Made by a program: the position numbers and the translations under genes
The notes under the pieces: model-generated
What the model saw: only the letters and a program-made list of their open reading frames with translations
Databases searched by the model: none
What the model was told of the DNA's origin: nothing
Part shown: piece after piece, positions 1 through 64,000 of the stretch
How positions within the stretch are numbered: position 1 is the stretch's first letter
How the letters are laid out: each line of letters starts with the position of its first letter
From: Nitrososphaerota archaeon
GTDB lineage: Archaea > Thermoproteota > Nitrososphaeria_A > Caldarchaeales > Calditenuaceae
DNA length: 64,000 nt
Direction of reading: 5' to 3'
Assembly: GCA_009889515.1 (NCBI GenBank)
Contig: WUQR01000139.1
Location: forward strand, 992,001-1,056,000

Positions 1-676
1 CCTCTCCACTTAGTTCTGAGAGGAGCTGGAAGTGCCTCCTAGGATAGATGTGGCACTCGTGGGGCCACTGTGCGTAGAACGGGAGGATCAGAATGAAGTC
101 CCTGTTTGAATACAGTATCCTTTCACCTCTCTCCTCTTCCTTGACTATGTCGCAGACTAGGCAAGACCCCCTCTCCCTATGGTAGTTGGACATGGACTCC
201 AGCTCCCTCTCAATCCTGAGCGGTATGAATGGGAGGGCGTATATCTGCGAGTGTGGGTGATGGATTGACACGCCTATAAGCTCGCCCTTATTCCTAAAGG
301 GAGCTACATATTTAATGCCCGGGTCTCTGCCCAGCTCTTCTGTCTCGCGCCCTAGTATGTCCACGTATTTGACGAGGTTTTTGAAGGGAATTGTGTCGAG
401 GTCGCCCTCATGCTCCGGCGTCTCTATAACTACCTTACACCTGCCATAGCCTGGCTCGAGTTTTGAGAAGCTCGGGGGGTTGGTCGAGACCGTTGGCGTT
501 GTTGAGAGAGAGGGGTATCTATTGTCAAGTGATATGACATCCCAGCCATGTCCAGTCTCGGGGGATCCTGGGCAAAATGGGCACTTCGCATCCCTCCAAG
601 GCCTAGTTGCTCTGCCACTCGCGACTATGACCCACGTGCCTAGCAGTGGGTGCCAGCGAATCTCGTTTATGCTCAT
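1..676 (-). CDS. galT: Galactose-1-phosphate uridylyltransferase, C-terminus missing (runs off window)
   Basis: Leloir-pathway enzyme that exchanges UMP between UDP-glucose and galactose-1-phosphate in the cytoplasm. About 225 N-terminal residues are visible and the frame is open to the window edge. Seen: an N-terminal W-H-P motif followed by TWVIVASGRA, a zinc-type CPFC pair near residue 32, and the HIT-family active-site segment HHPHSQIY near residue 140, whose second histidine is the uridylylated nucleophile in this family. The ATG at 676 overlaps the stop of the upstream kinase gene by four bases (ATGA), so the two are translationally coupled. The motif set makes the assignment firm; only the missing C-terminus limits it. 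Confidence 0.9.
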   Translation of the reverse strand, partial: MSINEIRWHPLLGTWVIVASGRATRPWRDAKCPFCPGSPETGHGWDVISLDNRYPSLSTTPTVSTNPPSFSKLEPGYGRCKVVIETPEHEGDLDTIPFKNLVKYVDILGRETEELGRDPGIKYVAPFRNKGELIGVSIHHPHSQIYALPFIPLRIERELESMSNYHRERGSCLVCDIVKEEERGERILYSNRDFILILPFYAQWPHECHIYPRRHFQLLSELSGE

Positions 677-1884
677 TCGGTGTAGTCAAGAGTTGACCCA
701 CTATCTATTCTTAACCGCCAGCCCTTGACCGCACCTGCGGCCAAAGCAGCCTCAAGCGCCGATCTTGAAGACTCAGCATCCCTGCAGAGGGCTATGAGGC
801 AGCCGCCCAGCCCTGCTCCGCTTATCTTCACGCCTAAGGCCCCGTTCTCCAGCATTGCGTCCCTGATCCTCTCCAGCTCTGGCAGGCTTACGTCGTATAG
901 GTCTCGGAGAAGCTCGTGCTGCTCATTGATTATGCGGGCGAGCTGGGATGGGTCTTTTGACCCTTTCCGCATTAGTTCGAGGGCTCTTTTGGTCGACTCG
1001 TTGGCCAGTAGCGTGTAGGCTATCCTTTTGGCCGGCTTGTCGCCTAGGCGTGAGAGGTATGGGAGCAGCTCGTCGTATGTCAGCTCCTCCCATCTAGTAT
1101 TGTCAAAACTCTCTCCCAGAAGCTCCTTAAGCCTTGGGCTTATGTCCATGCCTCTGAGCGCCTCAAGTCCCTCGTTCAGCTCCCTCTGCCTGACAGGGTG
1201 TATGCTGCTGACGCTGTGCCTTATTCCCGAGTCTACGGCTACCAGGCTGACATCACCGATCTGGAGAGTCTCGTATCTCACAGGCGGTCTGGGGTAGAGG
1301 AGGATTGCTCCGCCGAGGGCTGCACTGTACTGGTCCAGCCTCCCGCAGGGTATTCCCATGACTTCTTTCTCAGCCCTGAAGCATATCTCGGCCAGATCCA
1401 CCTTCTCGAGGTTCAGGGCCCAATAGTTGTTGAGGAACTCTGCGAACGCCACCTCCAAGGCCGCGCTACTTGCTAGGCCGCTCCCAATAGGTACGTCGCT
1501 ATGGACCACGATGTCGCCGCCGATAGAAGCCCCTCCAATCCTCTCGTTAATCACCTTCACAACAGCTCTCAGATAGTCGCCAAACCACCCCCCTCCCACC
1601 AGAGGAGGATCCTTGACACTGAACTCGTCGACGTACTCCTCGCCCCGCTCCTTGAGCGTTAGGCTTTGCACCCTGAAGGTATCGGGGCGCTTCCCGACCA
1701 CACCTATGTAGGTCCTAAGGTTGACCGCTATTGGCACTACGGGGAGTCCTTTGTAGTCTTGGTGTGTGTTGAGGAAGTCCATGCGTCCCGGCGCGGAGGC
1801 TACTAGGTAGGGAGGCCTACCCGCATGTTGCTCTGTAAGCGAGATGAATCTGAATGCACCTTCCCTGACCCCACTCTTCTCCAA
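673..1884 (-). CDS. galK: Galactokinase-like GHMP kinase
   Basis: Phosphorylates galactose with ATP, feeding the adjacent uridylyltransferase. The 403-residue protein has the three GHMP-kinase motifs: a sugar-binding segment near residue 33 reading GRMDFLNTHQDY, the ATP-binding segment PIGSGLASSAA near residue 125, and KISGAGLGGC near residue 355. GRLDQYSAALGG near residue 180 carries the catalytic-base aspartate. The first motif departs from the textbook galactokinase form (GEHTDYNGG), so another hexose is possible, but the galT coupling favours galactose. The start is TTG; an AT-rich element about 30 bases upstream fits a near-leaderless transcript. Confidence 0.82.
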   Translation of the reverse strand: MEKSGVREGAFRFISLTEQHAGRPPYLVASAPGRMDFLNTHQDYKGLPVVPIAVNLRTYIGVVGKRPDTFRVQSLTLKERGEEYVDEFSVKDPPLVGGGWFGDYLRAVVKVINERIGGASIGGDIVVHSDVPIGSGLASSAALEVAFAEFLNNYWALNLEKVDLAEICFRAEKEVMGIPCGRLDQYSAALGGAILLYPRPPVRYETLQIGDVSLVAVDSGIRHSVSSIHPVRQRELNEGLEALRGMDISPRLKELLGESFDNTRWEELTYDELLPYLSRLGDKPAKRIAYTLLANESTKRALELMRKGSKDPSQLARIINEQHELLRDLYDVSLPELERIRDAMLENGALGVKISGAGLGGCLIALCRDAESSRSALEAALAAGAVKGWRLRIDSGSTLDYTE

Positions 1885-1913
1885 CCCTGCCCCACACTAC
1901 CTTGCAACAAAGC

Positions 1914-1922
1914 TACATAAAT
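1914..1922. promoter_or_regulatory. Shared AT-rich TATA-like element between galK and the B3/B4 gene
   Basis: A TACATAAAT element lies in the 64-base gap between two divergent genes. It is about 30 bases from the TTG of galK and about 30 bases from the ATG of the rightward gene, the spacing expected for leaderless archaeal transcription in both directions. This rests on composition and spacing only. Confidence 0.4.
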
Positions 1923-1948
1923 CTGAAATCCTAAACCATGGTTAGCCA

Positions 1949-2611
1949 ATGCAGGTTGAGGATGTTCATGTGTGGGTTGAGCCCAGCCTCGCTGAAAGCT
2001 TCCCAGGAATATCTGTCCTCGCCTTCAGGCTCGGGGGGCTGGATCTCTCTAGAGGAAGTGGGCGGATTGAGCAGCTCATAGATGAGGTTGTTGACGAGGT
2101 TAGGCGGAGCTATAGCTTGGAGACGTTGAAGGATGTTCCAATATTTCGCGCCTACAGGGATTTCTTCTGGCGGATAGGCATTGACCCAACTAAGATGAGG
2201 CCATCTTCTGAGGCCCTCGTCAGGCGCATCCTGCTGGGCCGAGGGTTCCCCCGCATAAACCCCCTCGTGGACCTCTACAACCTAGCCTCGGCAAAGACGG
2301 GTGTAACCATGGCTGCCTACGACGACTCGAAGGTCTTCGGCCAGCTCAGTCTGACATGGAGTAGGCGTGGGGAGCGCTTCCGGGGAATAGGCATGGAGAA
2401 GGAGATTGTTCTGGAGGGAAGGGAAGTGGTTCTGAGGGATGAGGCTGCGGTCCTGTCGATATATCCGTATCGAGACTCTGAACACTCGAAGACAGACAGC
2501 TCCACCAAGTCGGCGATAATTGTGGTGTGTGGTGTGCCGGGTGTGGCGCAGTCAACGCTGGCGGAGGCTAAGGAGACAGTCCTCAAATACGTCGGGGCGG
2601 TCCTAGGGTAG
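1949..2611 (+). CDS. B3/B4 tRNA-binding domain protein
   Basis: A 220-residue soluble protein resembling the stand-alone B3/B4 domain of the phenylalanyl-tRNA synthetase beta subunit, a fold linked to tRNA binding or editing. Seen: a segment near residues 70-85 (FRAYRDFFWRIGIDPTKMRPSSEAL), followed by RILLGRGFPRINPLVDLYNLAS, typical of stand-alone family members. The remaining synthetase domains are absent, so this is not PheT. The precise substrate is unknown; a role in discriminating or hydrolysing mischarged tRNA is inference from the fold. It starts at ATG and is divergent from galK. Confidence 0.72.
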   Translation: MQVEDVHVWVEPSLAESFPGISVLAFRLGGLDLSRGSGRIEQLIDEVVDEVRRSYSLETLKDVPIFRAYRDFFWRIGIDPTKMRPSSEALVRRILLGRGFPRINPLVDLYNLASAKTGVTMAAYDDSKVFGQLSLTWSRRGERFRGIGMEKEIVLEGREVVLRDEAAVLSIYPYRDSEHSKTDSSTKSAIIVVCGVPGVAQSTLAEAKETVLKYVGAVLG

Positions 2612-2657
2612 TAGTGGGGTCGCATCTATAAGTCTCAACTTCGAAGATATCTTAAGG

Positions 2658-3647
2658 GTGCGAGAAGGAGAACTAGTCTGCTTGGGGATTGAGTCGACCG
2701 CCCATACCATCGGTGTGGGGGTAGTGGCCTCCAGCGGCCGCATCCTCGCAAACGAGCTCGAGACCTATAGACCACTAAGGGGCGGGATTCATCCCCGAGA
2801 GGCGGCCCAACACCACGCATCTGTCGCCCATCAAGTATTGGAGAGGGCGCTGAGAAAGGCGGGAGTAACCATCCCCGAGATAGACGCTGTGGCATTCTCC
2901 TACGGCCCAGGTCTGGGGCCATGTCTCAGGACAGGCGCTACCCTTGCGCGGGCTCTTGCCCTGAGGCTAGGACGCCCCTTAATAGCAGTGAACCATGGAG
3001 TGGCGCACATCGAGATTGGGAAGCTCCTCACAGGTTTTAGGGACCCGGTAGTCCTATACGTCGCCGGCGGTAACACCCTCGTAACAACCCTGCACGAAGG
3101 CCGTTACAGGATCTTGGGCGAGACACTAGACATTGCGGCCGGCAACTGTCTAGACGCTTTCGGCATAGCGGCCGGGATAGGCCCTATGCCCGCCCCAGAA
3201 CAATACGCAAGACGCGGCAAGAACCTCCACAGCATGCCCTTCAACGTCAAGGGGATGGACGTCTCCTTCTCCGGGATTCTCACCTCGGCTGAGAGGCTAC
3301 TGGCTGGAGGGGTTCCGGTGGAGGATGTGTCGCTCTCGGTGACCGAGGCTGTCTATGCCATGCTGACTGAGGTTCTCGAAAGGGCCCTCGCCCTCACTCT
3401 AAAGAAGGAGGTACTTCTAGTCGGAGGCTTAGCGAGGAGTAGGCGTCTACAGGAGATGGTTGGGGAGATGGTGAAGACGCATGGAGCAGAGTTCAGGCCA
3501 ATACCTGACGAGTATCTGGGCGATAATGGTGCGATGATTGCTTGGACCGGTATCAAGATGCTCCAGCACGGCCAAGTCACGGCGATAGAGCAGAGCATCG
3601 TCAGGCCGAGGCTCAGGATAGACGAGACAGAGGTGGCCTGGCAGTGA
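2658..3647 (+). CDS. kae1: KEOPS subunit Kae1 (tRNA N6-threonylcarbamoyltransferase)
   Basis: Catalytic subunit of KEOPS, which installs threonylcarbamoyl on A37 of ANN-decoding tRNAs. The 329-residue protein has the ASKHA hallmarks: GIESTAHTIGVGVV at the N-terminus, the metal-binding motif NHGVAHIE near residue 112, and a C-terminal GDNGAMIAW segment with a metal-ligand aspartate. The annotated start is GTG. A CTATAAGT element at 2626-2633 is about 28 bases upstream and supports leaderless initiation there; a TTG ten codons later is the alternative. Its stop overlaps the start of the Bud32 kinase, which activates it, by one base, a common archaeal arrangement. Confidence 0.95.
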   Translation: MREGELVCLGIESTAHTIGVGVVASSGRILANELETYRPLRGGIHPREAAQHHASVAHQVLERALRKAGVTIPEIDAVAFSYGPGLGPCLRTGATLARALALRLGRPLIAVNHGVAHIEIGKLLTGFRDPVVLYVAGGNTLVTTLHEGRYRILGETLDIAAGNCLDAFGIAAGIGPMPAPEQYARRGKNLHSMPFNVKGMDVSFSGILTSAERLLAGGVPVEDVSLSVTEAVYAMLTEVLERALALTLKKEVLLVGGLARSRRLQEMVGEMVKTHGAEFRPIPDEYLGDNGAMIAWTGIKMLQHGQVTAIEQSIVRPRLRIDETEVAWQ

Positions 3648-4300
3648 TGAGAGAGATTCAGGACCTGGGCTTGATAAAGATAGGGGCTGAGGCAGTCCTC
3701 AGGAAGGTCTCGTGGCTGGGATTAACACTGGTCGAGAAGAAGAGGATACCCAAGCCCTACAGACACCCCCAACTCGACAGGGAGATTAGAACCTCACGGA
3801 CACTAAGGGAGGCGAGGATAATGATAAGGGCCAAAGAGGTGGGCGTCACATGTCCAGCCATTATTCACGTAGACTTGGAAGAGTCAGCGATCTATATGCA
3901 GTTCATTGATGGACCCGACCTGCGGGCACTCCTCTCAGAACATCACTCGGGCTTGGGCCAAGTAGTTAGGAGGCTTGGCTCCTCTCTAGCCAGATTACAC
4001 ATGGCGGGTATATACCATGGAGACTTCGTCCCATCCAACGTACTGGTTGTAGGCGATAGGCCCATCTTGATTGACTTTGGGCTGAGCGGTTTCTCCAGCG
4101 ATGTTGAGGAGCAGGCAGTGGACGTACACCTGTTTGAGAGGGGGGTTGCCGCATCCCACCCCTCCATCTCCAAAAACATGATGGAGGCTTTGAAGGCCGG
4201 GTATGAGGATGTGGCGGGTAGTTCGAGGCTTAGGGAGATTGAGGAGAGGATAGAGGAGATAAGGGCTCGTGCGAGATATGTTGAGCGCGGCGCGCCATAG
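3647..4300 (+). CDS. bud32: KEOPS subunit Bud32, atypical protein kinase/ATPase
   Basis: Small kinase-fold ATPase partner of Kae1. Starting from the ATG that overlaps the Kae1 stop (TGATG), it has 217 residues. The catalytic segment HGDFVPSNVL lies near residue 124 and the magnesium-binding DFGLS near residue 144. The short C-terminal lobe ending in a basic, arginine-rich tail is typical of Bud32. The frame stays open about 35 codons upstream inside kae1, but that extension has no family counterpart and is rejected. It is convergent with the next gene, with one base between stops. Confidence 0.93.
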   Translation: MREIQDLGLIKIGAEAVLRKVSWLGLTLVEKKRIPKPYRHPQLDREIRTSRTLREARIMIRAKEVGVTCPAIIHVDLEESAIYMQFIDGPDLRALLSEHHSGLGQVVRRLGSSLARLHMAGIYHGDFVPSNVLVVGDRPILIDFGLSGFSSDVEEQAVDVHLFERGVAASHPSISKNMMEALKAGYEDVAGSSRLREIEERIEEIRARARYVERGAP

Positions 4301-4301
4301 T

Positions 4302-4865
4302 TCAAGTTACGCCGAAGTGTCTGAGAAGACCCTGGAGCGCCCTTGCCCTATGGGAGTAAAGGTTCTTCTCGCTTAACGTCATCTCGGCAAAGGTTCTGCC
4401 GTCGCCCTCCTCCGGGATGAATATTGGGTCGAAGCCGAAGCCTCCTGTCCCGCGCGCCCCCAATGCGATGATGCCCCTCACCTCGCCTGTAAAAATGAGC
4501 TGCTTTCCACCCGCCTCCACATAGCATAAAGCCGACCTAAACAGCGCCACCCTATCAGAGACCCCCTCTAAGAGTTTGAGAAGACCCCTGAGGCCGATTG
4601 TCCTATACACGTAGGACGAGTAGGGGCCCGGGAACCCTCCGAGCGCTTGGACAAACAGCCCCGAGTCCTCAACCAAGACATTCTCCCCCCACCGATCATA
4701 AGCCTCATGGGCCGAGACTTTCACAATCTCGGCCAAGTCGTCGGACTGTATCTCCCTTGTCTCCCCCCTAATCCATACGCACTGGATGCCTCGGCTGGAG
4801 AGCATGGCAGACAGCTCAGCCCATTTACCAGGATTCGTCGTCACAACCTTAACAACCGATGCCAT
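4302..4865 (-). CDS. rdgB: XTP/dITP diphosphatase (RdgB/HAM1 family)
   Basis: House-cleaning enzyme that hydrolyses deaminated purine triphosphates to monophosphates. The 187-residue protein shows the family's substrate-binding opening (TTNPGKWAEL, usual form T-N-x-x-K-x-x-E), the catalytic ENVLVEDSGLFV segment with its acidic pair near residue 65, GGFPGPYSSYV, and the late GGFGFDPIF and SHRARAL motifs. The ATG at 4865 is chosen because it places the first strand directly at the N-terminus as in homologues; an upstream in-frame start would add 21 unconserved residues. Confidence 0.92.
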   Translation of the reverse strand: MASVVKVVTTNPGKWAELSAMLSSRGIQCVWIRGETREIQSDDLAEIVKVSAHEAYDRWGENVLVEDSGLFVQALGGFPGPYSSYVYRTIGLRGLLKLLEGVSDRVALFRSALCYVEAGGKQLIFTGEVRGIIALGARGTGGFGFDPIFIPEEGDGRTFAEMTLSEKNLYSHRARALQGLLRHFGVT

Positions 4866-4985
4866 GGCCAGTCCCACACAGAGGATACTATTACTCTGAG
4901 GTGTAACTATTTTTCCTCGGCCCTCCACGACTCCTCGAGGCTGGGGAGTTTAAATCCCAGAACCACGCTCTGAGGAGTGGTGTAG

Positions 4986-6158
4986 ATGGTGAGCCTAGAG
5001 CTCTATCTGACGCCCCTCGCAATCATCTACAGGAGCAGTGACGGATGGGGCGGCTCGGTTAGTATTGATACACCGGAGCGGAACTACCTCACACACATCC
5101 TCTCGGGGGAGCGCTGCCCCCCAGTAGAAGAGATAGCAAAGATTATAAGCGATAAGGGGGTTCGCAAGGTTTACACCCATTCGCCACAGCTCATCACACT
5201 TCTCTCTCAGCTGCTTCAGGGCGTGGAGTTTGAGAGGGTTAGGCTAACAGAGCCTTTGGAGCGGCTGGCAACCTCTCTGGGCATCGTCAAGGGGTCTGAG
5301 CAGTATAGGGAGTCTGTCCATAGAATCGCCCTGAAAATCGTGGAGGATTCCCTTAGAAGCGCGGTGCAGAGAAGAGACATGATGATCGTTCAGGCCGTCA
5401 ACTACCTTGACGACATCCAGAAGATAATTAACATGACGGCCTCGAGACTGATGGAGTGGTTTGGGACACACTTTCCCGAGCTCCGCGAATATGTCAGCGA
5501 CCCGGTGAGATATGCGGAGATTGTCTATGAGTACAGGGACAGGGAGGGGATATCGGAGGCCGCCCAGAGGGGGGCTCTGGGCTCTGAGCTCTCGAGAAAG
5601 GTCTGGGAGGCGGCTCAGCGGAGCGTTGGTGTGGAGCTGGCCGAGCAGGATAAGAAGGTTATATGGGAGGTCGCCTCTACAGTCATCTCCCTAGCAAAGC
5701 AGCGGGACTTTCTGGAGAAATACATTAGGACACTCATGGATATTGAGGCGCCGAATCTGACAGCCATCACTGGCCCGGTACTGGGTGCGAGACTCATCTC
5801 CCTGGCTGGCGGTCTTAACAACCTCGCACGGCTGCCAGCAAGCACTATACAGGTTTTAGGGGCTGAGAAGGCGCTTTTCAGATTCTTTAAGACGGGTAGG
5901 GGAGCACCAAAACATGGCGTAATCTTCCAGCACCCATACGTTCACGGCTCCCCCAAGTGGCAGCGCGGCAAAATAGCTAGGGCGCTTGCCACAAAGATAG
6001 CTTTGGCCGCTAAAATAGACTATCATTCTAGGGAGGACAGGTCTGCCGAGCTTAGGGCGGCGCTGGAGAAGAGGGTTCAGGATATAAGACAGAAATATCC
6101 CTCACCACCGGTAAAGGCGCGCCAACCAACCGTCGGTAAGAGGAGGCGGGGGAGATGA
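4986..6158 (+). CDS. nop5: C/D-box RNP core protein Nop5 (Nop56/58 homologue)
   Basis: Scaffold of the archaeal box C/D ribonucleoprotein that directs 2'-O-methylation of rRNA and tRNA. The 390 residues follow the family plan: an N-terminal fibrillarin-binding domain (about 1-120), a coiled-coil region (about 130-240), and the RNA/L7Ae-binding Nop domain with ITGPVLGARLISLAGGLNNLARLPASTIQVLGAEKALFRF near residue 260 (only key parts matter: GARLI and GAEKALFR). A lysine/arginine-rich tail closes the protein. A GTTTAAATC element about 35 bases upstream may be its TATA box. It overlaps the fibrillarin gene by four bases. Confidence 0.95.
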   Translation: MVSLELYLTPLAIIYRSSDGWGGSVSIDTPERNYLTHILSGERCPPVEEIAKIISDKGVRKVYTHSPQLITLLSQLLQGVEFERVRLTEPLERLATSLGIVKGSEQYRESVHRIALKIVEDSLRSAVQRRDMMIVQAVNYLDDIQKIINMTASRLMEWFGTHFPELREYVSDPVRYAEIVYEYRDREGISEAAQRGALGSELSRKVWEAAQRSVGVELAEQDKKVIWEVASTVISLAKQRDFLEKYIRTLMDIEAPNLTAITGPVLGARLISLAGGLNNLARLPASTIQVLGAEKALFRFFKTGRGAPKHGVIFQHPYVHGSPKWQRGKIARALATKIALAAKIDYHSREDRSAELRAALEKRVQDIRQKYPSPPVKARQPTVGKRRRGR

Positions 6159-6841
6159 GTCTCGAGAAAATCCCACCCTTCGAGGGAGTCTACGTCTATA
6201 GGACTGAGGGCCAGAAGCTCCTCGTAACTGAGAACCTTGACCGGGGGTTCAGCGTATATGGAGAGAGGCTCTTCAAGGTTATGGGGGCTGAGTATAGGGA
6301 GTGGGTACCGTTTCGGAGCAAGCTTGCAGCCGCGATACTATGCGGCTTAAAGGACTGGGGGATTAGCAGAGGTAAGACAATCCTATACCTCGGCGCAGCA
6401 TCAGGCACAACACTCAGCCACGTCTCAGACATCATAGGCCGTGAGGGCTTCGCCTACGCCGTAGAATTCGCACCCCGAGTACTCTCACAGCTAATAGAGA
6501 GAGTGGTGCGCAGGCGACCCAACGTGGTAGCAGTGTTCGCAGACGCAAGAATGCCGGAGAGATACGCCGGGCTAGTAGACCTCGTCGACGTCATCTACTG
6601 CGACATTGCACAGCCAGACCAGTCAAGGATACTGATAGAGAACGCGGAGCACTTCCTAAAGAAGGGTGGGGAGGTCATGATAGCGATTAAGGCTCGGAGC
6701 ATCGATAGCGTGGAGGAGCCTGAAAAGATCTATCGGAGAGAGATTAGGATCATGGAGGACTCTGGTCTCAAGGTATTGGAGACGGTCAACCTCGCCCCAT
6801 ACGAGGAGGACCACGTAATGGTTAGGGCGAGGTATGAGTAG
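6155..6841 (+). CDS. flpA: Fibrillarin-like rRNA/tRNA 2'-O-methyltransferase
   Basis: SAM-dependent methyltransferase of the C/D-box RNP, partner of the overlapping nop5 product. The 228-residue protein contains the fibrillarin-type Rossmann motifs: TILYLGAASGTTLSHVSDI near residue 70 (SAM binding), YAVEFAPR, and DVIYCDIAQPDQ near residue 148 with the catalytic aspartate, followed by GGEVMIAIKARSID with the conserved lysine. ATGA coupling with nop5 supports stoichiometric synthesis. A C/D-box guide RNA for this complex is proposed at 23858-23914. Confidence 0.96.
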   Translation: MSLEKIPPFEGVYVYRTEGQKLLVTENLDRGFSVYGERLFKVMGAEYREWVPFRSKLAAAILCGLKDWGISRGKTILYLGAASGTTLSHVSDIIGREGFAYAVEFAPRVLSQLIERVVRRRPNVVAVFADARMPERYAGLVDLVDVIYCDIAQPDQSRILIENAEHFLKKGGEVMIAIKARSIDSVEEPEKIYRREIRIMEDSGLKVLETVNLAPYEEDHVMVRARYE

Positions 6842-7514
6842 TCTAAGCAGGATTGTTGGTGTGGATGAGGCGGGTCGTGGAGCGGTTCTAGGCCCGCTAG
6901 TCGTGGCCGGTGTGGCAGTAAGCGAAGACATGATCCAACGGCTCGAGGAAGCGGGTGTTAAGGACTCCAAAAAGCTGACCAGAAAACGCAGAGAGGAGTT
7001 ATACAATTGGATCACTTCTAATGGCATCGAGAATACGTTAGAGATAATAGAGCCGCAGAGGATTGACACATACACTAGAAGGAGGGGAGGCCCCGGAATC
7101 AACACGCTAGAAATAGAGGCCATAATATCAATCGCAAAGACGCTTAAGCCAGATATCCTGATAGTCGACTGCCCCGCCAAAAACACAGAACCAATAAGAT
7201 CGAAAATATCCAAGCACTTGGCCGGCGTCAGGGTATTATGCCAGTGCCACGCAGATGAGGAATACCCTGTAGTCGCAGCAGCCTCGATAGTGGCGAAGGT
7301 TATACGCGACGCAGCCCTATCTGACCTAGCAAAGATCTTGGGCGATATCGGTTCAGGGTATCCCTCAGACCCCAAGACCCTCGCCTTCCTACACAGGCTG
7401 GTCAGGCAGAAAGGCCCCACAGACGTGGTTAGGAGGTCTTGGAGGACTCTGGACAGAGTTATGCCCACCCTAGGAGAGTATTTGGGCTGGGAGGAGAGCA
7501 CGAGAGAGGGTTAA
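6834..7514 (+). CDS. rnhB: Ribonuclease HII
   Basis: Cleaves the RNA strand of RNA-DNA hybrids and removes single ribonucleotides from DNA. The 226-residue protein opens with the type 2 signature GVDEAGRGAVLGPLVVAGV (catalytic Asp-Glu near residues 10-11). It continues with DSKKLTRKRREEL and ILIVDCPAKN near residue 103, then the HADEEYPVVAAASIVAKV segment and the late acidic residue in RDAALSDLA. The start overlaps the fibrillarin gene by eight bases, making a nop5-flpA-rnhB operon. A T-run and TATA for the next gene follow the stop. Confidence 0.95.
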   Translation: MSSLSRIVGVDEAGRGAVLGPLVVAGVAVSEDMIQRLEEAGVKDSKKLTRKRREELYNWITSNGIENTLEIIEPQRIDTYTRRRGGPGINTLEIEAIISIAKTLKPDILIVDCPAKNTEPIRSKISKHLAGVRVLCQCHADEEYPVVAAASIVAKVIRDAALSDLAKILGDIGSGYPSDPKTLAFLHRLVRQKGPTDVVRRSWRTLDRVMPTLGEYLGWEESTREG

Positions 7515-7541
7515 TTTTTATAAAGTAGGAGAGCACGTTAT

Positions 7542-8213
7542 ATGTGGACACTTATGGTAACTAAGTCGCGCCAAGACGATATTGAAAATGTTCTTATCCA
7601 AATAACACATGAGTACACCCTAAAGATCAACAACTGTATGCGGATATACACTTCGATGCTTTCATCCCTGGTATCTAATGGCCCGCCAGAAAGCGTCGAG
7701 AGAGGATTCTCCGAAATATTAAAGATAGACGAGGAGTGTAAAGGTCTTAAAAGAAGCGCTGAGCAGCAGGTTATGAGTTATGGAGCCCTCTTAGTTCAGA
7801 GGGCGGAGTACATAAGGGTCATAGCCCTTCTCGACAAGATCCTCGACAAAATTGAGGGAGCCGCCTACAGAACCCTAACTCTCTACAAGCTGAAGGGATT
7901 GGACAACGTATCAATAACGGGACTAACTCAGATGACCGAAAAAGTATATGCTGGGACTGAGATGCTTAGAGAGTGTCTCAGGGCCCTGATGCTTCAGGTT
8001 ACGGCCCTCCACGAAAAGCTCGACGAGCTAGAGCAGTATGAAAAGATCGTTGACGAGCTGTATAGGGGTTTTGACGTGGAGATACTGCAAAGCAAGCTGA
8101 AACTTCCTCAGATGATACTTGTCAGAGAGGTCGCGGAGATTCTTGAGGAAATAGCAGACCACATGGAGGAGATATCAAACATCATTAGAGTAATATATCC
8201 CAGGGGGAGGTAG
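7542..8213 (+). CDS. PhoU-like DUF47 family protein
   Basis: An almost entirely helical 223-residue protein with the spacing and acidic composition of the DUF47/PhoU-like family, whose members often act with PiT phosphate transporters. Supporting parts are the repeated helical hairpins and the ending VREVAEILEEIADHMEEISNIIRVI, which resembles the metal-binding E-x-x-D segments of the family. No phosphate transporter is adjacent, so a phosphate role is unproven. A TTTTTATAAAG element at about 7516-7526 places transcription near 7547, which would favour the second ATG (7554) as the true start, giving 219 residues. Confidence 0.68.
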   Translation: MWTLMVTKSRQDDIENVLIQITHEYTLKINNCMRIYTSMLSSLVSNGPPESVERGFSEILKIDEECKGLKRSAEQQVMSYGALLVQRAEYIRVIALLDKILDKIEGAAYRTLTLYKLKGLDNVSITGLTQMTEKVYAGTEMLRECLRALMLQVTALHEKLDELEQYEKIVDELYRGFDVEILQSKLKLPQMILVREVAEILEEIADHMEEISNIIRVIYPRGR

Positions 8214-8239
8214 CTAATTATTCGAGTCAGAGCTGTAAA

Positions 8240-8800
8240 ATGGAGGAGCGGTTGAAGAGCCCGATTCGCGCAGATATCGTTGAGTCCAACATAGTAGTCT
8301 TTGATAGGGAAGGCGCGCGTAAACTCTTTTCGCAGGGGTTCTATGGCAAGCCACTCGGCATCCCAAAGCCGAAGGGCGCCGACTTCGACGCACCACTTAT
8401 CCTAGACCTGATCGAGGCGCGCTATTTAGCGGAGAAAGGCTTGATAGAGGTTTACAAAGGAGATAGACCGATCAGCTTGGAGGAGCTTACAGAGCTAGGC
8501 GAAAAGCTCTATGCAAGATACCGGCAGCTCTACTCTGTCTACAGGGATCTACGCGAGCGTGGATTCGTTGTTACACCGGGGATTAAGTTTGGAAGCGACT
8601 TTGCTGTTTACAAGTATGGGCCCGGTATAGACCATGCACCCTACATAGTTCAAGTGAAATCGGAGGATGACGAGATAAGCGCTACGGAGATCGTGAGGGC
8701 TGGCAGGCTGGCGACCACTGTGAGGAAAAACTTCATCATAGCGGTGCCACAAGAATCTGGGAAGATAAGGTACATTCTATTCTCTTGGATTAAGCTTTAG
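8240..8800 (+). CDS. endA: tRNA-splicing endonuclease
   Basis: Excises introns from archaeal pre-tRNA at bulge-helix-bulge sites. At 186 residues it has the length of the subunits that form homotetramers or heterotetramers, not the fused homodimer form. The C-terminal catalytic domain holds the three active-site residues in order: the tyrosine of FAVYKYGPG (about residue 125), the histidine of IDHAPYIV (about 132) and a lysine in TTVRKNFIIA (about 165). The YRDLRERGFVVTPGIKFG segment just before is also diagnostic. No partner subunit is visible here. Confidence 0.92.
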   Translation: MEERLKSPIRADIVESNIVVFDREGARKLFSQGFYGKPLGIPKPKGADFDAPLILDLIEARYLAEKGLIEVYKGDRPISLEELTELGEKLYARYRQLYSVYRDLRERGFVVTPGIKFGSDFAVYKYGPGIDHAPYIVQVKSEDDEISATEIVRAGRLATTVRKNFIIAVPQESGKIRYILFSWIKL

Positions 8801-8803
8801 TAC

Positions 8804-9337
8804 TCACGTTCTAGTCCTTTCAATGATTATTTCTAAGAGGGTTCTAAGGACGTTCCAAGCACTCTCATGATCCTTGGCGATACTTGGAACCACATACACA
8901 TCATCTCCAAGGCTCATAGCTATCTTCACATCCTCAGGAGATAGCGCACCCTCTAGGTCCTGCTTGTTTGCAGCTACGACGAAGGGTGTGTTCGGATAGA
9001 TGCTGCGAAACTCCTCCAGCACCTCCTGAGCCTCAAGTATTGATGATTCGTCCGCGGAGTCGACCATCAATATGTAGCCGTGCATAGACTTGGCGAGTAT
9101 GTGCCATATGAATGAGAATCTGCGCTGGCCTGGTGTCCCGAAAATCCTGACATAGTATCCGTCGCCGAGATCTATCACGCCGAAGTCCATTCCGACCGTA
9201 GTTGAGGATTTTTTCCGCCTCTCCTCCTCCCTCGTTAATGGGCGCTCACTAGTCATGCTCAGTTCGCAAAGTGTCTTCACGAGGGTGGTCTTACCCGAGT
9301 TGAATGGGCCGGTAACCACTATCTTAAAACTCTTCAA
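8804..9337 (-). CDS. Small Ras-like GTPase of the archaeal COG2229 type
   Basis: A 177-residue GTPase with the P-loop GPFNSGKTT, a switch region with a threonine near residue 47 (SSTTVG), a G3 motif FGTPGQRRF, and the G4 motif NKQD. The T-P-G-Q form of G3, with no catalytic-type DxxGQ, marks the family often encoded beside roadblock proteins, including bacterial MglA relatives. It lacks membrane segments and a lipidation box. The start overlaps the end of the upstream roadblock gene by 14 bases. The cluster suggests a GTPase with roadblock regulators, but the process served (polarity, trafficking-like or sensing) is not visible. Confidence 0.85.
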   Translation of the reverse strand: MKSFKIVVTGPFNSGKTTLVKTLCELSMTSERPLTREEERRKKSSTTVGMDFGVIDLGDGYYVRIFGTPGQRRFSFIWHILAKSMHGYILMVDSADESSILEAQEVLEEFRSIYPNTPFVVAANKQDLEGALSPEDVKIAMSLGDDVYVVPSIAKDHESAWNVLRTLLEIIIERTRT

Positions 9338-9728
9338 TGGATTCCTCCTCCTTAAAGTAAAGGTCGAGGAGCAGGTTCACGAAGCCCAAGTTTGGATTCA
9401 GCTTTGTTATCAGCGCGACTACATCGCCTCTGTACTGGAATATGAAGAGGTAGCGTTTGCCATCCAGCTCCACCACTATACGCCGATAGTCGCCGACGTG
9501 CATAACTTCTAGGATCGACGAGACCACGCCAGATATTGCTGATATTGCAGCCCCAAGATACTCGGGTCCAACTGAAGAGGCATTTACCTGAGCCACGGGT
9601 GTGCCATCAGGCTTAGATACAATCGCAACCTCGACAGACCCTCTGCTGACCTTGATGACCTCTTCGAGGAGTGCCTGAAGTTCGGGTGACGGTGTCTGAA
9701 TATCCGCCAACCGGTTATCAACCCCCAC
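9324..9728 (-). CDS. Roadblock/LC7 domain protein
   Basis: A 134-residue single-domain roadblock/LC7 protein. Seen: an N-terminal helix (ALLEEVIKVSRG), then the alternating fold GSVEVAIVSKPDGTPVAQ, a central helix with AAISAISGVVSSILEVMHVGD, and the final strands RIVVELDGKRYLFIFQYRGDVVALIT. Such proteins dimerise and act as GTPase-activating or scaffold subunits (MglB, Ragulator) for small GTPases, matching the adjacent, overlapping GTPase gene. The start is GTG and overlaps the second roadblock gene by 11 bases. The GTPase-partner role is inference from context and family. Confidence 0.85.
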   Translation of the reverse strand: MGVDNRLADIQTPSPELQALLEEVIKVSRGSVEVAIVSKPDGTPVAQVNASSVGPEYLGAAISAISGVVSSILEVMHVGDYRRIVVELDGKRYLFIFQYRGDVVALITKLNPNLGFVNLLLDLYFKEEESIEEF

Positions 9729-10374
9729 TTAACAGATTCTTGAGTATTCTTTTAGCGCTCTCGCTCAGTAACTCGACGTTTATGCCTGCCGCTCCCCTTG
9801 AACCCTTAACATAGAGGTAGACCCTCCTTCCAGCTATATCTGCCGCCGGTATCAATAACTCTAGTACACCGTCCTCTTGGATCTGTAGGCTCTTCACAGA
9901 GCTTCTCGCAAGCTGGAGTGAGCTGATCACCTCTGTAAGGAGTGCGGCCTCCCTATTCGAGTCAATGGAGCCCTCTTGGTCAATCACCTGTCCGCTATCA
10001 TCGAAGATTAATGCGGCCTCAAACCCTTCTCCCGCTACTAGCTCTGAGAGGTGGCTGTAGGGTTCCTGCCTTGTCTCGGGTGCTGTTTTTTCTGGTTGAG
10101 GCCTGTGTTCCTCAACTGTGGCTAACTCTTCTGGAGGGGCTTGTTTGGCCGCCTGTTCCACGGTCTTTTCAGCCGCCTGAATCGCCATTTGCATGATCGC
10201 GTCGCGTATGTTTGTGTAGGCTGTGAGGGAGAGCCTATAGACTCGTAGGGAGAGTGTCACCATGTAGATTGCGAGGATAGAGGCTACTAGGGCCGCGAGA
10301 GAGCCTCCTATTACCAGTGCGTCAATCAGAGGTGTGGAGTCCATGCCGAACCCGCTTGAATACCATCGCCCCAT
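9718..10374 (-). CDS. Membrane-anchored roadblock/LC7 protein
   Basis: A 218-residue protein with one N-terminal transmembrane helix (about residues 15-40: LVIGGSLAALVASILAIYMV), a charged, proline-rich linker to about 120, and a C-terminal roadblock-like domain. The latter begins EGFEAALIFDDSGQVIDQ and contains REAALLTEVISSLQLARSSVKSLQIQEDGVLELLI. It could tether the neighbouring GTPase and soluble roadblock protein to the membrane. The AT-rich element at about 10378-10386 would favour the ATG at 10344 as the start, trimming ten residues. The linker is the least conserved-looking part. Confidence 0.75.
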   Translation of the reverse strand: MGRWYSSGFGMDSTPLIDALVIGGSLAALVASILAIYMVTLSLRVYRLSLTAYTNIRDAIMQMAIQAAEKTVEQAAKQAPPEELATVEEHRPQPEKTAPETRQEPYSHLSELVAGEGFEAALIFDDSGQVIDQEGSIDSNREAALLTEVISSLQLARSSVKSLQIQEDGVLELLIPAADIAGRRVYLYVKGSRGAAGINVELLSESAKRILKNLLSGG

Positions 10375-10432
10375 AATGTATAAGTTTTATTACATCAGAC
10401 CCCATGCGTGACGTAAAGAGCATATGTGGCAT

Positions 10433-10801
10433 TTAGAGATCGCCACCTCTATAGAGTGTAGGCTCTGTCTTGCCACCATCCTTCAACAGAATAATCCCCA
10501 CCCCACCAGCACTATTGCTTTCCCTTATCGTAACATGCTGCTGAAACATCGTGACCACCCTCTTCGGCAGGATTACTGAGATGTAGCAGACCTTGCATAT
10601 GGGTCTAGAGGAGTGCTCGTAGCGGCACTCTTTGCAGATGAGCTTTCCGCAAACCTCGCATCGATAGGGAGCGAACCTATTCTTGTGAATCCAGCACCTG
10701 TAGGTCTCGACCTTCTGCTCCGTCTCGATCTTGTTGCCGCAGAATGGGCAGTATGTCGCCCCCTCTACACAGGGCGCCGCGCATGTTGGGCAGCGAGTCA
10801 T
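10433..10801 (-). CDS. Double zinc-ribbon / B-box-like small protein
   Basis: A 122-residue protein with a zinc ribbon (CPTC...CPFC, residues 4-21) followed by a treble of metal-binding pairs arranged like a B-box (CWIH, CEVCGKLICKEC, H, CKVC; residues about 35-72). The hydrophobic and glycine-rich tail has no recognised domain. It lies directly upstream of, and on the same strand as, the roadblock-GTPase genes with a 58-base gap, so it may be part of that unit. A TATA-like CTTATATTTAG lies about 25-35 bases upstream of the ATG. The function is unknown; protein-protein or protein-RNA binding is a guess. Confidence 0.6.
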   Translation of the reverse strand: MTRCPTCAAPCVEGATYCPFCGNKIETEQKVETYRCWIHKNRFAPYRCEVCGKLICKECRYEHSSRPICKVCYISVILPKRVVTMFQQHVTIRESNSAGGVGIILLKDGGKTEPTLYRGGDL

Positions 10802-10900
10802 TCCTGCACCACAAGTGGTCTTCTAAATATAAGGTGAGTAATAGGTGGCCACTTAAAACTACCCAGGGAATACGCAGGTATTTACTCGATAATGCCGCAG

Positions 10901-12031
10901 CTATCTCTTAGGCGCGAGCCTCAAAAGCTTGTCGTCGCCTGGTCTCACCGAGCCGCGTCCATCCCTGTTACTTGTGAGGATGTAGAGTAGCCCGTCGGGC
11001 CCCTGTACAACGTTTCTGAGCCTGCCATACTCGCCCTGTAGCAGCTTCTCTGACTCCACCACCCTCGCACCATCTTCACTGAGTGCTAGCCTGTGTAGAT
11101 GTTCTCCGCGGAGTGCTGCGAAGAACAGGTTGTCACTCCACTGGGGGAAGTCGCTGCCGTAGTAGAAGGTGCATCCTGATGGAGCCCATGTCTCACTTCC
11201 ACTGTGATAGACGGGGTCTATGAACCCCTCAACGCCGCGCCTACCCACCACGCGTGGCCACCCATAATTCCCTCCGGGCACTATGCGGTTTACCTCATCA
11301 TTCGCCACTAAACCCATTTCACCTGAGGGGCCATGCTCTGTGGCGAAGAGCTGCTCTCCTCCCCTACGCCAGGAGAGCCCCTGAGGGTTGCGGTGCCCAT
11401 AGCTGTAGATGGGAGAGCCACTGAATGGGTTGTCGCCTGGGATTGAGCCGTCGGCTTCGATTCGGAGTATCTTTCCTGCCAGAGAGTTTAGGTCTTGGGC
11501 GCTCTCCGGGTTTGCCGCATCACCAGTCGTAATGTAGAGTCTAGCGTCGGGACCAATCTTGACCCTACCTCCGTCGTGGACAGACGCGCCAGGTATTCGG
11601 TCCAGCAGCACAACGCCCTCCTTGAACTCTAGTGTGTCCCACAAATGTACACGGTTGTAGAGGCGGGGGCCATCCCTGTACGTGTAGTAGGTTATTGGGC
11701 GAGGGCCTGGATCTATATGAGCCAATCCAAGCAGGCCACCCTCACCGACGTGGGCTACATCAATCTGCCCCAAGACCTGGCTCCTGCCCGTGGAAATGGT
11801 GAGTAAAACAACACGGCCGGCTCTCTCGGTAATGAGGGCCTCATCGCTACTGATGAAGTCTATCTCCCAAGGTATATTCAGCCCTTCTTTAACCGTCTCC
11901 ACGACATAATCCTTCTCCGCACCTGCTTGCTCACCTTGTTGGATACGTAGGCGGGATAGGAGGTAGACTATTGAAATGACTATACCGCCAGCAGCCGCCG
12001 AGATAAGTATTAGCATGCGCCGCCGGTTCAT
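10901..12031 (-). CDS. PQQ-type soluble sugar dehydrogenase, membrane-anchored
   Basis: Six-bladed beta-propeller of the glucose/sorbosone dehydrogenase family (Asd/YliI-like), which oxidises aldoses outside the cytoplasmic membrane. From the ATG at 12031 it has 376 residues: a hydrophobic N-terminal anchor (MLILISAAAGGIVISIVYLL), then blades with GLNIPWEIDF, GEGGLLGLAHIDP, VHDGGRVKIGPDARLYITTGD, YSYGHRNPQGLSW and GGNYGWPRV. The conserved histidine-arginine motifs are present. A TATATAT stretch about 40 bases upstream supports this start over an upstream in-frame one that would add 40 residues. No PQQ synthesis operon is in the window. Confidence 0.85.
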   Translation of the reverse strand: MNRRRMLILISAAAGGIVISIVYLLSRLRIQQGEQAGAEKDYVVETVKEGLNIPWEIDFISSDEALITERAGRVVLLTISTGRSQVLGQIDVAHVGEGGLLGLAHIDPGPRPITYYTYRDGPRLYNRVHLWDTLEFKEGVVLLDRIPGASVHDGGRVKIGPDARLYITTGDAANPESAQDLNSLAGKILRIEADGSIPGDNPFSGSPIYSYGHRNPQGLSWRRGGEQLFATEHGPSGEMGLVANDEVNRIVPGGNYGWPRVVGRRGVEGFIDPVYHSGSETWAPSGCTFYYGSDFPQWSDNLFFAALRGEHLHRLALSEDGARVVESEKLLQGEYGRLRNVVQGPDGLLYILTSNRDGRGSVRPGDDKLLRLAPKR

Positions 12032-12066
12032 GTCTAGCTTGCACTGGGCTATACTGTTGATTAAAG

Positions 12067-12076
12067 CATATATATC
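12067..12076. promoter_or_regulatory. Shared TATA element of the sugar dehydrogenase and EVE genes
   Basis: The sequence ATATATATCC is about 35-40 bases from the ATG of the leftward dehydrogenase (12031) and the ATG of the rightward EVE gene (12111). It probably serves one or both divergent promoters. Evidence is composition and spacing only. Confidence 0.45.
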
Positions 12077-12110
12077 CTCTGATTCTAGACTCGCTGAATT
12101 GTTCTGGCTA

Positions 12111-12566
12111 ATGGTCGTGAAGGACCACAGGGCGGGGTCGAGACAGACCATCCCGGCTATGCAGGTCTTAGCTAACAGGGTTAAGCACGGCTTCTGGCTA
12201 ATCTCTCCAAAGAACCCCTACCGCAAAAGGATTGCATCTGGCGACGCCGGCCTCTTCTATGTCTCGAGCAAGATGGGTAAAGTGATCGCCGGCAAGTGTG
12301 TCATCACATCACCACCCCAGCCAATAACCCACGAAATCAAGTCCATCATAGAAGGGTACCCATCAAACCTACTAACCCACTACATAGGAATTGATGGCGT
12401 CATCTGGGCCAGCCCCGTAGAGGCCAGCGAAGTAATACCAAACATGAGCTTCGTCAAGAATAAGGCGCGGTGGTCCGCCTACCTGCAGGGAACCCTCCAC
12501 CCTATATCCCCCGAAGACTTTGAATATGTTGTAAAATACCAGCTGGAGAAGAGTCAGACTACATGA
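12111..12566 (+). CDS. EVE-domain protein
   Basis: A 151-residue protein of the PUA-like EVE fold, associated with recognition of modified bases in RNA or DNA. Seen: HGFWLISPKNPYRKRIASGDAGLFYVS, with the GD-x-x-x-F-Y-V turn typical of the family, followed by KVIAGKCVITSPP and a second half with YIGIDGVIWASPVEASEVIPNMSFVKNK. The ATG at 12111 is chosen from the TATA position; the frame is open upstream inside the divergent gene. Its last eight bases overlap the convergent proteasome gene. Confidence 0.72.
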   Translation: MVVKDHRAGSRQTIPAMQVLANRVKHGFWLISPKNPYRKRIASGDAGLFYVSSKMGKVIAGKCVITSPPQPITHEIKSIIEGYPSNLLTHYIGIDGVIWASPVEASEVIPNMSFVKNKARWSAYLQGTLHPISPEDFEYVVKYQLEKSQTT

Positions 12567-13245
12567 GAAGGTAGGGTTTGACGAATTGGTCGTAGAGTGG
12601 AGCCTTCTCATGGACTGTTAGCTCCCTATACATAGTTGCGGGCGAGATGTATGCAACGTCTATGCTGTCCCCCGAGCCTATGTCGCGTCTTATCGCTGCA
12701 GCCACCGCCTTGAATGCCAGTTTAATCGCCTCGTCGAGGCTTAGGTCTGGCCTATACTCGGACTCCAAGACGCCTAGGGCGACAGGCGACCCGGAGCCCG
12801 ATACAACCATCTTCTCCTCTGTGAAGCCGCCTAGGGGGTCTACGCTGAAGATGTGGGCGCCACTATCGTCAACGCCTCCCAGTAGAATCTGTGCTTGGAA
12901 CGGTAGCCACCTGTAGCTGAACATGAGGTTGGCTAGGAGGCTGGTGAGAGCCCTGATCTGAATGGGTCTTCCGTGGGTGACTTCGTAGTGTCGTGCGTTC
13001 GCCCTCATAAGGTCTATGAGGCTCTGGGCGTCTGCGACTCTTCCCGCTATCGTCATTGCTGCGTGGTCGGCGATTTTGTAGACCTTCTTAGCCTTCCTAT
13101 GCGCCACAAAGAAGCCTGCAGTCGCCCTACTGTCCGTAGCAAAGACGACTATGTCGCCTGCGGTGAAACCCACGGTTGTCGTTCCAGTCGATAGTGGAGA
13201 GGGAGTGTTACCTCTCTCGGTTAGCCATCCTGTAAAGCCGGGCAA
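12559..13245 (-). CDS. psmB: Proteasome beta subunit
   Basis: Catalytic subunit of the 20S proteasome. The 228-residue precursor has a 21-residue propeptide ending in STG before the TTTVGF mature N-terminus; autocleavage would expose Thr22. Counting from that threonine, aspartate 17 (ATDSRAT) and lysine 33 (RKAKKVY) sit exactly where active beta subunits need them, and the late GSGDSIDVAYIS segment supplies the conserved serine region. It is therefore predicted to be active, not a regulatory beta paralogue. No alpha subunit is in the window. The divergent JAMM/PAC2 pair at 20.5-21.7 kb may belong to the same turnover pathway. Confidence 0.95.
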   Translation of the reverse strand: MPGFTGWLTERGNTPSPLSTGTTTVGFTAGDIVVFATDSRATAGFFVAHRKAKKVYKIADHAAMTIAGRVADAQSLIDLMRANARHYEVTHGRPIQIRALTSLLANLMFSYRWLPFQAQILLGGVDDSGAHIFSVDPLGGFTEEKMVVSGSGSPVALGVLESEYRPDLSLDEAIKLAFKAVAAAIRRDIGSGDSIDVAYISPATMYRELTVHEKAPLYDQFVKPYLLM

Positions 13246-13317
13246 GCCGATCCTAACCCTCCGCCAATTATATGGGGCCAGCCATGCTATTTACCTTCCC
13301 GTCAGCCAATAGCGGGG

Positions 13318-13734
13318 CTAGTGACTGCGCGTTATCACTGGCCTGAACTTGTATCCGTAGACGATTAGTCCAGACTCGCCGTCCTCGGCTATTTTCCTGA
13401 CTACCTTCTCTAGCTCAATCCCGGGTTTGAGTTCTTCGGGGTCGCAGTCCGTTATTCCCGCCACCAGCCTAGTCCCATCCTCGAATTCTACGAGGCCTAC
13501 TATGTAGGGGGCCTGTTTCTCAAAGGCGACAGGCGGGTTCTTGACAACAGTGTAGGTGATGAGCCTCGCGCGGTCGGGGAGTTTATCCTCAGCAACCCTA
13601 TTTGACCTGCACCTCCTACATATGCTTGTGGCGTAGTGGTGCACTGCTCCACAGTTTAGACATCTCCAAACGACCAGCCTGTACCTGAATCTCCGGTGCC
13701 TCCAGTTTACGGGTGGGCGGAAGACAGCGTGCAA
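13318..13734 (-). CDS. DUF35 zinc-ribbon/OB-fold protein of the thiolase-HMGCS complex
   Basis: Scaffold protein that bridges acetoacetyl-CoA thiolase and HMG-CoA synthase in archaea and binds their shared CoA, allowing intermediate channelling. The 138 residues contain the rubredoxin-like zinc ribbon (CLNC near residue 25 and CRRC near 39) and a C-terminal OB-fold with ARLITYTVVKNPP and GLVEFEDGTRLVAGI. It starts with TTG, six bases after the thiolase stop, as the third gene of the operon. Role from established work on the archaeal complex; identification from motifs plus order. Confidence 0.9.
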   Translation of the reverse strand: MHAVFRPPVNWRHRRFRYRLVVWRCLNCGAVHHYATSICRRCRSNRVAEDKLPDRARLITYTVVKNPPVAFEKQAPYIVGLVEFEDGTRLVAGITDCDPEELKPGIELEKVVRKIAEDGESGLIVYGYKFRPVITRSH

Positions 13735-13740
13735 CCCTTC

Positions 13741-14895
13741 TCACCCCTCCTTCATTACAAGAGCGTAGGCGGAGCTTCCCAGCCCCGCGAGGCTGATCAT
13801 CGCGCCGTACTTTGCGCCATCGACTTGGCAGGCTCCAGCCCTGCCTGTCAGCTGTAGGAATATCTCTGCAGCCTGATAAACGCCCGTGGCCCCGAGGGGG
13901 TGTCCCCTCGCCTTTAGCCCGCCGAAAGTATTAATGACGACCTTGCCGCCATAGTCGAACATTCCATTCTTAGCGTCAAGGCCGCTGGCCCCCTCAGCCG
14001 AATAGCCTATCGATTCCAGAATGAGGTTTGCGAGAATTGAGTACGAGTCGTGAATCTCTAATACCTTAATCTGCTCCCGGCTGAGCCCCGGCCTAGCTAG
14101 TGCCTCGTAGAAGGCGCGGGCCGCTGCGCTGAGTTTTAATGGGTCCTCCCTGTCGAACGGGGAGACTATGTCGGTGGATGATGCGGCTCCAGCAAGCTCA
14201 ACGACTTGTTCATGCTGGATGGTGGGTAGGGCGTCTGAGCTGCAGAGTATTACCGCGGCAGCCCCATCCGCTGGGGCTGTTGTCTCAAGCCTTCTGAGAG
14301 GCGGCGAGACTACCGGGGAGGAGAGGACATTCTCTAGCGTTGTCTTGAACTGGTACTGGGCGTGAGGAGCCTTAGACGCGTGCTCATGCATTAACACTGG
14401 GAATTGGGCCACCATCTCCTGCGGCAGCTCATACCTCTCGAGATACAACCTATACATCATCGCTGCAAGTGCGGCCTCAGTAACACCCTGAAAACCCAAC
14501 AGGTCGTATCTCTCTGAGAGGGATGATAGGAAGACAGACTCTTCCGGTGTCGCGTCAGATAACTTCTCAACCCCGATGACTAAGACCGTGTCTGCTAGGC
14601 CGGAGAGGATGGCTTGGTAGCCCGCGAGTAGGGCTGCGGCTCCACTGGCACCACCCGCCTCAACCCTGAGGGCTGGGACCCCAGCCAAGCCTATATCCTC
14701 CGCAACTATCGCTCCCAAGTTTGCCTGGCTCTGGAGGATCTCGCCCAACGCGTTGGCGACGTAGATCGCGTCTATCTTCCAAGGCCTGACTTCGGAGAGA
14801 CCATCGACCACCTGTGTGACTAGGCTGTCGATCGATTGGTTCCACTGCTCGTCAACTTTAAGTAGGCTTGCGCCTACGATGTAGACCTTCCTCAT
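13741..14895 (-). CDS. Acetyl-CoA acetyltransferase (SCP2-type thiolase) of the mevalonate pathway
   Basis: Second gene of the HMG-CoA synthase operon, expected to condense two acetyl-CoA into acetoacetyl-CoA. The 384-residue protein shows thiolase segments: the N-terminal strand, VEAGGASGAAALLAGYQAI near residue 78, VLEIHDSYSILANLILESIGY near residue 270, and NTFGGLKARGHPLGATG near residue 320 with the catalytic histidine. The site that holds the nucleophilic cysteine in many thiolases (usual form A-C-A-S-G) reads G-G-A-S-G, so that cysteine appears to be glycine. Whether the enzyme is active therefore needs attention (see findings). Neighbour spacing is six bases on both sides. Confidence 0.85.
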   Translation of the reverse strand: MRKVYIVGASLLKVDEQWNQSIDSLVTQVVDGLSEVRPWKIDAIYVANALGEILQSQANLGAIVAEDIGLAGVPALRVEAGGASGAAALLAGYQAILSGLADTVLVIGVEKLSDATPEESVFLSSLSERYDLLGFQGVTEAALAAMMYRLYLERYELPQEMVAQFPVLMHEHASKAPHAQYQFKTTLENVLSSPVVSPPLRRLETTAPADGAAAVILCSSDALPTIQHEQVVELAGAASSTDIVSPFDREDPLKLSAAARAFYEALARPGLSREQIKVLEIHDSYSILANLILESIGYSAEGASGLDAKNGMFDYGGKVVINTFGGLKARGHPLGATGVYQAAEIFLQLTGRAGACQVDGAKYGAMISLAGLGSSAYALVMKEG

Positions 14896-14901
14896 ATGTC
14901 T

Positions 14902-15945
14902 CTACTCCCTGATCTTGCCTCTTGCCTTCAGATACAGCGCATAGTCAATGTGTCTCTTCCTCTCTATTAGTTCGCTCACGAGCGGTGCTTTTCCTCTCTT
15001 ATCCAGTATTCCCTCCCTAACCCTGAATACGAAGGCGTCGCTCCCCGCGCCCGAGCCGTAGGAGACCATGAGAATCCTTTCCCCGGGCTTGGATTGGTCG
15101 AGCACTTTCGCGAGACCCATCATCGATGAGGCTGCATACGTGTTCCCTATGAGGTTGCAGACTACTCCGGGCTCCACTTTCTTGGCAGGTATGCCAAGCA
15201 TCTTAGCGGCGGCGTATGGGAATTTGGTGTTCGGCTGGTGGAATACGACGTAGTCGAACTCGTCAAGGGAGTAGCCATCCTCCAGCACCATCTTCGCCGC
15301 AGAGATGATGTGGTGGAAATAGGCGGGCGCGCCTGTGAACCTTGAGCCGTGCATCGGGTATCTCTCGTGGCTTCTTCTCCAGAAGTCGGGCGTGTCGGTG
15401 ACGTAGCTGGCCGCGTATTCTAGGTCTGCAATGGCTCCGTCACCGCTCTTACCTATCAGTAGGGCCACCCCGCCTGCCGCAGCTGTGTACTCCAGTGCGT
15501 CTCTTGGTCTACCTTGAGCAGTGTCAGCGCCAATCGCAAGCCCATACTCTATCATGCCAGACGCCACGAGCCCGGAGACTAGCTCCACCGCCTCAGTACC
15601 CGCCTTACACGCAAACTCCAAATCGGCGCTGAGATGCCTGCTATTAATACCAAGAACGTCAGCCACTATTGTTCCAGTCGGCTTAACTGCGTAGGGATGT
15701 GACTCTGAGCCGACATAGACGGCGCCGATTCTATCGGGTTCAATTCCGGCCCTAGCGATGGCGTAGCTAGCAGCTTCTGCAGCTATTGTAACTGTATCCT
15801 CGTCGAGGCTGTTAACTGATTTCTCAAGTACGGGCAGCTCAGAGTCTGGCACACCCCAAACCCTAGCTATCTCGGAGGCCTTTACCCTAAACATGGGTAT
15901 GTAGGCGCCGTAGCCGTGGACTGCGACACCTGAGAGTCGGGGCAA
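14902..15945 (-). CDS. hmgS: Hydroxymethylglutaryl-CoA synthase
   Basis: Condenses acetyl-CoA with acetoacetyl-CoA to HMG-CoA, the first committed step to archaeal isoprenoid lipids. About 347 residues, the archaeal size. Seen: the N-terminal GVAVHGYGAYIPMFRV, VGSESHPYAVKPTGTIVAD, the catalytic cysteine in ADLEFACKAGTEA near residue 110, and the histidine of YVVFHQPNTKFP near residue 230, followed by NLIGNTYAASSMMGLAKVL. A CTTTTATACG element at 15969-15978 predicts transcription near 15948, just before a TTG at 15945. The open frame reaches a GTG at 15966, but that codon would lie upstream of the transcript. First gene of the HMGCS-thiolase-DUF35 operon. Confidence 0.93.
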   Translation of the reverse strand: MPRLSGVAVHGYGAYIPMFRVKASEIARVWGVPDSELPVLEKSVNSLDEDTVTIAAEAASYAIARAGIEPDRIGAVYVGSESHPYAVKPTGTIVADVLGINSRHLSADLEFACKAGTEAVELVSGLVASGMIEYGLAIGADTAQGRPRDALEYTAAAGGVALLIGKSGDGAIADLEYAASYVTDTPDFWRRSHERYPMHGSRFTGAPAYFHHIISAAKMVLEDGYSLDEFDYVVFHQPNTKFPYAAAKMLGIPAKKVEPGVVCNLIGNTYAASSMMGLAKVLDQSKPGERILMVSYGSGAGSDAFVFRVREGILDKRGKAPLVSELIERKRHIDYALYLKARGKIRE

Positions 15946-16092
15946 CTCGTCTCCTATTGCACCCACCCGTATAAAAGTGTTGAACCAATAGTCTACAACT
16001 GTCGATTAACAGCAGCAGACAAGATTTTTGGAGGAGCCTCGCTAATAATGCTGCCACGCTGCCAACACATAGGTGGTTTTGGACGATTAAGC

Positions 16093-16100
16093 TTATATAA
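16093..16100 (+). promoter_or_regulatory. TATA box of the Lrp/AsnC gene
   Basis: The element TTATATAA ends about 23 bases before the ATG at 16123. That spacing is the archaeal norm for a transcript beginning at or just before the start codon, and it is why this start is preferred over an earlier in-frame one. Confidence 0.65.
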
Positions 16101-16122
16101 CCTGCAGTCATATAGACGTTGT

Positions 16123-16578
16123 ATGGTGGAGACGGCGTTAGATGAGAAAGACCTTGAGATTATCCGGGCGCTGATGAAGGATGCTAAGAAAAGCTTCACC
16201 GAGCTCTCCAGAGAGCTTGGTGTTCCTAGGACCACTCTGCAGGAGCGGTTTAGGAGGATTACTGCGAAGGGGATAATTAAGCGGATAGCTGCTATCCCAG
16301 ACTACTCGCGCCTAGGCCTGCCCACCACCGCTTTCCTTCTAGTCTCCTTCTCCCCGGTGATGGACATTTCACAGAGAGATCTTGCGGCCATGATAGCGGA
16401 GATGGAGCATGTCTATGAGGTCCATCTGATAAGTGGGCAGTGGGATATGCTGATCAAGGTTAGGGCGCCCTCTACTGAAGATGTTGGAAGACTGGTGATT
16501 GATAAGATACGAAGCATAAAAAACGTCGCCAAGACTGAGACGTGCTTCGTCTTCCACACGGCTAAGGAAGTTCCTTGA
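16123..16578 (+). CDS. Lrp/AsnC family transcriptional regulator
   Basis: DNA-binding feast/famine-type regulator of 151 residues. The N-terminal winged helix-turn-helix occupies about residues 5-55 (DEKDLEIIRALMKDAKKSF, then LSRELGVPRTTLQERFRRI). The C-terminal RAM effector-binding domain follows with FLLVSFSPV, VYEVHLISGQWDMLIKVRAP and a closing KTETCFVFHTAKEVP. The TATA box 25 bases upstream fixes the start. It is divergent from HMG-CoA synthase and followed by an inverted repeat in front of cdvC, so either flank could be its target. The ligand is unknown. Confidence 0.9.
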   Translation: MVETALDEKDLEIIRALMKDAKKSFTELSRELGVPRTTLQERFRRITAKGIIKRIAAIPDYSRLGLPTTAFLLVSFSPVMDISQRDLAAMIAEMEHVYEVHLISGQWDMLIKVRAPSTEDVGRLVIDKIRSIKNVAKTETCFVFHTAKEVP

Positions 16579-16606
16579 AGAATTCCCAGATATTTTTGGG
16601 GTATTC

Positions 16607-16634
16607 CCTATAGCCTCATCCGCCTCGCTATAGG
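16607..16634. promoter_or_regulatory. Perfect 8-bp inverted repeat upstream of the cdvC promoter
   Basis: CCTATAGC at 16607-16614 is repeated in inverted orientation as GCTATAGG at 16627-16634, with a 12-base spacer. It lies after the Lrp gene and just before an archaeal BRE/TATA-like stretch (GGAAACCTCTTAAAA, 16633-16650) that would drive cdvC. This position suits an operator, although a 3'-end hairpin for the Lrp transcript is the alternative. Confidence 0.5.
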
Positions 16635-16681
16635 TGGAAACCTCTTAAAACAAAATTAAAGGTTAGAGCACGCCTCGAGGC

Positions 16682-17785
16682 TTGAGCGAGCTGGAGAGAA
16701 TTGCTATAGAAAAGGCTAAGGAAGCGGTGAAGCTTGATAGACAGGGGTCTAGGGAGGCGGCCATAGCACGCTATAAGGAAGCGATACAGATTCTGAGCAG
16801 GCTTATCAGCCTAACCCAGAGCCCAGTCCTACACGAGGTCTACCGGGAGAGGATGAGGCAATACCTCGACCGGCTGAACGAGCTGAGCGATGAGACACCA
16901 GCCAGAACGGTGGTTAGGCAGGCCGCGTCTAAGGAAGAGCCACGAATGGATCCGGTGGAGAGCAATGTAAAGTGGAGTGATGTTATCGGCTTGGAGGATG
17001 CTAAGAGAGTCATCCGCGAGGCCATAGTTTATCCATGGATGAGGCCTGACCTATTCCCACTGGGCTGGCCGACCGGGATACTTCTTTTCGGACCGCCTGG
17101 ATGTGGAAAGACCCTTCTAGTGGCAGCCACTGCGAGCGAAGTAAATGCAACACTCTATACACTGGATGCGGCAACGGTCCTGTCAAAATGGCTTGGAGAG
17201 AGTGAGAAAAACATAGCGGCACTCTTCTCAAAAGCTAGGCAGGATATCTCGAAAGGGAAGCCTGTCATTATTTTCATAGATGAGGCCGACTCGCTTACCG
17301 CGCAGAGATACTTGGAGGTGGGTGGTGAGGCGCGTGCTAGGAATCAGCTCCTTAAAGAGATGGATGGGCTTGCCAATAAGAACAAGAAGGAGTACCTCTA
17401 CGTTATAGCGGCTACAAACAAGCCTTGGCTTCTCGATGAGGCGTTCATAAGACGGTTCCAGAAAAGGATCTACGTCGGACCTCCAGACCGCGAGACTAGG
17501 CTGAACATTTTGAAACACTATACAGCCCACCTCAGGCTGGCGGAGGATGTTGACCTAGAGGCTCTGGCCGAGATGACTGCCAACTACTCGCCTGCCGACC
17601 TCTACAATATCTGCCTCGACGCCCACTTGACAACCATAAGGGAGATGTTCGAGAACAAGCTAGATGAGCCGCGGAAAATATCGATGAGGGATTTCATCGC
17701 TGCGATTGAGAAGCGGAAGCCCTCTATTAGTGAGGAGATGGTGATGAGGCTTCTGGAGTGGGCTAGGAAACACGAGGCCGTTTGA
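16682..17785 (+). CDS. cdvC: CdvC/Vps4-like AAA ATPase with MIT domain
   Basis: ATPase that remodels ESCRT-III-like CdvB filaments during cell division in TACK archaea. The 367-residue protein has an N-terminal MIT three-helix domain (about 1-70: IAIEKAKEAVKLDRQG...AIARYKEAI), a linker, and a Vps4-class AAA module with KWSDVIGLEDAK, Walker A GPPGCGKT near 137, Walker B IIFIDEAD near 196, sensor IAATNKPWLL, and the arginine finger region DEAFIRRFQKR. The start is TTG, about 30 bases after a CTTAAAA element. CdvA and CdvB are not adjacent, unlike the three-gene cdv locus of Sulfolobus. Confidence 0.92.
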   Translation: MSELERIAIEKAKEAVKLDRQGSREAAIARYKEAIQILSRLISLTQSPVLHEVYRERMRQYLDRLNELSDETPARTVVRQAASKEEPRMDPVESNVKWSDVIGLEDAKRVIREAIVYPWMRPDLFPLGWPTGILLFGPPGCGKTLLVAATASEVNATLYTLDAATVLSKWLGESEKNIAALFSKARQDISKGKPVIIFIDEADSLTAQRYLEVGGEARARNQLLKEMDGLANKNKKEYLYVIAATNKPWLLDEAFIRRFQKRIYVGPPDRETRLNILKHYTAHLRLAEDVDLEALAEMTANYSPADLYNICLDAHLTTIREMFENKLDEPRKISMRDFIAAIEKRKPSISEEMVMRLLEWARKHEAV

Positions 17786-17824
17786 ATAGGTTTAATATTG
17801 CCAACTGGTAGTTCTTTCACAGGA

Positions 17825-18808
17825 TTGGCTAATGTAGTGGCTGAAAATCTTACAAGAGTTTTTGAGACAAAGTCGAAGAGGCTCGTAGCGTTAGATAATG
17901 TAAGTTTTGAGGTTCAGATAGGTGAGGTGTTTGGACTGTTAGGCCCCAACGGCGCGGGTAAAACCACCCTCATCAGGATACTTACAACACTTCTACTCCC
18001 CACCAGTGGCAGGGCCTTGGTAGGGGGGTTCGACGTTGTTAAAGAGGCTAAGAAGGTCAGGTCCATAATAGGGTTTAGTAGCAGCTCAGAGCGGGTGGGA
18101 TTTGACTTCGTAACTGCGAGGAGGAACCTCTGGTTTTTTTCACAGCTGTACGGGACCCCGACGAGCGAGGCGAAGAGACGTATCGAGGAGCTTGCCACAC
18201 TACTAGAGTTCCAAGACCAGCTTGACCGCAAGCTCTACACACTAACCACAGGCTACAGACAGAGACTTAACATTGCGCGAGCCTTCATCAACGACCCCCA
18301 AGTAGTCTTTTTCGACGAGCCTACAAACGGCATGGATGTCTTCTCAGCAAAAAAGGTCCGCGAGCTGTTTGTCAAAGAGGCCAAGACAAACTCTCGCACC
18401 ATTTTTCTAGCCACCCACAACATGTTCGAGGCGGAGGAAGTCTGCGACCGCGTAGCGATCATTGATAGAGGGAGGATCCTAGCCATTGATTCCCCCGAGA
18501 ATCTGAAGTCCTCACTGAGTAAGCCTGTAGTCCTGTTTGAGACCGATATTGCTGGAGCCTCGATTGGTGATCCGACACAGCTAGAGGGCGTTGTTGGCGG
18601 CACCATAAAAGTGGATAATGAGAGTGAGGCGGCGAAGATACGTGTGATCCTTAGGGATGAGGATTATCTGGAGAGGGTTCTACAACTGCTGGAGAAGCGG
18701 GGAATCAGGGTTTTCAATTATCAGAGGATTGAGCCTACCTTAGAGGATGTCTTCATAAGCCTTGTTGGGGCGGGCTTCGCTGAGAGGGAGAGGAGTGTTG
18801 AGGCGTAG
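17825..18808 (+). CDS. ABC-2 type transporter ATP-binding protein
   Basis: Energises export by the two permeases that follow. Domains: Walker A GPNGAGKTT near residue 40, a signature of the ABC-2 type (TTGYRQRLNIARAF), Walker B VVFFDEPTNGMD, and the H-loop FLATHNM. A roughly 90-residue C-terminal extension (after residue 235) resembles the DUF4162-type tail of drug and polysaccharide exporters. The TTTAATATTG at 17791-17800 looks like the TATA box, which places the start at TTG 17825 or GTG 17837. An earlier TTG at 17798 lies inside that element. The gene overlaps the first permease by 14 bases. Confidence 0.9.
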   Translation: MANVVAENLTRVFETKSKRLVALDNVSFEVQIGEVFGLLGPNGAGKTTLIRILTTLLLPTSGRALVGGFDVVKEAKKVRSIIGFSSSSERVGFDFVTARRNLWFFSQLYGTPTSEAKRRIEELATLLEFQDQLDRKLYTLTTGYRQRLNIARAFINDPQVVFFDEPTNGMDVFSAKKVRELFVKEAKTNSRTIFLATHNMFEAEEVCDRVAIIDRGRILAIDSPENLKSSLSKPVVLFETDIAGASIGDPTQLEGVVGGTIKVDNESEAAKIRVILRDEDYLERVLQLLEKRGIRVFNYQRIEPTLEDVFISLVGAGFAERERSVEA

Positions 18809-19613
18809 TCTCGTGATCTGGGTTAAGGCGGCCGTCTCCCGCGCACTCATCAGGGTTATAGCGATGTATGGAGACCCGCTCTGGATAGTAGTGAATGTGG
18901 GAGGCCCTATGCTTACCTCCCTCGCCCTAGCATTTCTCTACAGGTTAGCCGGCCTCTCGAATCTAACAGGATTCGCAATACTGGGTGGAGGGATGGTTGC
19001 GTATTGGGGGAACGTATTGTGGTCTATGGCTTCACAGCTCAACTGGGATAAGAGGTCTGGGATGCTCTATCTATACATCGCCTCTCCTGCGCCCCTCACA
19101 GCGCTACTCATAGGCATGTCGCTGGGAGGAATACTTGGAACCCTGCCAAGCTCAGTAGCCGTCCTAGTGATCGGGACCCTACTCTTCAAGCCGCCCTTCT
19201 CACCCCCCACTATGACCGTAGCACTGGTCTTCATGCTTACTCTGTTAGCTCTATACGGCATGGGTATAGCCCTCTCATCACTATATCTCATACTTGGAAG
19301 GGAGTCGGAGGAGATTAACGAGGCACTCTACGAGCCCATCTCATTCCTCTCAGGCATCTACTTCCCCTCAATAGGGCGTCTCTCACCCCTGCCACTCGCC
19401 GTTCAAGCTGTAGCCTCCCTCATACCACTAACACTTGGCATGGACGCCCTGCGCAGAACCCTGTTCTATGCTGAGGGGCTGGCAGAACTGTGGCCCAACA
19501 TAGCAGCACTAGCAGCTATGGCTGCTGCCTCGATCCTCATCGGGTTAAGAACTCTGAGCTTTATCGAGAGAAGAGGGCGCGAGACAGGGGACATACTGGT
19601 GGCCATGAAATGA
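18795..19613 (+). CDS. ABC-2 type transporter permease 1
   Basis: Integral membrane subunit of about 272 residues with six predicted helices, including VVNVGGPMLTSLALAFLYRLAG, FAILGGGMVAYWGNVLWSM and a C-terminal IAALAAMAAASILIGLRT. The loop GESEEINEALYEPISFLSGIYFP contains the P-x-S-F-x-S-G-x-Y-F-P pattern typical of ABC-2 permeases. GTG at 18795, preceded by a purine-rich GAGGGAGAGG, is the likely start. It overlaps the ATPase gene upstream and the second permease downstream (ATGA), so the three form one heterodimeric exporter. The substrate is unknown. Confidence 0.85.
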   Translation: MLRRSLVIWVKAAVSRALIRVIAMYGDPLWIVVNVGGPMLTSLALAFLYRLAGLSNLTGFAILGGGMVAYWGNVLWSMASQLNWDKRSGMLYLYIASPAPLTALLIGMSLGGILGTLPSSVAVLVIGTLLFKPPFSPPTMTVALVFMLTLLALYGMGIALSSLYLILGRESEEINEALYEPISFLSGIYFPSIGRLSPLPLAVQAVASLIPLTLGMDALRRTLFYAEGLAELWPNIAALAAMAAASILIGLRTLSFIERRGRETGDILVAMK

Positions 19614-20437
19614 TCAGGAAGCTATTGGCCTCCATTATGCTCGGCCTTGAGAGGGAGTTTGGATGGACATTTCCACCGCTCGTAATCTTGCTTAGCATGA
19701 TTCCGGCGACTGCAGGCGTGTTGACGGCTGTGATGGTTTACTGGGTGGGGGCGAGCGCGGCTGGCAGAGCTGACCCCAGCTGGCTAGCATTTCTCATAGT
19801 GGGTGCATCACTCTACACACACTTCGCCTCCTACATCTGGGCACCCCTCTCCGCCGTATCAGAGGGGAAGGCATCATACACCTTTCCGCTCGTCTTCATC
19901 TCGCACTCCTCTCTATCCTATATTGCTGGTAGGGTGGTCGCATCGTTTATCGAGTCTTCCTTCACTGCAGTCCTAGCCTTGGGAGCCTCAACCCTTGCTG
20001 TAAAGGCTATACTGGGGGTTACACTAGGACTGGACATAACACCCCTCAGCATAGCCCTCTTCTCCCTAGGGATGGTTGTGGGACTCCTAGCAGCTCTAGG
20101 GCTCGGACTGATGCTGGCAGCCTATGCAATATTCGTGACGAGACTTGAGTGGGGCCTGCCTGTCTACATCTCCGGGACTCTTATGATATTCTCCGAGGCG
20201 ATCTTCCCGTCTTCAGCCCTACCCTCACCACTACCGGTCATAGCAGAGTCTCTGCCCTTCACACACATAATAAGGGCAGCAAGAGCCGCACTTATCGGGC
20301 CCCTAAGCCTCTACCCAGCCGAGATACTGGCCGCCGCTCTGCTGGGGGCTGTATGGTTTCTGGCAGGGCTTGCGGTATACGCATATTCAGAGAGGATTGG
20401 CAGGCGGCGCGGATACATAGATTATAGAGTAGTTTGA
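19610..20437 (+). CDS. ABC-2 type transporter permease 2
   Basis: Second membrane subunit of the exporter, 275 residues from the ATG that overlaps the upstream stop. It has about six hydrophobic helices: WTFPPLVILLSMIPATAGVLT, LAFLIVGASLYTHFASYIW, a central pair around ALFSLGMVVGLLAALGLGLML, and a last helix ILAAALLGAVWFLAGLAVYAY. It also has the ABC-2 loop VYISGTLMIFSEAIFPSSALP. It resembles permease 1 in layout but not closely in sequence, suggesting a heterodimer. It ends 31 bases before the convergent JAMM gene. Confidence 0.85.
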   Translation: MIRKLLASIMLGLEREFGWTFPPLVILLSMIPATAGVLTAVMVYWVGASAAGRADPSWLAFLIVGASLYTHFASYIWAPLSAVSEGKASYTFPLVFISHSSLSYIAGRVVASFIESSFTAVLALGASTLAVKAILGVTLGLDITPLSIALFSLGMVVGLLAALGLGLMLAAYAIFVTRLEWGLPVYISGTLMIFSEAIFPSSALPSPLPVIAESLPFTHIIRAARAALIGPLSLYPAEILAAALLGAVWFLAGLAVYAYSERIGRRRGYIDYRVV

Positions 20438-20468
20438 GATGAACTGTCTGGTCTAAAGATAGGCGCTG

Positions 20469-20903
20469 CTACTCCACCACTTCTAACAAGTCGCGCTCAA
20501 GCTTCCAAGTCACTTCGTTCAGAAACCACGCAGAGATCTCAACAACCCTCCCACGGCTAACGGATAAAATTACATAGCTCAGGAAAGGCACGGCGTTGAG
20601 ATGGTCAAAATTGCTCGGGATAGCTGGCGCGTCAGGGTGGCTGTGATAAACCCCCACCACCATCTCACCCTTCGACGCAGCCTCATCCTCAACCCGCATA
20701 TACTCGAGCGGGTCAATCAGATAACGCCTATTCTTCTCACCGATGTAGGAGTTTTTCACAGGAACGAGATATCCTACCACTCTAACACCCGAGTCGAGTC
20801 TTCCTACCAAGAGTCCGCATGCCTCTTCAGGATATCGTCTCGAGACATCATTATACAGCTCGTCAATCACTTTGCGCGGTATCCTTATCATCTCCCCCAC
20901 CAA
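20469..20903 (-). CDS. JAMM/MPN metalloprotease
   Basis: A compact 144-residue zinc isopeptidase of the Mov34/MPN/PAD-1 family. The full JAMM motif is present: an upstream glutamate in RYPEEACGLLVG (about residue 26), then H-S-H with seven residues to S-N-F-D near residues 87-100. Catalytic activity is therefore expected. Archaeal relatives remove ubiquitin-like SAMP or Urm modifiers or act in sulfur transfer; which applies here cannot be told. Start: TTG at 20903, or ATG at 20891 preceded by a GGTGG purine run. It is divergent from a PAC2 gene related to proteasome assembly chaperones. No ubiquitin-like, E1 or E2 gene is in the window. Confidence 0.88.
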   Translation of the reverse strand: MVGEMIRIPRKVIDELYNDVSRRYPEEACGLLVGRLDSGVRVVGYLVPVKNSYIGEKNRRYLIDPLEYMRVEDEAASKGEMVVGVYHSHPDAPAIPSNFDHLNAVPFLSYVILSVSRGRVVEISAWFLNEVTWKLERDLLEVVE

Positions 20904-21001
20904 CCAGCTGTCGACTAGTATCTATACATTCTCGGCCTCCTTGCGAATAAGAATTAAGATATAGTTCAACCCTTTTATCCCGGCTGGCTATTCTTATTGA
21001 C

Positions 21002-21718
21002 ATGAAGTTTAGAGTTACGCAAATTCCGACGAGGGTCAGCAAGCTAGTGGCAGGGCTGCCCGACATGGGCAATGTAGCTGGAATAGCTATGGAGCACCTG
21101 ATACGTGAGCTGCGCCTTGAGCCATTCGCCACATGTATTGACACTTGGCCACCATTCGTCACTCACAGACAAGGGATCATAGAGTTTGAGAGGGGGAAAT
21201 ACACGCTGTTTTTTAGAGATGGACTGAACTTCATCGCTATGACTGGGACGCATCAGCCCTCAGAGCCGAGCCTCCTATATGAGCTCTGCGAGAATGTTCT
21301 GGACATTGCGCAGCAGGCGGGTGTCGAGGAGGTTTACACGATTGGCGCGGCACACTACGAAGACGCACTCACAGAGCATCCAAGAGTCTTTCACGCAGCC
21401 CTGACAGACGCGATGGATGAGAAGCTAAGGAGTTACGGCACGACGCCTCTAGAGTCTGAGGGATACATTACGGGCTTCAACGGCCTATTACTAGGTATTG
21501 CTCGGGAGCGCGGTCTGACGGGTGCATGCCTGCTAGGCGAGATCAATGATCCACACATCAGGCAGCCCGCAGCCGCCAAGGCCGTACTCGAGGTATTATC
21601 GAGGATACTCGGCATCACACTCGACTACACACAGCTTGACGAAGAGATAGACCGTATAAGGGCAGCTAGGGCGTTAGAGAGAATGTATAGACGCGGCCGC
21701 ACCCCCGGCGTCATGTAG
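21002..21718 (+). CDS. PAC2 family protein (proteasome assembly chaperone-like)
   Basis: A 238-residue member of the PAC2 superfamily, archaeal relatives of proteasome assembly chaperones. Seen: RVSKLVAGLPDMGNVAGIAMEHLI at the N-terminus, a core YTLFFRDGLNFIAMTGTHQPSEPSLLYELCENVLDIAQQAGVEEVYTIGA, and GFNGLLLGIARERGLTGACLLGEI with the glycine-rich turn typical of the family, then a helical tail. The link to proteasome assembly is established for eukaryotic members and only inferred for archaeal ones. The divergent JAMM protease supports a protein-turnover context. A CTTTTATCC element about 30 bases upstream is a candidate TATA. Confidence 0.82.
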   Translation: MKFRVTQIPTRVSKLVAGLPDMGNVAGIAMEHLIRELRLEPFATCIDTWPPFVTHRQGIIEFERGKYTLFFRDGLNFIAMTGTHQPSEPSLLYELCENVLDIAQQAGVEEVYTIGAAHYEDALTEHPRVFHAALTDAMDEKLRSYGTTPLESEGYITGFNGLLLGIARERGLTGACLLGEINDPHIRQPAAAKAVLEVLSRILGITLDYTQLDEEIDRIRAARALERMYRRGRTPGVM

Positions 21719-21738
21719 CATATCTAACCGACTCGCCC

Positions 21739-22389
21739 TCAACTTTTTTTGCTCTGGGCCACAACGACAATCCAAGGTGACGGGGAGCCCAGTCGGGGAG
21801 AGATCGGTGCTAGGGAGCGTGTGAGGAGAAGAGCGGGGATCATGGAGAAGGGGATGTGGAGAGCATTATAGATGGCTGTGAACAATAGCACGAAGAAGAG
21901 CTTCTCGCCCTCCGTAGTTAATGAGAGTCCCATGAAGCTTGAAAGGTATTTGGCGCCGAGGTCGAGAAAGAAGGGGAAGAAAGCCGTAAGTAACACGTAG
22001 TTAGCCATAGCCATTACGATAATCCTCGCACCCGCCCCGAATAATGCCAGTGAAACAGAGCAAACCCTCGTCCCCATACCCGTCGTAATGCGCGCGGCTG
22101 CCCAGAATCCTAACAGACTAGATGAGACCGCCAGATACTTCATTAAAGGGCCGATTGGTGTCCATTCACCGAACATGAGCAGTGCGAGGAAGTGGCTTGT
22201 AGCTGAGATAAAGCCGACCGCGGGGCCGAACATCAATATGGCGATGAAGGAGGGGATCTCGGCGAGGTCAAATTTAAGGTAGGGGAGGGGTGGAAACGGA
22301 AAGCTGAGTGGCAGAAGGCCTAGCGTGAACGCCAAACCGCCAAAGACTGCCCCTATCATAAGGCTCCTACTTTTAGGACCCTTCCTCAA
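21739..22389 (-). CDS. ECF transporter S component, RibU/ThiT-like (copy 1)
   Basis: Substrate-capture subunit of an energy-coupling-factor vitamin importer; about 216 residues with six hydrophobic segments. The N-terminal half carries LKFDLAEIPSFIAILMFGPAVGFI, resembling the K-x-D-x-x-x-I-P motif of riboflavin-type S components, so riboflavin or a similar vitamin is a reasonable but unproven guess. The TTG at 22389 is preferred because it aligns with the start of the duplicated fragment at 22670 and lies about 30 bases from the TATA-like TAATATATT. The frame continues to a TTG at 22407. No EcfA or EcfT is nearby, so a shared energising module elsewhere is implied. Confidence 0.82.
   Translation of the reverse strand: MRKGPKSRSLMIGAVFGGLAFTLGLLPLSFPFPPLPYLKFDLAEIPSFIAILMFGPAVGFISATSHFLALLMFGEWTPIGPLMKYLAVSSSLLGFWAAARITTGMGTRVCSVSLALFGAGARIIVMAMANYVLLTAFFPFFLDLGAKYLSSFMGLSLTTEGEKLFFVLLFTAIYNALHIPFSMIPALLLTRSLAPISPRLGSPSPWIVVVAQSKKS
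21744..21750 (+). terminator. T7 run downstream of the PAC2 gene
   Basis: Seven consecutive T residues begin 25 bases after the PAC2 stop. Archaeal RNA polymerase terminates at such U-tracts without needing a hairpin. The run lies within the last codons of the convergent ECF gene, read there as AAA codons. Confidence 0.5.
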
Positions 22390-22427
22390 CCCGACCACTC
22401 CGCACAATTTCTCAGCTAATATATTAT

Positions 22428-22439
22428 GAGTAAATACTC
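22428..22439. promoter_or_regulatory. Palindrome GAGTA-AA-TACTC, copy 1
   Basis: A perfect five-base dyad with an AA centre sits directly upstream of the TATA-like element (22416-22426) of the leftward ECF gene. It is also present in the second copy of the duplication, where it forms a six-base dyad. Despite divergence around it, the core is unchanged, which suggests selection for protein binding. The ArsR-like regulator next door is the obvious candidate. Confidence 0.5.
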
Positions 22440-22463
22440 GCGAACGTGTATCATCGAGTTAAG

Positions 22464-22670
22464 TCAATATGAAAACCAAAACGCCTTACCGAACATCAGT
22501 ACGGCGATAATGGGGGGTATCTCGGCGAGGTCAAATTTAAGATAGGAGAGGGTTGAAAGTGGAAAGCTGAGCCTTAAAAGCCCCAGTGTAAAGGCCATCC
22601 CGCCAAAGGCCACCAATACCAAAAAGACGACCCCTATCTTAAGGCACCAACTTTTAGAACCAGTCCTCAA
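22464..22670 (-). pseudogene. N-terminal fragment of the ECF S component (duplication remnant)
   Basis: About 62 of its 68 codons correspond to the first part of the intact neighbour: FGGMAFTLGLLRLSF matches FGGLAFTLGLLPLSF, and YLKFDLAEIPPIIAVLMFG matches YLKFDLAEIPSFIAILMFG. The match ends at the duplication junction (about 22485), after which the frame reads through copy 1 sequence to a chance stop. It encodes only one or two of six membrane segments, so it cannot be a functional S component. The TTG start and upstream promoter are retained. Confidence 0.8.
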
Positions 22671-22707
22671 ATCAACTATTCCACATAGTACCTCACGTAA
22701 TATATAG

Positions 22708-22721
22708 TGAGTAAATACTCA
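22708..22721. promoter_or_regulatory. Palindrome TGAGTA-AA-TACTCA, copy 2
   Basis: A six-base dyad lies between the promoter of the ECF fragment and the likely TATA box (CAATATAAAC, about 22745-22754) of the rightward regulator at 22778. The placement fits autoregulation by that regulator. Confidence 0.5.
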
Positions 22722-22777
22722 TAAATGCGTATAGCAGAGTTGAATCAATATAAACACCAAAATGGCTTATTATTGGC

Positions 22778-23080
22778 ATGATTTCGGAACAAAAGATTAC
22801 AGAGCTAAGCAGCATCTTCAATGCCTTAGGAAATGAGACGAGGCTCAAGATCCTCCTAATCGCAAGTCAGAACGACAGGCCCCTCCACATCAAGGCATAT
22901 GCGCGGCTTTTAAAGAAGAGATACTCGGCAGTTTACAGGCACATTACAATACTCCGGAGGGCAGGCCTCGTTACTGTCTATGAGGTGGGTCGTAGCAGGG
23001 TTGTAGCTTTGAGGAAGGGCTTGGACATAATGGCACTCTTCCAAACACTGGCCTCAATGGGAATTATCGCGAGTGAGTGA
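22778..23080 (+). CDS. ArsR-like winged-helix regulator
   Basis: A 100-residue DNA-binding protein consisting of little more than a winged helix: LSSIFNALGNETRLKILLIAS, a recognition region YARLLKKRYSAVYRHITILRRAGLVTVYEVGRSRVVALRKG, and a short helical dimerisation tail. It sits between two ECF S-component genes and next to two copies of a palindrome, so it probably controls vitamin uptake. No cysteine cluster for metal sensing is present. The TATA box about 28 bases upstream suggests a leaderless transcript; a T6 run at 23093-23098 follows. Confidence 0.82.
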   Translation: MISEQKITELSSIFNALGNETRLKILLIASQNDRPLHIKAYARLLKKRYSAVYRHITILRRAGLVTVYEVGRSRVVALRKGLDIMALFQTLASMGIIASE

Positions 23081-23092
23081 TATTAGTGTACA

Positions 23093-23098
23093 TTTTTT
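23093..23098 (+). terminator. T6 run after the ArsR-like gene
   Basis: A run of six T residues lies 13 bases after the regulator stop and before the promoter of the next ECF gene, in a position suited to U-tract termination in archaea. Confidence 0.4.
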
Positions 23099-23172
23099 GG
23101 TGATTTAGTAGTCAAGAAAAATGGAAATAAGATTCAAATTTATTAAACTCATACATACCTATACAATACGCC

Positions 23173-23799
23173 ATGAAGCGGGTAAACACTAAATGGGTCG
23201 CAGGCGTGGCGGTCCTAGCGGCACTCGCCTACGCATTATCTCTAATGAAGCTCCACATCCGCTACCCTCTCCTGCCATTCCTATCCTTCGACATCTCGGA
23301 GATACCTGACATCCTAGCCTACTTCATGTTCGGGATATCCGGAGGCCTAGTCGCCGCACTCGCCCACTGGATCGCATTAAACTTCGGGACACCATTTCAC
23401 CAGCTCATCGGACCCGCAATGAAACTCCTCGCCGTCCTAGCGACAATATTAGGCCTTGAGGCCGCCTCGCGAATCAAGGGTGGGTCAATGGTCCTGAACA
23501 GTGTTGCACTCGCCCTACTTTCGAGGACGGCAATAATGGCAGGCGCCACCTTCATCCTATACTACTACCTCTTCCCCGGCGTATACCTCCCATTCTCGAG
23601 AAGAGTGCTAAGCGGTATCGGGATTGCTGTAGAATCCGACCTAACCTTGGCGGCAGTCATGGTGGCCTTTACATCCATCTTCAACATCCTACACATCTTC
23701 ATAAGCGTCCTCCCAGCATACGCGGCATACAACAGAATACTGGTCACTCTTCCACAGCTCCCCACCAGGCATCCCCTAGTCAGGAGCCAGTCAAAATAG
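23173..23799 (+). CDS. ECF transporter S component (copy 2, divergent paralogue)
   Basis: A 208-residue membrane protein with six hydrophobic segments, paralogous to the S component at 21739. Both have a L-x-F-D-x-x-E-I-P motif in the first third (here LSFDISEIPDILAYFMFGISGGLVAALAHW), followed by a K-L-L-A-V or K-Y-L-A-V segment at the end of the third helix and a late FTSIFNILHIFISVLP matching FTAIYNALHIPFSMIP. Sequence divergence is high, so a different vitamin may be bound. An AAATTTATTAAAC element about 30 bases upstream is the candidate TATA. No energising subunits are nearby. Confidence 0.78.
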   Translation: MKRVNTKWVAGVAVLAALAYALSLMKLHIRYPLLPFLSFDISEIPDILAYFMFGISGGLVAALAHWIALNFGTPFHQLIGPAMKLLAVLATILGLEAASRIKGGSMVLNSVALALLSRTAIMAGATFILYYYLFPGVYLPFSRRVLSGIGIAVESDLTLAAVMVAFTSIFNILHIFISVLPAYAAYNRILVTLPQLPTRHPLVRSQSK

Positions 23800-23857
23800 C
23801 GCAACACTCCGCCGCCCTCAGCAAGACATAATAACGGCCACTACACACTCTGTTTCG

Positions 23858-23914
23858 GCGATGATGAGTTTGCCGAGTGCGGAAAGCGTGAAGAACCCTG
23901 AAGTTAACTGAGCT
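23858..23914 (+). ncRNA. Double-guide box C/D sRNA, predicted to target 23S rRNA
   Basis: All four boxes occur with archaeal spacing. C box ATGATGA is at 23861-23867, followed by a 12-nt guide (23868-23879). D' box CGGA is at 23880-23883, then four bases, then C' box GTGAAGA at 23888-23894. A 13-nt guide (23895-23907) precedes D box CTGA at 23908-23911. GC/GC flanks could form a short terminal stem. The D' guide is complementary to ACUCGGCAAA, and the D guide (one G-U pair) to UAACUUCGGG. From memory, both words lie within about 30 bases of each other in archaeal 23S rRNA, in the region equivalent to roughly E. coli 1660-1700. It ends 13 bases before dph2. Confidence 0.78.
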
Positions 23915-23923
23915 AAAATAGGG

Positions 23924-24967
23924 GTGGTTATTCTGTCTGTTGAGTTTGACAGCCTAGAGATCTTGGACTGGCTGAGAAAGTTAAGGCCAAGGAGGGTGCT
24001 GATTCAGTCGCCACTAGGGCTCAGAGGGTTGGCGGAGCAAATATGTTCGTTGATCTCTGGTGAGGGGGTTGATGCATTTATCTCGTCAAGCCCCACTTGG
24101 GGCGGCTGTGACATAGCTGTTGAAGAGGCTAAGCGGGTAGGTGCTGAGGCCATCATCCACATAGGCCATGCACCATTCCTACCCCACACCGAGCTTCCTG
24201 TCTTCTACGTGGAGGCACGATACAAGGACTATAAGCCATTGGAAAGCCTGATCGAGCCAATAGCAAAAGCGCTGACAGGGTATAGGAAAGTGGGTGTAGG
24301 TATGAGCGTCCAGTGGTTAAACCACATGACACAATTCATGGAAGATCTGGCTGCTAGAGGCTTCAGTGTAGTGGCAGGTGGGCCCGGCGGCCACCTTGCA
24401 CATAGGGGACAAGTTCTGGGATGCGACTACTCATCGCTAAAGACGATTGAGCCCATCGTCGACTGCTACATTGTTGTAGGGTCCGTCTTTCACGCTCTCG
24501 GAGCGGCCCTCATTTCCAAGAAACCCACACTCATGGCCGACCCCCACACACAGAAGGTTGAATGGATGGATGAGAGGGCGAAGAGAATACTAGCTACAAG
24601 GTACTACTTGATCCAGAGATTCAAGGAGGCGCGGCGAATAGCCATCCTCGTGAGCAGGAAACCAGGCCAATACATGATGGGGCTCGCGCAGAAGCTCAAA
24701 AACATTCTAAACGAGGATGGGCGGGAGGCAAACATAATAGTCTCAGACGAGATAACGATGGAAAACATAGCCGACTTCACCTACGACGCCTACATCAACA
24801 CGGCATGCCCCAGACTGAGCATCGAAGACCAGGCACGATTCTCAAAACCACTCCTCCTACCCATGGAAGTCATGGTGGCACTTGGAAGGATAACTTGGGA
24901 AGAATTCTTGGACAAGGGCCTGATCCTCAACCTGAGTCTCACGGTTCCTCAACCCACAAATCTTTAA
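23924..24967 (+). CDS. dph2: Diphthamide synthase Dph2 (3-amino-3-carboxypropyl transferase)
   Basis: Radical enzyme that transfers the 3-amino-3-carboxypropyl group of SAM to a histidine of translation elongation factor 2, starting diphthamide synthesis. The 347-residue protein has three domains, each contributing one cysteine to the unusual 4Fe-4S cluster: SPTWGGCDIAVEEA (about residue 61), RGQVLGCDYS (about 168) and NTACPRLSIED (about 290). These are at the expected spacing. The start is GTG. A C/D-box sRNA lies immediately upstream, possibly on the same transcript. Confidence 0.93.
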   Translation: MVILSVEFDSLEILDWLRKLRPRRVLIQSPLGLRGLAEQICSLISGEGVDAFISSSPTWGGCDIAVEEAKRVGAEAIIHIGHAPFLPHTELPVFYVEARYKDYKPLESLIEPIAKALTGYRKVGVGMSVQWLNHMTQFMEDLAARGFSVVAGGPGGHLAHRGQVLGCDYSSLKTIEPIVDCYIVVGSVFHALGAALISKKPTLMADPHTQKVEWMDERAKRILATRYYLIQRFKEARRIAILVSRKPGQYMMGLAQKLKNILNEDGREANIIVSDEITMENIADFTYDAYINTACPRLSIEDQARFSKPLLLPMEVMVALGRITWEEFLDKGLILNLSLTVPQPTNL

Positions 24968-25007
24968 ATCCGCTACACCCTCATTTGACTGAAATCTCTC
25001 TCAATGT

Positions 25008-25041
25008 CTGAGTATGAATACTTCAGCAGATATGCTTATAT
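25008..25041 (+). promoter_or_regulatory. Promoter of the MacB-type ATPase with adjoining dyad
   Basis: GCTTATATAAC at about 25034-25043 is a strong TATA element about 26 bases before the ATG at 25068. Just upstream, CTGAGTA and TACTTCAG (25008-25026) form an imperfect inverted repeat around TGAA. Its GAGTA/TACT arms resemble those of the ECF-region palindromes, though the spacer is longer. Confidence 0.5.
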
Positions 25042-25067
25042 AACGACTCTGCACAACGGTCTGCTGG

Positions 25068-25820
25068 ATGTCAAGAGAAGTGGTCGTAGAGACGGAGGGG
25101 TTGAAGAAGATCTATAAGCTGGGAAAGGTGGACGTAGTAGCACTAGACGGTGTTGATCTCAAGATCTATCGCGGCGAATACATCTCTATCATGGGCCCCT
25201 CAGGTTCGGGAAAGACCACACTATTCAACATGATCGGAGGATTGGACAAGCCCACCGAGGGGACAGTCTATGTAGACGGAGTAGACATCTCGAAGCTAGA
25301 CTCTTACGAGCTGGCTTGGCTTAGAAATAGGAAGATCGGCTACATCTTCCAGACATTCAACCTGATACCCACTCTAACGGCTCTGGAAAATGTTATGCTC
25401 CCGATGATTTTTGCAGGCGTCCCACGTGAAGAGAGATTTAAAAAGGCTAAAGAACTCCTCGAGACAGTCGGACTTGGCGACAGGCTGCATCACAGGCCCA
25501 TGGAGCTCTCAGGTGGCCAGCAGCAAAGAGTCGCAGTCGCAAGAGCGCTAGCCAACGACCCCAGCATAATACTAGCCGATGAGCCGACTGGAAACCTAGA
25601 CCTTAAGACAGGGCGGCAAATAATTGATCTACTAAAAGACCTGAACTTGAAGAGGAAAGTAACAGTAATAGCAGCTACCCACGACTTAAAAATGATCGAT
25701 GTATCTGACCGCATCCTGTGGATACGCGACGGAAAGATAGAGAGGGAGGAGGAGAGAGGCGCGGTTAGAGTTAGGGTAGGCGAAATAGAGGTTGGCGAAG
25801 ACCAAGAAAATAAGAAATGA
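25068..25820 (+). CDS. ABC transporter ATP-binding protein, MacB/LolD type
   Basis: A 250-residue ATPase with Walker A GPSGSGKTT near residue 43, Q-loop IFQTFNLIPTLTALENV, signature LSGGQQQRVAVARAL, Walker B ILADEPTGNLD and H-loop AATHD. The E-N-V-M-L-P-M and T-G-N-L-D forms mark the family that works with FtsX/MacB-type permeases in mechanotransmission and not classic import. No permease is adjacent. FtsX-like permeases without their own ATPase occur at 37026 and 42091 and are possible partners. It is leaderless according to the TATA spacing. Confidence 0.9.
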   Translation: MSREVVVETEGLKKIYKLGKVDVVALDGVDLKIYRGEYISIMGPSGSGKTTLFNMIGGLDKPTEGTVYVDGVDISKLDSYELAWLRNRKIGYIFQTFNLIPTLTALENVMLPMIFAGVPREERFKKAKELLETVGLGDRLHHRPMELSGGQQQRVAVARALANDPSIILADEPTGNLDLKTGRQIIDLLKDLNLKRKVTVIAATHDLKMIDVSDRILWIRDGKIEREEERGAVRVRVGEIEVGEDQENKK

Positions 25821-25847
25821 AAAATAGCATTTAACACCTAGGGGCAA

Positions 25848-27185
25848 TCAGTGGGCTCGACTGATTATGATGTAGGAAATATTTGAAAGCATTATGCCGG
25901 CGAAGGCGGCTATATCAACCGGCACAACTTGTGATAATGCGAAAGAAAGCGTCGCACTGGCCGCGGGATAGGCTATACGCCACTTACTCGTCGGGAAAGT
26001 ATTAGGGAGGGGGAGAATAAAGAAGGCTATGAGGCTTAGCAAGGGATTAGTAAATAGTTTGAAGGCTGAGGATGGTATGATCAGTAGTATATCCGTGAGG
26101 GGCGCCTCTAGCTGCGACAGCTGAAAGGGGATAAAGAGAACTATCCAAGAAAATATGTAGGCCAGAACAAGGTCAATTGTTTTTGTAAACGCAGCTCTCG
26201 AGAAACCTAAGACTAGAAGTAATGTGAAAAAGGTGTAGAGGTTGTATGTCCCCCACCTAGAAGCTGCGAGTGAAGGTGAAGAGAGGAGAAGTATTAGGGT
26301 AAATGAAAATGCTATATGGTTCAGCCTAAGTTTTCTCTCCCCAGACAACACCCGCGCCGAAAATAGGCTTACCAGAACTATGGCCAGCGCACTAACATAC
26401 GACATGTTTATACACATGACAGTCAGTATAGATATTGTGAGCGCATCAAGCATGTTCCTGTACAACCCACCCTCAAATATTGAGATAAATAACGATACAC
26501 CAACCGCAGTGAAGATTGTTAAGCCTAGTAGGTAGATGTCTACACCGTATCCAGTATAAGTACCATACAACAGTATTAACGTCAACATCAGAGCCGGAGA
26601 TTTAAGAGTCTCCTCCCATAGGCTCTGTTTTACCTGGTTTTCACCCGTAAGGTAAAAAAGCTGTTTGAATACACCGCTTTTTATTATTAGAAGCAGTATA
26701 GGCAGGTACGCTGCAACGTTGAGGAGGAAGTGGAAGTGAACCATGTTGAAAAATTTTCCTAATATTCCTGTGCATGGGGTGCATCCTATGGTGAGAAACT
26801 CATACATTCTATACGTGTGTTCTACGAGATGATATGATTGAATGGCGAATCCTGCGATGAAGATGTTTGGGATAATGGCTTCTTTATCTAGCCTTATTAG
26901 GGACCATAACCTCATTCTGACGAGTATTATAGCGAGAAATACTAGGTATAATGCGTTGAAGATGAAGTGGTTCCACTCCAAGTCTAGGAAGAATAATAGA
27001 CCATTTGCAAGCTTTGTTGGTAAACCAAGTACCACGTGTTGATACATCTGGACGCTGTGCTCGATCATATGAAGTGTTTGCGCCACGAAGGCAGTTAACG
27101 CGACCGCGTTTAGCAGGCCATCTGAGTTAAGATCCTGAAGCCAATGAAGCACTACACTGCTTGTCTGAGCATTGCTATTCCTCAT
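25848..27185 (-). CDS. Polytopic membrane protein with duplicated histidine motif, family not recognised
   Basis: A 445-residue protein with about 12 hydrophobic segments. Two homologous units are visible in the first 180 residues. Unit 1 (about 30-85) has HMIEHSVQMYQH followed by WNHFIFN; unit 2 (about 115-170) has YHLVEHTYRMYEF followed by VHFHFLLN. Each gives an H-x-x-E-H-x-x-x-M-Y pattern in one helix and an H-F-x-x-N pattern in the next, suggesting paired metal or haem sites. The remaining helices lack such residues. It is the last gene of a five-gene operon and overlaps the FG-GAP gene by 11 bases. Export, oxidation or electron transfer are possibilities, none proven. Confidence 0.6.
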   Translation of the reverse strand: MRNSNAQTSSVVLHWLQDLNSDGLLNAVALTAFVAQTLHMIEHSVQMYQHVVLGLPTKLANGLLFFLDLEWNHFIFNALYLVFLAIILVRMRLWSLIRLDKEAIIPNIFIAGFAIQSYHLVEHTYRMYEFLTIGCTPCTGILGKFFNMVHFHFLLNVAAYLPILLLIIKSGVFKQLFYLTGENQVKQSLWEETLKSPALMLTLILLYGTYTGYGVDIYLLGLTIFTAVGVSLFISIFEGGLYRNMLDALTISILTVMCINMSYVSALAIVLVSLFSARVLSGERKLRLNHIAFSFTLILLLSSPSLAASRWGTYNLYTFFTLLLVLGFSRAAFTKTIDLVLAYIFSWIVLFIPFQLSQLEAPLTDILLIIPSSAFKLFTNPLLSLIAFFILPLPNTFPTSKWRIAYPAASATLSFALSQVVPVDIAAFAGIMLSNISYIIISRAH

Positions 27186-28839
27186 GCGCTAAGAGACCCC
27201 CGACTACACTACACCCTCCCTGCTCCTTTATGGAGAGGATACTATTCGCTGGAAGGTCTTTATATTCCTCGACGATCCCGCTCGGCCAATACACTGTAAG
27301 CCTATCAATACGCGAAGCCATCCCCAGACCAAAGTATAACCATGGACCATTGTCGGATAGAAAAGAGGTTCCTTTCACGACAGTCTGGCGGTAGACCCTT
27401 CCCAAGATTTCTATTTCTACTACAGCACCTACCGCTTCTCGACTAGTTTTATATGTACATGCGCCACAAAGCCAAGTACTTCCCTCCAGCCTAATTTGAA
27501 CCCAACGATTGCCTGTATGATTTGAGAGAACGTTTCTATAGAGTATGGGGTGTCCCGAGAGGTCGTAGAATAAAAGGTCGACGCCGCCGTCAAGGTCTGC
27601 ATCAACACACGTCAATCCGCGAAAGTTGCCATGTCTTGCCACACCGGCCTGCCAACTAGCATCGTAGAAAAATGGCCCAATGTTATAGAATATCTTGTTC
27701 ATCTGGTTGGGAGGCTTATCTGTCCTTACACCTATTTTTCCATTAGCCATAACAACGTCTAGGAGCCCGTTATTATCGATGTCGAGTATGCATACACCCC
27801 AACCAACCTGGTAGGGATCTGTTAATCTTACTCTAGGTGCAATATCATTGAAGTAGGAGCCCGTGTATTTTAGGAGTATATTATCGTCGTAGTTTGTCAC
27901 TATGATGTCCCAGTACCCATCCATGTCTATGTCTCCGTACGCCACACCCATCCACTGACCTATCCTCTCGACACCCATACTAGATGAGACGCTGGTAAAG
28001 CGTCTACCCTCCTCATTCCTGTAAAGCCGGGTATAGCCGAAGTCATTAGCTAGGAAGAGGTCTAAAAATCCATCTCTATCATAGTCTATGAAAGTGGGCT
28101 GGAATGTGTAGCCGTAGTCCAAGACTCCGAAAATGCCTGCAGACTCTGTAAAGGTTCCATCACAATTGTTTAGGAACAGTTGGTTACCTGCTCCTTGACC
28201 GAAAATTGTACCGCCTCTAACTAAGCGGAGATTAACATAGTATCCAATATAGAGGTCTAAACACCCATCCCTGTTTACGTCCCCCCAAGCAGCCCCTGCA
28301 GCATATTTCCCACTATTATGCAATAGACCAGCCTCGCGAGTTACCAGACTGAATTTGCCATTCCCCAGATTTTTAAACAGGTGTACATTGCCATATGGCG
28401 AGTCATAAAAGGTTACAAGTAGGGATGGGTATCCGCTGTTGTCATAGTCGGACCAAGTACAAGACATCCCTTTTTGACTCAGTTCTTTAACTAATAGTCC
28501 AGCCTCACTCGTCACATCTTCAAACTTGAATTTACCCTCGTTGCGGAAGAGCCTGCCCGGGGCGTTCCAGCCCACAATGTAGACGTCCAAGTCTCCATCC
28601 CTGTCATAGTCACCCCAACAACTCCCTACACCTGGAATCCAGAAAATCTCAGAGTCGTCGACAACTTTCACATAAAGGCCAGCGTCTTGCGTAACGTCTA
28701 GAAAATAGGGCTTGTTTGGGGGTAAAGAGGCTATTACTGTGGGCTGGATGGGTATTACATCGCTATTGAAGAGCCAATAGGCTAAAAGAACGAAGCACAG
28801 CGCGGCAGCGTATTTCTTTTCTATTCGCCGGCCGCTCAA
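27175..28839 (-). CDS. Secreted/anchored FG-GAP repeat protein with ASPIC/UnbV domain (CRTAC1-like)
   Basis: A 554-residue protein with an N-terminal signal anchor (about residues 10-27: AAALCFVLLAYWLF) and a beta-propeller of at least seven FG-GAP/VCBS repeats. Their calcium loops are easily read: DYDRDGDLD, DYDNSGYPS, DVNRDGCLD, DYDRDGFLD, DIDMDGYWD, DIDNNGLLD and DADLDGGVD. The last 110 residues match the ASPIC/UnbV module: VGAVVEIEILGRVYRQTVVKGTSFLSDNGPWLYFGLG and VDRLTVYWPSG-like wording (here IDRLTVYWPSGIVEEY). Family members are extracellular and often carbohydrate- or matrix-associated; the function here is unknown. It overlaps its neighbours by 4 and 11 bases in the operon. Confidence 0.85.
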   Translation of the reverse strand: MSGRRIEKKYAAALCFVLLAYWLFNSDVIPIQPTVIASLPPNKPYFLDVTQDAGLYVKVVDDSEIFWIPGVGSCWGDYDRDGDLDVYIVGWNAPGRLFRNEGKFKFEDVTSEAGLLVKELSQKGMSCTWSDYDNSGYPSLLVTFYDSPYGNVHLFKNLGNGKFSLVTREAGLLHNSGKYAAGAAWGDVNRDGCLDLYIGYYVNLRLVRGGTIFGQGAGNQLFLNNCDGTFTESAGIFGVLDYGYTFQPTFIDYDRDGFLDLFLANDFGYTRLYRNEEGRRFTSVSSSMGVERIGQWMGVAYGDIDMDGYWDIIVTNYDDNILLKYTGSYFNDIAPRVRLTDPYQVGWGVCILDIDNNGLLDVVMANGKIGVRTDKPPNQMNKIFYNIGPFFYDASWQAGVARHGNFRGLTCVDADLDGGVDLLFYDLSGHPILYRNVLSNHTGNRWVQIRLEGSTWLCGACTYKTSREAVGAVVEIEILGRVYRQTVVKGTSFLSDNGPWLYFGLGMASRIDRLTVYWPSGIVEEYKDLPANSILSIKEQGGCSVVGGLLAHEE

Positions 28840-29816
28840 AGCTCTATCATTTTGCCCAGTCTATGAGACTCATTAGCCATTATTGTAAGTTCGAGTGTCT
28901 TGTACGCGTCTGAATAGGGTGAAAGTATACGCGACTGGTCGCCGCTTCGAACTGCCTCGAAAAATATCTTCAGCTCCTCGAGGTACGGGTCAACAGCGCT
29001 ACGCAGGTCTTCAACTCTATTATTCCTATAGAATATAGCCTTTCTTTGATGTCCGACAATATCTACAACCAGCTCTCTTGCAAATATTCGCAGGAAAGTA
29101 TCCTGCATGGTGTTAACGCTCTTCCAAGTGGCTACAACAGTCGATGGAACGCCGCTTTTATGCCTGATGGTAATTATGGATGAGTCCTCAACATCTATAG
29201 AGTCATCTCTCGATAGCCTTCTCTCTAGCCTGGCGTAAACCGAGGCAGCCTCACCGGCAAAATATCTTATAAGATCAATGGTGTGTGTTACTTGCTCGAC
29301 TATCTGCCCACCGCTCGCAGACTTCTTTAACCACCAGTGGCCTGTAGGGAAGTTAGCAGCCCAGACATACTGCCCATAAATCATCCCAATATCTTTGGGG
29401 TCAGATAGTTCTTTTTTCGCGAGCTGAACCACGTCAAGGTATCTCCACATATATCCCACGCTGTTGATGACTCCTGTTTTCTCAATCTTTCGGAGTATTC
29501 TCGAGGCAACTTCTAGGTTTATCGCAACCGGCTTCTCTATGAATAGGTGAACCCCCTGCTCCAAGATGTCCTCCTCAAATCCGTGCGCGTTGGGCGGTAC
29601 CGCTATTAATGCCGCATCTGGTTTGGTGTCAGAGACTGCTTTAACAGGGTCAGAGTATGCGCTACACCCGAACCTATTCGCGAATTCTACCGCCTTGTCA
29701 CGCACAACATCAACGCACGCCACTACCCGAGCAACATCCTTTAATGATGCAAGACTTTTCGCATGAACATTCATTATGCCACCGCAACCGATTAAGACTA
29801 CGCTTAACGGTTTCAT
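28836..29816 (-). CDS. Gfo/Idh/MocA family oxidoreductase
   Basis: NAD(P)-dependent sugar oxidoreductase of 326 residues. The N-terminal Rossmann fold starts VVLIGCGGIMNVHAKSLASL, followed by the D-x-x-x-A-L-I-A-V-P-P-N-x-H segment and the catalytic EKPVAINLEVA motif near residue 93. The C-terminal domain holds GGQIVEQVTHTIDLIRYF with the conserved histidine-aspartate pair. Members oxidise inositol, glucose, glycosides or other polyols. The adjacent TIM-barrel isomerase and permease suggest a catabolic pathway, possibly via a 3-keto sugar. It is spaced six bases after the isomerase and overlaps the FG-GAP gene by four. Confidence 0.88.
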   Translation of the reverse strand: MKPLSVVLIGCGGIMNVHAKSLASLKDVARVVACVDVVRDKAVEFANRFGCSAYSDPVKAVSDTKPDAALIAVPPNAHGFEEDILEQGVHLFIEKPVAINLEVASRILRKIEKTGVINSVGYMWRYLDVVQLAKKELSDPKDIGMIYGQYVWAANFPTGHWWLKKSASGGQIVEQVTHTIDLIRYFAGEAASVYARLERRLSRDDSIDVEDSSIITIRHKSGVPSTVVATWKSVNTMQDTFLRIFARELVVDIVGHQRKAIFYRNNRVEDLRSAVDPYLEELKIFFEAVRSGDQSRILSPYSDAYKTLELTIMANESHRLGKMIEL

Positions 29817-29822
29817 GTAGCC

Positions 29823-30617
29823 TCACCCGTACCGCGAAATGAATTTAACAAATTTACGCAGCTCCTCTAGGGGGTCTCCAGTTATTCTGCACTCCAGAGA
29901 GAAATACTTGTCATACCCTTTCGAAAGGAGTGTCTTTATTGGAGTGAAGTCTGTATGTCCGTACCCGGGAAGCTGACGGTTGCTGTCTGCTAAATGTACG
30001 TGAACTATGTGTCTTGACGCTTGTGAGAGGGCATCCGAGATGCTGCTCTCCTCTATGTTCATGTGGAAGAAATCAGCCATTAATTTCAGACCATCCGAGC
30101 CCACTTCTTCGATGATTTCCAATCCCTGCTCAAGCCTATTTATGAGATGTGTCTCATACCTGTTGAGGGGCTCTAAAATGGCGCACACGCCGAGCTCCTC
30201 TCCCTTTTTAGCCAGAATCTTGCATTCGGCAACTAGTAGCTTCTTTTCGAGCTCCGCCACACTCTGGTATAGTGGTGATAAATCAGGAAGCTTGGCGCCC
30301 CCAAAGGTTGGTACAAATATAACCCCAATAGCTCCAATCACTCCTGCCCATTCAAGCCTCTGGACAATATCCTCAACCGCCTTTGTCCTCGCGTCTTTGT
30401 CTGGACTGAGAAGGTCGCCGCCATACCCGGCGCAAATAACTGAGGGCTTCACCTTATAGGAGGCTAACACCTCCCTCACCTCTCTTATCTTCTCTCCCAA
30501 TTGCGGTCGACCCCAGAGCTCTATGCCGCTAAATCCTAACTTCTCTAGGTTCTCAAGCTTCTCAGCTAGTGTGCCGCCCGGCACTAGGTTATCTTGGCAA
30601 GAGAGCTTCACACCCAT
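29823..30617 (-). CDS. Xylose-isomerase-like TIM-barrel sugar isomerase/epimerase
   Basis: A 264-residue barrel of the AP-endonuclease-2 fold (IolE/IolI/hydroxypyruvate-isomerase type). Seen: GFSGIELWGRP, a strand ending VIGVIFVPTFGG, the metal-ligand glutamate in CAILEPLNRYETHLINR near residue 130, LMADFFHMNIEE near 170 with aspartate and histidine ligands, HIVHVHLADSNR near 207, and a final FSLECRI with the last glutamate. Metal-dependent isomerisation, epimerisation or beta-elimination on a keto sugar is expected. It is 35 bases after the permease gene and six before the oxidoreductase. Confidence 0.85.
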   Translation of the reverse strand: MGVKLSCQDNLVPGGTLAEKLENLEKLGFSGIELWGRPQLGEKIREVREVLASYKVKPSVICAGYGGDLLSPDKDARTKAVEDIVQRLEWAGVIGAIGVIFVPTFGGAKLPDLSPLYQSVAELEKKLLVAECKILAKKGEELGVCAILEPLNRYETHLINRLEQGLEIIEEVGSDGLKLMADFFHMNIEESSISDALSQASRHIVHVHLADSNRQLPGYGHTDFTPIKTLLSKGYDKYFSLECRITGDPLEELRKFVKFISRYG

Positions 30618-30651
30618 TCACCTTTTGAGAGGGGGAATATAATGTTTTGAG

Positions 30652-32559
30652 TCACCAAGGCCATATCCATGAAGCCTTTGAAAGTAGAGTAAACGAAATT
30701 CCAACGCCCACCGTTATGCCAAGCCCCGAGAAGAATCCCGCTATGAAGAAGTTTTTCATAGACTCCCACCTCTCCCTACCGAAAGATCTTGAGATGACGA
30801 GGTTGGCTAATAGAGAGCCGATTAGTATTGTGAGTGCGTATGGTGGGAGTATAAAGAACCCAAGCACTATGGGGAATGTTGGGAAAGCCAGGCCAATCCT
30901 TTGGAACAAGACCTCGAGGGATACTATCCCAAGTGCTGACAGGGCTCCTATTCCGAGGTGCTCTGGTATCACAGCGATCTGCCGCGTTGCGAATAGGCTG
31001 TCATTAGTCGCGTATATCGGCCAGTAAATCATCGTGATCGGATAGACATTCGACGGGATTGGTGAAAGTCGCCAGAAAAAGTCCATGGCTATTAGTCCTA
31101 CTATACCGACCAGTGCGAAGGCTGCTGCGACGCCTATGAAGTAGTGTGTTGGGCGCGTGGAGGTGAGGTAGCTGACCTTTCCCAGCTGGGTCAGATATCC
31201 CGTATATCCCAAGTTGATGTAGGGCGAGTAGACCCACCCGGCATAACCTTTATAGGGGGTGAAATAGACGATGACCTGCCAGGGCCAAGGTATTGCCGGG
31301 AAATATCCCACCTCTCCGAAGGATCTGGCTGCGATCATCGCTATGAAAAAGCTAAGCCCGACCGAGGTGAGGAGGGCTACCCATGCTGGAAAACCAGGGA
31401 CCAGCACCAGGAATAGGACAACTGATCCAAGGGATGAGAATAGAAATAGAATTAGTGAGAATCTTAGGGGAAGGTCTGCCTCCCGCGGCCTGATAACTGC
31501 GGATGCGAAGAGCCTCAGACTCCTTGAGAAGGTTTTATGATATGCGAGGATCAATGCAATGGCGATACCTATTATGAAGCCGAATTGTGGACTAATCCAT
31601 ATCCTCTGGAAGGACCTCTGATATATTGAGCCTATGGTCATTCCCTTGTAGTATTCTGAGAACCAGAGAGGGAAGAAGTTGGGTGAAGAGGTGAAGATTG
31701 TATTGGCTACAATCCAGATTGCTGTAGATCCGATTAGGGTTGATACTGCGACTTTGATTGGAAGGACCATACCTAGTCCTAGCGTGAATGGGTCTGTGGC
31801 AATTCCGACCAGTGCTCCGGGAATATACTTCTCGGTAAGCCAGACAAAGTCGAACCAAGGTATTGGGAGGAGAGGGACACCAAACAGGAAACCTGCATAG
31901 GTCATGAAAGCGTAGATAACACCTGTGAGGATGCCAAGAATGTATATGGACATCTGCTGCTCCTTTCTCTCTATTAGGACATTTATTAGAGACGCCTCAA
32001 CGTGCGCTAACGGATACCTCAGCTTCTCCTCTTTGACGAATATGTATGTGAACATGATTGCTAGGCCGATCTCCGCCATGGCCAGCAGGGCGAATGAAAG
32101 CCCAGTCACGATTAACGCTGAGACCCAATCGGGGTGAAGGAGTGTTCTGAGCTGGTAGACAGGCGAGAAGGTAGGTGGCGCCAGCCACGTAGGAACTAGC
32201 TGGTTAATAGGGGTTCCATCAATCAAGAAATATTGGGTAATAGGCGTGGTGACATAGAACGTCCTATAGACTAACCAGTAGTAGGGGGGAAGAGTAGAAG
32301 ACATGACTGCAACGCTGCTGTAAATGACGAATAACTCCTGCTTTCTCAGTGGTGTTCCAAAAAATCTTGTAAGCTCCGCGAAGAGTATCGCTATTATCGT
32401 AACTGCAATAGCTGGGGAGAGTGCACCAGATATGAGGTTAAGGTAAAGTGATACGGGTATGAACAGGACAGCAGCGGTTAAAATTGCTAGAATCACCCTC
32501 CACGAAATACCATATTCTAATTCTTCGGAGGGCTGAGCCTCTTTCAGCTCCGTCACCAA
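30652..32559 (-). CDS. Large OPT-like permease (DUF6784/DUF6785-related), first gene of the sugar operon
   Basis: A 635-residue membrane protein with roughly 14 hydrophobic segments. A charged EEKLRYPLAHVEASLINVL segment after the fourth helix and a C-terminal LAFPTFPIVLGFFILPPYALTILIGSLL followed by FIAGFFSGLGITVGVG recall oligopeptide-transporter (OPT) family architecture and the uncharacterised DUF6784/6785 proteins. It shares the pattern R-x-x-x-x-x-L-R-x-Q-E-L near residue 75 with the divergent 697-residue protein, so the two are distant paralogues. Position at the head of the isomerase-dehydrogenase operon suggests uptake of that pathway's substrate. TTG at 32559 or GTG at 32556 is the start. 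Confidence 0.62.
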   Translation of the reverse strand: MVTELKEAQPSEELEYGISWRVILAILTAAVLFIPVSLYLNLISGALSPAIAVTIIAILFAELTRFFGTPLRKQELFVIYSSVAVMSSTLPPYYWLVYRTFYVTTPITQYFLIDGTPINQLVPTWLAPPTFSPVYQLRTLLHPDWVSALIVTGLSFALLAMAEIGLAIMFTYIFVKEEKLRYPLAHVEASLINVLIERKEQQMSIYILGILTGVIYAFMTYAGFLFGVPLLPIPWFDFVWLTEKYIPGALVGIATDPFTLGLGMVLPIKVAVSTLIGSTAIWIVANTIFTSSPNFFPLWFSEYYKGMTIGSIYQRSFQRIWISPQFGFIIGIAIALILAYHKTFSRSLRLFASAVIRPREADLPLRFSLILFLFSSLGSVVLFLVLVPGFPAWVALLTSVGLSFFIAMIAARSFGEVGYFPAIPWPWQVIVYFTPYKGYAGWVYSPYINLGYTGYLTQLGKVSYLTSTRPTHYFIGVAAAFALVGIVGLIAMDFFWRLSPIPSNVYPITMIYWPIYATNDSLFATRQIAVIPEHLGIGALSALGIVSLEVLFQRIGLAFPTFPIVLGFFILPPYALTILIGSLLANLVISRSFGRERWESMKNFFIAGFFSGLGITVGVGISFTLLSKASWIWPW

Positions 32560-32587
32560 ATCAGTTACATTTCAATCCATATAGCCC

Positions 32588-32655
32588 TTTTTATAGATTT
32601 ATCCGCAAGATAAGCAACCCCATTTAAATTGATTGCAAGTAAGATTTATATAAAA
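32588..32655. promoter_or_regulatory. Divergent promoter region between the two large permeases
   Basis: The 121-base gap holds two TATA-like elements. CTATAAAAAGG (leftward, about 32588-32598) is about 30 bases from the start of the 635-residue permease, and ATTTATATAAAAG (rightward, about 32643-32655) is about 28 bases from the ATG at 32681. No obvious dyad lies between them. Confidence 0.55.
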
Positions 32656-32680
32656 GTAAATTGCATCCTTAACCGAGAAA

Positions 32681-34774
32681 ATGAGCGCACAACCACCTTC
32701 CGTTATAAGAGGATTAACCGCAAGGTCCATATTAATCGGCGCAATCTTGGTGATCGTTGCCCAAGCAATAGGCGACATGACATGGCTATACACGTCGAAG
32801 ACCGGCACAATCAACGCCTTCTGGCTCCCCTTCATCTACATCGTACTACTCAACGAGCTGATAGGCCGCGCCAATCCACGGCTCAGGCTAACTGCACAGG
32901 AGCTCGTATGCATCTTCCCAGCGCTCGCCCTTGTTAACAGCATAAAGTACTATCCGAAGGGTGCCTTGAGCGGTGGCGAGGCTCTTTCAGGCTACATAGA
33001 GAAGACGATCGTATCGGTTGGTGCTGGGATGAACGACCCGACCACTGGGGAGTATTGGCGGATGATGACTCCCCCCTGGATGTTTCCAAAGGATCCCACA
33101 ATGATTGCTGCTTGGCAGACAGGGTTGACGCCAGGCCAGCAAATCCTCTGGGGCGAGTTCCTTCCGCCGATAATTTACTGGTCGCTCTACACAATTCTAA
33201 TGTACTATCTGGCCCTCTTCCTCGGGTTCGGCGTTTGGGGGAGAAGATGGGTTGATGTAGAGCGCCTTATCTTCCCGCTCTCAATCCCGATGATTTACAT
33301 GATACGAAACGCGTCCGACATTGATCCGGCTACGAATAAGTCGAGATGGTTCCGATTGCAAGAGCCAACTCTTAGAGTGTTCTGGGTGGCTTTCTTCATA
33401 GGTCTGATAGCCTCGCTCATACCCGTGTTTGGCGAGATTGTTCCACCGTTAGCTGTCTTCGGAGCATTCGCTTGGGGAGAGCAACCAATACTGATCTTCG
33501 GGCTTCCATCGATAATGCCAGGCGCAATGGCAAAGGGTGTATTCCAGGTCGACCAAGTGGCGCTCTGGCTATTGCTGCCAAACAATCTACTCATAACGGC
33601 CGTACTAGCATATGTCGTCTTTGGCCTCCTCTATCAGTGGATCGGCGTCATAAGCGGGGCACTGCCCTACAACCCCGGAATGGAGTTCCTCTGGAACTGG
33701 GAGGACATTCCAGCCAACTGGTTCCCATTCCCATACAGACACGTAGGAATACTAGGAATGATGGTGGGGCTAGGCATAATCACTTTGATAACGCTCAGAT
33801 CACGATTCATGGATCTTGCCCGCGCATTAAGAGGAAGATCTGAAGACGAGTATGGACTATCTACAAGATCTATCGCATGGTTTGGATTAATAGTTACCAT
33901 AGCGATTCTAGCCCTCTTTACGGCATCCGGGGTTCCATTCATCATTGCATTAGCAATGGTGGTGTTTGCATACATCTACTGGACTGCTCTGGCGAGAGTA
34001 ACCGCGACGATGTGGTGGCACGTAGACGACTTCGCGAACAACGGAGGAGTGGGCACCTACATCTTCCCACTGGGCGTCGCGCTGGGATATTGGCCTGCAA
34101 CTGTACCAACAACCGGAACCACAAACTTCGGGCTCTTCGCCACAGGCATACTCACAATCCCATTCAACAATACATGGACTCTCAGGGTCAACGGCTTCGG
34201 GCCAGGAGCCGCCGTGACATATTACAAGATTGCCAGAGAGACAGGCACCAATGTCCGAGACGCCCTAGTGGCTGCTTCAACGATCATAGCGATTGGCGTG
34301 GTGTTTGGGTACGTGTGGAGAATATGGCTTCTCAACCACGCTGGAGGTCTTGCGAACTCTAATGCATGGGCATGGACATCCGGCATGAAATTCAGCAACT
34401 TCATAGGAGGAACATCTTACGTCCCAGTAGGTGCGACAGACTGGGTACCAGGCCTCACCTACGGACTTATCGGAATCATAATTGTAGCCGTCGTCTGGTT
34501 CCTGAGGTCAAGGTTTGCATGGTTCTTCATCGACCCAACCTCGCTAACCATGAGCATGGCAGTGGGCCTGATATGGACTTGGCTATCAGGCCTAGTGGCC
34601 CTGATAATAAAGGTGGTACTGATCAGGACCATAGGTGTGAGAAGATTCGAGTCATACGTCATCCCCCTCGCTGCAGGCATATCGCTTGGCTTCGGCGCGC
34701 CAATCCTCCTAGCAGGGCTCATAGAGTTCTTCGCCGTGGTGCTGCCGAGATTCTCAGCCCAATTCGTACCCTAA
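32681..34774 (+). CDS. Large OPT-like permease (DUF6784/DUF6785-related), divergent paralogue
   Basis: A 697-residue protein with about 14-16 hydrophobic segments. Its first 220 residues match the DUF6785 layout as I recall it: GTINAFWLPFIYIVLLNELIGRANP, then PRLRLTAQELVCIF, a soluble loop ending TPPWMFPKDPTMIAAWQTGLTPGQQILWGEFLPPIIYW, and WGRRWVDVERLIFPLSIPM. The C-terminal RRFESYVIPLAAGISLGFG recalls OPT proteins. No transported substrate is known for these families. It is divergent from the operon at 25848-32559, probably under joint control, and followed by a T6 run. Confidence 0.62.
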   Translation: MSAQPPSVIRGLTARSILIGAILVIVAQAIGDMTWLYTSKTGTINAFWLPFIYIVLLNELIGRANPRLRLTAQELVCIFPALALVNSIKYYPKGALSGGEALSGYIEKTIVSVGAGMNDPTTGEYWRMMTPPWMFPKDPTMIAAWQTGLTPGQQILWGEFLPPIIYWSLYTILMYYLALFLGFGVWGRRWVDVERLIFPLSIPMIYMIRNASDIDPATNKSRWFRLQEPTLRVFWVAFFIGLIASLIPVFGEIVPPLAVFGAFAWGEQPILIFGLPSIMPGAMAKGVFQVDQVALWLLLPNNLLITAVLAYVVFGLLYQWIGVISGALPYNPGMEFLWNWEDIPANWFPFPYRHVGILGMMVGLGIITLITLRSRFMDLARALRGRSEDEYGLSTRSIAWFGLIVTIAILALFTASGVPFIIALAMVVFAYIYWTALARVTATMWWHVDDFANNGGVGTYIFPLGVALGYWPATVPTTGTTNFGLFATGILTIPFNNTWTLRVNGFGPGAAVTYYKIARETGTNVRDALVAASTIIAIGVVFGYVWRIWLLNHAGGLANSNAWAWTSGMKFSNFIGGTSYVPVGATDWVPGLTYGLIGIIIVAVVWFLRSRFAWFFIDPTSLTMSMAVGLIWTWLSGLVALIIKVVLIRTIGVRRFESYVIPLAAGISLGFGAPILLAGLIEFFAVVLPRFSAQFVP

Positions 34775-34778
34775 ACAC

Positions 34779-34784
34779 TTTTTT
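34779..34784 (+). terminator. T6 run after the rightward permease
   Basis: Six T residues begin five bases after the permease stop (34774) and before the GTG of the next gene at 34814, a typical archaeal U-tract terminator position. Confidence 0.45.
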
Positions 34785-34813
34785 CTGCCCTCGCCAATTC
34801 TAGTGGATGGAAA

Positions 34814-35449
34814 GTGAGCGAACTAGAAACTATCAAACTTGCTCTCGGCGACAAGATTTCTAACATAGCGTGGGACCTCGATGGCTGGGTCATTCTCCTG
34901 AAAGATTCAAACATATCCAACCTCAAAGTATCCCGAAGGCTGGTGGGAATATCTTTTGACTGGGAATGGCACTTCGTGACACCATTAATTATACGGGAGG
35001 AGGTCGACGAAGCTGGGTTGCGTCTTTATAGAGAGATGAAGCGTAGAGAGGTTCAGATAAAGAGGAGAGGAATACTGAGATATTCCTATGAGTGGGTGAC
35101 AGGCGAGCTGCTCAAGAGGGTCTTCCCCGAGATAACACCTGAAAACGACTTGCTTACCTTGCTGAACAGGGACGAAAACCTCCAACGATTGCTTAAACGC
35201 TCTTCCATAGATGAGCTCTACATAAACACTTACTTTGAGCTGGGTGGGGCCACCCTATCCGACGAGACTGTCAGAAAATACTATGAGTCGCCCACGATGG
35301 TCGGCTGGCTCATAACAGCGATCAAGGGCCCCGGCTCCGAGTGGAGGTTTGGCCCAATTGTTAAAAGGATCTATGAACTGCTCGACTACCTCGCTGGCAA
35401 GCTTCTCGGGTTTTCTAGGGAGCTTGAGTCGAGGCTCGCCTTCCTATGA
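34814..35449 (+). CDS. Unrecognised soluble protein
   Basis: A 211-residue protein that I do not recognise. It is soluble, with a beta-rich first third (NIAWDLDGWVILLKDS, LVGISFDWEWHFVTPLIIREEVDE) and a helical, basic remainder (REMKRREVQIKRRG, then LLNRDENLQRLLKRSSIDELYIN). No cysteine or histidine clusters, P-loop or helix-turn-helix are evident. The start is GTG. It follows the permease after a T-run, so it probably has its own promoter, and its last six bases overlap the convergent glycosyltransferase gene. Codon use looks like that of its neighbours, so it is likely a real gene. Confidence 0.55.
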   Translation: MSELETIKLALGDKISNIAWDLDGWVILLKDSNISNLKVSRRLVGISFDWEWHFVTPLIIREEVDEAGLRLYREMKRREVQIKRRGILRYSYEWVTGELLKRVFPEITPENDLLTLLNRDENLQRLLKRSSIDELYINTYFELGGATLSDETVRKYYESPTMVGWLITAIKGPGSEWRFGPIVKRIYELLDYLAGKLLGFSRELESRLAFL

Positions 35450-36988
35450 TATTCTACAAATTTCAATGTTTCTTATCCTTGCAATGCAGGTGGTGTGTTG
35501 ATAGACCGTGGAGAGGGAGGCGCTTGTGAGTTGCCACCTAGCACGCCAATCAATAATGATGTAGTGGCTGCCAAGAATGTCTCTCACCACTTTCTCCTGT
35601 ACTTTCTGCTCGTGTATAGGCCAAGAACTGTATAGACCGCCTGAAAAATACTTCAGTAGCGCCTCGAAGAAACCATAGCTTCCTAAACCCATGCCTTCAT
35701 ACATCATGTATCCATACGAGTCTATCACCATGTTTGATGGATACTTTCCGGCTAAGAAAGTGTATATTGGTTCGAAGGCAATAACCGAAGATTGGGCTGC
35801 TCCCAGCTCTATCAGCTTCTCGGAAACTCTGACTGGCGTATCATCCTTAGAGGCGGGTGGATTTGCTACAGATATTATTCCAGCCTGTAGTAGAGCCATA
35901 GAGAGTATCCAAATCGGAATAATTTTCGTCAGGAAAACGTGGGTTGTCGACACCTTCCAAGGCAAAATCCTCACCTTTGACCCAAAATCTATAGCCACGC
36001 CTATAACATAGGAGAGTGGAGTTATGATGTGTTGGATATAGTGGCCGAAGAAGGTCTTTGTCAAAGAGAAGGCGATTATGTAAGAGAGGCTCCACATTAT
36101 CCAGAGATAGGAGTCACTTGACACAAGCTTAGAGCGGATGAGGGAAGGGGCCATGAGTAGTGCTGAGAAAAGGGCTGGGAACCCGGCCCAAGTAACGCCT
36201 AAATCAAGAATTGATGTCAGTATCCAGCGTAGCCGCTGATCTATGCCGTCTGGAGGGCGGACTATATGAAAGAGTACTGTCTCCTTTAGATAGGTATCAG
36301 GATCTGCTAATAGGAATTTTGAACTAATCAATAGATATGTAATGATGGCTGACGAGAGGATGAGGGCTGTTACGCGGATTCTTCTCGATACTATTGCGTG
36401 TAGTAGAATTGCAGCTGCCCCAAATAGGGCGCTCATTTTGGAGGAAAGAGAAAGGCCCAATGCAATTCCGGAGGAGGTCGAAACCAATGTTTCCTGAAAA
36501 TGGGTTCGACACTTGCGAAGTAAAACGTAGCAGAGTACAGAGACCGAGAGAAAGAAGTCAACGTATGGCTCGAGCATGACCATGCGCGAATTATAGGAGG
36601 CAAATCCATCAAAGGCGAGAAAAGCCGTACCTATTAGCGCGGCCAGTTTTCCGACAGAAATGAATGCTGCGGCAGCTAGAACAACCAGAGTCGCGGATCC
36701 TAGCGCTGCTGATATGGCCCTAGCATGTGCATACGCTTGGGGTCCCCCATCACCCACGACAAATTCTAAGACGTAGAGAGATAGTGGAGGGTGGGCGAAA
36801 AAGAAGTCAATATAGGGGGTATAGCCTTTTGACAGGAGGAGGGATGCCGAGAGGTGAACGCCCTCATCGTAGTCGTGCCATCCGCTCTCAGCGCTTAGGT
36901 TTGAGAATCTTATTATGGTCCCAGCTAAAACTACGCCAGCCAATGCAATAATGTATAGTGTGTGATTTGCGTTGAGCTTCGACTTCAT
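35444..36988 (-). CDS. GT39/PMT-like membrane glycosyltransferase
   Basis: A 514-residue integral membrane protein of the GT-C class (dolichyl-phosphate-mannose mannosyltransferase/ArnT-like). The first helix (TLYIIALAGVVLAGTIIRF) is followed at once by the extracytoplasmic HDYDEGVHLSAS loop, whose Asp-Glu pair is the catalytic signature, and later by FFFAHPPLSLYVLEF. About ten further helices and a C-terminal soluble domain complete it. Such enzymes move a sugar from a polyprenyl phosphate to protein or glycan at the outer membrane face, here perhaps in S-layer or lipid glycosylation. Acceptor and sugar are unknown. Confidence 0.78.
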   Translation of the reverse strand: MKSKLNANHTLYIIALAGVVLAGTIIRFSNLSAESGWHDYDEGVHLSASLLLSKGYTPYIDFFFAHPPLSLYVLEFVVGDGGPQAYAHARAISAALGSATLVVLAAAAFISVGKLAALIGTAFLAFDGFASYNSRMVMLEPYVDFFLSVSVLCYVLLRKCRTHFQETLVSTSSGIALGLSLSSKMSALFGAAAILLHAIVSRRIRVTALILSSAIITYLLISSKFLLADPDTYLKETVLFHIVRPPDGIDQRLRWILTSILDLGVTWAGFPALFSALLMAPSLIRSKLVSSDSYLWIMWSLSYIIAFSLTKTFFGHYIQHIITPLSYVIGVAIDFGSKVRILPWKVSTTHVFLTKIIPIWILSMALLQAGIISVANPPASKDDTPVRVSEKLIELGAAQSSVIAFEPIYTFLAGKYPSNMVIDSYGYMMYEGMGLGSYGFFEALLKYFSGGLYSSWPIHEQKVQEKVVRDILGSHYIIIDWRARWQLTSASLSTVYQHTTCIARIRNIEICRIS

Positions 36989-37025
36989 GTAACCGCCAAT
37001 TTATTGTGGGTAGTGAAATTAATAG

Positions 37026-40000
37026 ATGAATATGCTGAATAAGATTTATACGCCGCGTTCACTTATGCAGGGTAGAATGGCTCCCCGCTCAGCAATTTTT
37101 GCGACGATTACCCTGTTTATTGTCTTGTACATTCTCGTTAGCTGTGCCGTTGCGAGTACGCAGGATGTCGCGCAGTCCATGATAGTTTTCACTGTTTTGA
37201 GGAGTGATAATAGGCCCGTGGAAGACGGGGTGAGGTTTGTACTGCAGGAGCCTTCAGGCTCGAAGGTAGTGCTTGAGACAGTGGGTGGAAGGCTGGTGGT
37301 TCCGGCTATAATGGGAGCACGCCTAGTGGGTCCATTGGTAGGGAGCGGGGAGGCCTATCTCACGATTAACACCTCTCTAGAAAGTTTCACGGATTCAGGC
37401 TTAGAGCCTGTGATTGTGCTTGAGAGGGCTGTCATAGTGAAGTTTGTTGAGCTGTTTCCCTGGATCGATGGAAGCCCATTGGTGGTCCACTATAGGCTCG
37501 AACTGGAGGGTGGTGGGTCGACTTATCCTAAGACAATGCGCTGGAGCCATAATGTCGACGAGTTGAAGCGGATAGTTGGGCTTGGAGAAGGAGAGGTCCT
37601 TGTCCCACTCTCCCTAGGCTATAGGCTGTATGGGGAATTTGAGGCTGCGGGAGGCGGGATGGCTAGTTGGACGGCAGATCTCACAGGGCTAATCCGCAAA
37701 GCACAGGTGGTCTCTCTGCTTCATGCAATATATCCTCAGGCCATGAGTCTGGTGGAGGGTGTCGCCTCGGAGACTTGGGCTAAGCTTGAGGATCTTACCG
37801 GGAGAGGGGTTTATCTAGGATACCAAATAGCCAGGGTTGAGAGGGCTAGTGAGCGTATCGAGTCTTCGAGAGAGTTGTTTGAGCAGGGTCGGTTGGACGA
37901 GGCATATCAGCTGCTTAGGAGGGCATACATGGACTTAGTGGGAGTCAGCGCGGTATTGTCAGGCTATGAGGGTCGATGGGTTTCAGGCGGTATTCTCTTT
38001 CCGCTCTTCATGGTTTTAGGAGCTCTAACATTTAGCCACCTAGTCTTCGGTGAGAAGAAGTCCAGCATATTGGCGGGTTTAGGTTTGATTACCGCTATTA
38101 CATTCGGCCTTATGGCAGTCTCATATCCGTTTTTACTGCCTGGTGACGCGTGGGGATGGTCAGCCCTCCTCTATAGCATACTTGCCATGCTAGGCCTATT
38201 CTTGAGTATCCCTTCTCTCGGACTTGAGGTTAAGACGCAGCGCGGAGTCGCATTGCTTGCAGCCTCGTCACTAGCGTTCAGTGTTGCGAAGAGGTTTCTA
38301 AAGACACGGCCTATGAGAACATGGATAATGGTGGCGATGGCTACCATCACGGTGTCATCCACCCTGCTTCTTATCAACACGGGCTTCGAGAGCGAGGTAT
38401 TCGTATCAAGCCCGCTAGAAAAAGCCAGCCCACCAGATACACCCTACATTATAGCGTATAGCAGAGAATATAGATACGATAACTTGGCTGCTGTGGATAC
38501 GCGCTATGTAAGCTTCTTTAGAAGCCTCGGCTTGAATGTCGGACTGAGGGCCGAGACGCCAATAGCGCCGCCAAGCGGCACCGAATACTACATCAACAAC
38601 AAGAGGTATAACCTGAGAGGTATTATTGGTGTTTCGGGCAATAATCCTCTGCCAAAAGAGCTGTCACAATGCATCATTTCTGGAGAGGTAGACAGTGTCG
38701 GGGTGCAATCCTCAGCTTCAGTCATTTCGCAGGACTTGGCGGAGAATCTTGGAATCACGGTTGGTTCTCAGATAATCGTTAATATGCTAAAGCTTCGAGT
38801 CGTTGGAATAATTGGAATTGATTGCCCAACGTATCTTAAGGACGTCGACGGATATTTTGCCTCCACACTTATCCAGCCTCCCATGTCCCCCGTTACCCCC
38901 GCAGGCTGGTCGAACATAATAGTGACTGGCTTTGACGAGGCTGTGAGGCTAGGTGCTATCCCCACCAAAATATACGCAACAGGCGGAGGGGACGATAAAA
39001 TCTATGAACTCGCCGAGGTGATAAGCCTCCACACCAATCTCAAGGTCAGGGTCATTAAGTCTGGGGGTGAGGTCTACGTCTTTAACCTGGTAGGGTTACG
39101 GGGTATCTCGGGTGGAGAGGTTCTTGTCGTTGCAGGTATCGCCTTCTTAAACCTCTTGGTCGCCTCCTTGGCCAACTATTATGAGAGGAGAGGGGAATTC
39201 TTCACAATGTCAACCCTGGGGCTCAACCCTGGGCATATCATGCTGCTAACTTTGGCAGAGGCCCTATTCCTCGGCACCGTCTCCGCGTTTCTGGGAGTGT
39301 TGGTGACGCTTGTCGTCCTGAAAATTGTACCCGCTGTTGCACCCATACCCATTGACTTCAAGCTATCGATGGAGAGCTTGATGGGGATTCTCACACTCTC
39401 CGCCATAATTTTCATTACCTCACACACCGTATCGGTTCGTAGAAGCATCATACTCAGCACGCCGGCACAGACTTGGAAATGGACCCTGACGAAGACTCTA
39501 GACGATGAGGGGTATTGGAAGGTCGAGCTGCCAGCCAAGCTTAAAGCATCAAGGATTAAACACTTCACAACCTACATAAGCTCTAGGCTCAGCGAATACA
39601 GCTACACCACTACTGTGAACATAAACGTCCAAGGAGTTGAAGAGGATGTCACGGTAGGGGTCCACAGGATAAGATTCATCTATTCTTCAACAGAGCAGAG
39701 AGCATTCAGGGCCGTCTGCATACTTGAGGTGTATAGGCGGGGGGAGTGGTGCTCACTTGTCCTACGATCGAAGATTGAGGCACAGGACGCTAGGTTCATT
39801 GACCAGTATATTAGAGAGATAACCCAGCTTATCCGCCAGTTCACCATAGAGTATGCCTCCTTGACTATTCGGGTCTTAGCTCCGCTGGGACGGGACCTAG
39901 GGCATATCCTGCCGCTGCTATCCGTTTACAATCCTAGCGAAGTTAAGCTCGTATGGCGCGGAACTTCTGAGGAGGATTTGAGAAGAGCGGTAGAGGAGTT

Positions 40001-40244
40001 GGAGAGAAACATGGTTAGGGTCGCTGTGGTCAGGTTGTCGTCTTCAGGCTCGATAGCCTCTGATGCTAGAACTGTTATCGAGGCGGCCAAAGACTGCGAC
40101 TTGGTCTGCATATCATCTGACGACGGGTATCTCTCCTCCATTGCGCTACTGACTGCTCAGCGTCTTAACAAGAGGATATGCATTGTCAGGGACTCTACAG
40201 TTGTCGAGGCCACAGCCGCAAGCCTGTGGGAGCAGCTCCGCTAG
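37026..40244 (+). CDS. Giant FtsX/MacB-like permease with extra N- and C-terminal domains
   Basis: A 1,072-residue membrane protein. Layout: a signal-type helix (about 20-45); an extracytoplasmic region with a helical hairpin (about 46-315); three helices (about 318-410); a helix RTWIMVAMATITVSSTLLLI (about 432); an extracytoplasmic MacB-like core (about 455-690, containing SVISQDLAENLGITVGSQIIV); an FtsX-type block of three helices (about 695-810, with NYYERRGEFFTMSTLGLNPGHI between the first two); and a C-terminal cytoplasmic domain of about 240 residues. No ATPase is adjacent; the lone MacB-type ATPase at 25068 is a possible partner. A second ATG two codons in is equally likely. Confidence 0.72.
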   Translation: MNMLNKIYTPRSLMQGRMAPRSAIFATITLFIVLYILVSCAVASTQDVAQSMIVFTVLRSDNRPVEDGVRFVLQEPSGSKVVLETVGGRLVVPAIMGARLVGPLVGSGEAYLTINTSLESFTDSGLEPVIVLERAVIVKFVELFPWIDGSPLVVHYRLELEGGGSTYPKTMRWSHNVDELKRIVGLGEGEVLVPLSLGYRLYGEFEAAGGGMASWTADLTGLIRKAQVVSLLHAIYPQAMSLVEGVASETWAKLEDLTGRGVYLGYQIARVERASERIESSRELFEQGRLDEAYQLLRRAYMDLVGVSAVLSGYEGRWVSGGILFPLFMVLGALTFSHLVFGEKKSSILAGLGLITAITFGLMAVSYPFLLPGDAWGWSALLYSILAMLGLFLSIPSLGLEVKTQRGVALLAASSLAFSVAKRFLKTRPMRTWIMVAMATITVSSTLLLINTGFESEVFVSSPLEKASPPDTPYIIAYSREYRYDNLAAVDTRYVSFFRSLGLNVGLRAETPIAPPSGTEYYINNKRYNLRGIIGVSGNNPLPKELSQCIISGEVDSVGVQSSASVISQDLAENLGITVGSQIIVNMLKLRVVGIIGIDCPTYLKDVDGYFASTLIQPPMSPVTPAGWSNIIVTGFDEAVRLGAIPTKIYATGGGDDKIYELAEVISLHTNLKVRVIKSGGEVYVFNLVGLRGISGGEVLVVAGIAFLNLLVASLANYYERRGEFFTMSTLGLNPGHIMLLTLAEALFLGTVSAFLGVLVTLVVLKIVPAVAPIPIDFKLSMESLMGILTLSAIIFITSHTVSVRRSIILSTPAQTWKWTLTKTLDDEGYWKVELPAKLKASRIKHFTTYISSRLSEYSYTTTVNINVQGVEEDVTVGVHRIRFIYSSTEQRAFRAVCILEVYRRGEWCSLVLRSKIEAQDARFIDQYIREITQLIRQFTIEYASLTIRVLAPLGRDLGHILPLLSVYNPSEVKLVWRGTSEEDLRRAVEELERNMVRVAVVRLSSSGSIASDARTVIEAAKDCDLVCISSDDGYLSSIALLTAQRLNKRICIVRDSTVVEATAASLWEQLR

Positions 40245-40245
40245 G

Positions 40246-41220
40246 CTATGTAGCCTGCCGTATAGCCTCCACTATGCGGGGAATCGCGACTCTGATCTCC
40301 TTGAGGGGAAGGGGCTGTAATACCAGATGCTTGGCACCTGCATCAAGATACTCTCCTATTCGCTGAGCCGCGTCCTCTATGCTCCCTACAATGTTAAGCG
40401 CCGACACCATTTCAGGGGTTACATCGCTCACGGAGGTTACGGCCTTGAAGCCCATCTTCTTAATCCTAGCCGCGTTGAACCAGAGGACGGTCTGTGCGAG
40501 GAGTGGCATAGCCTTCGTGAGGGCTGAATCCCTCTTCTTCTCTACTACTGTGAAGATCATGCAGCCGGCCTCAATCTCCCGCGGCTTCCTGCCGGCCTTC
40601 TCTGCAGCCTCGTAAAGAGCCTCCAGCTCCGAGGAGTATATCTGGGGTGAGACGCATATTGGCAGCCAGCCATCCGCAACACCCGCAATCCCCCTAATCA
40701 CCCTGTCTATGTTCGCCGCGGCCCATATGGGTGGGTGGGGCCTCTGCTTGGGTTTGGCCTCGAAGCCAGTAGTCTTTATGTTAAAGTACTTCCCCTGAAA
40801 CTCTACACTCCCCCCGCTCAAGACCTTTTTTAGAACTGTTATGAACTCTAAGAATCTCTCGGCCACATCTTCTTTGGCGGGGAAGCCCCATTCGGGGCTG
40901 GGGCAGCAGCTACCAACTCCGGCTATCAGTCTGCCCCCTGAGAGGTGGTCCAGCGATATAATAGACAGGGCAGTGTTGACGGGGTGTCTTCTATAGGTAG
41001 CTAAGACAGCGCTCCCAACCCTCACCCTGCGCGTCGCCCTAGCCATCTCGGCCATACAAAGTATAGCGTCTTGCGTTTCCTTCTGAAAGACGCCGACCAA
41101 ATCGTCATTAACCCACACACTGTCGAGTCTTGCCCTCTCAACCTCTCGTGCAATTTTCGCTGCAGCGTCAAGAGAGAAGTTGGGAAAGGATACACCGAAT
41201 CTAAAACGTGGGCTAGGCAC
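40246..41220 (-). CDS. Luciferase-like (LLM) F420- or flavin-dependent oxidoreductase
   Basis: A 324-residue TIM barrel of the bacterial-luciferase superfamily, in the group with F420-dependent methylene-tetrahydromethanopterin reductase and glucose-6-phosphate dehydrogenase. Seen: FGVSFPNFSLDAAAKIAREVERARLDSVWVNDDL at the N-terminus, RRVRVGSAVLATYRRHPV, the SLDHLSGGRLIAGVGSCC segment, and HPPIWAAANIDRVIRGIAGVADGWLP with the cofactor-phosphate loop. F420 is the likely cofactor in this clade, but that is inference. It stands 40 bases after the TIM-barrel gene of the upstream operon on the same strand. Confidence 0.83.
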   Translation of the reverse strand: MPSPRFRFGVSFPNFSLDAAAKIAREVERARLDSVWVNDDLVGVFQKETQDAILCMAEMARATRRVRVGSAVLATYRRHPVNTALSIISLDHLSGGRLIAGVGSCCPSPEWGFPAKEDVAERFLEFITVLKKVLSGGSVEFQGKYFNIKTTGFEAKPKQRPHPPIWAAANIDRVIRGIAGVADGWLPICVSPQIYSSELEALYEAAEKAGRKPREIEAGCMIFTVVEKKRDSALTKAMPLLAQTVLWFNAARIKKMGFKAVTSVSDVTPEMVSALNIVGSIEDAAQRIGEYLDAGAKHLVLQPLPLKEIRVAIPRIVEAIRQAT

Positions 41221-41260
41221 GTAGATAAGTCCGCGCGGTTAGATAAAAGGCCTCTGAGGG

Positions 41261-42094
41261 TCAAACACTCTTAATTAGAGAGGTGATATAGTCTCGGCTT
41301 TCCCGCGCACTATCCACCGGGTCTTTCTCCGAGAAATCCTGTTCCACTACTAGCCACTCGACACGGCCCGAGGACTTAAGCAGTGAGATTATTCTCGGAA
41401 AGTCTATGATGCCGCTGCCAAGCTCCGTTGTAAGCTCATACCACTTTTCTACACGCCCAACACTCTTGGGAACGGGTTTGAGGTCCTTTAAATGAGCATA
41501 CGTAATCCGGTCCAGATATCTCTCTATCACTTTGGCCGGGTCCATTCCCGCTAGAGCCAGGTGGGCCGTGTCGGGGCAGAATCCGAGAAGCTCTGGCTCG
41601 ATGCGTGATAAGACATATTCCAGCTCTGTCTGCGTCTCGACGAGGGTATCGTAGTGGTTATGGAGAGAGGGTTTGATCCCGTTGTCAATGAATACTTTTA
41701 GAGCTTCTGCTAGCGTTTTTACAAGCTGATCTAATAGCTGGAGGACTTGGTCCTGTGTGAGCCCGGCGCTTAGCCCTCCGCGGGGCGGCCCTATCACTAC
41801 ATTCTCGCAGCCTATTCTTCTGTAGGTCTCAGCCAGCTTCGACGCCTGGGATAGTATGTTGGAGCGTTCCTCGCTCTTGTGGAAGTCTGCCGACCAGTAG
41901 ATGCCTGAGACTGTCAGGCCTTGGCTCTTAACTGCTTGGAATAGTCTTGAGTGGTCGAAGCTACCCTCCTTTGCGAGCCTTTGGAGCTCGAACTCGGCGA
42001 ACTCGACTCCCTCAAAGCCGAGTGACTTGGCGCACTCAAGGAATTCTACGACTGGGCGCCGTATGAATATTAACCGCTCAATTGAAAGCCTCAT
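41261..42094 (-). CDS. Xylose-isomerase-like TIM-barrel protein
   Basis: A 277-residue member of the AP-endonuclease-2 fold, related to but distinct from the one at 29823. Metal-ligand positions are visible: GIKPSLHNHYDTLVETQTE (about 140-158), LGFCPDTAHLALAGMDP (about 170) and ITYAHLKDLKP (about 195), with the final glutamate in WLVVEQDFS. The H-N-H-Y-D-T-L-V-E form is common in inosose dehydratase-like and sugar epimerase members. It overlaps the minimal FtsX permease gene by four bases, an unexpected pairing of a sugar enzyme with a membrane subunit. Confidence 0.83.
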   Translation of the reverse strand: MRLSIERLIFIRRPVVEFLECAKSLGFEGVEFAEFELQRLAKEGSFDHSRLFQAVKSQGLTVSGIYWSADFHKSEERSNILSQASKLAETYRRIGCENVVIGPPRGGLSAGLTQDQVLQLLDQLVKTLAEALKVFIDNGIKPSLHNHYDTLVETQTELEYVLSRIEPELLGFCPDTAHLALAGMDPAKVIERYLDRITYAHLKDLKPVPKSVGRVEKWYELTTELGSGIIDFPRIISLLKSSGRVEWLVVEQDFSEKDPVDSARESRDYITSLIKSV

Positions 42095-42687
42095 ACCTCG
42101 ACGCGGAAGGCCTCCGCGGGGCTCATTTTTGAGGCGTGGTAGGAGGGGTAAGCCGTGGCGAAGAGTGAGAGTATGGCCGCGTAGAGCAGTCCCTGCCCCA
42201 TTATGTAGAGATACTCGGCTGGTGCAACTAGTCCGATATCTGCAGCTCTACCATAGGCTGCGAGGAGCCCCACACCGATTCCGAGCCCTATTAAGACTCC
42301 GAGCCCCCCACCAATCACTCCTATTACGAGAGACTCGATAAGGTAGAGGAGTAGCACGTGCCTATCTGCTGCCCCAAGCGTCTTGATTGTAGCAATCTCT
42401 CTATAACGCTCAGCGACCGAGATTAGCAGTGAGTTGAATACGCCTAGACCCGCCACCAGAAGCGCTACGAAAATGAGCCAGAACTGATACGCGGCGAACT
42501 CTGTCCCCGCAGTTGCACGGTTTACGGCCCCAAGCGTGAGTATTACAGTCATAAACGCTATAGCCAGCAGGACTGAGAGCATTGTCAGTAGTGAGCGGCT
42601 AAACCTCTTCCTTATGTTTAGGAAGACGAGCTTCAGTAGCTCGCTTGCCGGGAAGGACACTCGGCCAAATGTCCGCTCTTTAGCCAT
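42091..42687 (-). CDS. Minimal four-helix FtsX-like permease without periplasmic core
   Basis: A 198-residue protein keeping the four transmembrane helices of a MacB/FtsX permease (about 33-53, 68-92, 113-143, 160-185), but only some 13 residues join helices 1 and 2, where MacB has a domain of about 200. The cytoplasmic coupling segment RYREIATIKTLGAADRHVLLLYLIES and the ending YPSYHASKMSPAEAFRVE are classical. It therefore looks like a functional but stripped version, not random decay: the frame is clean and start and stop are coupled to its neighbours. No ATPase is adjacent. Confidence 0.78.
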   Translation of the reverse strand: MAKERTFGRVSFPASELLKLVFLNIRKRFSRSLLTMLSVLLAIAFMTVILTLGAVNRATAGTEFAAYQFWLIFVALLVAGLGVFNSLLISVAERYREIATIKTLGAADRHVLLLYLIESLVIGVIGGGLGVLIGLGIGVGLLAAYGRAADIGLVAPAEYLYIMGQGLLYAAILSLFATAYPSYHASKMSPAEAFRVEV

Positions 42688-42690
42688 CGG

Positions 42691-43119
42691 TTAATACGTT
42701 GAGCCGCGCTGATTTAAGCGTTGGCCTCCCTCTTTATCCATCCCCACCCTCAAGTAGATGAGGCCGCGGGTTGACAGCATTTGAAGATACCGAAGTAGGC
42801 TTACCTCCGCTTCCTCCCGCGTCATCTTAAAACTCTTCACAAGTAAATCCGCAATCTCTCTCACACTCCTTTCCCCATCTATGTTCTCCCAGACAAACCC
42901 ACCCACCTTGTCGAGTATGAAGGTGCGGAACTCGGGGACTGGTAGGAGGCGCTGAAGAACCCCACGGGGGCGAGGCATCCTAAGCCTGATACTTAACTCG
43001 CCCGAGGCTGTGGTGGTGGACTCGGTGTTGGGGTTTTTCACGGGTATCATCTTCAGAGCCTCTTCCAGACTTATCGTTGGCAGCTGGGGTCTCCGTCTTC
43101 TAAACAGTCTCAAGACCAC
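42691..43119 (-). CDS. PqqD-like peptide-binding protein
   Basis: A 142-residue protein whose residues about 65-125 form a PqqD/RRE winged-helix domain: RTFILDKVGGFVWENIDGERSVREIADLLVKSFKMTREEAEVSLLRYLQMLSTRGLI. In RiPP systems such domains hold precursor peptides for radical-SAM enzymes, but none is encoded nearby. The basic N-terminal part (LRLFRRRRPQ) may contact membrane or nucleic acid. The start is GTG. It is followed three bases later by the minimal FtsX permease, so the two probably act together, and PqqD may serve here as a regulatory subunit. Confidence 0.75.
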   Translation of the reverse strand: MVLRLFRRRRPQLPTISLEEALKMIPVKNPNTESTTTASGELSIRLRMPRPRGVLQRLLPVPEFRTFILDKVGGFVWENIDGERSVREIADLLVKSFKMTREEAEVSLLRYLQMLSTRGLIYLRVGMDKEGGQRLNQRGSTY

Positions 43120-43207
43120 TAGCCAACCCTGGCTCGGGGATTAAAGATTTTTCATCACTGGCCCGCAGAAATAAAGGTTATAAGGTGCAAATCCAAGTGA
43201 AGTCCCA

Positions 43208-44596
43208 ATGCCGCGCAAAGTAGTGCTAGGTGATGATGACCTGCCTACCGAGTGGTATAATATTCTGCCCGACCTTCCCAAACCCCTACCGCCGCCCATC
43301 GACCCAGCCACAAGGTCTCCAGGCCCAGGGATACTGCCGAGACTCTTCACGAAGGAGCAGTTAAACCAAGAGATGAGCACTGAGAGATGGATCAAGATTC
43401 CAGAAGAGGTGAGAGAGGCTTACAGGCTTTGGAGGCCCACACCACTCATCCGCGCAGTCAGACTCGAGAGAGCATTGAAGACCCCGGCCCGGATTTACTA
43501 CAAGTACGAGGGCGTCTCACCGCCAGGCTCCCACAAGCCCAACACGGCTGTGGCCCAGGCCTACTACTACATGAAGGAGGGTGTGGAGAGGGTGACTACG
43601 GAGACTGGTGCCGGTCAGTGGGGAAGCGCACTAGCCTTCGCCAGCATGCTCTTCGGGCTTAAGGCCACCGTATACATGGTTAGAGCGAGCTATGATCAGA
43701 AGCCATATCGCAGGATATTGATGCAGGCGTGGGGGGCTGAGATACTGCCTAGTCCGAGCGATAGGACCGAGTTCGGGAGGCGGATACTGCAGTCTGATCC
43801 AGACAATCCAGGTAGTCTTGGGATAGCGATTAGCGAGGCGATAGAGGATGCCCTGAACCACGACAATGTAAAGTATAGCATAGGTAGTGTGGCGAATCAT
43901 GTTCTGATGCATCAGACAGTCCAAGGCTTGGAGGCCAAGAAACAGCTAGAACTGCTGGACGAGTATCCCGACATCGTGGCCGGCTGTGTAGGCGGTGGTA
44001 GCAGTTTTTCAGGCCTCTTCTGGCCCTTCTACTACGACAAGGTCTCCAAGAAGGCGCCGAAAGAGGTTAAATTCGTCGGTACCGAGCCCACCGCCTGCCC
44101 CACCATGACTAAGGGCGTCTACACCTACGATTTCGGAGACACGGCAAGGCTGACCCCAATGCTCCCCATGTATACTTTGGGCTCCGACTTCATACCCCCA
44201 CCCATTCACGCAGGCGGCCTCAGATACCACGGAGACGCCCCAACCCTCTGTCTGCTCCTGAAGGAGGGCTACATCGAGCCTAGGGCCTACAATCAGGTGG
44301 AGGTCTTCGAAGCGGCCACAATCTTTGCGCGGACTGAGGGAATCATACCCGCACCTGAGCCAAGCCACACAATAAAATACGTGATAGATGAGGCGCTAAG
44401 ATGTAAGAGAACCGGTGAGGAGAAGGTCATACTTTTCAACTTATGCGGCCATGGGCACTTCGACCTCCAGGCATATCAGGAGTTCTTCGAGGGTAAGCTC
44501 CAGCCTTGGGAGTATCCTGAGGAAGCAGTGAAGAGGTCGATAGAGCGCCTCCTATCCGAGTATCCGTGGGTCAAGGACCTCCCCTTCCTGAAGTAG
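43208..44596 (+). CDS. trpB2: Tryptophan synthase beta-like protein TrpB2
   Basis: PLP enzyme that makes tryptophan from serine and indole, often working without TrpA in thermophilic archaea. At 462 residues it has the length of the TrpB2 class, with the long N-terminal extension ([20 protein letters not shown]). The PLP lysine lies in GSHKPNTA near residue 113, the family loop [15 protein letters not shown] follows, and the phosphate-binding [10 protein letters not shown] is near residue 260. No other trp gene is nearby, so salvage of free indole is more likely than a local biosynthetic operon. A GGTTATAAGG element lies about 30 bases upstream. Confidence 0.95.
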
Positions 44597-44650
44597 CACT
44601 CAGGGCAGTGCGAGGTTTATAAGTAGACCCATAGGTCTTAGGCATTAGAA

Positions 44651-44812
44651 TTGGTCCTAACCGACACGTTTCTGATTCAGCTGGCTCAGAGGAGGAGACT
44701 ACACTACAAGATTTGTAGGAAGTGTGGAGCTAAGAACTCGCCGGACGCGGAGAAGTGTAGGAAGTGTAGGAGTAGGAACCTTAGGTGGAAGAAGAGGGAG
44801 CTGAAGAGGTAG
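44651..44812 (+). CDS. rpl40e: 50S ribosomal protein eL40
   Basis: A 53-residue basic zinc protein. The sequence begins with a TTG start and VLTDTFLIQLAQRRRLHYKIC, and the four-cysteine zinc site is CRKCG (residues 22-25) plus CRKCRSRN (residues 36-39). It ends in a run of lysines and arginines (RWKKRELKR). Length and motif match archaeal eL40 without the ubiquitin fusion found in eukaryotes. A TTTATAAG element about 30 bases upstream (near 44616) gives it its own promoter. Its stop is six bases from the convergent gene. Confidence 0.93.
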   Translation: MVLTDTFLIQLAQRRRLHYKICRKCGAKNSPDAEKCRKCRSRNLRWKKRELKR

Positions 44813-44818
44813 AGGGTC

Positions 44819-45577
44819 TCAACCAGAATCCCTAACTTTTAGGTGCGACATCTTCACTGGAACGGACCTGAAGAGGGGATGTATCTCGACAGAGAGGTCT
44901 CTGGCACTAGGCGGCGCCGCTATTACCCAAGCGAATTTTATTCCATTAAGCGATGTCCCCACGTTGGGGTGATACCCCCTCTCAATCAGGACTACGTCGC
45001 CGTCTCTGACTATGTGGGCCTCTTCACCCGCCTCGTCCATCAGGAGCTGAACACCAAACCCTGGAGCCATCCCATAGAAGATGTATGCTTCAGGCTTGCC
45101 ATCATGCCGGTGTGGAGGATAACTGGTCCACGAGCCCCCAATGCTCTCGGTATAGCCTGCTAGAAAACGGTCAACTGGGTCGTCCTCACCAATCATCAAA
45201 AAGATGGTCCGCGCATAACAATCTTGGCCGGATTCTATGCGAGCGGCTTCCTCAAACCTCTTCACAAACTGTTTCCGCTGAGTAAATGCTCTAGCCTCCG
45301 CGACGTAGATATTTGCATCGGATTCGGCTCGTATCCTGAGCTCAGTTCCCCGCGGCGTGTAGATCATATCTCTTACATGAAGCTGCTCGCCGTTCACAGC
45401 CATGGAGCCGTCGGTCGAGAAGACTATTCGTTCATACTCGCCAGCCCCAATGGAGTATTCTTCTCCACGCCTAGCCCTTACGTGGTATAGGGCGAAGTCA
45501 CCTGTTACAAATAATCTCTCTAAGACGCTGTGGGTTTCACTTGCACGTATTAGGAGACCCCTCAATCCATAACACAC
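44819..45577 (-). CDS. KduI/IolB family sugar-acid isomerase
   Basis: A 252-residue double-cupin of the family containing 5-deoxyglucuronate isomerase (IolB) and 5-keto-4-deoxyuronate isomerase (KduI). Seen: the N-terminal cupin with FALYHVRARRGEEYSI and DMIYTPRGTELRI, and the metal-binding second cupin with SYPPHRHDGKPEAYIFYGMAPGFGVQ near residue 150 and a third histidine in IERGYHPNVGTS. IolB acts in inositol breakdown and KduI in pectin or uronate breakdown; the sequence alone does not decide. It is the last gene of the livK-G-F operon, three bases after an aldo/keto reductase. Confidence 0.85.
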   Translation of the reverse strand: MCYGLRGLLIRASETHSVLERLFVTGDFALYHVRARRGEEYSIGAGEYERIVFSTDGSMAVNGEQLHVRDMIYTPRGTELRIRAESDANIYVAEARAFTQRKQFVKRFEEAARIESGQDCYARTIFLMIGEDDPVDRFLAGYTESIGGSWTSYPPHRHDGKPEAYIFYGMAPGFGVQLLMDEAGEEAHIVRDGDVVLIERGYHPNVGTSLNGIKFAWVIAAPPSARDLSVEIHPLFRSVPVKMSHLKVRDSG

Positions 45578-45580
45578 CGC

Positions 45581-46591
45581 CTACTGGGGGGTGGGCTTGG
45601 TTATCTCGTCGATTCTTTTCAGGTCGTCTGATGAGAGCTTCACGTCTACTGCCTGCAGATTCTCCTCAAGCTGCTCCGGCCTTGTTGCTCCGATTATCGG
45701 TGCGGTGACCTCTGGTTGATGGAGTATCCACGCTAGGCTGAGCTGGGCCAGCGTTATGCCCTTCTCCTTAGCCATCAGGGCAAGCTCGTTCGCTATCTTG
45801 AGATTTCTCTCGGTGAGGAGGGGGTTTACTGAGGTGCTGTATGAGGCCCTCGCGTCACCACCCACGCCGGCGAGGTATCGCCCGGCCAGCAGTCCCTGGG
45901 CCAACGGCGAGTAGCAAATTACTCCTAGGCCCGTCTGCCTCACTAGGGGGAAGAGCTCCTTCTCGGCCTCGCGCTGGAGAAGGTTGTAGAGTGGCTGGAC
46001 ACTGACAAACTTGACTAGCCCAAGCCTCTCCGATATTGCGAGGGCCTCAGATATCTGCCAGGCCTGAAAGTTTGAGCACCCGACATAGTGTACTAGGCCA
46101 GCCCTAACTAGGTCGTCGAAAGCCCTCATCGTCTCCTCAAGAGGCGTCGACGGGTCAAAACCATGGGCCTGGTAGAGGTCGATATAGTTGGTCTGGAGCC
46201 TAGAGAGGCTGTCCCTCACCGCCTTCATTATATGCTTTCTGGAGAGGCCCTCATCATTTGGGCCAGTGCCCATGGGAAACCTAACCTTGGTCGCGATAAC
46301 GAGCGACTCCCTGTCGACCGTCTGGAGGAACCTGCCCAGAAGCCTCTCTGCATATCCTACATGGGTCACGGGAACCGGGGCTACTGCCCCGTGATATCTG
46401 TTAGCGGTATCGATTGTGTTTATCCCCATATCGACGGCTTTTCTCCAGAGCTTGAGGGTTGCCTCCTCGTTGATCTTCCTCACACCATAGGAATCCACCT
46501 CGGGGAGCGTCGGCAGATACCACGTGCCAAGCACTAGGCATGAGACTTTTAGACCGCTCCGGCCTAGCTGTCTATACTGGATGGGCATCAT
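45581..46591 (-). CDS. Aldo/keto reductase (IolS-like)
   Basis: NADPH-dependent TIM-barrel reductase of 336 residues. The catalytic tetrad is readable: aspartate in NTIDTANRYHG with its tyrosine (about residues 55-62), lysine in VIATKVRFPM, and histidine in DLYQAHGFDP. QPLYNLLQREAEKEL and the late cofactor loop PIIGATRPEQLEENL follow the form of the AKR11/IolS group. The ATG overlaps the LivF stop by four bases. Together with the KduI/IolB-type gene it suggests that the attached Liv-type transporter imports a polyol, sugar acid or similar compound. Confidence 0.87.
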   Translation of the reverse strand: MMPIQYRQLGRSGLKVSCLVLGTWYLPTLPEVDSYGVRKINEEATLKLWRKAVDMGINTIDTANRYHGAVAPVPVTHVGYAERLLGRFLQTVDRESLVIATKVRFPMGTGPNDEGLSRKHIMKAVRDSLSRLQTNYIDLYQAHGFDPSTPLEETMRAFDDLVRAGLVHYVGCSNFQAWQISEALAISERLGLVKFVSVQPLYNLLQREAEKELFPLVRQTGLGVICYSPLAQGLLAGRYLAGVGGDARASYSTSVNPLLTERNLKIANELALMAKEKGITLAQLSLAWILHQPEVTAPIIGATRPEQLEENLQAVDVKLSSDDLKRIDEITKPTPQ

Positions 46592-47301
46592 CCACCACCC
46601 AATCCCAGATACATGCGTCCAAGCTCCTTATTATTTAGGAGTTCGGAGGGGTCACCCTCGAACAACACTCTCCCACCAACCAGTAGGACAGCATGGTCTG
46701 AGAGCCTAAGTGCCTTAACAACACTCTGTTCAGCAAGAAGCACCGTAAATCCATGGTCATCCCTCAGCCTCCTAACCACATCCAGCACAGTATTCACCAT
46801 CTTTGGGGAGAGGTTGGCCGTGGGCTCATCAAGCATGATGACTTTGGGCCGCCTCATCAAGGCCATGCCAATCGAGAGCATCTGCCGCTCCCCACCGCTC
46901 AGACTCGCAGCCTTTCTGTGGAGCATATTCCTGAGGAAGGGGAAGAGCTGGAAGACCTCCTCTGTCCGCTTTCTTCTCTCCTCCTCGGACAGCATATACC
47001 CACTCATAAGAAGATTCTCACGGACAGTAAGATCTGTGAAGAGATTGTTGATTTGCGGGAGGTACGCTATGCCCAGCCGTGCAATCTCGTGAGGGGGACG
47101 CCCAGACAGCTCGACACCATCGAGCTTTATGGAGCCGTTATAGACGCTGGTCTGCCCGAAGATGGTCTTTAGAAGCGTACTCTTCCCACTGCCATTAGGA
47201 CCTAGTATGGCTGTAATCTCGCCGCTCCGCGCTTTCATCGAGACGCTAAACAGAATCTGAAGCCTCCCGTAGCCTGCATCCACGCCCTCGATTGTTATCA
47301 T
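46588..47301 (-). CDS. livF: Branched-chain-type ABC transporter ATP-binding protein LivF
   Basis: A 237-residue ATPase with Walker A GPNGSGKSTLL near residue 35, Q-loop LPQINNLFTDLTVRENL, signature SLSGGERQMLSIGMAL, Walker B IMLDEPTANLSPK and the H-region LLAEQSV, all in the LivF form. It pairs with the overlapping LivG to drive the LivHM channel encoded divergently at 49639-51623. It overlaps LivG and the aldo/keto reductase gene by four bases each, so the transporter and catabolic genes share a transcript. Confidence 0.93.
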   Translation of the reverse strand: MITIEGVDAGYGRLQILFSVSMKARSGEITAILGPNGSGKSTLLKTIFGQTSVYNGSIKLDGVELSGRPPHEIARLGIAYLPQINNLFTDLTVRENLLMSGYMLSEEERRKRTEEVFQLFPFLRNMLHRKAASLSGGERQMLSIGMALMRRPKVIMLDEPTANLSPKMVNTVLDVVRRLRDDHGFTVLLAEQSVVKALRLSDHAVLLVGGRVLFEGDPSELLNNKELGRMYLGLGGG

Positions 47302-48068
47302 GATAACTTCTCACCAAGATAGCTCTCAACCACGTCTGGGATTGTGAGCACTTCCTCGGGCGAGCCCTCCGCAATCAAGCGCCCATTAAACATTGCCAAG
47401 ACCCTGTCTGCATATTTCATGGCCAAGTCAAGCCTGTGTTCGACAAGTAGGGCGGCGAGACCGAGCTCCGAGACAAGCCGCCTTATATGTGATAGGACTG
47501 ACTCGGCTATCACGGGGTTAAGCCCAGCTGTGGGCTCATCCATCAGGATAACCCTAGCTCCACTCATTAGGACCCGGCCAAGCTCGAGAAGCTTCATCTG
47601 GCCACCGCTCAACTTCCCCGCAGGCTGGTCCCTAAGCTTCTCCAACCCCACCAGCTCCAGAATCTGGAGGGCCCTCTCGACTAGCTCCCTCTCTCTGCGC
47701 ACCCATCTACGCCGAAACGGAGCGACACGAATACTCTCACCCTCGGTAGCTCCCGCAGCCATCAATATGTTATCAAGGACTGTTAGGTTGGGGAAATGCC
47801 TAGCAGTCTGAAAAGTTCTGACCAGCCCTATACCGAACCGCTCATGCGGTTTGAGGTGCGTGATGTCCTTTCCATCCATCAGTATTCTGCCGCTGTCCGG
47901 GTAGTAGTGACCGGCGATTAGGTTGATCAGTGTGCTTTTCCCGCTACCATTAGGCCCTATTAGGAGTGAGAAAACCCCTCTCCTCAGTGAGAGGTTTACA
48001 CCATCGACTGCGCATACTCCTCCAAACCTCTTCTCCAGCCCTAGACATTTAACTAGGCCGTCGTCCAA
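47298..48068 (-). CDS. livG: Branched-chain-type ABC transporter ATP-binding protein LivG
   Basis: An ATPase of about 256 residues with Walker A GPNGSGKSTLIN, signature KLSGGQMKLLELGRVLM, Walker B VILMDEPTAGLNPV, H-loop LVEHRLD, and the long LivG-type insertion between Walker A and signature (LVRTFQTARHFPNLTVLDNILMAAGA). The TTG at 48068, which follows a purine-rich AAAGGGA, places the ATPase domain at the N-terminus as usual. A longer frame reaching back into the livK gene adds 37 unconserved residues and is rejected. Confidence 0.92.
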   Translation of the reverse strand: MDDGLVKCLGLEKRFGGVCAVDGVNLSLRRGVFSLLIGPNGSGKSTLINLIAGHYYPDSGRILMDGKDITHLKPHERFGIGLVRTFQTARHFPNLTVLDNILMAAGATEGESIRVAPFRRRWVRRERELVERALQILELVGLEKLRDQPAGKLSGGQMKLLELGRVLMSGARVILMDEPTAGLNPVIAESVLSHIRRLVSELGLAALLVEHRLDLAMKYADRVLAMFNGRLIAEGSPEEVLTIPDVVESYLGEKLS

Positions 48069-48100
48069 TCCCTTTAAAAATCTTAAAAAATAGTCCAGAT

Positions 48101-49564
48101 TTAAGTGTATTTCCCTTCGTATCCTCGAGCCCAAGCTACACTGTCTGTAGATGCCTTGTATGTGCCGACGACCTTCCACTCGTATTTGTCGCCAACTTTC
48201 TCGATAGCCCAGACGTCATAGTCTCCTCCAACCCTGTCTCCGTTCTCATTCAGGATAGTCCATCCTGATGCTCCGAAGTATTGGCTGCTTACGATTGGGA
48301 GGACGCCCTTAACCGCTGTCACATCGTACTTGTCCACGGTAAGTATCGATAGTACTAAGACCCAGAGGATGTCATACATCGTGTAGGTGTAGGTTTCAGG
48401 CTCCCTTCCATACACCTGCTTGACCTTATCTCTAACCCGTTCGAATATATCGCTAGTGGTTGCTGCAAAGATTGTGTGGAGGAATTTTGTGTCTACGTTG
48501 AATTGGGCAGATGTTGCGTCATTCTGTATGTCGCCTGAACCGGCGGTACCGTCGCTCCCAAACCATCGCACTGATCTCAAGACATCACGCTTCGCCGCCT
48601 CCTGCAGTAGCAACACAGCCTCCTCGAAGGAGATTAGGTGAACAGCCACGGCTCCTTGCCCATACTTTGAAATCGCATCCCTCACCTTACTCTCAAGCGT
48701 CGCAATCTCTGTGGCAAACTCCTTGGCATCCGGATTGTACCGTATTCCAGGATCTACTGCGCCTCCTAGCCTCTTGAAGGCACTCTCAGTGGCTGCCTTG
48801 AGACCATCACCGTATGTGTCACCTCTCCATATGGGCACATAGTATCGGATTCCTGCATCCCACATTAAACGGGCCAGTGCCGGGCCCTGCTTCCTGTCGT
48901 CAGGTATGAATCTGAATATGTTGTCGCCGGGTACGGCCAAGTCTACGGCTGTTGAGGATTGGCTGACGACGAGTATATTGTTCTCATCGGCATAGGTCTT
49001 CAGGTTTCTAACCTCACGGCTGCTCAGGGGGCCGGCCACCATCTTCACTCCACGGGCAGCGAGTGCCTGCAGCTTTGCTAGGGCCTGCTCAGGCTGCGTA
49101 GCCGTGTCCTCGATCTCTAAGACAACCCTCAAGTTAATACCACGCTTCGAAAGCCACGCATTAATATCGTCTCGAGCAAGTTCCAAGGCCACTCGCTCAT
49201 TCTCACCGAATGTCCTCAAGTCGCCTGAGAGGCTTAGCAGCGCACCAATGCGTATCTCGCCGCTAAGCGTCACCTTCTTATCTAGTAGGGAGGCCGGTAT
49301 GTATGGAAGTCCATCACCGAGCTTGACTACCGCCGGCTCCAGAATAGGCGGCAATGGAGCGGCAGGCTGGGGCTGACCCACGGTTGTGGTGATTGTTTTC
49401 TCTTGTACGACCGTTCTCTGCTGGACAACAGTGGTTGTCAATGTAGCGGGGGGGTTAAAGGAGGGGCCTACGAAGATGCCTATGACACCTCCCACTACCA
49501 GCCCTACAACCAGCAACGCGATGGCAGCGGCGGTTGAGATAGCGCGTAGACTGGGCTTGTTCAT
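48101..49564 (-). CDS. livK: Liv-type ABC transporter substrate-binding protein
   Basis: A 487-residue periplasmic-binding protein of type 1 fold tethered by an N-terminal helix (about residues 10-33: STAAAIALLVVGLVVGGVIGIF) and a threonine/proline-rich linker. The binding domain begins IRIGALLSLSGDLRTFGENERVALELARDDIN and contains KMVAGPLSSREVRNLKTYADENNILVVSQSSTAVDL, as in amide/branched-chain binding proteins. The specific ligand cannot be read off, and the operon's sugar enzymes argue against assuming amino acids. The ATG lies about 28 bases from a TATA element shared with livH. Confidence 0.9.
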   Translation of the reverse strand: MNKPSLRAISTAAAIALLVVGLVVGGVIGIFVGPSFNPPATLTTTVVQQRTVVQEKTITTTVGQPQPAAPLPPILEPAVVKLGDGLPYIPASLLDKKVTLSGEIRIGALLSLSGDLRTFGENERVALELARDDINAWLSKRGINLRVVLEIEDTATQPEQALAKLQALAARGVKMVAGPLSSREVRNLKTYADENNILVVSQSSTAVDLAVPGDNIFRFIPDDRKQGPALARLMWDAGIRYYVPIWRGDTYGDGLKAATESAFKRLGGAVDPGIRYNPDAKEFATEIATLESKVRDAISKYGQGAVAVHLISFEEAVLLLQEAAKRDVLRSVRWFGSDGTAGSGDIQNDATSAQFNVDTKFLHTIFAATTSDIFERVRDKVKQVYGREPETYTYTMYDILWVLVLSILTVDKYDVTAVKGVLPIVSSQYFGASGWTILNENGDRVGGDYDVWAIEKVGDKYEWKVVGTYKASTDSVAWARGYEGKYT

Positions 49565-49565
49565 T

Positions 49566-49600
49566 GTAAGTTATGTGAACGGGCTTACAGTATATAAACT
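49566..49600. promoter_or_regulatory. Divergent livK/livH promoter with inverted repeat
   Basis: TATATAAA at 49592-49599 can be read as a TATA element in both directions, serving livK (ATG 49564) and livH (TTG 49639). Between it and livK lies an inverted repeat, TGTAAG (49566-49571) and CTTACA (49585-49590), separated by 13 bases. It overlaps the expected livK transcription start, a good position for a repressor. No regulator gene is adjacent. Confidence 0.55.
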
Positions 49601-49638
49601 TTAAATTGAGACCCTTAATTATATATCGGATAACCCCC

Positions 49639-50553
49639 TTGATCGATCCAGCAATAGTAAACACGCTAGTTTTCTCAGGGATAGCGGCCATGTCAAGTGT
49701 GGGCTTGACCCTAACCTATCTGACCACCCGTGTCCCCAACTTTGCCCACGGATCATTTCTCACGATCGGGGCATACATGGCTGTGTATTGGGCCCAAATC
49801 CTTCAGAGAAGCCCCTACGAAGTTCTCTGGGCCTCCGCACTACTAGGTGGCGTGGTTTCAGTTGCGCAGTACAAAATCGTGCTAAACCCGCTCAGGAGGA
49901 GGGGTGCTTCACCAACCTACCAGATGATCGCCACATTGACTGTCGCGTTCTTCATCTTTGGTGTCATGAGTATTTTAGCCGACTATTTTGGCAAGACATA
50001 CAAGGTTAGGGTCAACTACATAGCCCTTCGGTCATTCGACCTCGAGATTGCGTCGATTCCTCTGGTTATGCTGCTGTCACTGGCCTCCGTCATCCTATCC
50101 ACAATCCTCCTCTACATCTTTCTCAACAAGACGCGGACCGGTGTGGCTCTGAGGGCGTCAATCGAGAATCCAGACCTCGCTCAAGTATTAGGCATCAATA
50201 TTGAGAGGATGTACATGCTGGCATGGTTTATAGCGGGCTCGCTTGGAGGACTCGCCGGCCTAATGTACGCAATGTGGCTCCCAGTTACAACCACTGCAGG
50301 TGACGAGTTCCTGCCAACTATCTTCGCATCCAGCATCCTAGGCGGATTATCCAGCATATTTGGCTCGCTGGCTGGCGGGGTATTAGTGGGAGCGGCAAAC
50401 TCTCTCATACCGCAGATGATAGCGGCGCTAGGCTTCACAGAGATAATACAGTACCGGCCGATCATACCCCTGCTGATAATGTCGATAGTCCTTCTAACAA
50501 TACCCCAAGGAATAACCTCCATGACCATCAGGTGGGTGAGGACTGCGAGATGA
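49639..50553 (+). CDS. livH: Branched-chain-type ABC transporter permease LivH
   Basis: A roughly 304-residue permease with eight or nine helices. The N-terminal MSSVGLTLTYLTTRVPNFAHGSFLTIGAYM is the LivH hallmark, and the coupling-loop region TRTGVALRASIENPDLAQVLGINIERMYMLAWFIAG matches the family's EAA-like segment. The TTG at 49639 gives the usual short N-terminus; an earlier TTG at 49606 would lie upstream of the likely transcription start. It overlaps livM by four bases (ATGA). Confidence 0.92.
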   Translation: MIDPAIVNTLVFSGIAAMSSVGLTLTYLTTRVPNFAHGSFLTIGAYMAVYWAQILQRSPYEVLWASALLGGVVSVAQYKIVLNPLRRRGASPTYQMIATLTVAFFIFGVMSILADYFGKTYKVRVNYIALRSFDLEIASIPLVMLLSLASVILSTILLYIFLNKTRTGVALRASIENPDLAQVLGINIERMYMLAWFIAGSLGGLAGLMYAMWLPVTTTAGDEFLPTIFASSILGGLSSIFGSLAGGVLVGAANSLIPQMIAALGFTEIIQYRPIIPLLIMSIVLLTIPQGITSMTIRWVRTAR

Positions 50554-51623
50554 TCTCCCCAGACCAGGTCATTAGATTCGTTCTAGACCTTGCACCGTGG
50601 ATAGCCGCTTATCTCGTAATATCTCTCAGCCTCAACCTAGAGTATGGGTTTGGGGGGATTCCCAACTTCGGTAAAGTACTTTGCGTTTCAGGTGGGGCGT
50701 TTCTGGTCGGCGCGCTCCCTGGACAGCTTATAGCCGCGATATATAACTTGGGGGAGGGGCTGAACTATTTTGACAACCACGCGCAAATTATGCCGAGGAT
50801 AAATGACGTCCTCGCAAGAGACCCTCTTCTCTCAACCGCGCTTCTAATCTTCACATTGGTTGCCGCCATGCTGGTTGGCGCTGGCCTCGGACTGATTTCG
50901 AGCTTCCCCTCCGTGCGGCTGAGGGAAGAGTATCTGGCAATGACTCTCCTAGCGATGGGCGAGATTCTCATACTCATAGGTGACAATTATAAGAATCTCA
51001 TCGGTGGGACCTTGGGTGTCTTTGTCCCCAGCTTCCTTGGATGGATACCTGTCCCAACTAGGAGCTATGTCCTGACAGCCTTGCTTGTTGGTCTCGCTGT
51101 GATGGTCTTCATATTTGTCGAGCTGTTGACGAAGTCTCCGTATGGTAGACTCCTCAAGTCGATAAGGGATGATGAGGTGCTAGCTCAGGCCCTAGGGCGC
51201 GACGTTGTCAGCGTCAAGAGGAAGACAATCATTCTTGCAGGCGCGCTTGCGGGCCTAGCAGGCGCCATGCTTGCGCTGACCACGGGTGCTGTGAACGCCA
51301 AGAATTACAACAGGGCTAACCACACCTTCATACCGTGGGTGATGGTGCTGGTCGGCGGCGCCGCGAATAACTGGGGGACTGCGCTAGGCGTCATGGTGTT
51401 TATGATTTCTTCACGTCTGATAGATGTCTTCAAGAGGGAGCTGCAGCTTTATCTCCCCTTTGACGTGGTCTGGCTGACACCTCTCCTACTCAGCACGACA
51501 CTCCTCATAGTTATGTTCTTCAGGCCAAGTGGGATAATACCTGAGGCGCGGACCCAGACGCTAAAGCCCAAAGAACTGGATGCTATTAAAACAGGCCAAA
51601 GAAGGCTCTCCGACCGCTCATAG
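50550..51623 (+). CDS. livM: Branched-chain-type ABC transporter permease LivM
   Basis: Second permease, about 357 residues, starting at the ATG that overlaps the livH stop. Hallmarks: IAAYLVISLSLNLEYGFGGIPNFGKVLCVSGGAF, SFPSVRLREEYLAMTLLAMGEIL, and SPYGRLLKSIRDDEVLAQALGRDVVSVKRKTIILAGALAGLAGAML, the LivM coupling segment. A cytoplasmic tail of about 25 residues ends the protein. With livH it forms the channel for the substrate-binding and ATPase subunits on the opposite strand. Confidence 0.92.
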   Translation: MISPDQVIRFVLDLAPWIAAYLVISLSLNLEYGFGGIPNFGKVLCVSGGAFLVGALPGQLIAAIYNLGEGLNYFDNHAQIMPRINDVLARDPLLSTALLIFTLVAAMLVGAGLGLISSFPSVRLREEYLAMTLLAMGEILILIGDNYKNLIGGTLGVFVPSFLGWIPVPTRSYVLTALLVGLAVMVFIFVELLTKSPYGRLLKSIRDDEVLAQALGRDVVSVKRKTIILAGALAGLAGAMLALTTGAVNAKNYNRANHTFIPWVMVLVGGAANNWGTALGVMVFMISSRLIDVFKRELQLYLPFDVVWLTPLLLSTTLLIVMFFRPSGIIPEARTQTLKPKELDAIKTGQRRLSDRS

Positions 51624-51686
51624 GGACTGGAGCCCTTGCCGAGAAGTCAACTTAATAACATGCCACCCCCCGGGTCGAAGTAGGAG

Positions 51687-51932
51687 TTGGGGAAGATACG
51701 GACTAGAAAGGTCAAGGTTCTCGCCGCCGAGATACTTGAGAATTATCCGGACAGAGTTAAGCCCGATTTCCAGCAAAACAAGCTCTTGGTTGAGGAGGTG
51801 CTGGAGGGGACTGTCTCTCAGAGGCTGGTAAACAAGGTAGCGGGCTATCTCACCACACTGGTGAAGAGGAGGCTCAAGGCGAGTGAAGCACAGGAGGAGG
51901 CGGCTGAGGCTGCAGGCGAGGTTAACGCTTAA
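51687..51932 (+). CDS. rps17e: 30S ribosomal protein eS17
   Basis: An 81-residue archaeal/eukaryotic small-subunit protein. The opening GKIRTRKVKVLAAEILENYPDRVKPDFQQNKLLVEEV is characteristic, followed by SQRLVNKVAGYLTTLVKRR and a short alanine/glutamate-rich tail. The start is TTG, closely preceded by GTAGGAG. It lies directly upstream of the IPP isomerase gene with a 45-base gap, so the two may be co-transcribed. Confidence 0.95.
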   Translation: MGKIRTRKVKVLAAEILENYPDRVKPDFQQNKLLVEEVLEGTVSQRLVNKVAGYLTTLVKRRLKASEAQEEAAEAAGEVNA

Positions 51933-51977
51933 TATTTAGCCACGGACCAATCCGTTAAGGAGGCTCCAGAAAACATA

Positions 51978-53057
51978 ATGGGGATTACAGATAGAAAGAG
52001 AGACCACATAAGAATAGTGCTTGAGAACGCGTCAGTACAGAGGGGAAGTAACTGGCTCGAGTATGTCCACATAATTCCAAGAGCCGTGCCAGACATTAAT
52101 GTCGACGAGATTGATGTCAAGGCCACTTTCCTTGGTAAGGAATTTTCAGCGCCAATATTGATTGAGGGGATGACAGGCGGAACCGATGAGGCTGCCCGCA
52201 TAAACGCGACCTTGGCGGAGGCTGCCGGGAGGGCGAGGGTCCCGATGGGTGTTGGGAGCCAGAGAGCTGGGATAGCCAGACCGGAACTTCGCTATACGTT
52301 TAGGGCTGCCCGTGAGGCTGGCCCAGACGTTTTCCTTATAGCGAATATCGGGGCCGCTCAGCTGGCACAACATGGGGTACAGCTTGCTTGGGAGGCCATT
52401 AAGATGATTGACGCAAACGCCATTGCAATACACGTTAACACTCTTCAGGAGATTATACAGCCTGAGGGTGACAGGAGGTTTAAGGGGTTTCTAGCCCAGA
52501 CTCGCCGGTTATGCGAAGAGATCGGAGTGCCCGTGATAATTAAGGAGGTGGGGTGTGGTATCTCCTTCGAGGATGCTGTTATCCTTCGCGAGCTTGGAGT
52601 CTCGGCGGTCGATGTGGCGGGTCGCGGTGGGACCAGCTGGGTGGAGATAGAGAGGATGAGAGCGGTTGAGGCGGGGAGGATTGACAGGGCACAATTGGCT
52701 GAGGTATTTCAGGACTGGGGAATACCGACAGCTGCCTCCGTGCTGGAGGTGGCACAAGTTAACGGCCTCGAGATTGTTGGCTCAGGGGGTATAAGAAACG
52801 GCCTCGAGATCGCCAAACTCCTACTTCTAGGTGCAAATATGGGAGGGATGGCCATGCCCTTCCTAAAAGCAGCTGTTCAGGGAGTCGAAGAGGTTGAGAA
52901 CTTAATTGAACGTCTAAAAGAGGAGCTTAAGGCCACCCTTGCCCTCTGCGGCGCCTCAAACATTGCCGAGTTCAAGAAGAGGGCAAGTTATGTCTTAACT
53001 GGTCCGCTGAAAGAGTGGCGGGACCAGCGAATCGCGGGAAGAGCAGCGAAGCGGTAG
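51978..53057 (+). CDS. fni: Type 2 isopentenyl-diphosphate isomerase
   Basis: FMN- and NADPH-dependent enzyme that interconverts IPP and DMAPP for isoprenoid lipid synthesis. The 359-residue barrel has the family's DRKRDHIRIVLENA opening, PILIEGMTGGTDEAARINATLAEAA, GSQRAGIARPE, the HVNTLQEIIQPEGDRRFKGF segment with the catalytic glutamine-glutamate region, and the FMN-phosphate loops DVAGRGGTSW and VGSGGIRNGLE. It completes, with HMG-CoA synthase and thiolase at 13.7-15.9 kb, a scattered isoprenoid set in this window. Confidence 0.95.
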   Translation: MGITDRKRDHIRIVLENASVQRGSNWLEYVHIIPRAVPDINVDEIDVKATFLGKEFSAPILIEGMTGGTDEAARINATLAEAAGRARVPMGVGSQRAGIARPELRYTFRAAREAGPDVFLIANIGAAQLAQHGVQLAWEAIKMIDANAIAIHVNTLQEIIQPEGDRRFKGFLAQTRRLCEEIGVPVIIKEVGCGISFEDAVILRELGVSAVDVAGRGGTSWVEIERMRAVEAGRIDRAQLAEVFQDWGIPTAASVLEVAQVNGLEIVGSGGIRNGLEIAKLLLLGANMGGMAMPFLKAAVQGVEEVENLIERLKEELKATLALCGASNIAEFKKRASYVLTGPLKEWRDQRIAGRAAKR

Positions 53058-53066
53058 GAGCACCAC

Positions 53067-53906
53067 TCACATAAAGAGCGGCAACCTGAGATAATAAACG
53101 ATATAGAGAACGATTGCCACAGCAATGTATGACGCCCACGCCTTGAAAGAGGTCGTAATTATTTTCAAGCCATCAAGGGGGCCTAACGGAATAAGGTTTA
53201 TCAGACCCATCAACACATTCAGCTGCCCAATCACTAGAAGAGCTGTAGAGAGACCGATGTCAAACAACCCGAGGAGCGCATATGTTATGTAGATGAAGGG
53301 AAGGAGGGCAGCAGCAATAACCAGATTAACTATCGGGCCTGCAGCGGCTATCTTTGCAACCCCGCGTTGAGTGGCGTAGCCGAAGATCACGACAGCCCCC
53401 GGCGCTATGAATTTGAATGGTAGGAATATTGATATGAGGCTTATAATCGAGCCGAATAAGTTAAGCCTAAACCTTGCCCAGTGCCCCTGCCTCACCGCCT
53501 CGACCTTATGAGCAAGCTCGTGGGCTATGAAAGAGGCCACCACAGCCGCAACCACTCCAGCCGAGAGAGTAATACCCCACAACGCGGCTAGGGGGTAGAT
53601 CATAGAAAAAGCTACACCGGCTACAATGCAGGAGCCTGCGAGAAGGTGTAGAACTTCGGAGCCTTTCTCCATAGCTGTGAGCTTGGAGAAGAGCATCTCG
53701 GTCTTCACCGCAAGCATGGTGGCTGATCGCGGGGAGCCCCCTTGGGGCTTGGCCTCCCTCTTTTCAATCTCAATCAGGTTCCGTGCAAGGTACAAAGAGC
53801 GGCACTCATGGACCTCGGGTAGCCTGTGCTTAGAGCAGAAATAGTCTCCACAGTAGGCACACTTGAAAGGAAGTACCTCCTCAGCGCCGCACTTGCTGCA
53901 ACGCAT
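53067..53906 (-). CDS. Site-2 protease-like M50 metallopeptidase with N-terminal AN1 zinc finger
   Basis: A 279-residue intramembrane protease. The first 40 residues form an AN1-type zinc finger (CSKCG, CAYCGDYFCSKHRLPEVHEC). After a linker come about six membrane helices with the zinc-binding FIAHELAHKVEA near residue 128 and the second catalytic motif NLIPLGPLDGLKI near residue 240, where the aspartate is the third ligand. It should cleave transmembrane segments, releasing membrane-held factors, with the cytoplasmic finger acting in recruitment. It ends 10 bases from the convergent IPP isomerase gene. Confidence 0.87.
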   Translation of the reverse strand: MRCSKCGAEEVLPFKCAYCGDYFCSKHRLPEVHECRSLYLARNLIEIEKREAKPQGGSPRSATMLAVKTEMLFSKLTAMEKGSEVLHLLAGSCIVAGVAFSMIYPLAALWGITLSAGVVAAVVASFIAHELAHKVEAVRQGHWARFRLNLFGSIISLISIFLPFKFIAPGAVVIFGYATQRGVAKIAAAGPIVNLVIAAALLPFIYITYALLGLFDIGLSTALLVIGQLNVLMGLINLIPLGPLDGLKIITTSFKAWASYIAVAIVLYIVYYLRLPLFM

Positions 53907-54088
53907 ACTATACCCTAAACCTTAACCTAACCTCTATCACTGACCCTTAAACTTTCCCCCACGACAGGGCGGCGACCCCCCTCCTCCAGCAAAGGAGCCA
54001 ATCCCTAAAGATTTTCTCTGTCAATCACCAGCAAACAATCGCCGAAGATATATTTATGAGCATCGTGAGAAGACTTAAAGGAGGAGCT

Positions 54089-55228
54089 GTGGTAACACTC
54101 GCACCCACTTCAGGAGACAACGTTTCGGTCCTATTCCAACTACTATGGTTCTTATTCCTCCTAACCTTCTTCTTCATCTACCCCTACTTCGGGCAGAAGA
54201 CACAGCTGGCATTCATCCTGAGATATATTGAGAAGAGGCTGGCAGTTCTTAAACAGATCAGAGACGAGGTGAAAGAGAGGACAATAAGCACACTCAAGCT
54301 ATATGTTGACGACAATAAGGACTCGGCTGCAATTGAAAAAGAGCTGGAAAACTTGTTAGAATTCTTCTATATTCCACCGGAGTCTATGGATCCGTCCGGC
54401 ATAGTGTATAAGCTAGAGCACATCCTCGAGATCGGTGATTCTCGTTTCGAGGAGACTGTTTCTAGGATGGCGCCGAAGGCCGATATTCACCGTGTCAAGA
54501 GCCTCTCAAACCTAGTAGAGGTGGCTAGGGCTCTCAACATCATCTACAGGGTTGTCCGGCACTATTATCTGCTGGGTAAAAGGATGGCTAACTACTTCTT
54601 GGCTGTACAGATACAGATACAGCTCCCAATGATAATGGAGCTGGCAGAGTCGTATAGGCAGGCATCATACGCCTTCCTCAAAGGCCTACCGATAGGAGAC
54701 GGGATAGGTGTGCTATCGGCCGCGAAGTTTGTGCGGGAGAGTAAGAAGATATCTGACATGGAGATAGCTAAGGATACTTGGCTCGAGGTAGTCGAGTTTG
54801 AGGGTAGGAAGGTGTATGTTGTGAGGCCTATCGGGCCGGGTGGGACAGTTGGGAGGCCGGGCGAGGCTGTGAAGAAGCTGATCTACGAGATGGACACCAA
54901 GCCAGACTTGATAATTACTATTGATGCGGCATTGAAGCTGGAGGGCGAAGAGACTGGGAAGATAGCCGAGGGAGTTGGCGTAGCCATAGGCGGGCCGGGT
55001 ATCGACAAATTCAAGATCGAGACCATTGCAAAGGAGAAGAACGTCCCCCTCTACGCCATCGTGATATACCAGTCGATACTGGAGGCGATAACGCCCATGA
55101 GGGAGAGTATTGTAAAATCCGCAGACTCTGTCGTGAATCGTGTGAAGGAGTTGATCCGCGATAAAGTCCCCTCTAATGGGACTGCAATTGTAGCCGGTAT
55201 AGGAAACACTATCGGCGTTGGGATCTAG
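54089..55228 (+). CDS. DUF1512 archaeal conserved membrane protein
   Basis: A protein of about 379 residues with a single N-terminal helix (SVLFQLLWFLFLLTFFFIYPYF) and a long cytoplasmic domain. It matches the archaeal DUF1512 family by RYIEKRLAVLKQIRDEVKERTISTL at the start and by the glycine-rich core RPIGPGGTVGRPGEAVKKLI and EGVGVAIGGPGIDKFKIE. The GTG at 54089 follows an AAAGGAGG Shine-Dalgarno sequence and a GATATATTTA element about 40 bases upstream. An ATG at 54056 overlaps that TATA element and is less likely. The function is unknown. A small zinc-ribbon gene follows 11 bases later. Confidence 0.8.
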   Translation: MVTLAPTSGDNVSVLFQLLWFLFLLTFFFIYPYFGQKTQLAFILRYIEKRLAVLKQIRDEVKERTISTLKLYVDDNKDSAAIEKELENLLEFFYIPPESMDPSGIVYKLEHILEIGDSRFEETVSRMAPKADIHRVKSLSNLVEVARALNIIYRVVRHYYLLGKRMANYFLAVQIQIQLPMIMELAESYRQASYAFLKGLPIGDGIGVLSAAKFVRESKKISDMEIAKDTWLEVVEFEGRKVYVVRPIGPGGTVGRPGEAVKKLIYEMDTKPDLIITIDAALKLEGEETGKIAEGVGVAIGGPGIDKFKIETIAKEKNVPLYAIVIYQSILEAITPMRESIVKSADSVVNRVKELIRDKVPSNGTAIVAGIGNTIGVGI

Positions 55229-55239
55229 GTGAGTGCTGC

Positions 55240-55479
55240 ATGAGATTTAATATAAGCGGTGTAGGGCAGGAGGGGTCCATCACCAAGGCTAGGGCAGTGC
55301 CATTCAACCCCATCACCCAGCTGAAATGCGTGAGCTGCGGTTCGATACACACGAGGCCACACAAGGATGGCGACTATATATTCAAAAATGTCGAGGAGAA
55401 GTGCCCTAACTGTGGAGGGAATGCCCACATAATAACCGCCATCTATGTAGAGGAGCCGAAAAAACAGCGTCCCGGCTAA
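55240..55479 (+). CDS. Small zinc-ribbon protein, unrecognised
   Basis: A 79-residue protein with two cysteine pairs (CVSCG near residue 30 and CPNCGG near residue 56), forming one zinc ribbon, and with short basic flanks. I do not recognise a named family. It lies 11 bases after the DUF1512 gene on the same strand and is probably translated from the same transcript, which suggests a linked role. Confidence 0.65.
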   Translation: MRFNISGVGQEGSITKARAVPFNPITQLKCVSCGSIHTRPHKDGDYIFKNVEEKCPNCGGNAHIITAIYVEEPKKQRPG

Positions 55480-55520
55480 AACCCCTTTAATTGTATCTCG
55501 TGGCAGGATGCGACTAGTCC

Positions 55521-56786
55521 CTAGGCGGTCTCCCTCTTCGCGATTACTGCCTCCCGTGAGACGTGGGAGTGGGGCTCTATCCGGGCATTAGTGAGAACTG
55601 AGCCCTTCTCGATTACCGAGTTGTCTCCAACAACGCTTACGCCTAGAATCACGGTGGGCTCGATTCTCGAAGATAATATCTTCACGTGACGCGCAATTAT
55701 TGAATCCTGTATATAGGCACCCTCACCCACATAAACTCGGTCATGAAGCGCTGACCTCTCAATTGTTACACCATCCCCGATGAAACAATAGTTATCAATA
55801 TATGCGTCGCCAATGATTACGTCGTCACCAATCTGGCAATGCCTACCAATGAGGACATTGCCATCAATCTTGATTTTCCCCTCCTTCACCTTCCTGAGAA
55901 TCTCATCCCTCCTGCGCATCGACGCCAGGCTCTGACCGAGTATCCAGAGCTTGGAGCCCCCCGACTCGTATGTTGGCTCGCCGAAAAAAATGTTCATCAA
56001 GCCACTATTCATAATGCGCATCATCGACTCGAGATAGAGCTCGGGCGTTCCAACATCATACCACTCGCCCCTCATCTCGTAGGCATACACTCGATACCCT
56101 TTCTTGATGAGGTAGGGGATAAGATCTAATCCGAAGTCAAGGCGCCGAAGGGTGGCCTTCCTCGCCCTGACTTCAGGGTCTAAACAGATACGCCTAACGT
56201 CTGGTGAGAAGAGATAGACTCCCGTGCTGGCTAGGTTTGATGGCTCCTCGCCACGTGGGGGCTTCTCCACAAATCCATTAACCCTGCCCTTACCATCCAC
56301 CTCAACCACCCCGTAGGCAGATGGGTCTGCTACACGCTTAACACCAACTGTGACGAATGCCGAGTTCTCCTCATGAAAAGCCAATAAAGCCTTCAAATCT
56401 AGGTTGAAGATATTATCACCTTGTGCAACTAGGACAGGAGTGTTTATGTCATAATAGTCCAAGTTGATAAGAAAGCTGTCGGCGTTTCCAACATCATCTA
56501 TGTTTGGCTGATATTTTATAGAAATTCTCGGCGTGATTCCGTATTTTAGGGAGATTCCATGCCCCTCTTGGAAATAATCGAAGAGAGAGCGATAATTTAT
56601 ATACCCCTTCACACCGAAGATGAAGTTCCTAATCCCCTGCTGTGCTAGGTGGATAATTGTATACTCGATAAGTGGTCTCCCTAGAAACCTCACTAGGGCT
56701 TTAGACACCTCGAGGGTTAGGGGCTGAAGCCTCTTAGCTACTCCCCCTACGGGTATGAAGGCATAAAGGTCAGAGACTTGAGTCAA
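55521..56786 (-). CDS. NDP-sugar pyrophosphorylase with left-handed beta-helix domain
   Basis: A 421-residue nucleotidyltransferase. The N-terminal Rossmann-like domain has a variant of the usual signature (GGVAKRLQPLTLEVSKAL in place of GGxGTRLxPxT...PK) near residues 14-31, DVGNADSFLINL, VLVAQGDNIFNLD with the metal-binding aspartate (about 112), and GFVEKPPRGEEP. The C-terminal half is a hexapeptide repeat helix (DGNVLIGRHCQIGDDVIIGDAYI-type repeats, about 300-415). It makes an activated sugar (GDP-mannose, UDP- or dTDP-glucose) for glycosylation; the base is not determinable. Start TTG. Confidence 0.85.
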   Translation of the reverse strand: MTQVSDLYAFIPVGGVAKRLQPLTLEVSKALVRFLGRPLIEYTIIHLAQQGIRNFIFGVKGYINYRSLFDYFQEGHGISLKYGITPRISIKYQPNIDDVGNADSFLINLDYYDINTPVLVAQGDNIFNLDLKALLAFHEENSAFVTVGVKRVADPSAYGVVEVDGKGRVNGFVEKPPRGEEPSNLASTGVYLFSPDVRRICLDPEVRARKATLRRLDFGLDLIPYLIKKGYRVYAYEMRGEWYDVGTPELYLESMMRIMNSGLMNIFFGEPTYESGGSKLWILGQSLASMRRRDEILRKVKEGKIKIDGNVLIGRHCQIGDDVIIGDAYIDNYCFIGDGVTIERSALHDRVYVGEGAYIQDSIIARHVKILSSRIEPTVILGVSVVGDNSVIEKGSVLTNARIEPHSHVSREAVIAKRETA

Positions 56787-56884
56787 CCCAACATATTATT
56801 TCACTCTAAGCTTGATAAGTATTTCCTCCCTCACGACTAAAAACCATATATCATGCCGACGATAAACTGTATGTCGCTGCGGAA

Positions 56885-57259
56885 GTGAGAAGACCTAGTC
56901 CACGAGAGTTAAGAAGGATGCAGGAGAGAATGCTTAGCAGTCTGGGGGTTTCAATGGAGGAGCTGGGACTTGCAAAAGAAGTCACAATAGAGCTTCAAGA
57001 CAGGACAATCAAAATTAGTGGACCCGCTGTCGTGGCCATTAACTCTCAGGCCGGTAGAATATACCAGATCGTGGGTGGGGAAGAGTTTGAGCCTCAAAAA
57101 GAAGAGCTGGGAAAGCCCGCATACGAGCCGAGCCCAGAGGATATAGCACTAGTCGCAGCCCAAGCAGGCGTTGAGCCAGATGAGGCTAGGAGAGCCCTCA
57201 TAGAGTCTGGAGGAGACCTAGCTCGCGCTATAATGAGCCTTAGGACGCAGAAGACCTGA
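56885..57259 (+). CDS. nac: Nascent polypeptide-associated complex protein (archaeal NAC)
   Basis: Ribosome-bound chaperone that shields emerging chains; archaeal NAC is a homodimer. The 124 residues contain the basic, ribosome-binding start (RRPSPRELRRMQERMLSSLG), the NAC barrel with VTIELQDRTIKISGPAVVAINSQAGRIYQIVG, and a C-terminal UBA domain (PEDIALVAAQAGVEPDEARRALIESGGDLARAIMSL). The start is GTG, about 28 bases after a CATATATC element. It is convergent with the large HTH protein gene. Confidence 0.94.
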   Translation: MRRPSPRELRRMQERMLSSLGVSMEELGLAKEVTIELQDRTIKISGPAVVAINSQAGRIYQIVGGEEFEPQKEELGKPAYEPSPEDIALVAAQAGVEPDEARRALIESGGDLARAIMSLRTQKT

Positions 57260-57265
57260 ACCTGC

Positions 57266-58999
57266 CTAAGACTGAGTTCTCAGCAGTATGGGGAGCGACT
57301 GTAATAGATCCATTATAGGCTCTCTCCCATGTAGCTCCGCGAGCCTTTCCACCACCACATCCTCCAACACCATCCCACCTAATAGCTGAACAAGATCTTG
57401 CAGACGATCTAGATTCAGTGCTAAAAATATTTCTGAGAGATCGTTGCAGTAACGGTTTAACGGCTCTCTTATTTCCGCGGTAGGGGAGAGACCGTTAGTC
57501 GCAAGAACCTTATCGATTGAGTAGAGCCTATCTGATAACTGCTGTGGCCAGCTCGAGGCTATCACGACTCTTCCCCGGAGAGATGAAACACTGTTGACAG
57601 CCCTTGCCAGACACCCCATGACGCTAGCTAACAAATGGTATACCTCCTCCATACTGTTTGACCGTGTTAACAACGACCTCATAGCCTCGACCAAGCCCAC
57701 AGGAGCCAGTAAATAGAGCAGCTGCATCCTCGGAGCATCCTTATGGAACTTGTAGAGATAATTGGTACACCGCTCCAAGTATCTGCCCAGCCTTTCAAGA
57801 ATCGGAGACACCCTTTGAAGCATTATAGACTCATCGAACACGTTATTATCTAACAGTCGCAAAAGGTTTAGACCGATGAAGGAGTGAACCCCAAAACCCC
57901 CCGAAACATAAGTCTTGATGACGTATTGTGTGAAGAGGGTCTTATCACCTCGATAGAGGGTGTAGACAATCGGGCTTGAATCCCGCACAGGCAATCCTAG
58001 ACTCACCTTGTCCGCCCACTCACATCTCTTTAAGACCTCACCAGCCCTATGACCATTCCACCATTTTTCGGAGTGTTGGGCTATAATTTGGGGAGCCCCC
58101 TCGATTAGAATGTAGATGTCCCCGGGAAAAGAGTAGGAAGAGATTGGATAATGCCTTAATTCTAAGTCGACACCCGGTTGTATAACAACGTCGTTGTACA
58201 CCAGCTCAAAAACTCTTGGGATAACACTCTCGTCATATTCGGCGAGTGAGATGCTGAAGATTTGTGTGGGGCCTCGGGATAAGGGATACAGGTCGAGTTC
58301 TCCCAGACAATAGTGTTGTTTAAGCTGTTTTGGGAAGAGTTTCTCAACAATCAGTGTCCTCATGACTGTGTCAAAGATGTAGTTGTTTAGCGGCTTCAGA
58401 CTTTTAACTTCAGTGGATCTGTGAAAAGCGTTGTGGAGCTCCCTGATCGTGGGGCCTGATGGCATGACGTTTGATATCTTCTCCAGCTCAATATTGCTGG
58501 AGAGTAGCTCTATTCTGATGAGATCTTCAACAAGCCATTTGGGGATCATAAGTGTCTGCAACTCCACTAACCTCTTCTCGACTAGGATTCCCACCCTGCG
58601 GGCTAGGTCTGCGGGGATTTGAACCGCCTCCACGAGTTGTTCGGCTATGATGTTTCTGTTGATTGGCTCCAGTGAGTAGTCCCAGCTAAGCATCACTAAC
58701 TCGCCCGACACAGACTTACGTTGAAGGCTATGCACTACCTCCACCACTCTCCTTCCGAGAGGCGTTAGTGAGTACACACGAGACTTGCTTGAATATTCAA
58801 TGAGACCTGCCCTCAGCATTGTCTTAAGATGGTATGTAAATTTTCCCACATCGCCCCGCTCGCTTAAACCGGCATATTTTATCAACTCGGAGAAGTTCAT
58901 CTGTGACGTGTTCAGGGCCTCGATGATTGAGAGTCTGATGGGTGAGGAAACCGCCCTCAAGATAGAGGCTATCTCGGACTTACTATCCTCACGCCTCAT
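57266..58999 (-). CDS. Winged-helix regulator fused to ATP-cone and degenerate NrdD-like region
   Basis: A 577-residue protein in three parts. Residues about 10-95 are an ArsR-type winged helix (AVSSPIRLSIIEAL, FTYHLKTMLRAGLIEYSSKSRVYSLTPLG). Residues about 112-165 resemble an ATP cone (NIIAEQLVEAVQIPADLARRVGILVEKRL). From about 190 the sequence recalls the N-terminal part of anaerobic ribonucleotide reductase NrdD, with QHYCLGELDLYPLSRGPTQIF in the place of the usual GDIHIHD segment. The protein ends without a glycyl-radical loop or zinc-binding CxxC, so it is not an active reductase. A nucleotide-sensing transcription factor is the best guess. Confidence 0.65.
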   Translation of the reverse strand: MRREDSKSEIASILRAVSSPIRLSIIEALNTSQMNFSELIKYAGLSERGDVGKFTYHLKTMLRAGLIEYSSKSRVYSLTPLGRRVVEVVHSLQRKSVSGELVMLSWDYSLEPINRNIIAEQLVEAVQIPADLARRVGILVEKRLVELQTLMIPKWLVEDLIRIELLSSNIELEKISNVMPSGPTIRELHNAFHRSTEVKSLKPLNNYIFDTVMRTLIVEKLFPKQLKQHYCLGELDLYPLSRGPTQIFSISLAEYDESVIPRVFELVYNDVVIQPGVDLELRHYPISSYSFPGDIYILIEGAPQIIAQHSEKWWNGHRAGEVLKRCEWADKVSLGLPVRDSSPIVYTLYRGDKTLFTQYVIKTYVSGGFGVHSFIGLNLLRLLDNNVFDESIMLQRVSPILERLGRYLERCTNYLYKFHKDAPRMQLLYLLAPVGLVEAMRSLLTRSNSMEEVYHLLASVMGCLARAVNSVSSLRGRVVIASSWPQQLSDRLYSIDKVLATNGLSPTAEIREPLNRYCNDLSEIFLALNLDRLQDLVQLLGGMVLEDVVVERLAELHGREPIMDLLQSLPILLRTQS

Positions 59000-59109
59000 A
59001 ACTTCCCACTGCAGAAGACAAGCCCGCCACTAAAGCTTTACTGAGCCTAAGAACGCGATACCTTAAATTACTCCCAGTAGAAAATTATAGCTGAGAGGGC
59101 TGCTGCGAC

Positions 59110-59183
59110 GGGCCCGTAGCTCAGCCAGGTGGAGCGGCCGGCTCATAACCGGTAGGTCGTGGGTTCGAATCCCACCGGGCCCA
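59110..59183 (+). tRNA. tRNA with CAT anticodon (elongator Met or Ile2)
   Basis: A 74-base cloverleaf. The acceptor arm is GGGCCCG paired with CGGGCCC plus discriminator A. The D arm is GCTC/GAGC, and the anticodon stem GCCGG/CCGGT carries the loop CTCATAA (CAT at 59144-59146). The T arm GTGGG/CCCAC has a TTCGAAT loop. CCA is not encoded and no intron is present. The anticodon stem lacks the three G-C pairs (GGG/CCC at 29-31/39-41) of initiators, so it is elongator Met or AUA-reading Ile2. An AAAATTATAG element about 25 bases upstream is the promoter. Confidence 0.95.
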
Positions 59184-59335
59184 ACTTCTACTCGGAGATA
59201 GTATGGATGGAGATGAAAATTTTTGTGTCGGTATCCGGTGTTAATGGATAGAGTTCAATTAACGAGTAGTTCCTGAGCTAATAAAATTTTGAATAGATTG
59301 CCGGGTGATTTTGGTCGCTTGTTTTTCAGGTTCGA

Positions 59336-59875
59336 TTATTTGCTCCTCCATCTGATGACGTATCCGAGGCCGCCTAATAGCACTCCGAGGGCGAGCAGTA
59401 TTATGAATACTGTTATCCAGAAGGGATACCCCATCGGTATGCTGTAGAAGACGTTCGTGTGAACCTGTCCGGGGTTCCATCCCTTGCCACCCACCTCCGG
59501 TGGAAGCATCGAGGCCCCACCGAGGTATCCGCCCAGCATCATCAGGCCAGTCGCGCCAATTACCCCAATGTTCATCAAGACCAGATGGGCCCAGGCTAGC
59601 TTGTCGGCGAGTCCTGTATATGGCTTCCCCAAGACCGATTCAATATAGTGGTAGAAGAGCGCTGTGACGGCGACACCCATAACGCCGACTATGAGATACG
59701 TCACATAGCCCATCGTAAACCACATACCGGCCGACCCGAATGCTATGACTCGGCTGGGCTCAGGTTTCAGGAAGAAAACCTGCCCGATGACGATGTATAG
59801 GGTAATCAGCGTGGCGATTGCTCCTTGGACGATCGCTGCTCCTATAAAGCGTGAAGCCCATTTACTCGACTGCAT
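59336..59875 (-). CDS. Small five-helix membrane protein, unrecognised
   Basis: A 179-residue membrane protein with five hydrophobic segments (about 10-35, 45-75, 95-125, 145-175). Histidines sit in FYHYIESVLG (about 76) and KLAWAHLVLMNIGVIGATGLMMLGGYLGG (about 95), the latter vaguely recalling helices of haem-copper oxidase subunit I; no complete ligand set is present. A glycine/proline loop (LPPEVGGKGWNPGQVHTN) precedes the last helix. It has a strong GGAGGTG ribosome-binding site and a TATA-like TTATAAAGG, so it is probably well expressed. Family unknown to me. Confidence 0.6.
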   Translation of the reverse strand: MQSSKWASRFIGAAIVQGAIATLITLYIVIGQVFFLKPEPSRVIAFGSAGMWFTMGYVTYLIVGVMGVAVTALFYHYIESVLGKPYTGLADKLAWAHLVLMNIGVIGATGLMMLGGYLGGASMLPPEVGGKGWNPGQVHTNVFYSIPMGYPFWITVFIILLALGVLLGGLGYVIRWRSK

Positions 59876-59886
59876 ATTTTTTCAAA

Positions 59887-59896
59887 CACCTCCTTC
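59887..59896 (-). promoter_or_regulatory. Strong Shine-Dalgarno sequence of the five-helix membrane protein
   Basis: On the minus strand the leader reads GAAGGAGGTG, ending 11 bases before the ATG at 59875. Most genes in this window look leaderless, so an optimal ribosome-binding site with a real 5' leader stands out. The TATA element TTATAAAGG lies near 59930-59938. Confidence 0.6.
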
Positions 59897-60046
59897 GATT
59901 CTCCAATGTTATGCTAAAATTTATTTTTTTCCTTTATAATGCATAATACTTCATGAATTTTTACGTATGAGTTACTAATCAGGAAGTTCGACTTCTTCTT
60001 AACTGCGGGAGAGGCGTTCAACTAGAGCTCGTCGGTGGAGATTGCC

Positions 60047-60055
60047 TCTATATAC
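60047..60055 (+). promoter_or_regulatory. TATA box of the pyrophosphatase gene
   Basis: TCTATATAC is centred about 32 bases before the ATG at 60083, consistent with a transcript starting a few bases before it. The other roughly 100 bases of the gap (59940-60046) show nothing beyond AT-rich sequence and a short purine run. Confidence 0.55.
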
Positions 60056-60082
60056 TTCCCCTATAGTTTAAGGTAATGTGCT

Positions 60083-62239
60083 ATGGATCCACTAGTCTTT
60101 ACGGTTACAGTGGGGTCGCTGGGTGCTATTGCTTCGGTCCTCCTCATCGTCTATGTGGAGAGGCTCCCTAAGGGGCCTGAGAGCTTTGTTGCTATTTGGC
60201 GTGCTATCCGGGAGGGGTCTAGTGCGTATCTTAGGAGGCAGTTCAGGACTATCGCCATTATTGCAGCTGCTCTGGCGGTCCTGATTCTGGGCAGCTTCTC
60301 CATCTTCCCACAGCTGGGCGGGCTGAGGTATGGTATCGCTATGGCCGGCAGCTTCCTACTTGGCGTCTGCTTCTCCCTTATCGCGGCGTTTATAGCAATG
60401 GATGCGGCGACGAGGGCCAATGTGAGGACAACATATGCGGCGTTTCAGGGCAGCGTTCAGGCGCTGAGAGTTGCGACACTCGGAGGAGCCTCGCTGGGTC
60501 TCGCAGTGATCGCGATGAGCCTTCTGGGCCTCTCTATCCTCTATGTAGTTTTCAGGGACCCGGGGCTCTTGGCCGGCTTCGGGTTCGGAGCTAGCTTGGC
60601 CGCACTATTCGCCCAGCTAGGCGGTGGGATCTACACGAAGAGCGCCGACATTGGCGCAGACCTCGTGGGAAAAGTGGAGGCAGGCATCCCGGAGGACGAT
60701 CCTAGAAATCCTGCAGTCATAGCCGACTTGGTTGGCGACAATGTTGGAGACGAGGCGGGCAGGGGAGCTGACCTCTTCGAGTCGGTCACGGCCGAGAACC
60801 TTGGGGGAATGATAATAGCGCTTGTAGTGTCTATAGTGTTGTTTAACGGTATCAATGAGTTGTATGTTGTCACACCACTCATCATTAGAGCCCTCGGAGT
60901 TATAGCCACTTTTGTTGGAGTCTTTTGGGCTGTCTCGAAGCGGGGGTTCAAAGAGGCGATTGGGCCGCTGCGGGAAGGCCTGATAGTTACCGGCATATTA
61001 GCGGCTATCATGATGTATCTGGCCAGCTGGTTCATATTCGGCCCTCAGGGCCTGCCGCTTTACGTTACCATGCTCATCGGTCTAGTTGCGGGCATCTTGA
61101 TAATGTTTTATAGCGAGTTTTACACAGGATTAAAATCTAGATACGTCTCAACTATTGCGCAGAGCTCTCAGTCAGGCCCAGCCCTTACCGCGATGACTGG
61201 GATATCGACTGGCATGATCTCGTCAATGCTTCCCGTTGCTACCGTTGTCGTGGCTGTGGCCTTGTCGTTTATTCTCGGCAGCTACTGGTCTAGTCTTTCT
61301 GGCCTCGGAGACCCACTACTCGGGGGAATCTATGGGACAACCATGGCAACCATGGGAATGCTCTCAACCGCGGGGTTCATCTTGACCATGGATGGTGTGG
61401 GGCCGATAGTGGATAATGCTGGAGGAATAGCGGAGATGGCTAACGCTGAACCGGCTATTAGAGAGAGGCTTGAGCCTCTTGACGCGCTGGGCAACACGAC
61501 CAAGGCGCTCACAAAGTCTTATGCGATGGGCTCAGCGGCTCTGGCGGCCCTACTTCTATTCCAAGCCTTCCTCCTCGAAGTGGCGAGATATATGGCAGGC
61601 ATCTATGAGCTGGTACACATAGGGCCGCAGGAGGCTGAGAGCCTCTTAGAGAGCGTCGAGGAGCTCAGCTCAGGTCTCCAGCTCAACTCTCCGGCCGTGG
61701 TCATCGGACTCTTCATAGGCGGTATGATTCCATTCCTCTTCTCGGGTCAGGCGATGAACGCTGTGGCCAGCGGCGCATACCGCATGGTGGAGGAGGTGAG
61801 GAGACAGTTTGCAACGATACCAGGTATAATGGATGGGAGCGGTAGGCCGGAATATGGGAGGTGTGTCGATATCTCCACTTCAACGGCGTTGAGGCTGATG
61901 ATTGCACCCACTTTGACCGTAACCCTTTCCCCGATCCTGCTGGGAATATTGCTGGGTTGGAAGGCGGTTGGCGCCCTGGTCCTAGGTGCGACGATATCTG
62001 CGATACCGCTTGCTATCATGGGGTTCTATGGAGGCGCGGCGATGGATAATGCGAAAAAGCTCCTCGAGATTGGTGGAAAGAAGGGCACAGATGCTCACAA
62101 GGCGGCGGTCGTAGGCGATACTCTGGGAGACCCAATGAAGGACACCTACGCGCCGAGCCTACATATCCTGATAAAGCTGCTCAACACGCTCTCACTAGTC
62201 TTCATACCGCTCTTCATGATTGGGCTAATAATACTCTAG
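60083..62239 (+). CDS. hppA: K+-independent proton-translocating pyrophosphatase
   Basis: Membrane pump that couples pyrophosphate hydrolysis to proton export. The 718-residue protein has about 16 helices and the conserved catalytic loops: GGGIYTKSADIGADLVGKVEAGIPEDDPRNPAVIADLVGDNVGD near residue 185 and the C-terminal GKKGTDAHKAAVVGDTLGDPMKDT-type segment near 665. At the potassium-dependence site it reads GNTTKALTK: the lysine and threonine there mark the potassium-independent type (alanine in the dependent type). It lets the cell recover energy from biosynthetic pyrophosphate. It overlaps the convergent protease gene by four bases. Confidence 0.96.
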   Translation: MDPLVFTVTVGSLGAIASVLLIVYVERLPKGPESFVAIWRAIREGSSAYLRRQFRTIAIIAAALAVLILGSFSIFPQLGGLRYGIAMAGSFLLGVCFSLIAAFIAMDAATRANVRTTYAAFQGSVQALRVATLGGASLGLAVIAMSLLGLSILYVVFRDPGLLAGFGFGASLAALFAQLGGGIYTKSADIGADLVGKVEAGIPEDDPRNPAVIADLVGDNVGDEAGRGADLFESVTAENLGGMIIALVVSIVLFNGINELYVVTPLIIRALGVIATFVGVFWAVSKRGFKEAIGPLREGLIVTGILAAIMMYLASWFIFGPQGLPLYVTMLIGLVAGILIMFYSEFYTGLKSRYVSTIAQSSQSGPALTAMTGISTGMISSMLPVATVVVAVALSFILGSYWSSLSGLGDPLLGGIYGTTMATMGMLSTAGFILTMDGVGPIVDNAGGIAEMANAEPAIRERLEPLDALGNTTKALTKSYAMGSAALAALLLFQAFLLEVARYMAGIYELVHIGPQEAESLLESVEELSSGLQLNSPAVVIGLFIGGMIPFLFSGQAMNAVASGAYRMVEEVRRQFATIPGIMDGSGRPEYGRCVDISTSTALRLMIAPTLTVTLSPILLGILLGWKAVGALVLGATISAIPLAIMGFYGGAAMDNAKKLLEIGGKKGTDAHKAAVVGDTLGDPMKDTYAPSLHILIKLLNTLSLVFIPLFMIGLIIL

Positions 62240-63417
62240 GGACGCTCCCCCAACACCACAGCAACTTTTAATGTCTCACCACCCCTAAGAATAGTCAGCA
62301 ACACAGTATCACCCGGGCTTGTCTTCTCAACCATATACGTCAACAGGTCATCCATACTGGTGATTGCAGTACCATCTATCGCAACTATAACATCTCCCCC
62401 AACCCTATACTCTCTCCCCGCAATAACTAGGGTTCTTGAGCCTCCCCTAATACCGGCTCTATCTGCCGGGCCGTTTGGAACTACGCTCTCCACCAGCAAC
62501 CCCTTATTCACTCCGATTCCGAGTTCTCTAGCAACGAGCGAGTCTATCTCCCTACCGGATATACCTAGATAACTGTGGACGTATTTGCCCTTCTCTATTA
62601 GGGCGGGGACTATACGTTTCACGACGTTCGATGATACTGCGTACCCAATCCCCGCGAACTGTCCCGTCGTCGACTCTATAGCAGTAGCAACACCTACAAC
62701 CTCACCCCTCATATTGAGTATGGGTCCCCCAGAGTTTCCAGGATTAACTGCAGCATCAATCTGTATTATTCCCGGGATGAGATATCCTCTACTTGACGGT
62801 AAAAGCCTACCCTTCTGGCTTACAATGCCGGTCGTAACGCTGCCTGTCAGCTCAAAGGGGTTGCCGATCACGATTATCTGCTCGCCAATCTGGAGTGCGC
62901 TTGAGTTGCCGAGCCTTAAAGGCTTGAATGACTTATTCTCATCTCCTGTAACTATCTTCAAGACCGCTAAGTCTGTGTCAGGGTCCCTCCCCACCAGCCG
63001 TGCCGTATAAGCACTCCCATCGATAAAGTAGACATAGTACTCCAACCCGCCCTCCACTACGTGATTATTCGTGACTACGTGCCCCTGCGAGTCGTAGATA
63101 AATCCTGAGCCTACAGATTCTCCAAACCTATAGAGTGTCCTTATCTCTACCACAGAGTCTTTAACCAGCTCGTAAACCCGCGTCACATTATACTGAATTG
63201 TTACTACCGTTGTCTGACCTGGCCTGGAATTCTCAATCGAACTTATCTCTGCTCTCGCCTCCTGCAGGTCTCTTCTAAGAGACTCTATAGCTGATTCCAG
63301 CTTAGCTATTTGAGAAGTGAGCGCCGTCAAGTTTTGCTGGTAATCAAGGACTTGAAGGAATAGAATTGCAACGAGGGCGAGAGAGACTGCTGATATTGCG
63401 ACCGATACTTTGCTCAT
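62236..63417 (-). CDS. HtrA/DegP-type serine protease with PDZ domain
   Basis: A 393-residue S1C protease on the outer face of the membrane. An N-terminal anchor helix (about 5-25) is followed by a coiled coil (about 30-65: LTSQIAKLESAIESLRRDL), the trypsin-like domain with histidine in TNNHVVEGG, aspartate in DPDTDLAVLKI and serine in NPGNSGGPIL, and one C-terminal PDZ domain (about 285-390: GLLVESVVPNGPADRAGI). All three catalytic residues are intact. It should degrade or refold damaged exported proteins. The PDZ count (one) matches archaeal and DegS-like forms. Confidence 0.93.
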   Translation of the reverse strand: MSKVSVAISAVSLALVAILFLQVLDYQQNLTALTSQIAKLESAIESLRRDLQEARAEISSIENSRPGQTTVVTIQYNVTRVYELVKDSVVEIRTLYRFGESVGSGFIYDSQGHVVTNNHVVEGGLEYYVYFIDGSAYTARLVGRDPDTDLAVLKIVTGDENKSFKPLRLGNSSALQIGEQIIVIGNPFELTGSVTTGIVSQKGRLLPSSRGYLIPGIIQIDAAVNPGNSGGPILNMRGEVVGVATAIESTTGQFAGIGYAVSSNVVKRIVPALIEKGKYVHSYLGISGREIDSLVARELGIGVNKGLLVESVVPNGPADRAGIRGGSRTLVIAGREYRVGGDVIVAIDGTAITSMDDLLTYMVEKTSPGDTVLLTILRGGETLKVAVVLGERP

Positions 63418-63423
63418 AAGTCA

Positions 63424-64000
63424 TCACCCAGCCCTAGATTCGACACGCCTTAACGCCTTCTCGATGCCGGTACCATATTGGGCAGCCTTCTTCTCCTTCT
63501 CTACCAGCTCTGCCGGCAGCCCCGCAAGCCTCGCAACTCTCCTCAACACCACCTTCCTGACACCTCTAGAAATTTTGAATTCAAGCGGTAGATTATATGC
63601 ATTGTTAATGATTCGTTCATCCAAGTAGGGAGTTGTTAAGAGGCAGCCCGCCAACGCGGCCGATCCATAATCCCGCGGCAGACCTCTTAGCCAGAGCGCT
63701 TCTAGGTCTCGCCTCATCTCCTCCTCCACACCAGTCAGATCACCCCTCTCAACCATGCGTAGATACTTCATGTAACCCCCGAATAATTCGTCGGCTCCCT
63801 GACCGCTCACCACCTGTCTCCGTCCATGCGAGGCCGCAGCCCTAGATCCCTCATAGACAAGCACAGCAAGCGCCCTGTCCATTGGAGAGTCCAGATGCAA
63901 GCTTTTCGATAGATAGCTGGACGTGCGGGCTACCTCCTGTTCAGACAGTGGAACACTTACATAGTCAACACCAAGAATCCTAGCCGCCCTCTCCGAGAAT
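63424..64000 (-). CDS. Asparagine synthase-like protein, C-terminal part (runs off window)
   Basis: The frame is open to the right edge; about 191 C-terminal residues are visible. The segment VVSGQGADELFGGYMKYL is the synthetase P-loop/acidic motif of the AsnB amidotransferase domain, and LLTTPYLDERIINNAYNLPLEFKISRGVRKVVLRRVA is its standard continuation. KEKKAAQYGTGIEKALRR closes the domain as in small archaeal AsnB-like proteins. The N-terminal glutaminase half lies outside. It is followed by the HtrA gene six bases later on the same strand, a probable operon. Confidence 0.85.
   Translation of the reverse strand, partial: FSERAARILGVDYVSVPLSEQEVARTSSYLSKSLHLDSPMDRALAVLVYEGSRAAASHGRRQVVSGQGADELFGGYMKYLRMVERGDLTGVEEEMRRDLEALWLRGLPRDYGSAALAGCLLTTPYLDERIINNAYNLPLEFKISRGVRKVVLRRVARLAGLPAELVEKEKKAAQYGTGIEKALRRVESRAG

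Follow-up and report, generated by a model that had tools for sequence, protein, structure and literature searches.

An OPT-superfamily permease operon of a Calditenuaceae genus combines a putative sugar-enzyme pair with a propeller and a histidine-rich membrane protein, and its permease belongs to a widespread archaeal trio

Five genes lie on the minus strand of the window, by which we mean the whole stretch of 64,000 nucleotides that was analysed, which comes from a hot-spring archaeon. Gene 1 (30652..32559) encodes an OPT-superfamily permease of 635 aa recognized by Pfam OPT. It is followed by gene 2 (29823..30617), a xylose-isomerase-like TIM barrel of the ketose-epimerase type with 264 aa (Pfam AP_endonuc_2), and by gene 3 (28836..29816), a Gfo/Idh/MocA oxidoreductase of 326 aa that was also assigned by Pfam. 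Gene 4 (27175..28839) encodes a CRTAC1-like protein of 554 aa with an FG-GAP propeller and a UnbV_ASPIC domain, both found by Pfam, and gene 5 (25848..27185) a histidine-rich membrane protein of 445 aa belonging to no Pfam or NCBIfam family. An earlier note had described five same-strand genes here, and all five reading frames were found intact on the minus strand. The inter-gene spacing from gene 1 to gene 5 is +34, +6, -4 and -11; the last three values agree with those given before, while the first had been put at 35.

The order of genes 1 to 5 was identical in all six available genomes, representing six species, of one Calditenuaceae genus (Caldarchaeales). Because the genes flanking the operon are syntenic across these genomes too, synteny within the genus is weak evidence taken alone. 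The close or overlapping spacing was preserved although the identity of gene 5 falls to 56% (56-85% within the genus, compared with 89-97% for the OPT protein and 92-98% for its DUF6785/DUF6784 neighbour). Gene 1 is separated from this divergently transcribed neighbour by 121 bp (32560..32680, no strand assigned) with TATA-like elements facing both ways. In the six-species alignment, TATATA was present on the DUF6785 side in every species, and four of the six also had a TATA-like element upstream of the permease gene. A single transcript is favoured by the tight spacing that has been kept and by one TATA-like element ahead of gene 1, and we conclude that genes 1 to 5 are a real operon. The five-gene unit was not found at the OPT loci and gene 2 orthologue loci inspected beyond the genus. 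The conserved gene order that the earlier note proposed to look for was thus seen in six genomes of the genus and at none of the outside loci inspected.

Gene 1 matched Pfam OPT (PF03169) with 37.9 bits and an E value of 1.1e-9, passing the curated cut-off of 25.8, in line with its earlier description as an OPT-like permease. No PDB sequence match was obtained at E≤0.1. A profile search detected relatives at E≤1e-10 in 41 of 349 Thermoproteota genomes, many of which had several copies. The divergent neighbour (32681..34774, plus strand) is a permease-like protein of 697 aa carrying DUF6785 and DUF6784 (Pfam PF20581 and PF20580). This gene had been left out of the earlier description and proved to be the permease's most constant partner after a giant membrane protein of about 1,500 aa. 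Thirty-three OPT loci outside the genus were fetched, mostly the stronger matches, with at most three matches scored per genome. The giant was present in all 33, whole in some and in others split or truncated where the contig ends. In 30 of the 33 Thermoproteota loci the OPT gene had a DUF6785-type neighbour, two of these 30 genes being recognized by Pfam only and assigned by length and place. The three loci lacking the DUF6785 gene sit at or near contig ends. This constant pairing with DUF6785 and the giant distinguishes gene 1 from OPT transporters as the family (PF03169) defines them.

The pairwise identities of the OPT, DUF6785 and giant proteins were highly correlated (r 0.96, 23 loci), a value reached in none of 2000 permutations. 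The giant of the genus, which is encoded at a distant locus, was closest to those of L062 and L063, the same loci to which its OPT and DUF6785 proteins were closest. Divergent copies were found within single genomes, for example G248 (L062, L071 and L076) and G279 (L063 and L078), indicating that the correlation does not merely reflect the species tree, though shared species history contributes. Such correlations, like co-occurrence, are in part a product of common ancestry and lifestyle. Searches of plasmids with the OPT and DUF6785 proteins gave no match, and no description of DUF6785 or of an OPT/M28/FtsX association turned up in the papers searched. The trio of OPT permease, DUF6785 protein and giant is thus widespread in Thermoproteota and apparently undescribed, and it forms the best-supported and newest part of this analysis. 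A small protein of 211 aa (34814..35449, plus strand) appears to be an occasional member of the permease system, as profile matches identified counterparts among the system genes at four loci (L068, L069, L071 and L072).

The giant fuses two kinds of protein in one polypeptide associated with OPT permeases. Its N-terminal part resembles M28 aminopeptidases, aligning to the PA-containing enzymes 2ek8 and 6hc6, and its C-terminal part resembles the FtsX-type permeases of LolCDE and MacB, with matches to LolC, MacB and LolF. Unlike the M28 enzymes, it lacks the catalytic motifs. At the positions of these motifs, placed by the alignment and by what is known of active M28 peptidases, 12 aligned giants (compare the segment FSGHWQALAG) had the bridging Asp replaced in nearly all cases, the Glu-Glu replaced in all, and an incomplete HxD. 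With these motifs lost, the giant should not be a peptidase. In the genus, a full-length giant of 1,581 aa is encoded about 850 kb from the window and was found in six of six genomes, adjoined by a Gfo/Idh/MocA gene and an FAD oxidase gene. At locus L105 (L105:4671-15023), the giant of the genus has divergent genes for an aldo/keto reductase and a Gfo/Idh/MocA protein as its neighbours, and two unclassified proteins of 339 and 296 aa come after it.

Further FtsX-related genes surround the operon. A membrane protein of 1,072 aa (37026..40244, plus strand; FtsX PF02687, E 4e-10) is like the C-terminal part of the giant, with an E value of 8.7e-26 against the giant profile, and has no M28-like domain. 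Its counterpart of 1,021 aa adjoins the OPT gene in L099, and it is possible that this protein takes part in the permease system. Downstream of the operon and convergent with it lies a LolD/MacB-type ABC ATPase gene (25068..25820, plus strand), whose product is 92-98% identical within the genus and matched NCBIfam LolD with an E value of 5e-75, below the cut-off of that model. This ATPase might serve as the motor of an FtsX-type partner. No close counterpart of it was seen beside OPT loci elsewhere, and the idea that it regularly accompanies them was rejected. The window also contains a compact minus-strand cluster (40246-42687) of a luciferase-like monooxygenase, an AP_endonuc_2 barrel and a 198-aa, nearly bare FtsX domain protein; the last two genes overlap by 4 bases.

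The two putative sugar enzymes were then compared with characterized proteins. Gene 2 matched AP_endonuc_2 with an E value of 3e-36, and E149, D182, H208 and E242 were invariant in the alignment. Its PDB matches were 3kws (E 6e-39), YcjR 6wn6 (E 2.8e-34; by its PDB name a 3-keto-D-glucoside 4-epimerase) and TM0416 2zvr (E 2e-33). The alignment to YcjR is full-length (residues 2-253) and places the Glu, Asp, His and Glu metal-ligand positions in register. It should be noted that 3kws outscores YcjR, that the 5-keto-gluconate epimerase IolO (TM0416) is about equally near, and that the best NCBIfam model is IolO at 143 bits, far under its cut-off of 300. Gene 3 carries the motifs GCGGIM and EKP, and its PDB matches were DgpA1 (9m3d, E 2e-19), 3ezy (E 4e-19) and DgpA (7xr9, E 4e-17) within a broad superfamily. 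DgpA1 is its best solved relative and DgpA ranks third, and gene 3 could plausibly carry out 3-oxidation of the same kind.

Orthologues of gene 2 (E<1e-80) were detected in 18 further genomes. A gene 3-like gene was adjacent at six of the 18 loci (L155, L156, L160, L169, L170 and L172), two of which also carry an alpha-L-fucosidase gene beside the pair. Genes 2 and 3 are therefore an independently conserved pair in other archaea. The OPT system was present in 15 of these 18 genomes where about 1.8 would be expected (P ~2e-14, relatedness uncorrected). The view that the oxidoreductase and the barrel are partners in 3-keto sugar chemistry was strengthened by the DgpA1/DgpA and YcjR relatives, by the conserved pairing and by this co-occurrence. 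The DgpBC-type cleavage of C-C bonds proposed along with it was not borne out. Structures of the C-glycoside deglycosidase alpha subunit are available (7EXZ, 7EXB and 7DNM; PMC8563793), and none of them matched gene 2 even at E 0.1; no gene like the beta subunit (DgpB) occurs within the operon, whose five genes are otherwise accounted for. Because gene 2 lacks deglycosidase matches, we dropped the DgpBC reading and retained the 3-keto chemistry. Another parallel is the E. coli ycj cluster, a 3-keto-glucoside pathway (YcjQ/R/S) with an ABC transporter (PMC11543891). In both, genes for an epimerase-type TIM barrel and a Gfo/Idh/MocA dehydrogenase lie side by side and come with a transporter, whereas the operon has an OPT-type permease in place of the ABC transporter and has no second dehydrogenase.

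Gene 4 contains five FG-GAP_3 stretches and a UnbV_ASPIC domain by Pfam, the latter above cut-off, as well as seven DxDxDG motifs and one N-terminal hydrophobic segment that forms a membrane anchor. Its sole PDB relative was human CRTAC1 (9etn, E 1e-10). The propeller and the UnbV_ASPIC domain are thus shared with CRTAC1/ASPIC-UnbV proteins, from which gene 4 differs in being archaeal, membrane-anchored and encoded in overlap with the gene for an HxxEH membrane protein. That protein, the product of gene 5, gave no Pfam family and no PDB sequence match. Its N-terminal domain (about residues 25-170) has four TM segments and the pattern HxxEH...DLEWNHF...HxxEH...CxPC...H, with H39, E42, H43, H50, E70, H73, H119, E122, H123, C135, C138, H150 and H152 invariant; the C-terminal membrane half has no family assignment. 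DUF6008 was considered as the family of gene 5 and rejected, as the best match (E 0.03, 12.7 bits) was under cut-off and control genomes matched as well. Structure prediction, which had been suggested for this protein, succeeded in part. AF2 modelled the full-length protein poorly (six sequences, pLDDT 44), whereas the N-terminal domain alone yielded a usable four-TM bundle (pLDDT 80, pTM 0.75), for which no PDB fold match was obtained at E≤0.001. In the helix limits of this model, the conserved His/Glu/Cys residues cluster at one helix end. A metal or redox centre probably sits there, and a weak charge bias suggests that this end probably faces outward.

UnbV_ASPIC was found in seven of 349 Thermoproteota genomes, six of which belong to the Calditenuaceae genus, and the HxxEH domain of gene 5 in seven of 398. 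Given this rarity, both were probably acquired laterally in Thermoproteota. Relatives of the HxxEH domain were sought in plasmids and viral contigs, and nothing was found. In the Liptonbacteria phylum, the domain occurred in one of 333 genomes. At the Liptonbacteria locus L018, a gene for an FG-GAP/ASPIC protein and one for a stand-alone HxxEH protein overlap by 1 base. This locus, a single case, is independent support for the pairing of propeller and HxxEH domain. At L017, L019 and L028, the HxxEH domain is present in genomes that have no ASPIC domain. At one of these (L028:8289-9705, in a same-phylum archaeon with a 3.2-Mb genome), the stand-alone HxxEH membrane protein adjoins a Met/His-rich secreted protein, a neighbour that may hint at a metal role, perhaps involving copper, for the HxxEH protein.

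The five genes had been read in the earlier note as one coupled system, and the distribution of their parts does not agree with this. Elsewhere the permease travels with DUF6785 and the 1,500-aa protein, the enzyme pair sits apart outside the genus, and the propeller/histidine pair is missing from nearly all Thermoproteota. We conclude that the operon joins three modules, each with its own history, in an arrangement peculiar to the genus. The genomic neighbours of the OPT genes were examined for signs of the substrate. Among large neighbours at OPT loci, at least 8 of 56 were carbohydrate-active (GH31, GH1, GH2, three GH57, GH130 and a pectate lyase), whereas control regions from these genomes had at least 3 of 49 (P 0.15). 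A strong carbohydrate signal was not reached. The suggestion of a carbohydrate or glycoside ligand thus keeps a weak lean of the neighbour genes toward sugars in its favour, without clear enrichment. Other genes recurring near these loci were noted as well. A secreted protein of about 905 aa is encoded next to the OPT gene in related genomes (L067, L068, L069, L070 and L073; its CBM_4_9 domain was tested in L073), and B12-binding/radical-SAM-type genes recur at OPT/DUF6785/giant loci L076, L077, L078, L091 and L101. In the window itself, two divergent ECF-type substrate-binding membrane paralogues (about 35% identical) lie at 21739-23799 with a small gene for a putative helix-turn-helix regulator between them.

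Our main reading, to which we give a probability of roughly 45%, is that a glycoside is taken up, oxidised at C3 and epimerised by the system, which would also have a metal or redox site outside the cytoplasm. The product of gene 1 and its divergently encoded DUF6785/DUF6784 neighbour would probably form one permease. This permease would work with the giant of about 1,500 aa, whose outer, degenerate PA/M28 domain would bind its ligand and not cut it, and whose membrane part would be FtsX-like. In the cytoplasm, gene 3 would probably act as an NAD(P)-dependent enzyme oxidising C3 of the glycoside, and the 3-keto product would be epimerised or isomerised by gene 2, as in the pair YcjS and YcjR. 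Outside, the calcium-binding propeller of gene 4 would sit with the membrane domain of gene 5. A more specific version can be drawn, in which the two permeases are a heteromer driven or gated by the single giant, with non-catalytic, receptor-like M28 outside and FtsX mechanotransmission in the membrane, and in which the genus has wired this machine to the 3-keto-sugar enzyme pair and to a new His/Glu/Cys membrane metal-site family. We put this version forward as a doubtful but conceivable one.

The OPT family is best known for carrying oligopeptides or metal chelates. The trio could accordingly import peptides, glycopeptides or peptide-like metal chelates, with the sugar enzymes sharing the promoter through accidental gene capture. 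The family membership of gene 1 speaks for this, and so does the giant, whose outer domain is nearest to PA-containing M28 aminopeptidases; a pseudo-peptidase would be a natural peptide-binding domain, and both the habit of the family and this peptidase fold keep a peptide cargo possible. Most OPT loci also lack directly adjacent sugar enzymes. However, the catalytic residues of the M28 domain have been lost, the neighbours of OPT genes include the glycoside hydrolases and pectate lyase named above, TrmB sugar regulators and the CBM-bearing protein, and the OPT system strongly co-occurs with gene 2 orthologues. On balance, we regard peptide import as unlikely.

Two other explanations seem less probable still. 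The trio might be an envelope or export machine and not an importer, its FtsX part transmitting force as in LolCDE/MacB. The matches of the giant's C-terminus fit such a role, as do the genes on the flanks of the operon for a LolD-type ATPase and another FtsX protein, but the ATPase is not conserved at OPT loci elsewhere and OPT-type permeases are not generally known to export, so that we consider this improbable. Equally, genes 1 to 5 might be merely adjacent, genes 2 to 5 having arrived by lateral transfer as a cassette that is functionally unconnected with the permease. The confinement of the five-gene neighbourhood to the genus and the scarcity of the ASPIC and HxxEH domains in Thermoproteota would be expected then. 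Against it stand the order and tight spacing kept in six species while gene 5 diverged, and the joint presence of gene 2 and the OPT system in other genomes; mere adjacency thus has little to recommend it.

Returning to uptake and C3-oxidation of a glycoside as the preferred reading, the parts differ in what they mean for archaeal biology. The propeller and the histidine-rich protein are rarities among archaea, and the gene 5 domain represents a membrane family that has no Pfam model and probably carries a metal site. The OPT/DUF6785/giant trio, on the other hand, recurs across many lineages, often in several copies per genome, and OPT permeases carry their annotation as oligopeptide transporters from family resemblance alone. 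Should DUF6785 and the giant be invariable partners of the OPT proteins in hot-spring archaea, and should the cargo be sugar, current views of nutrition in many uncultured Thermoproteota would be mistaken.
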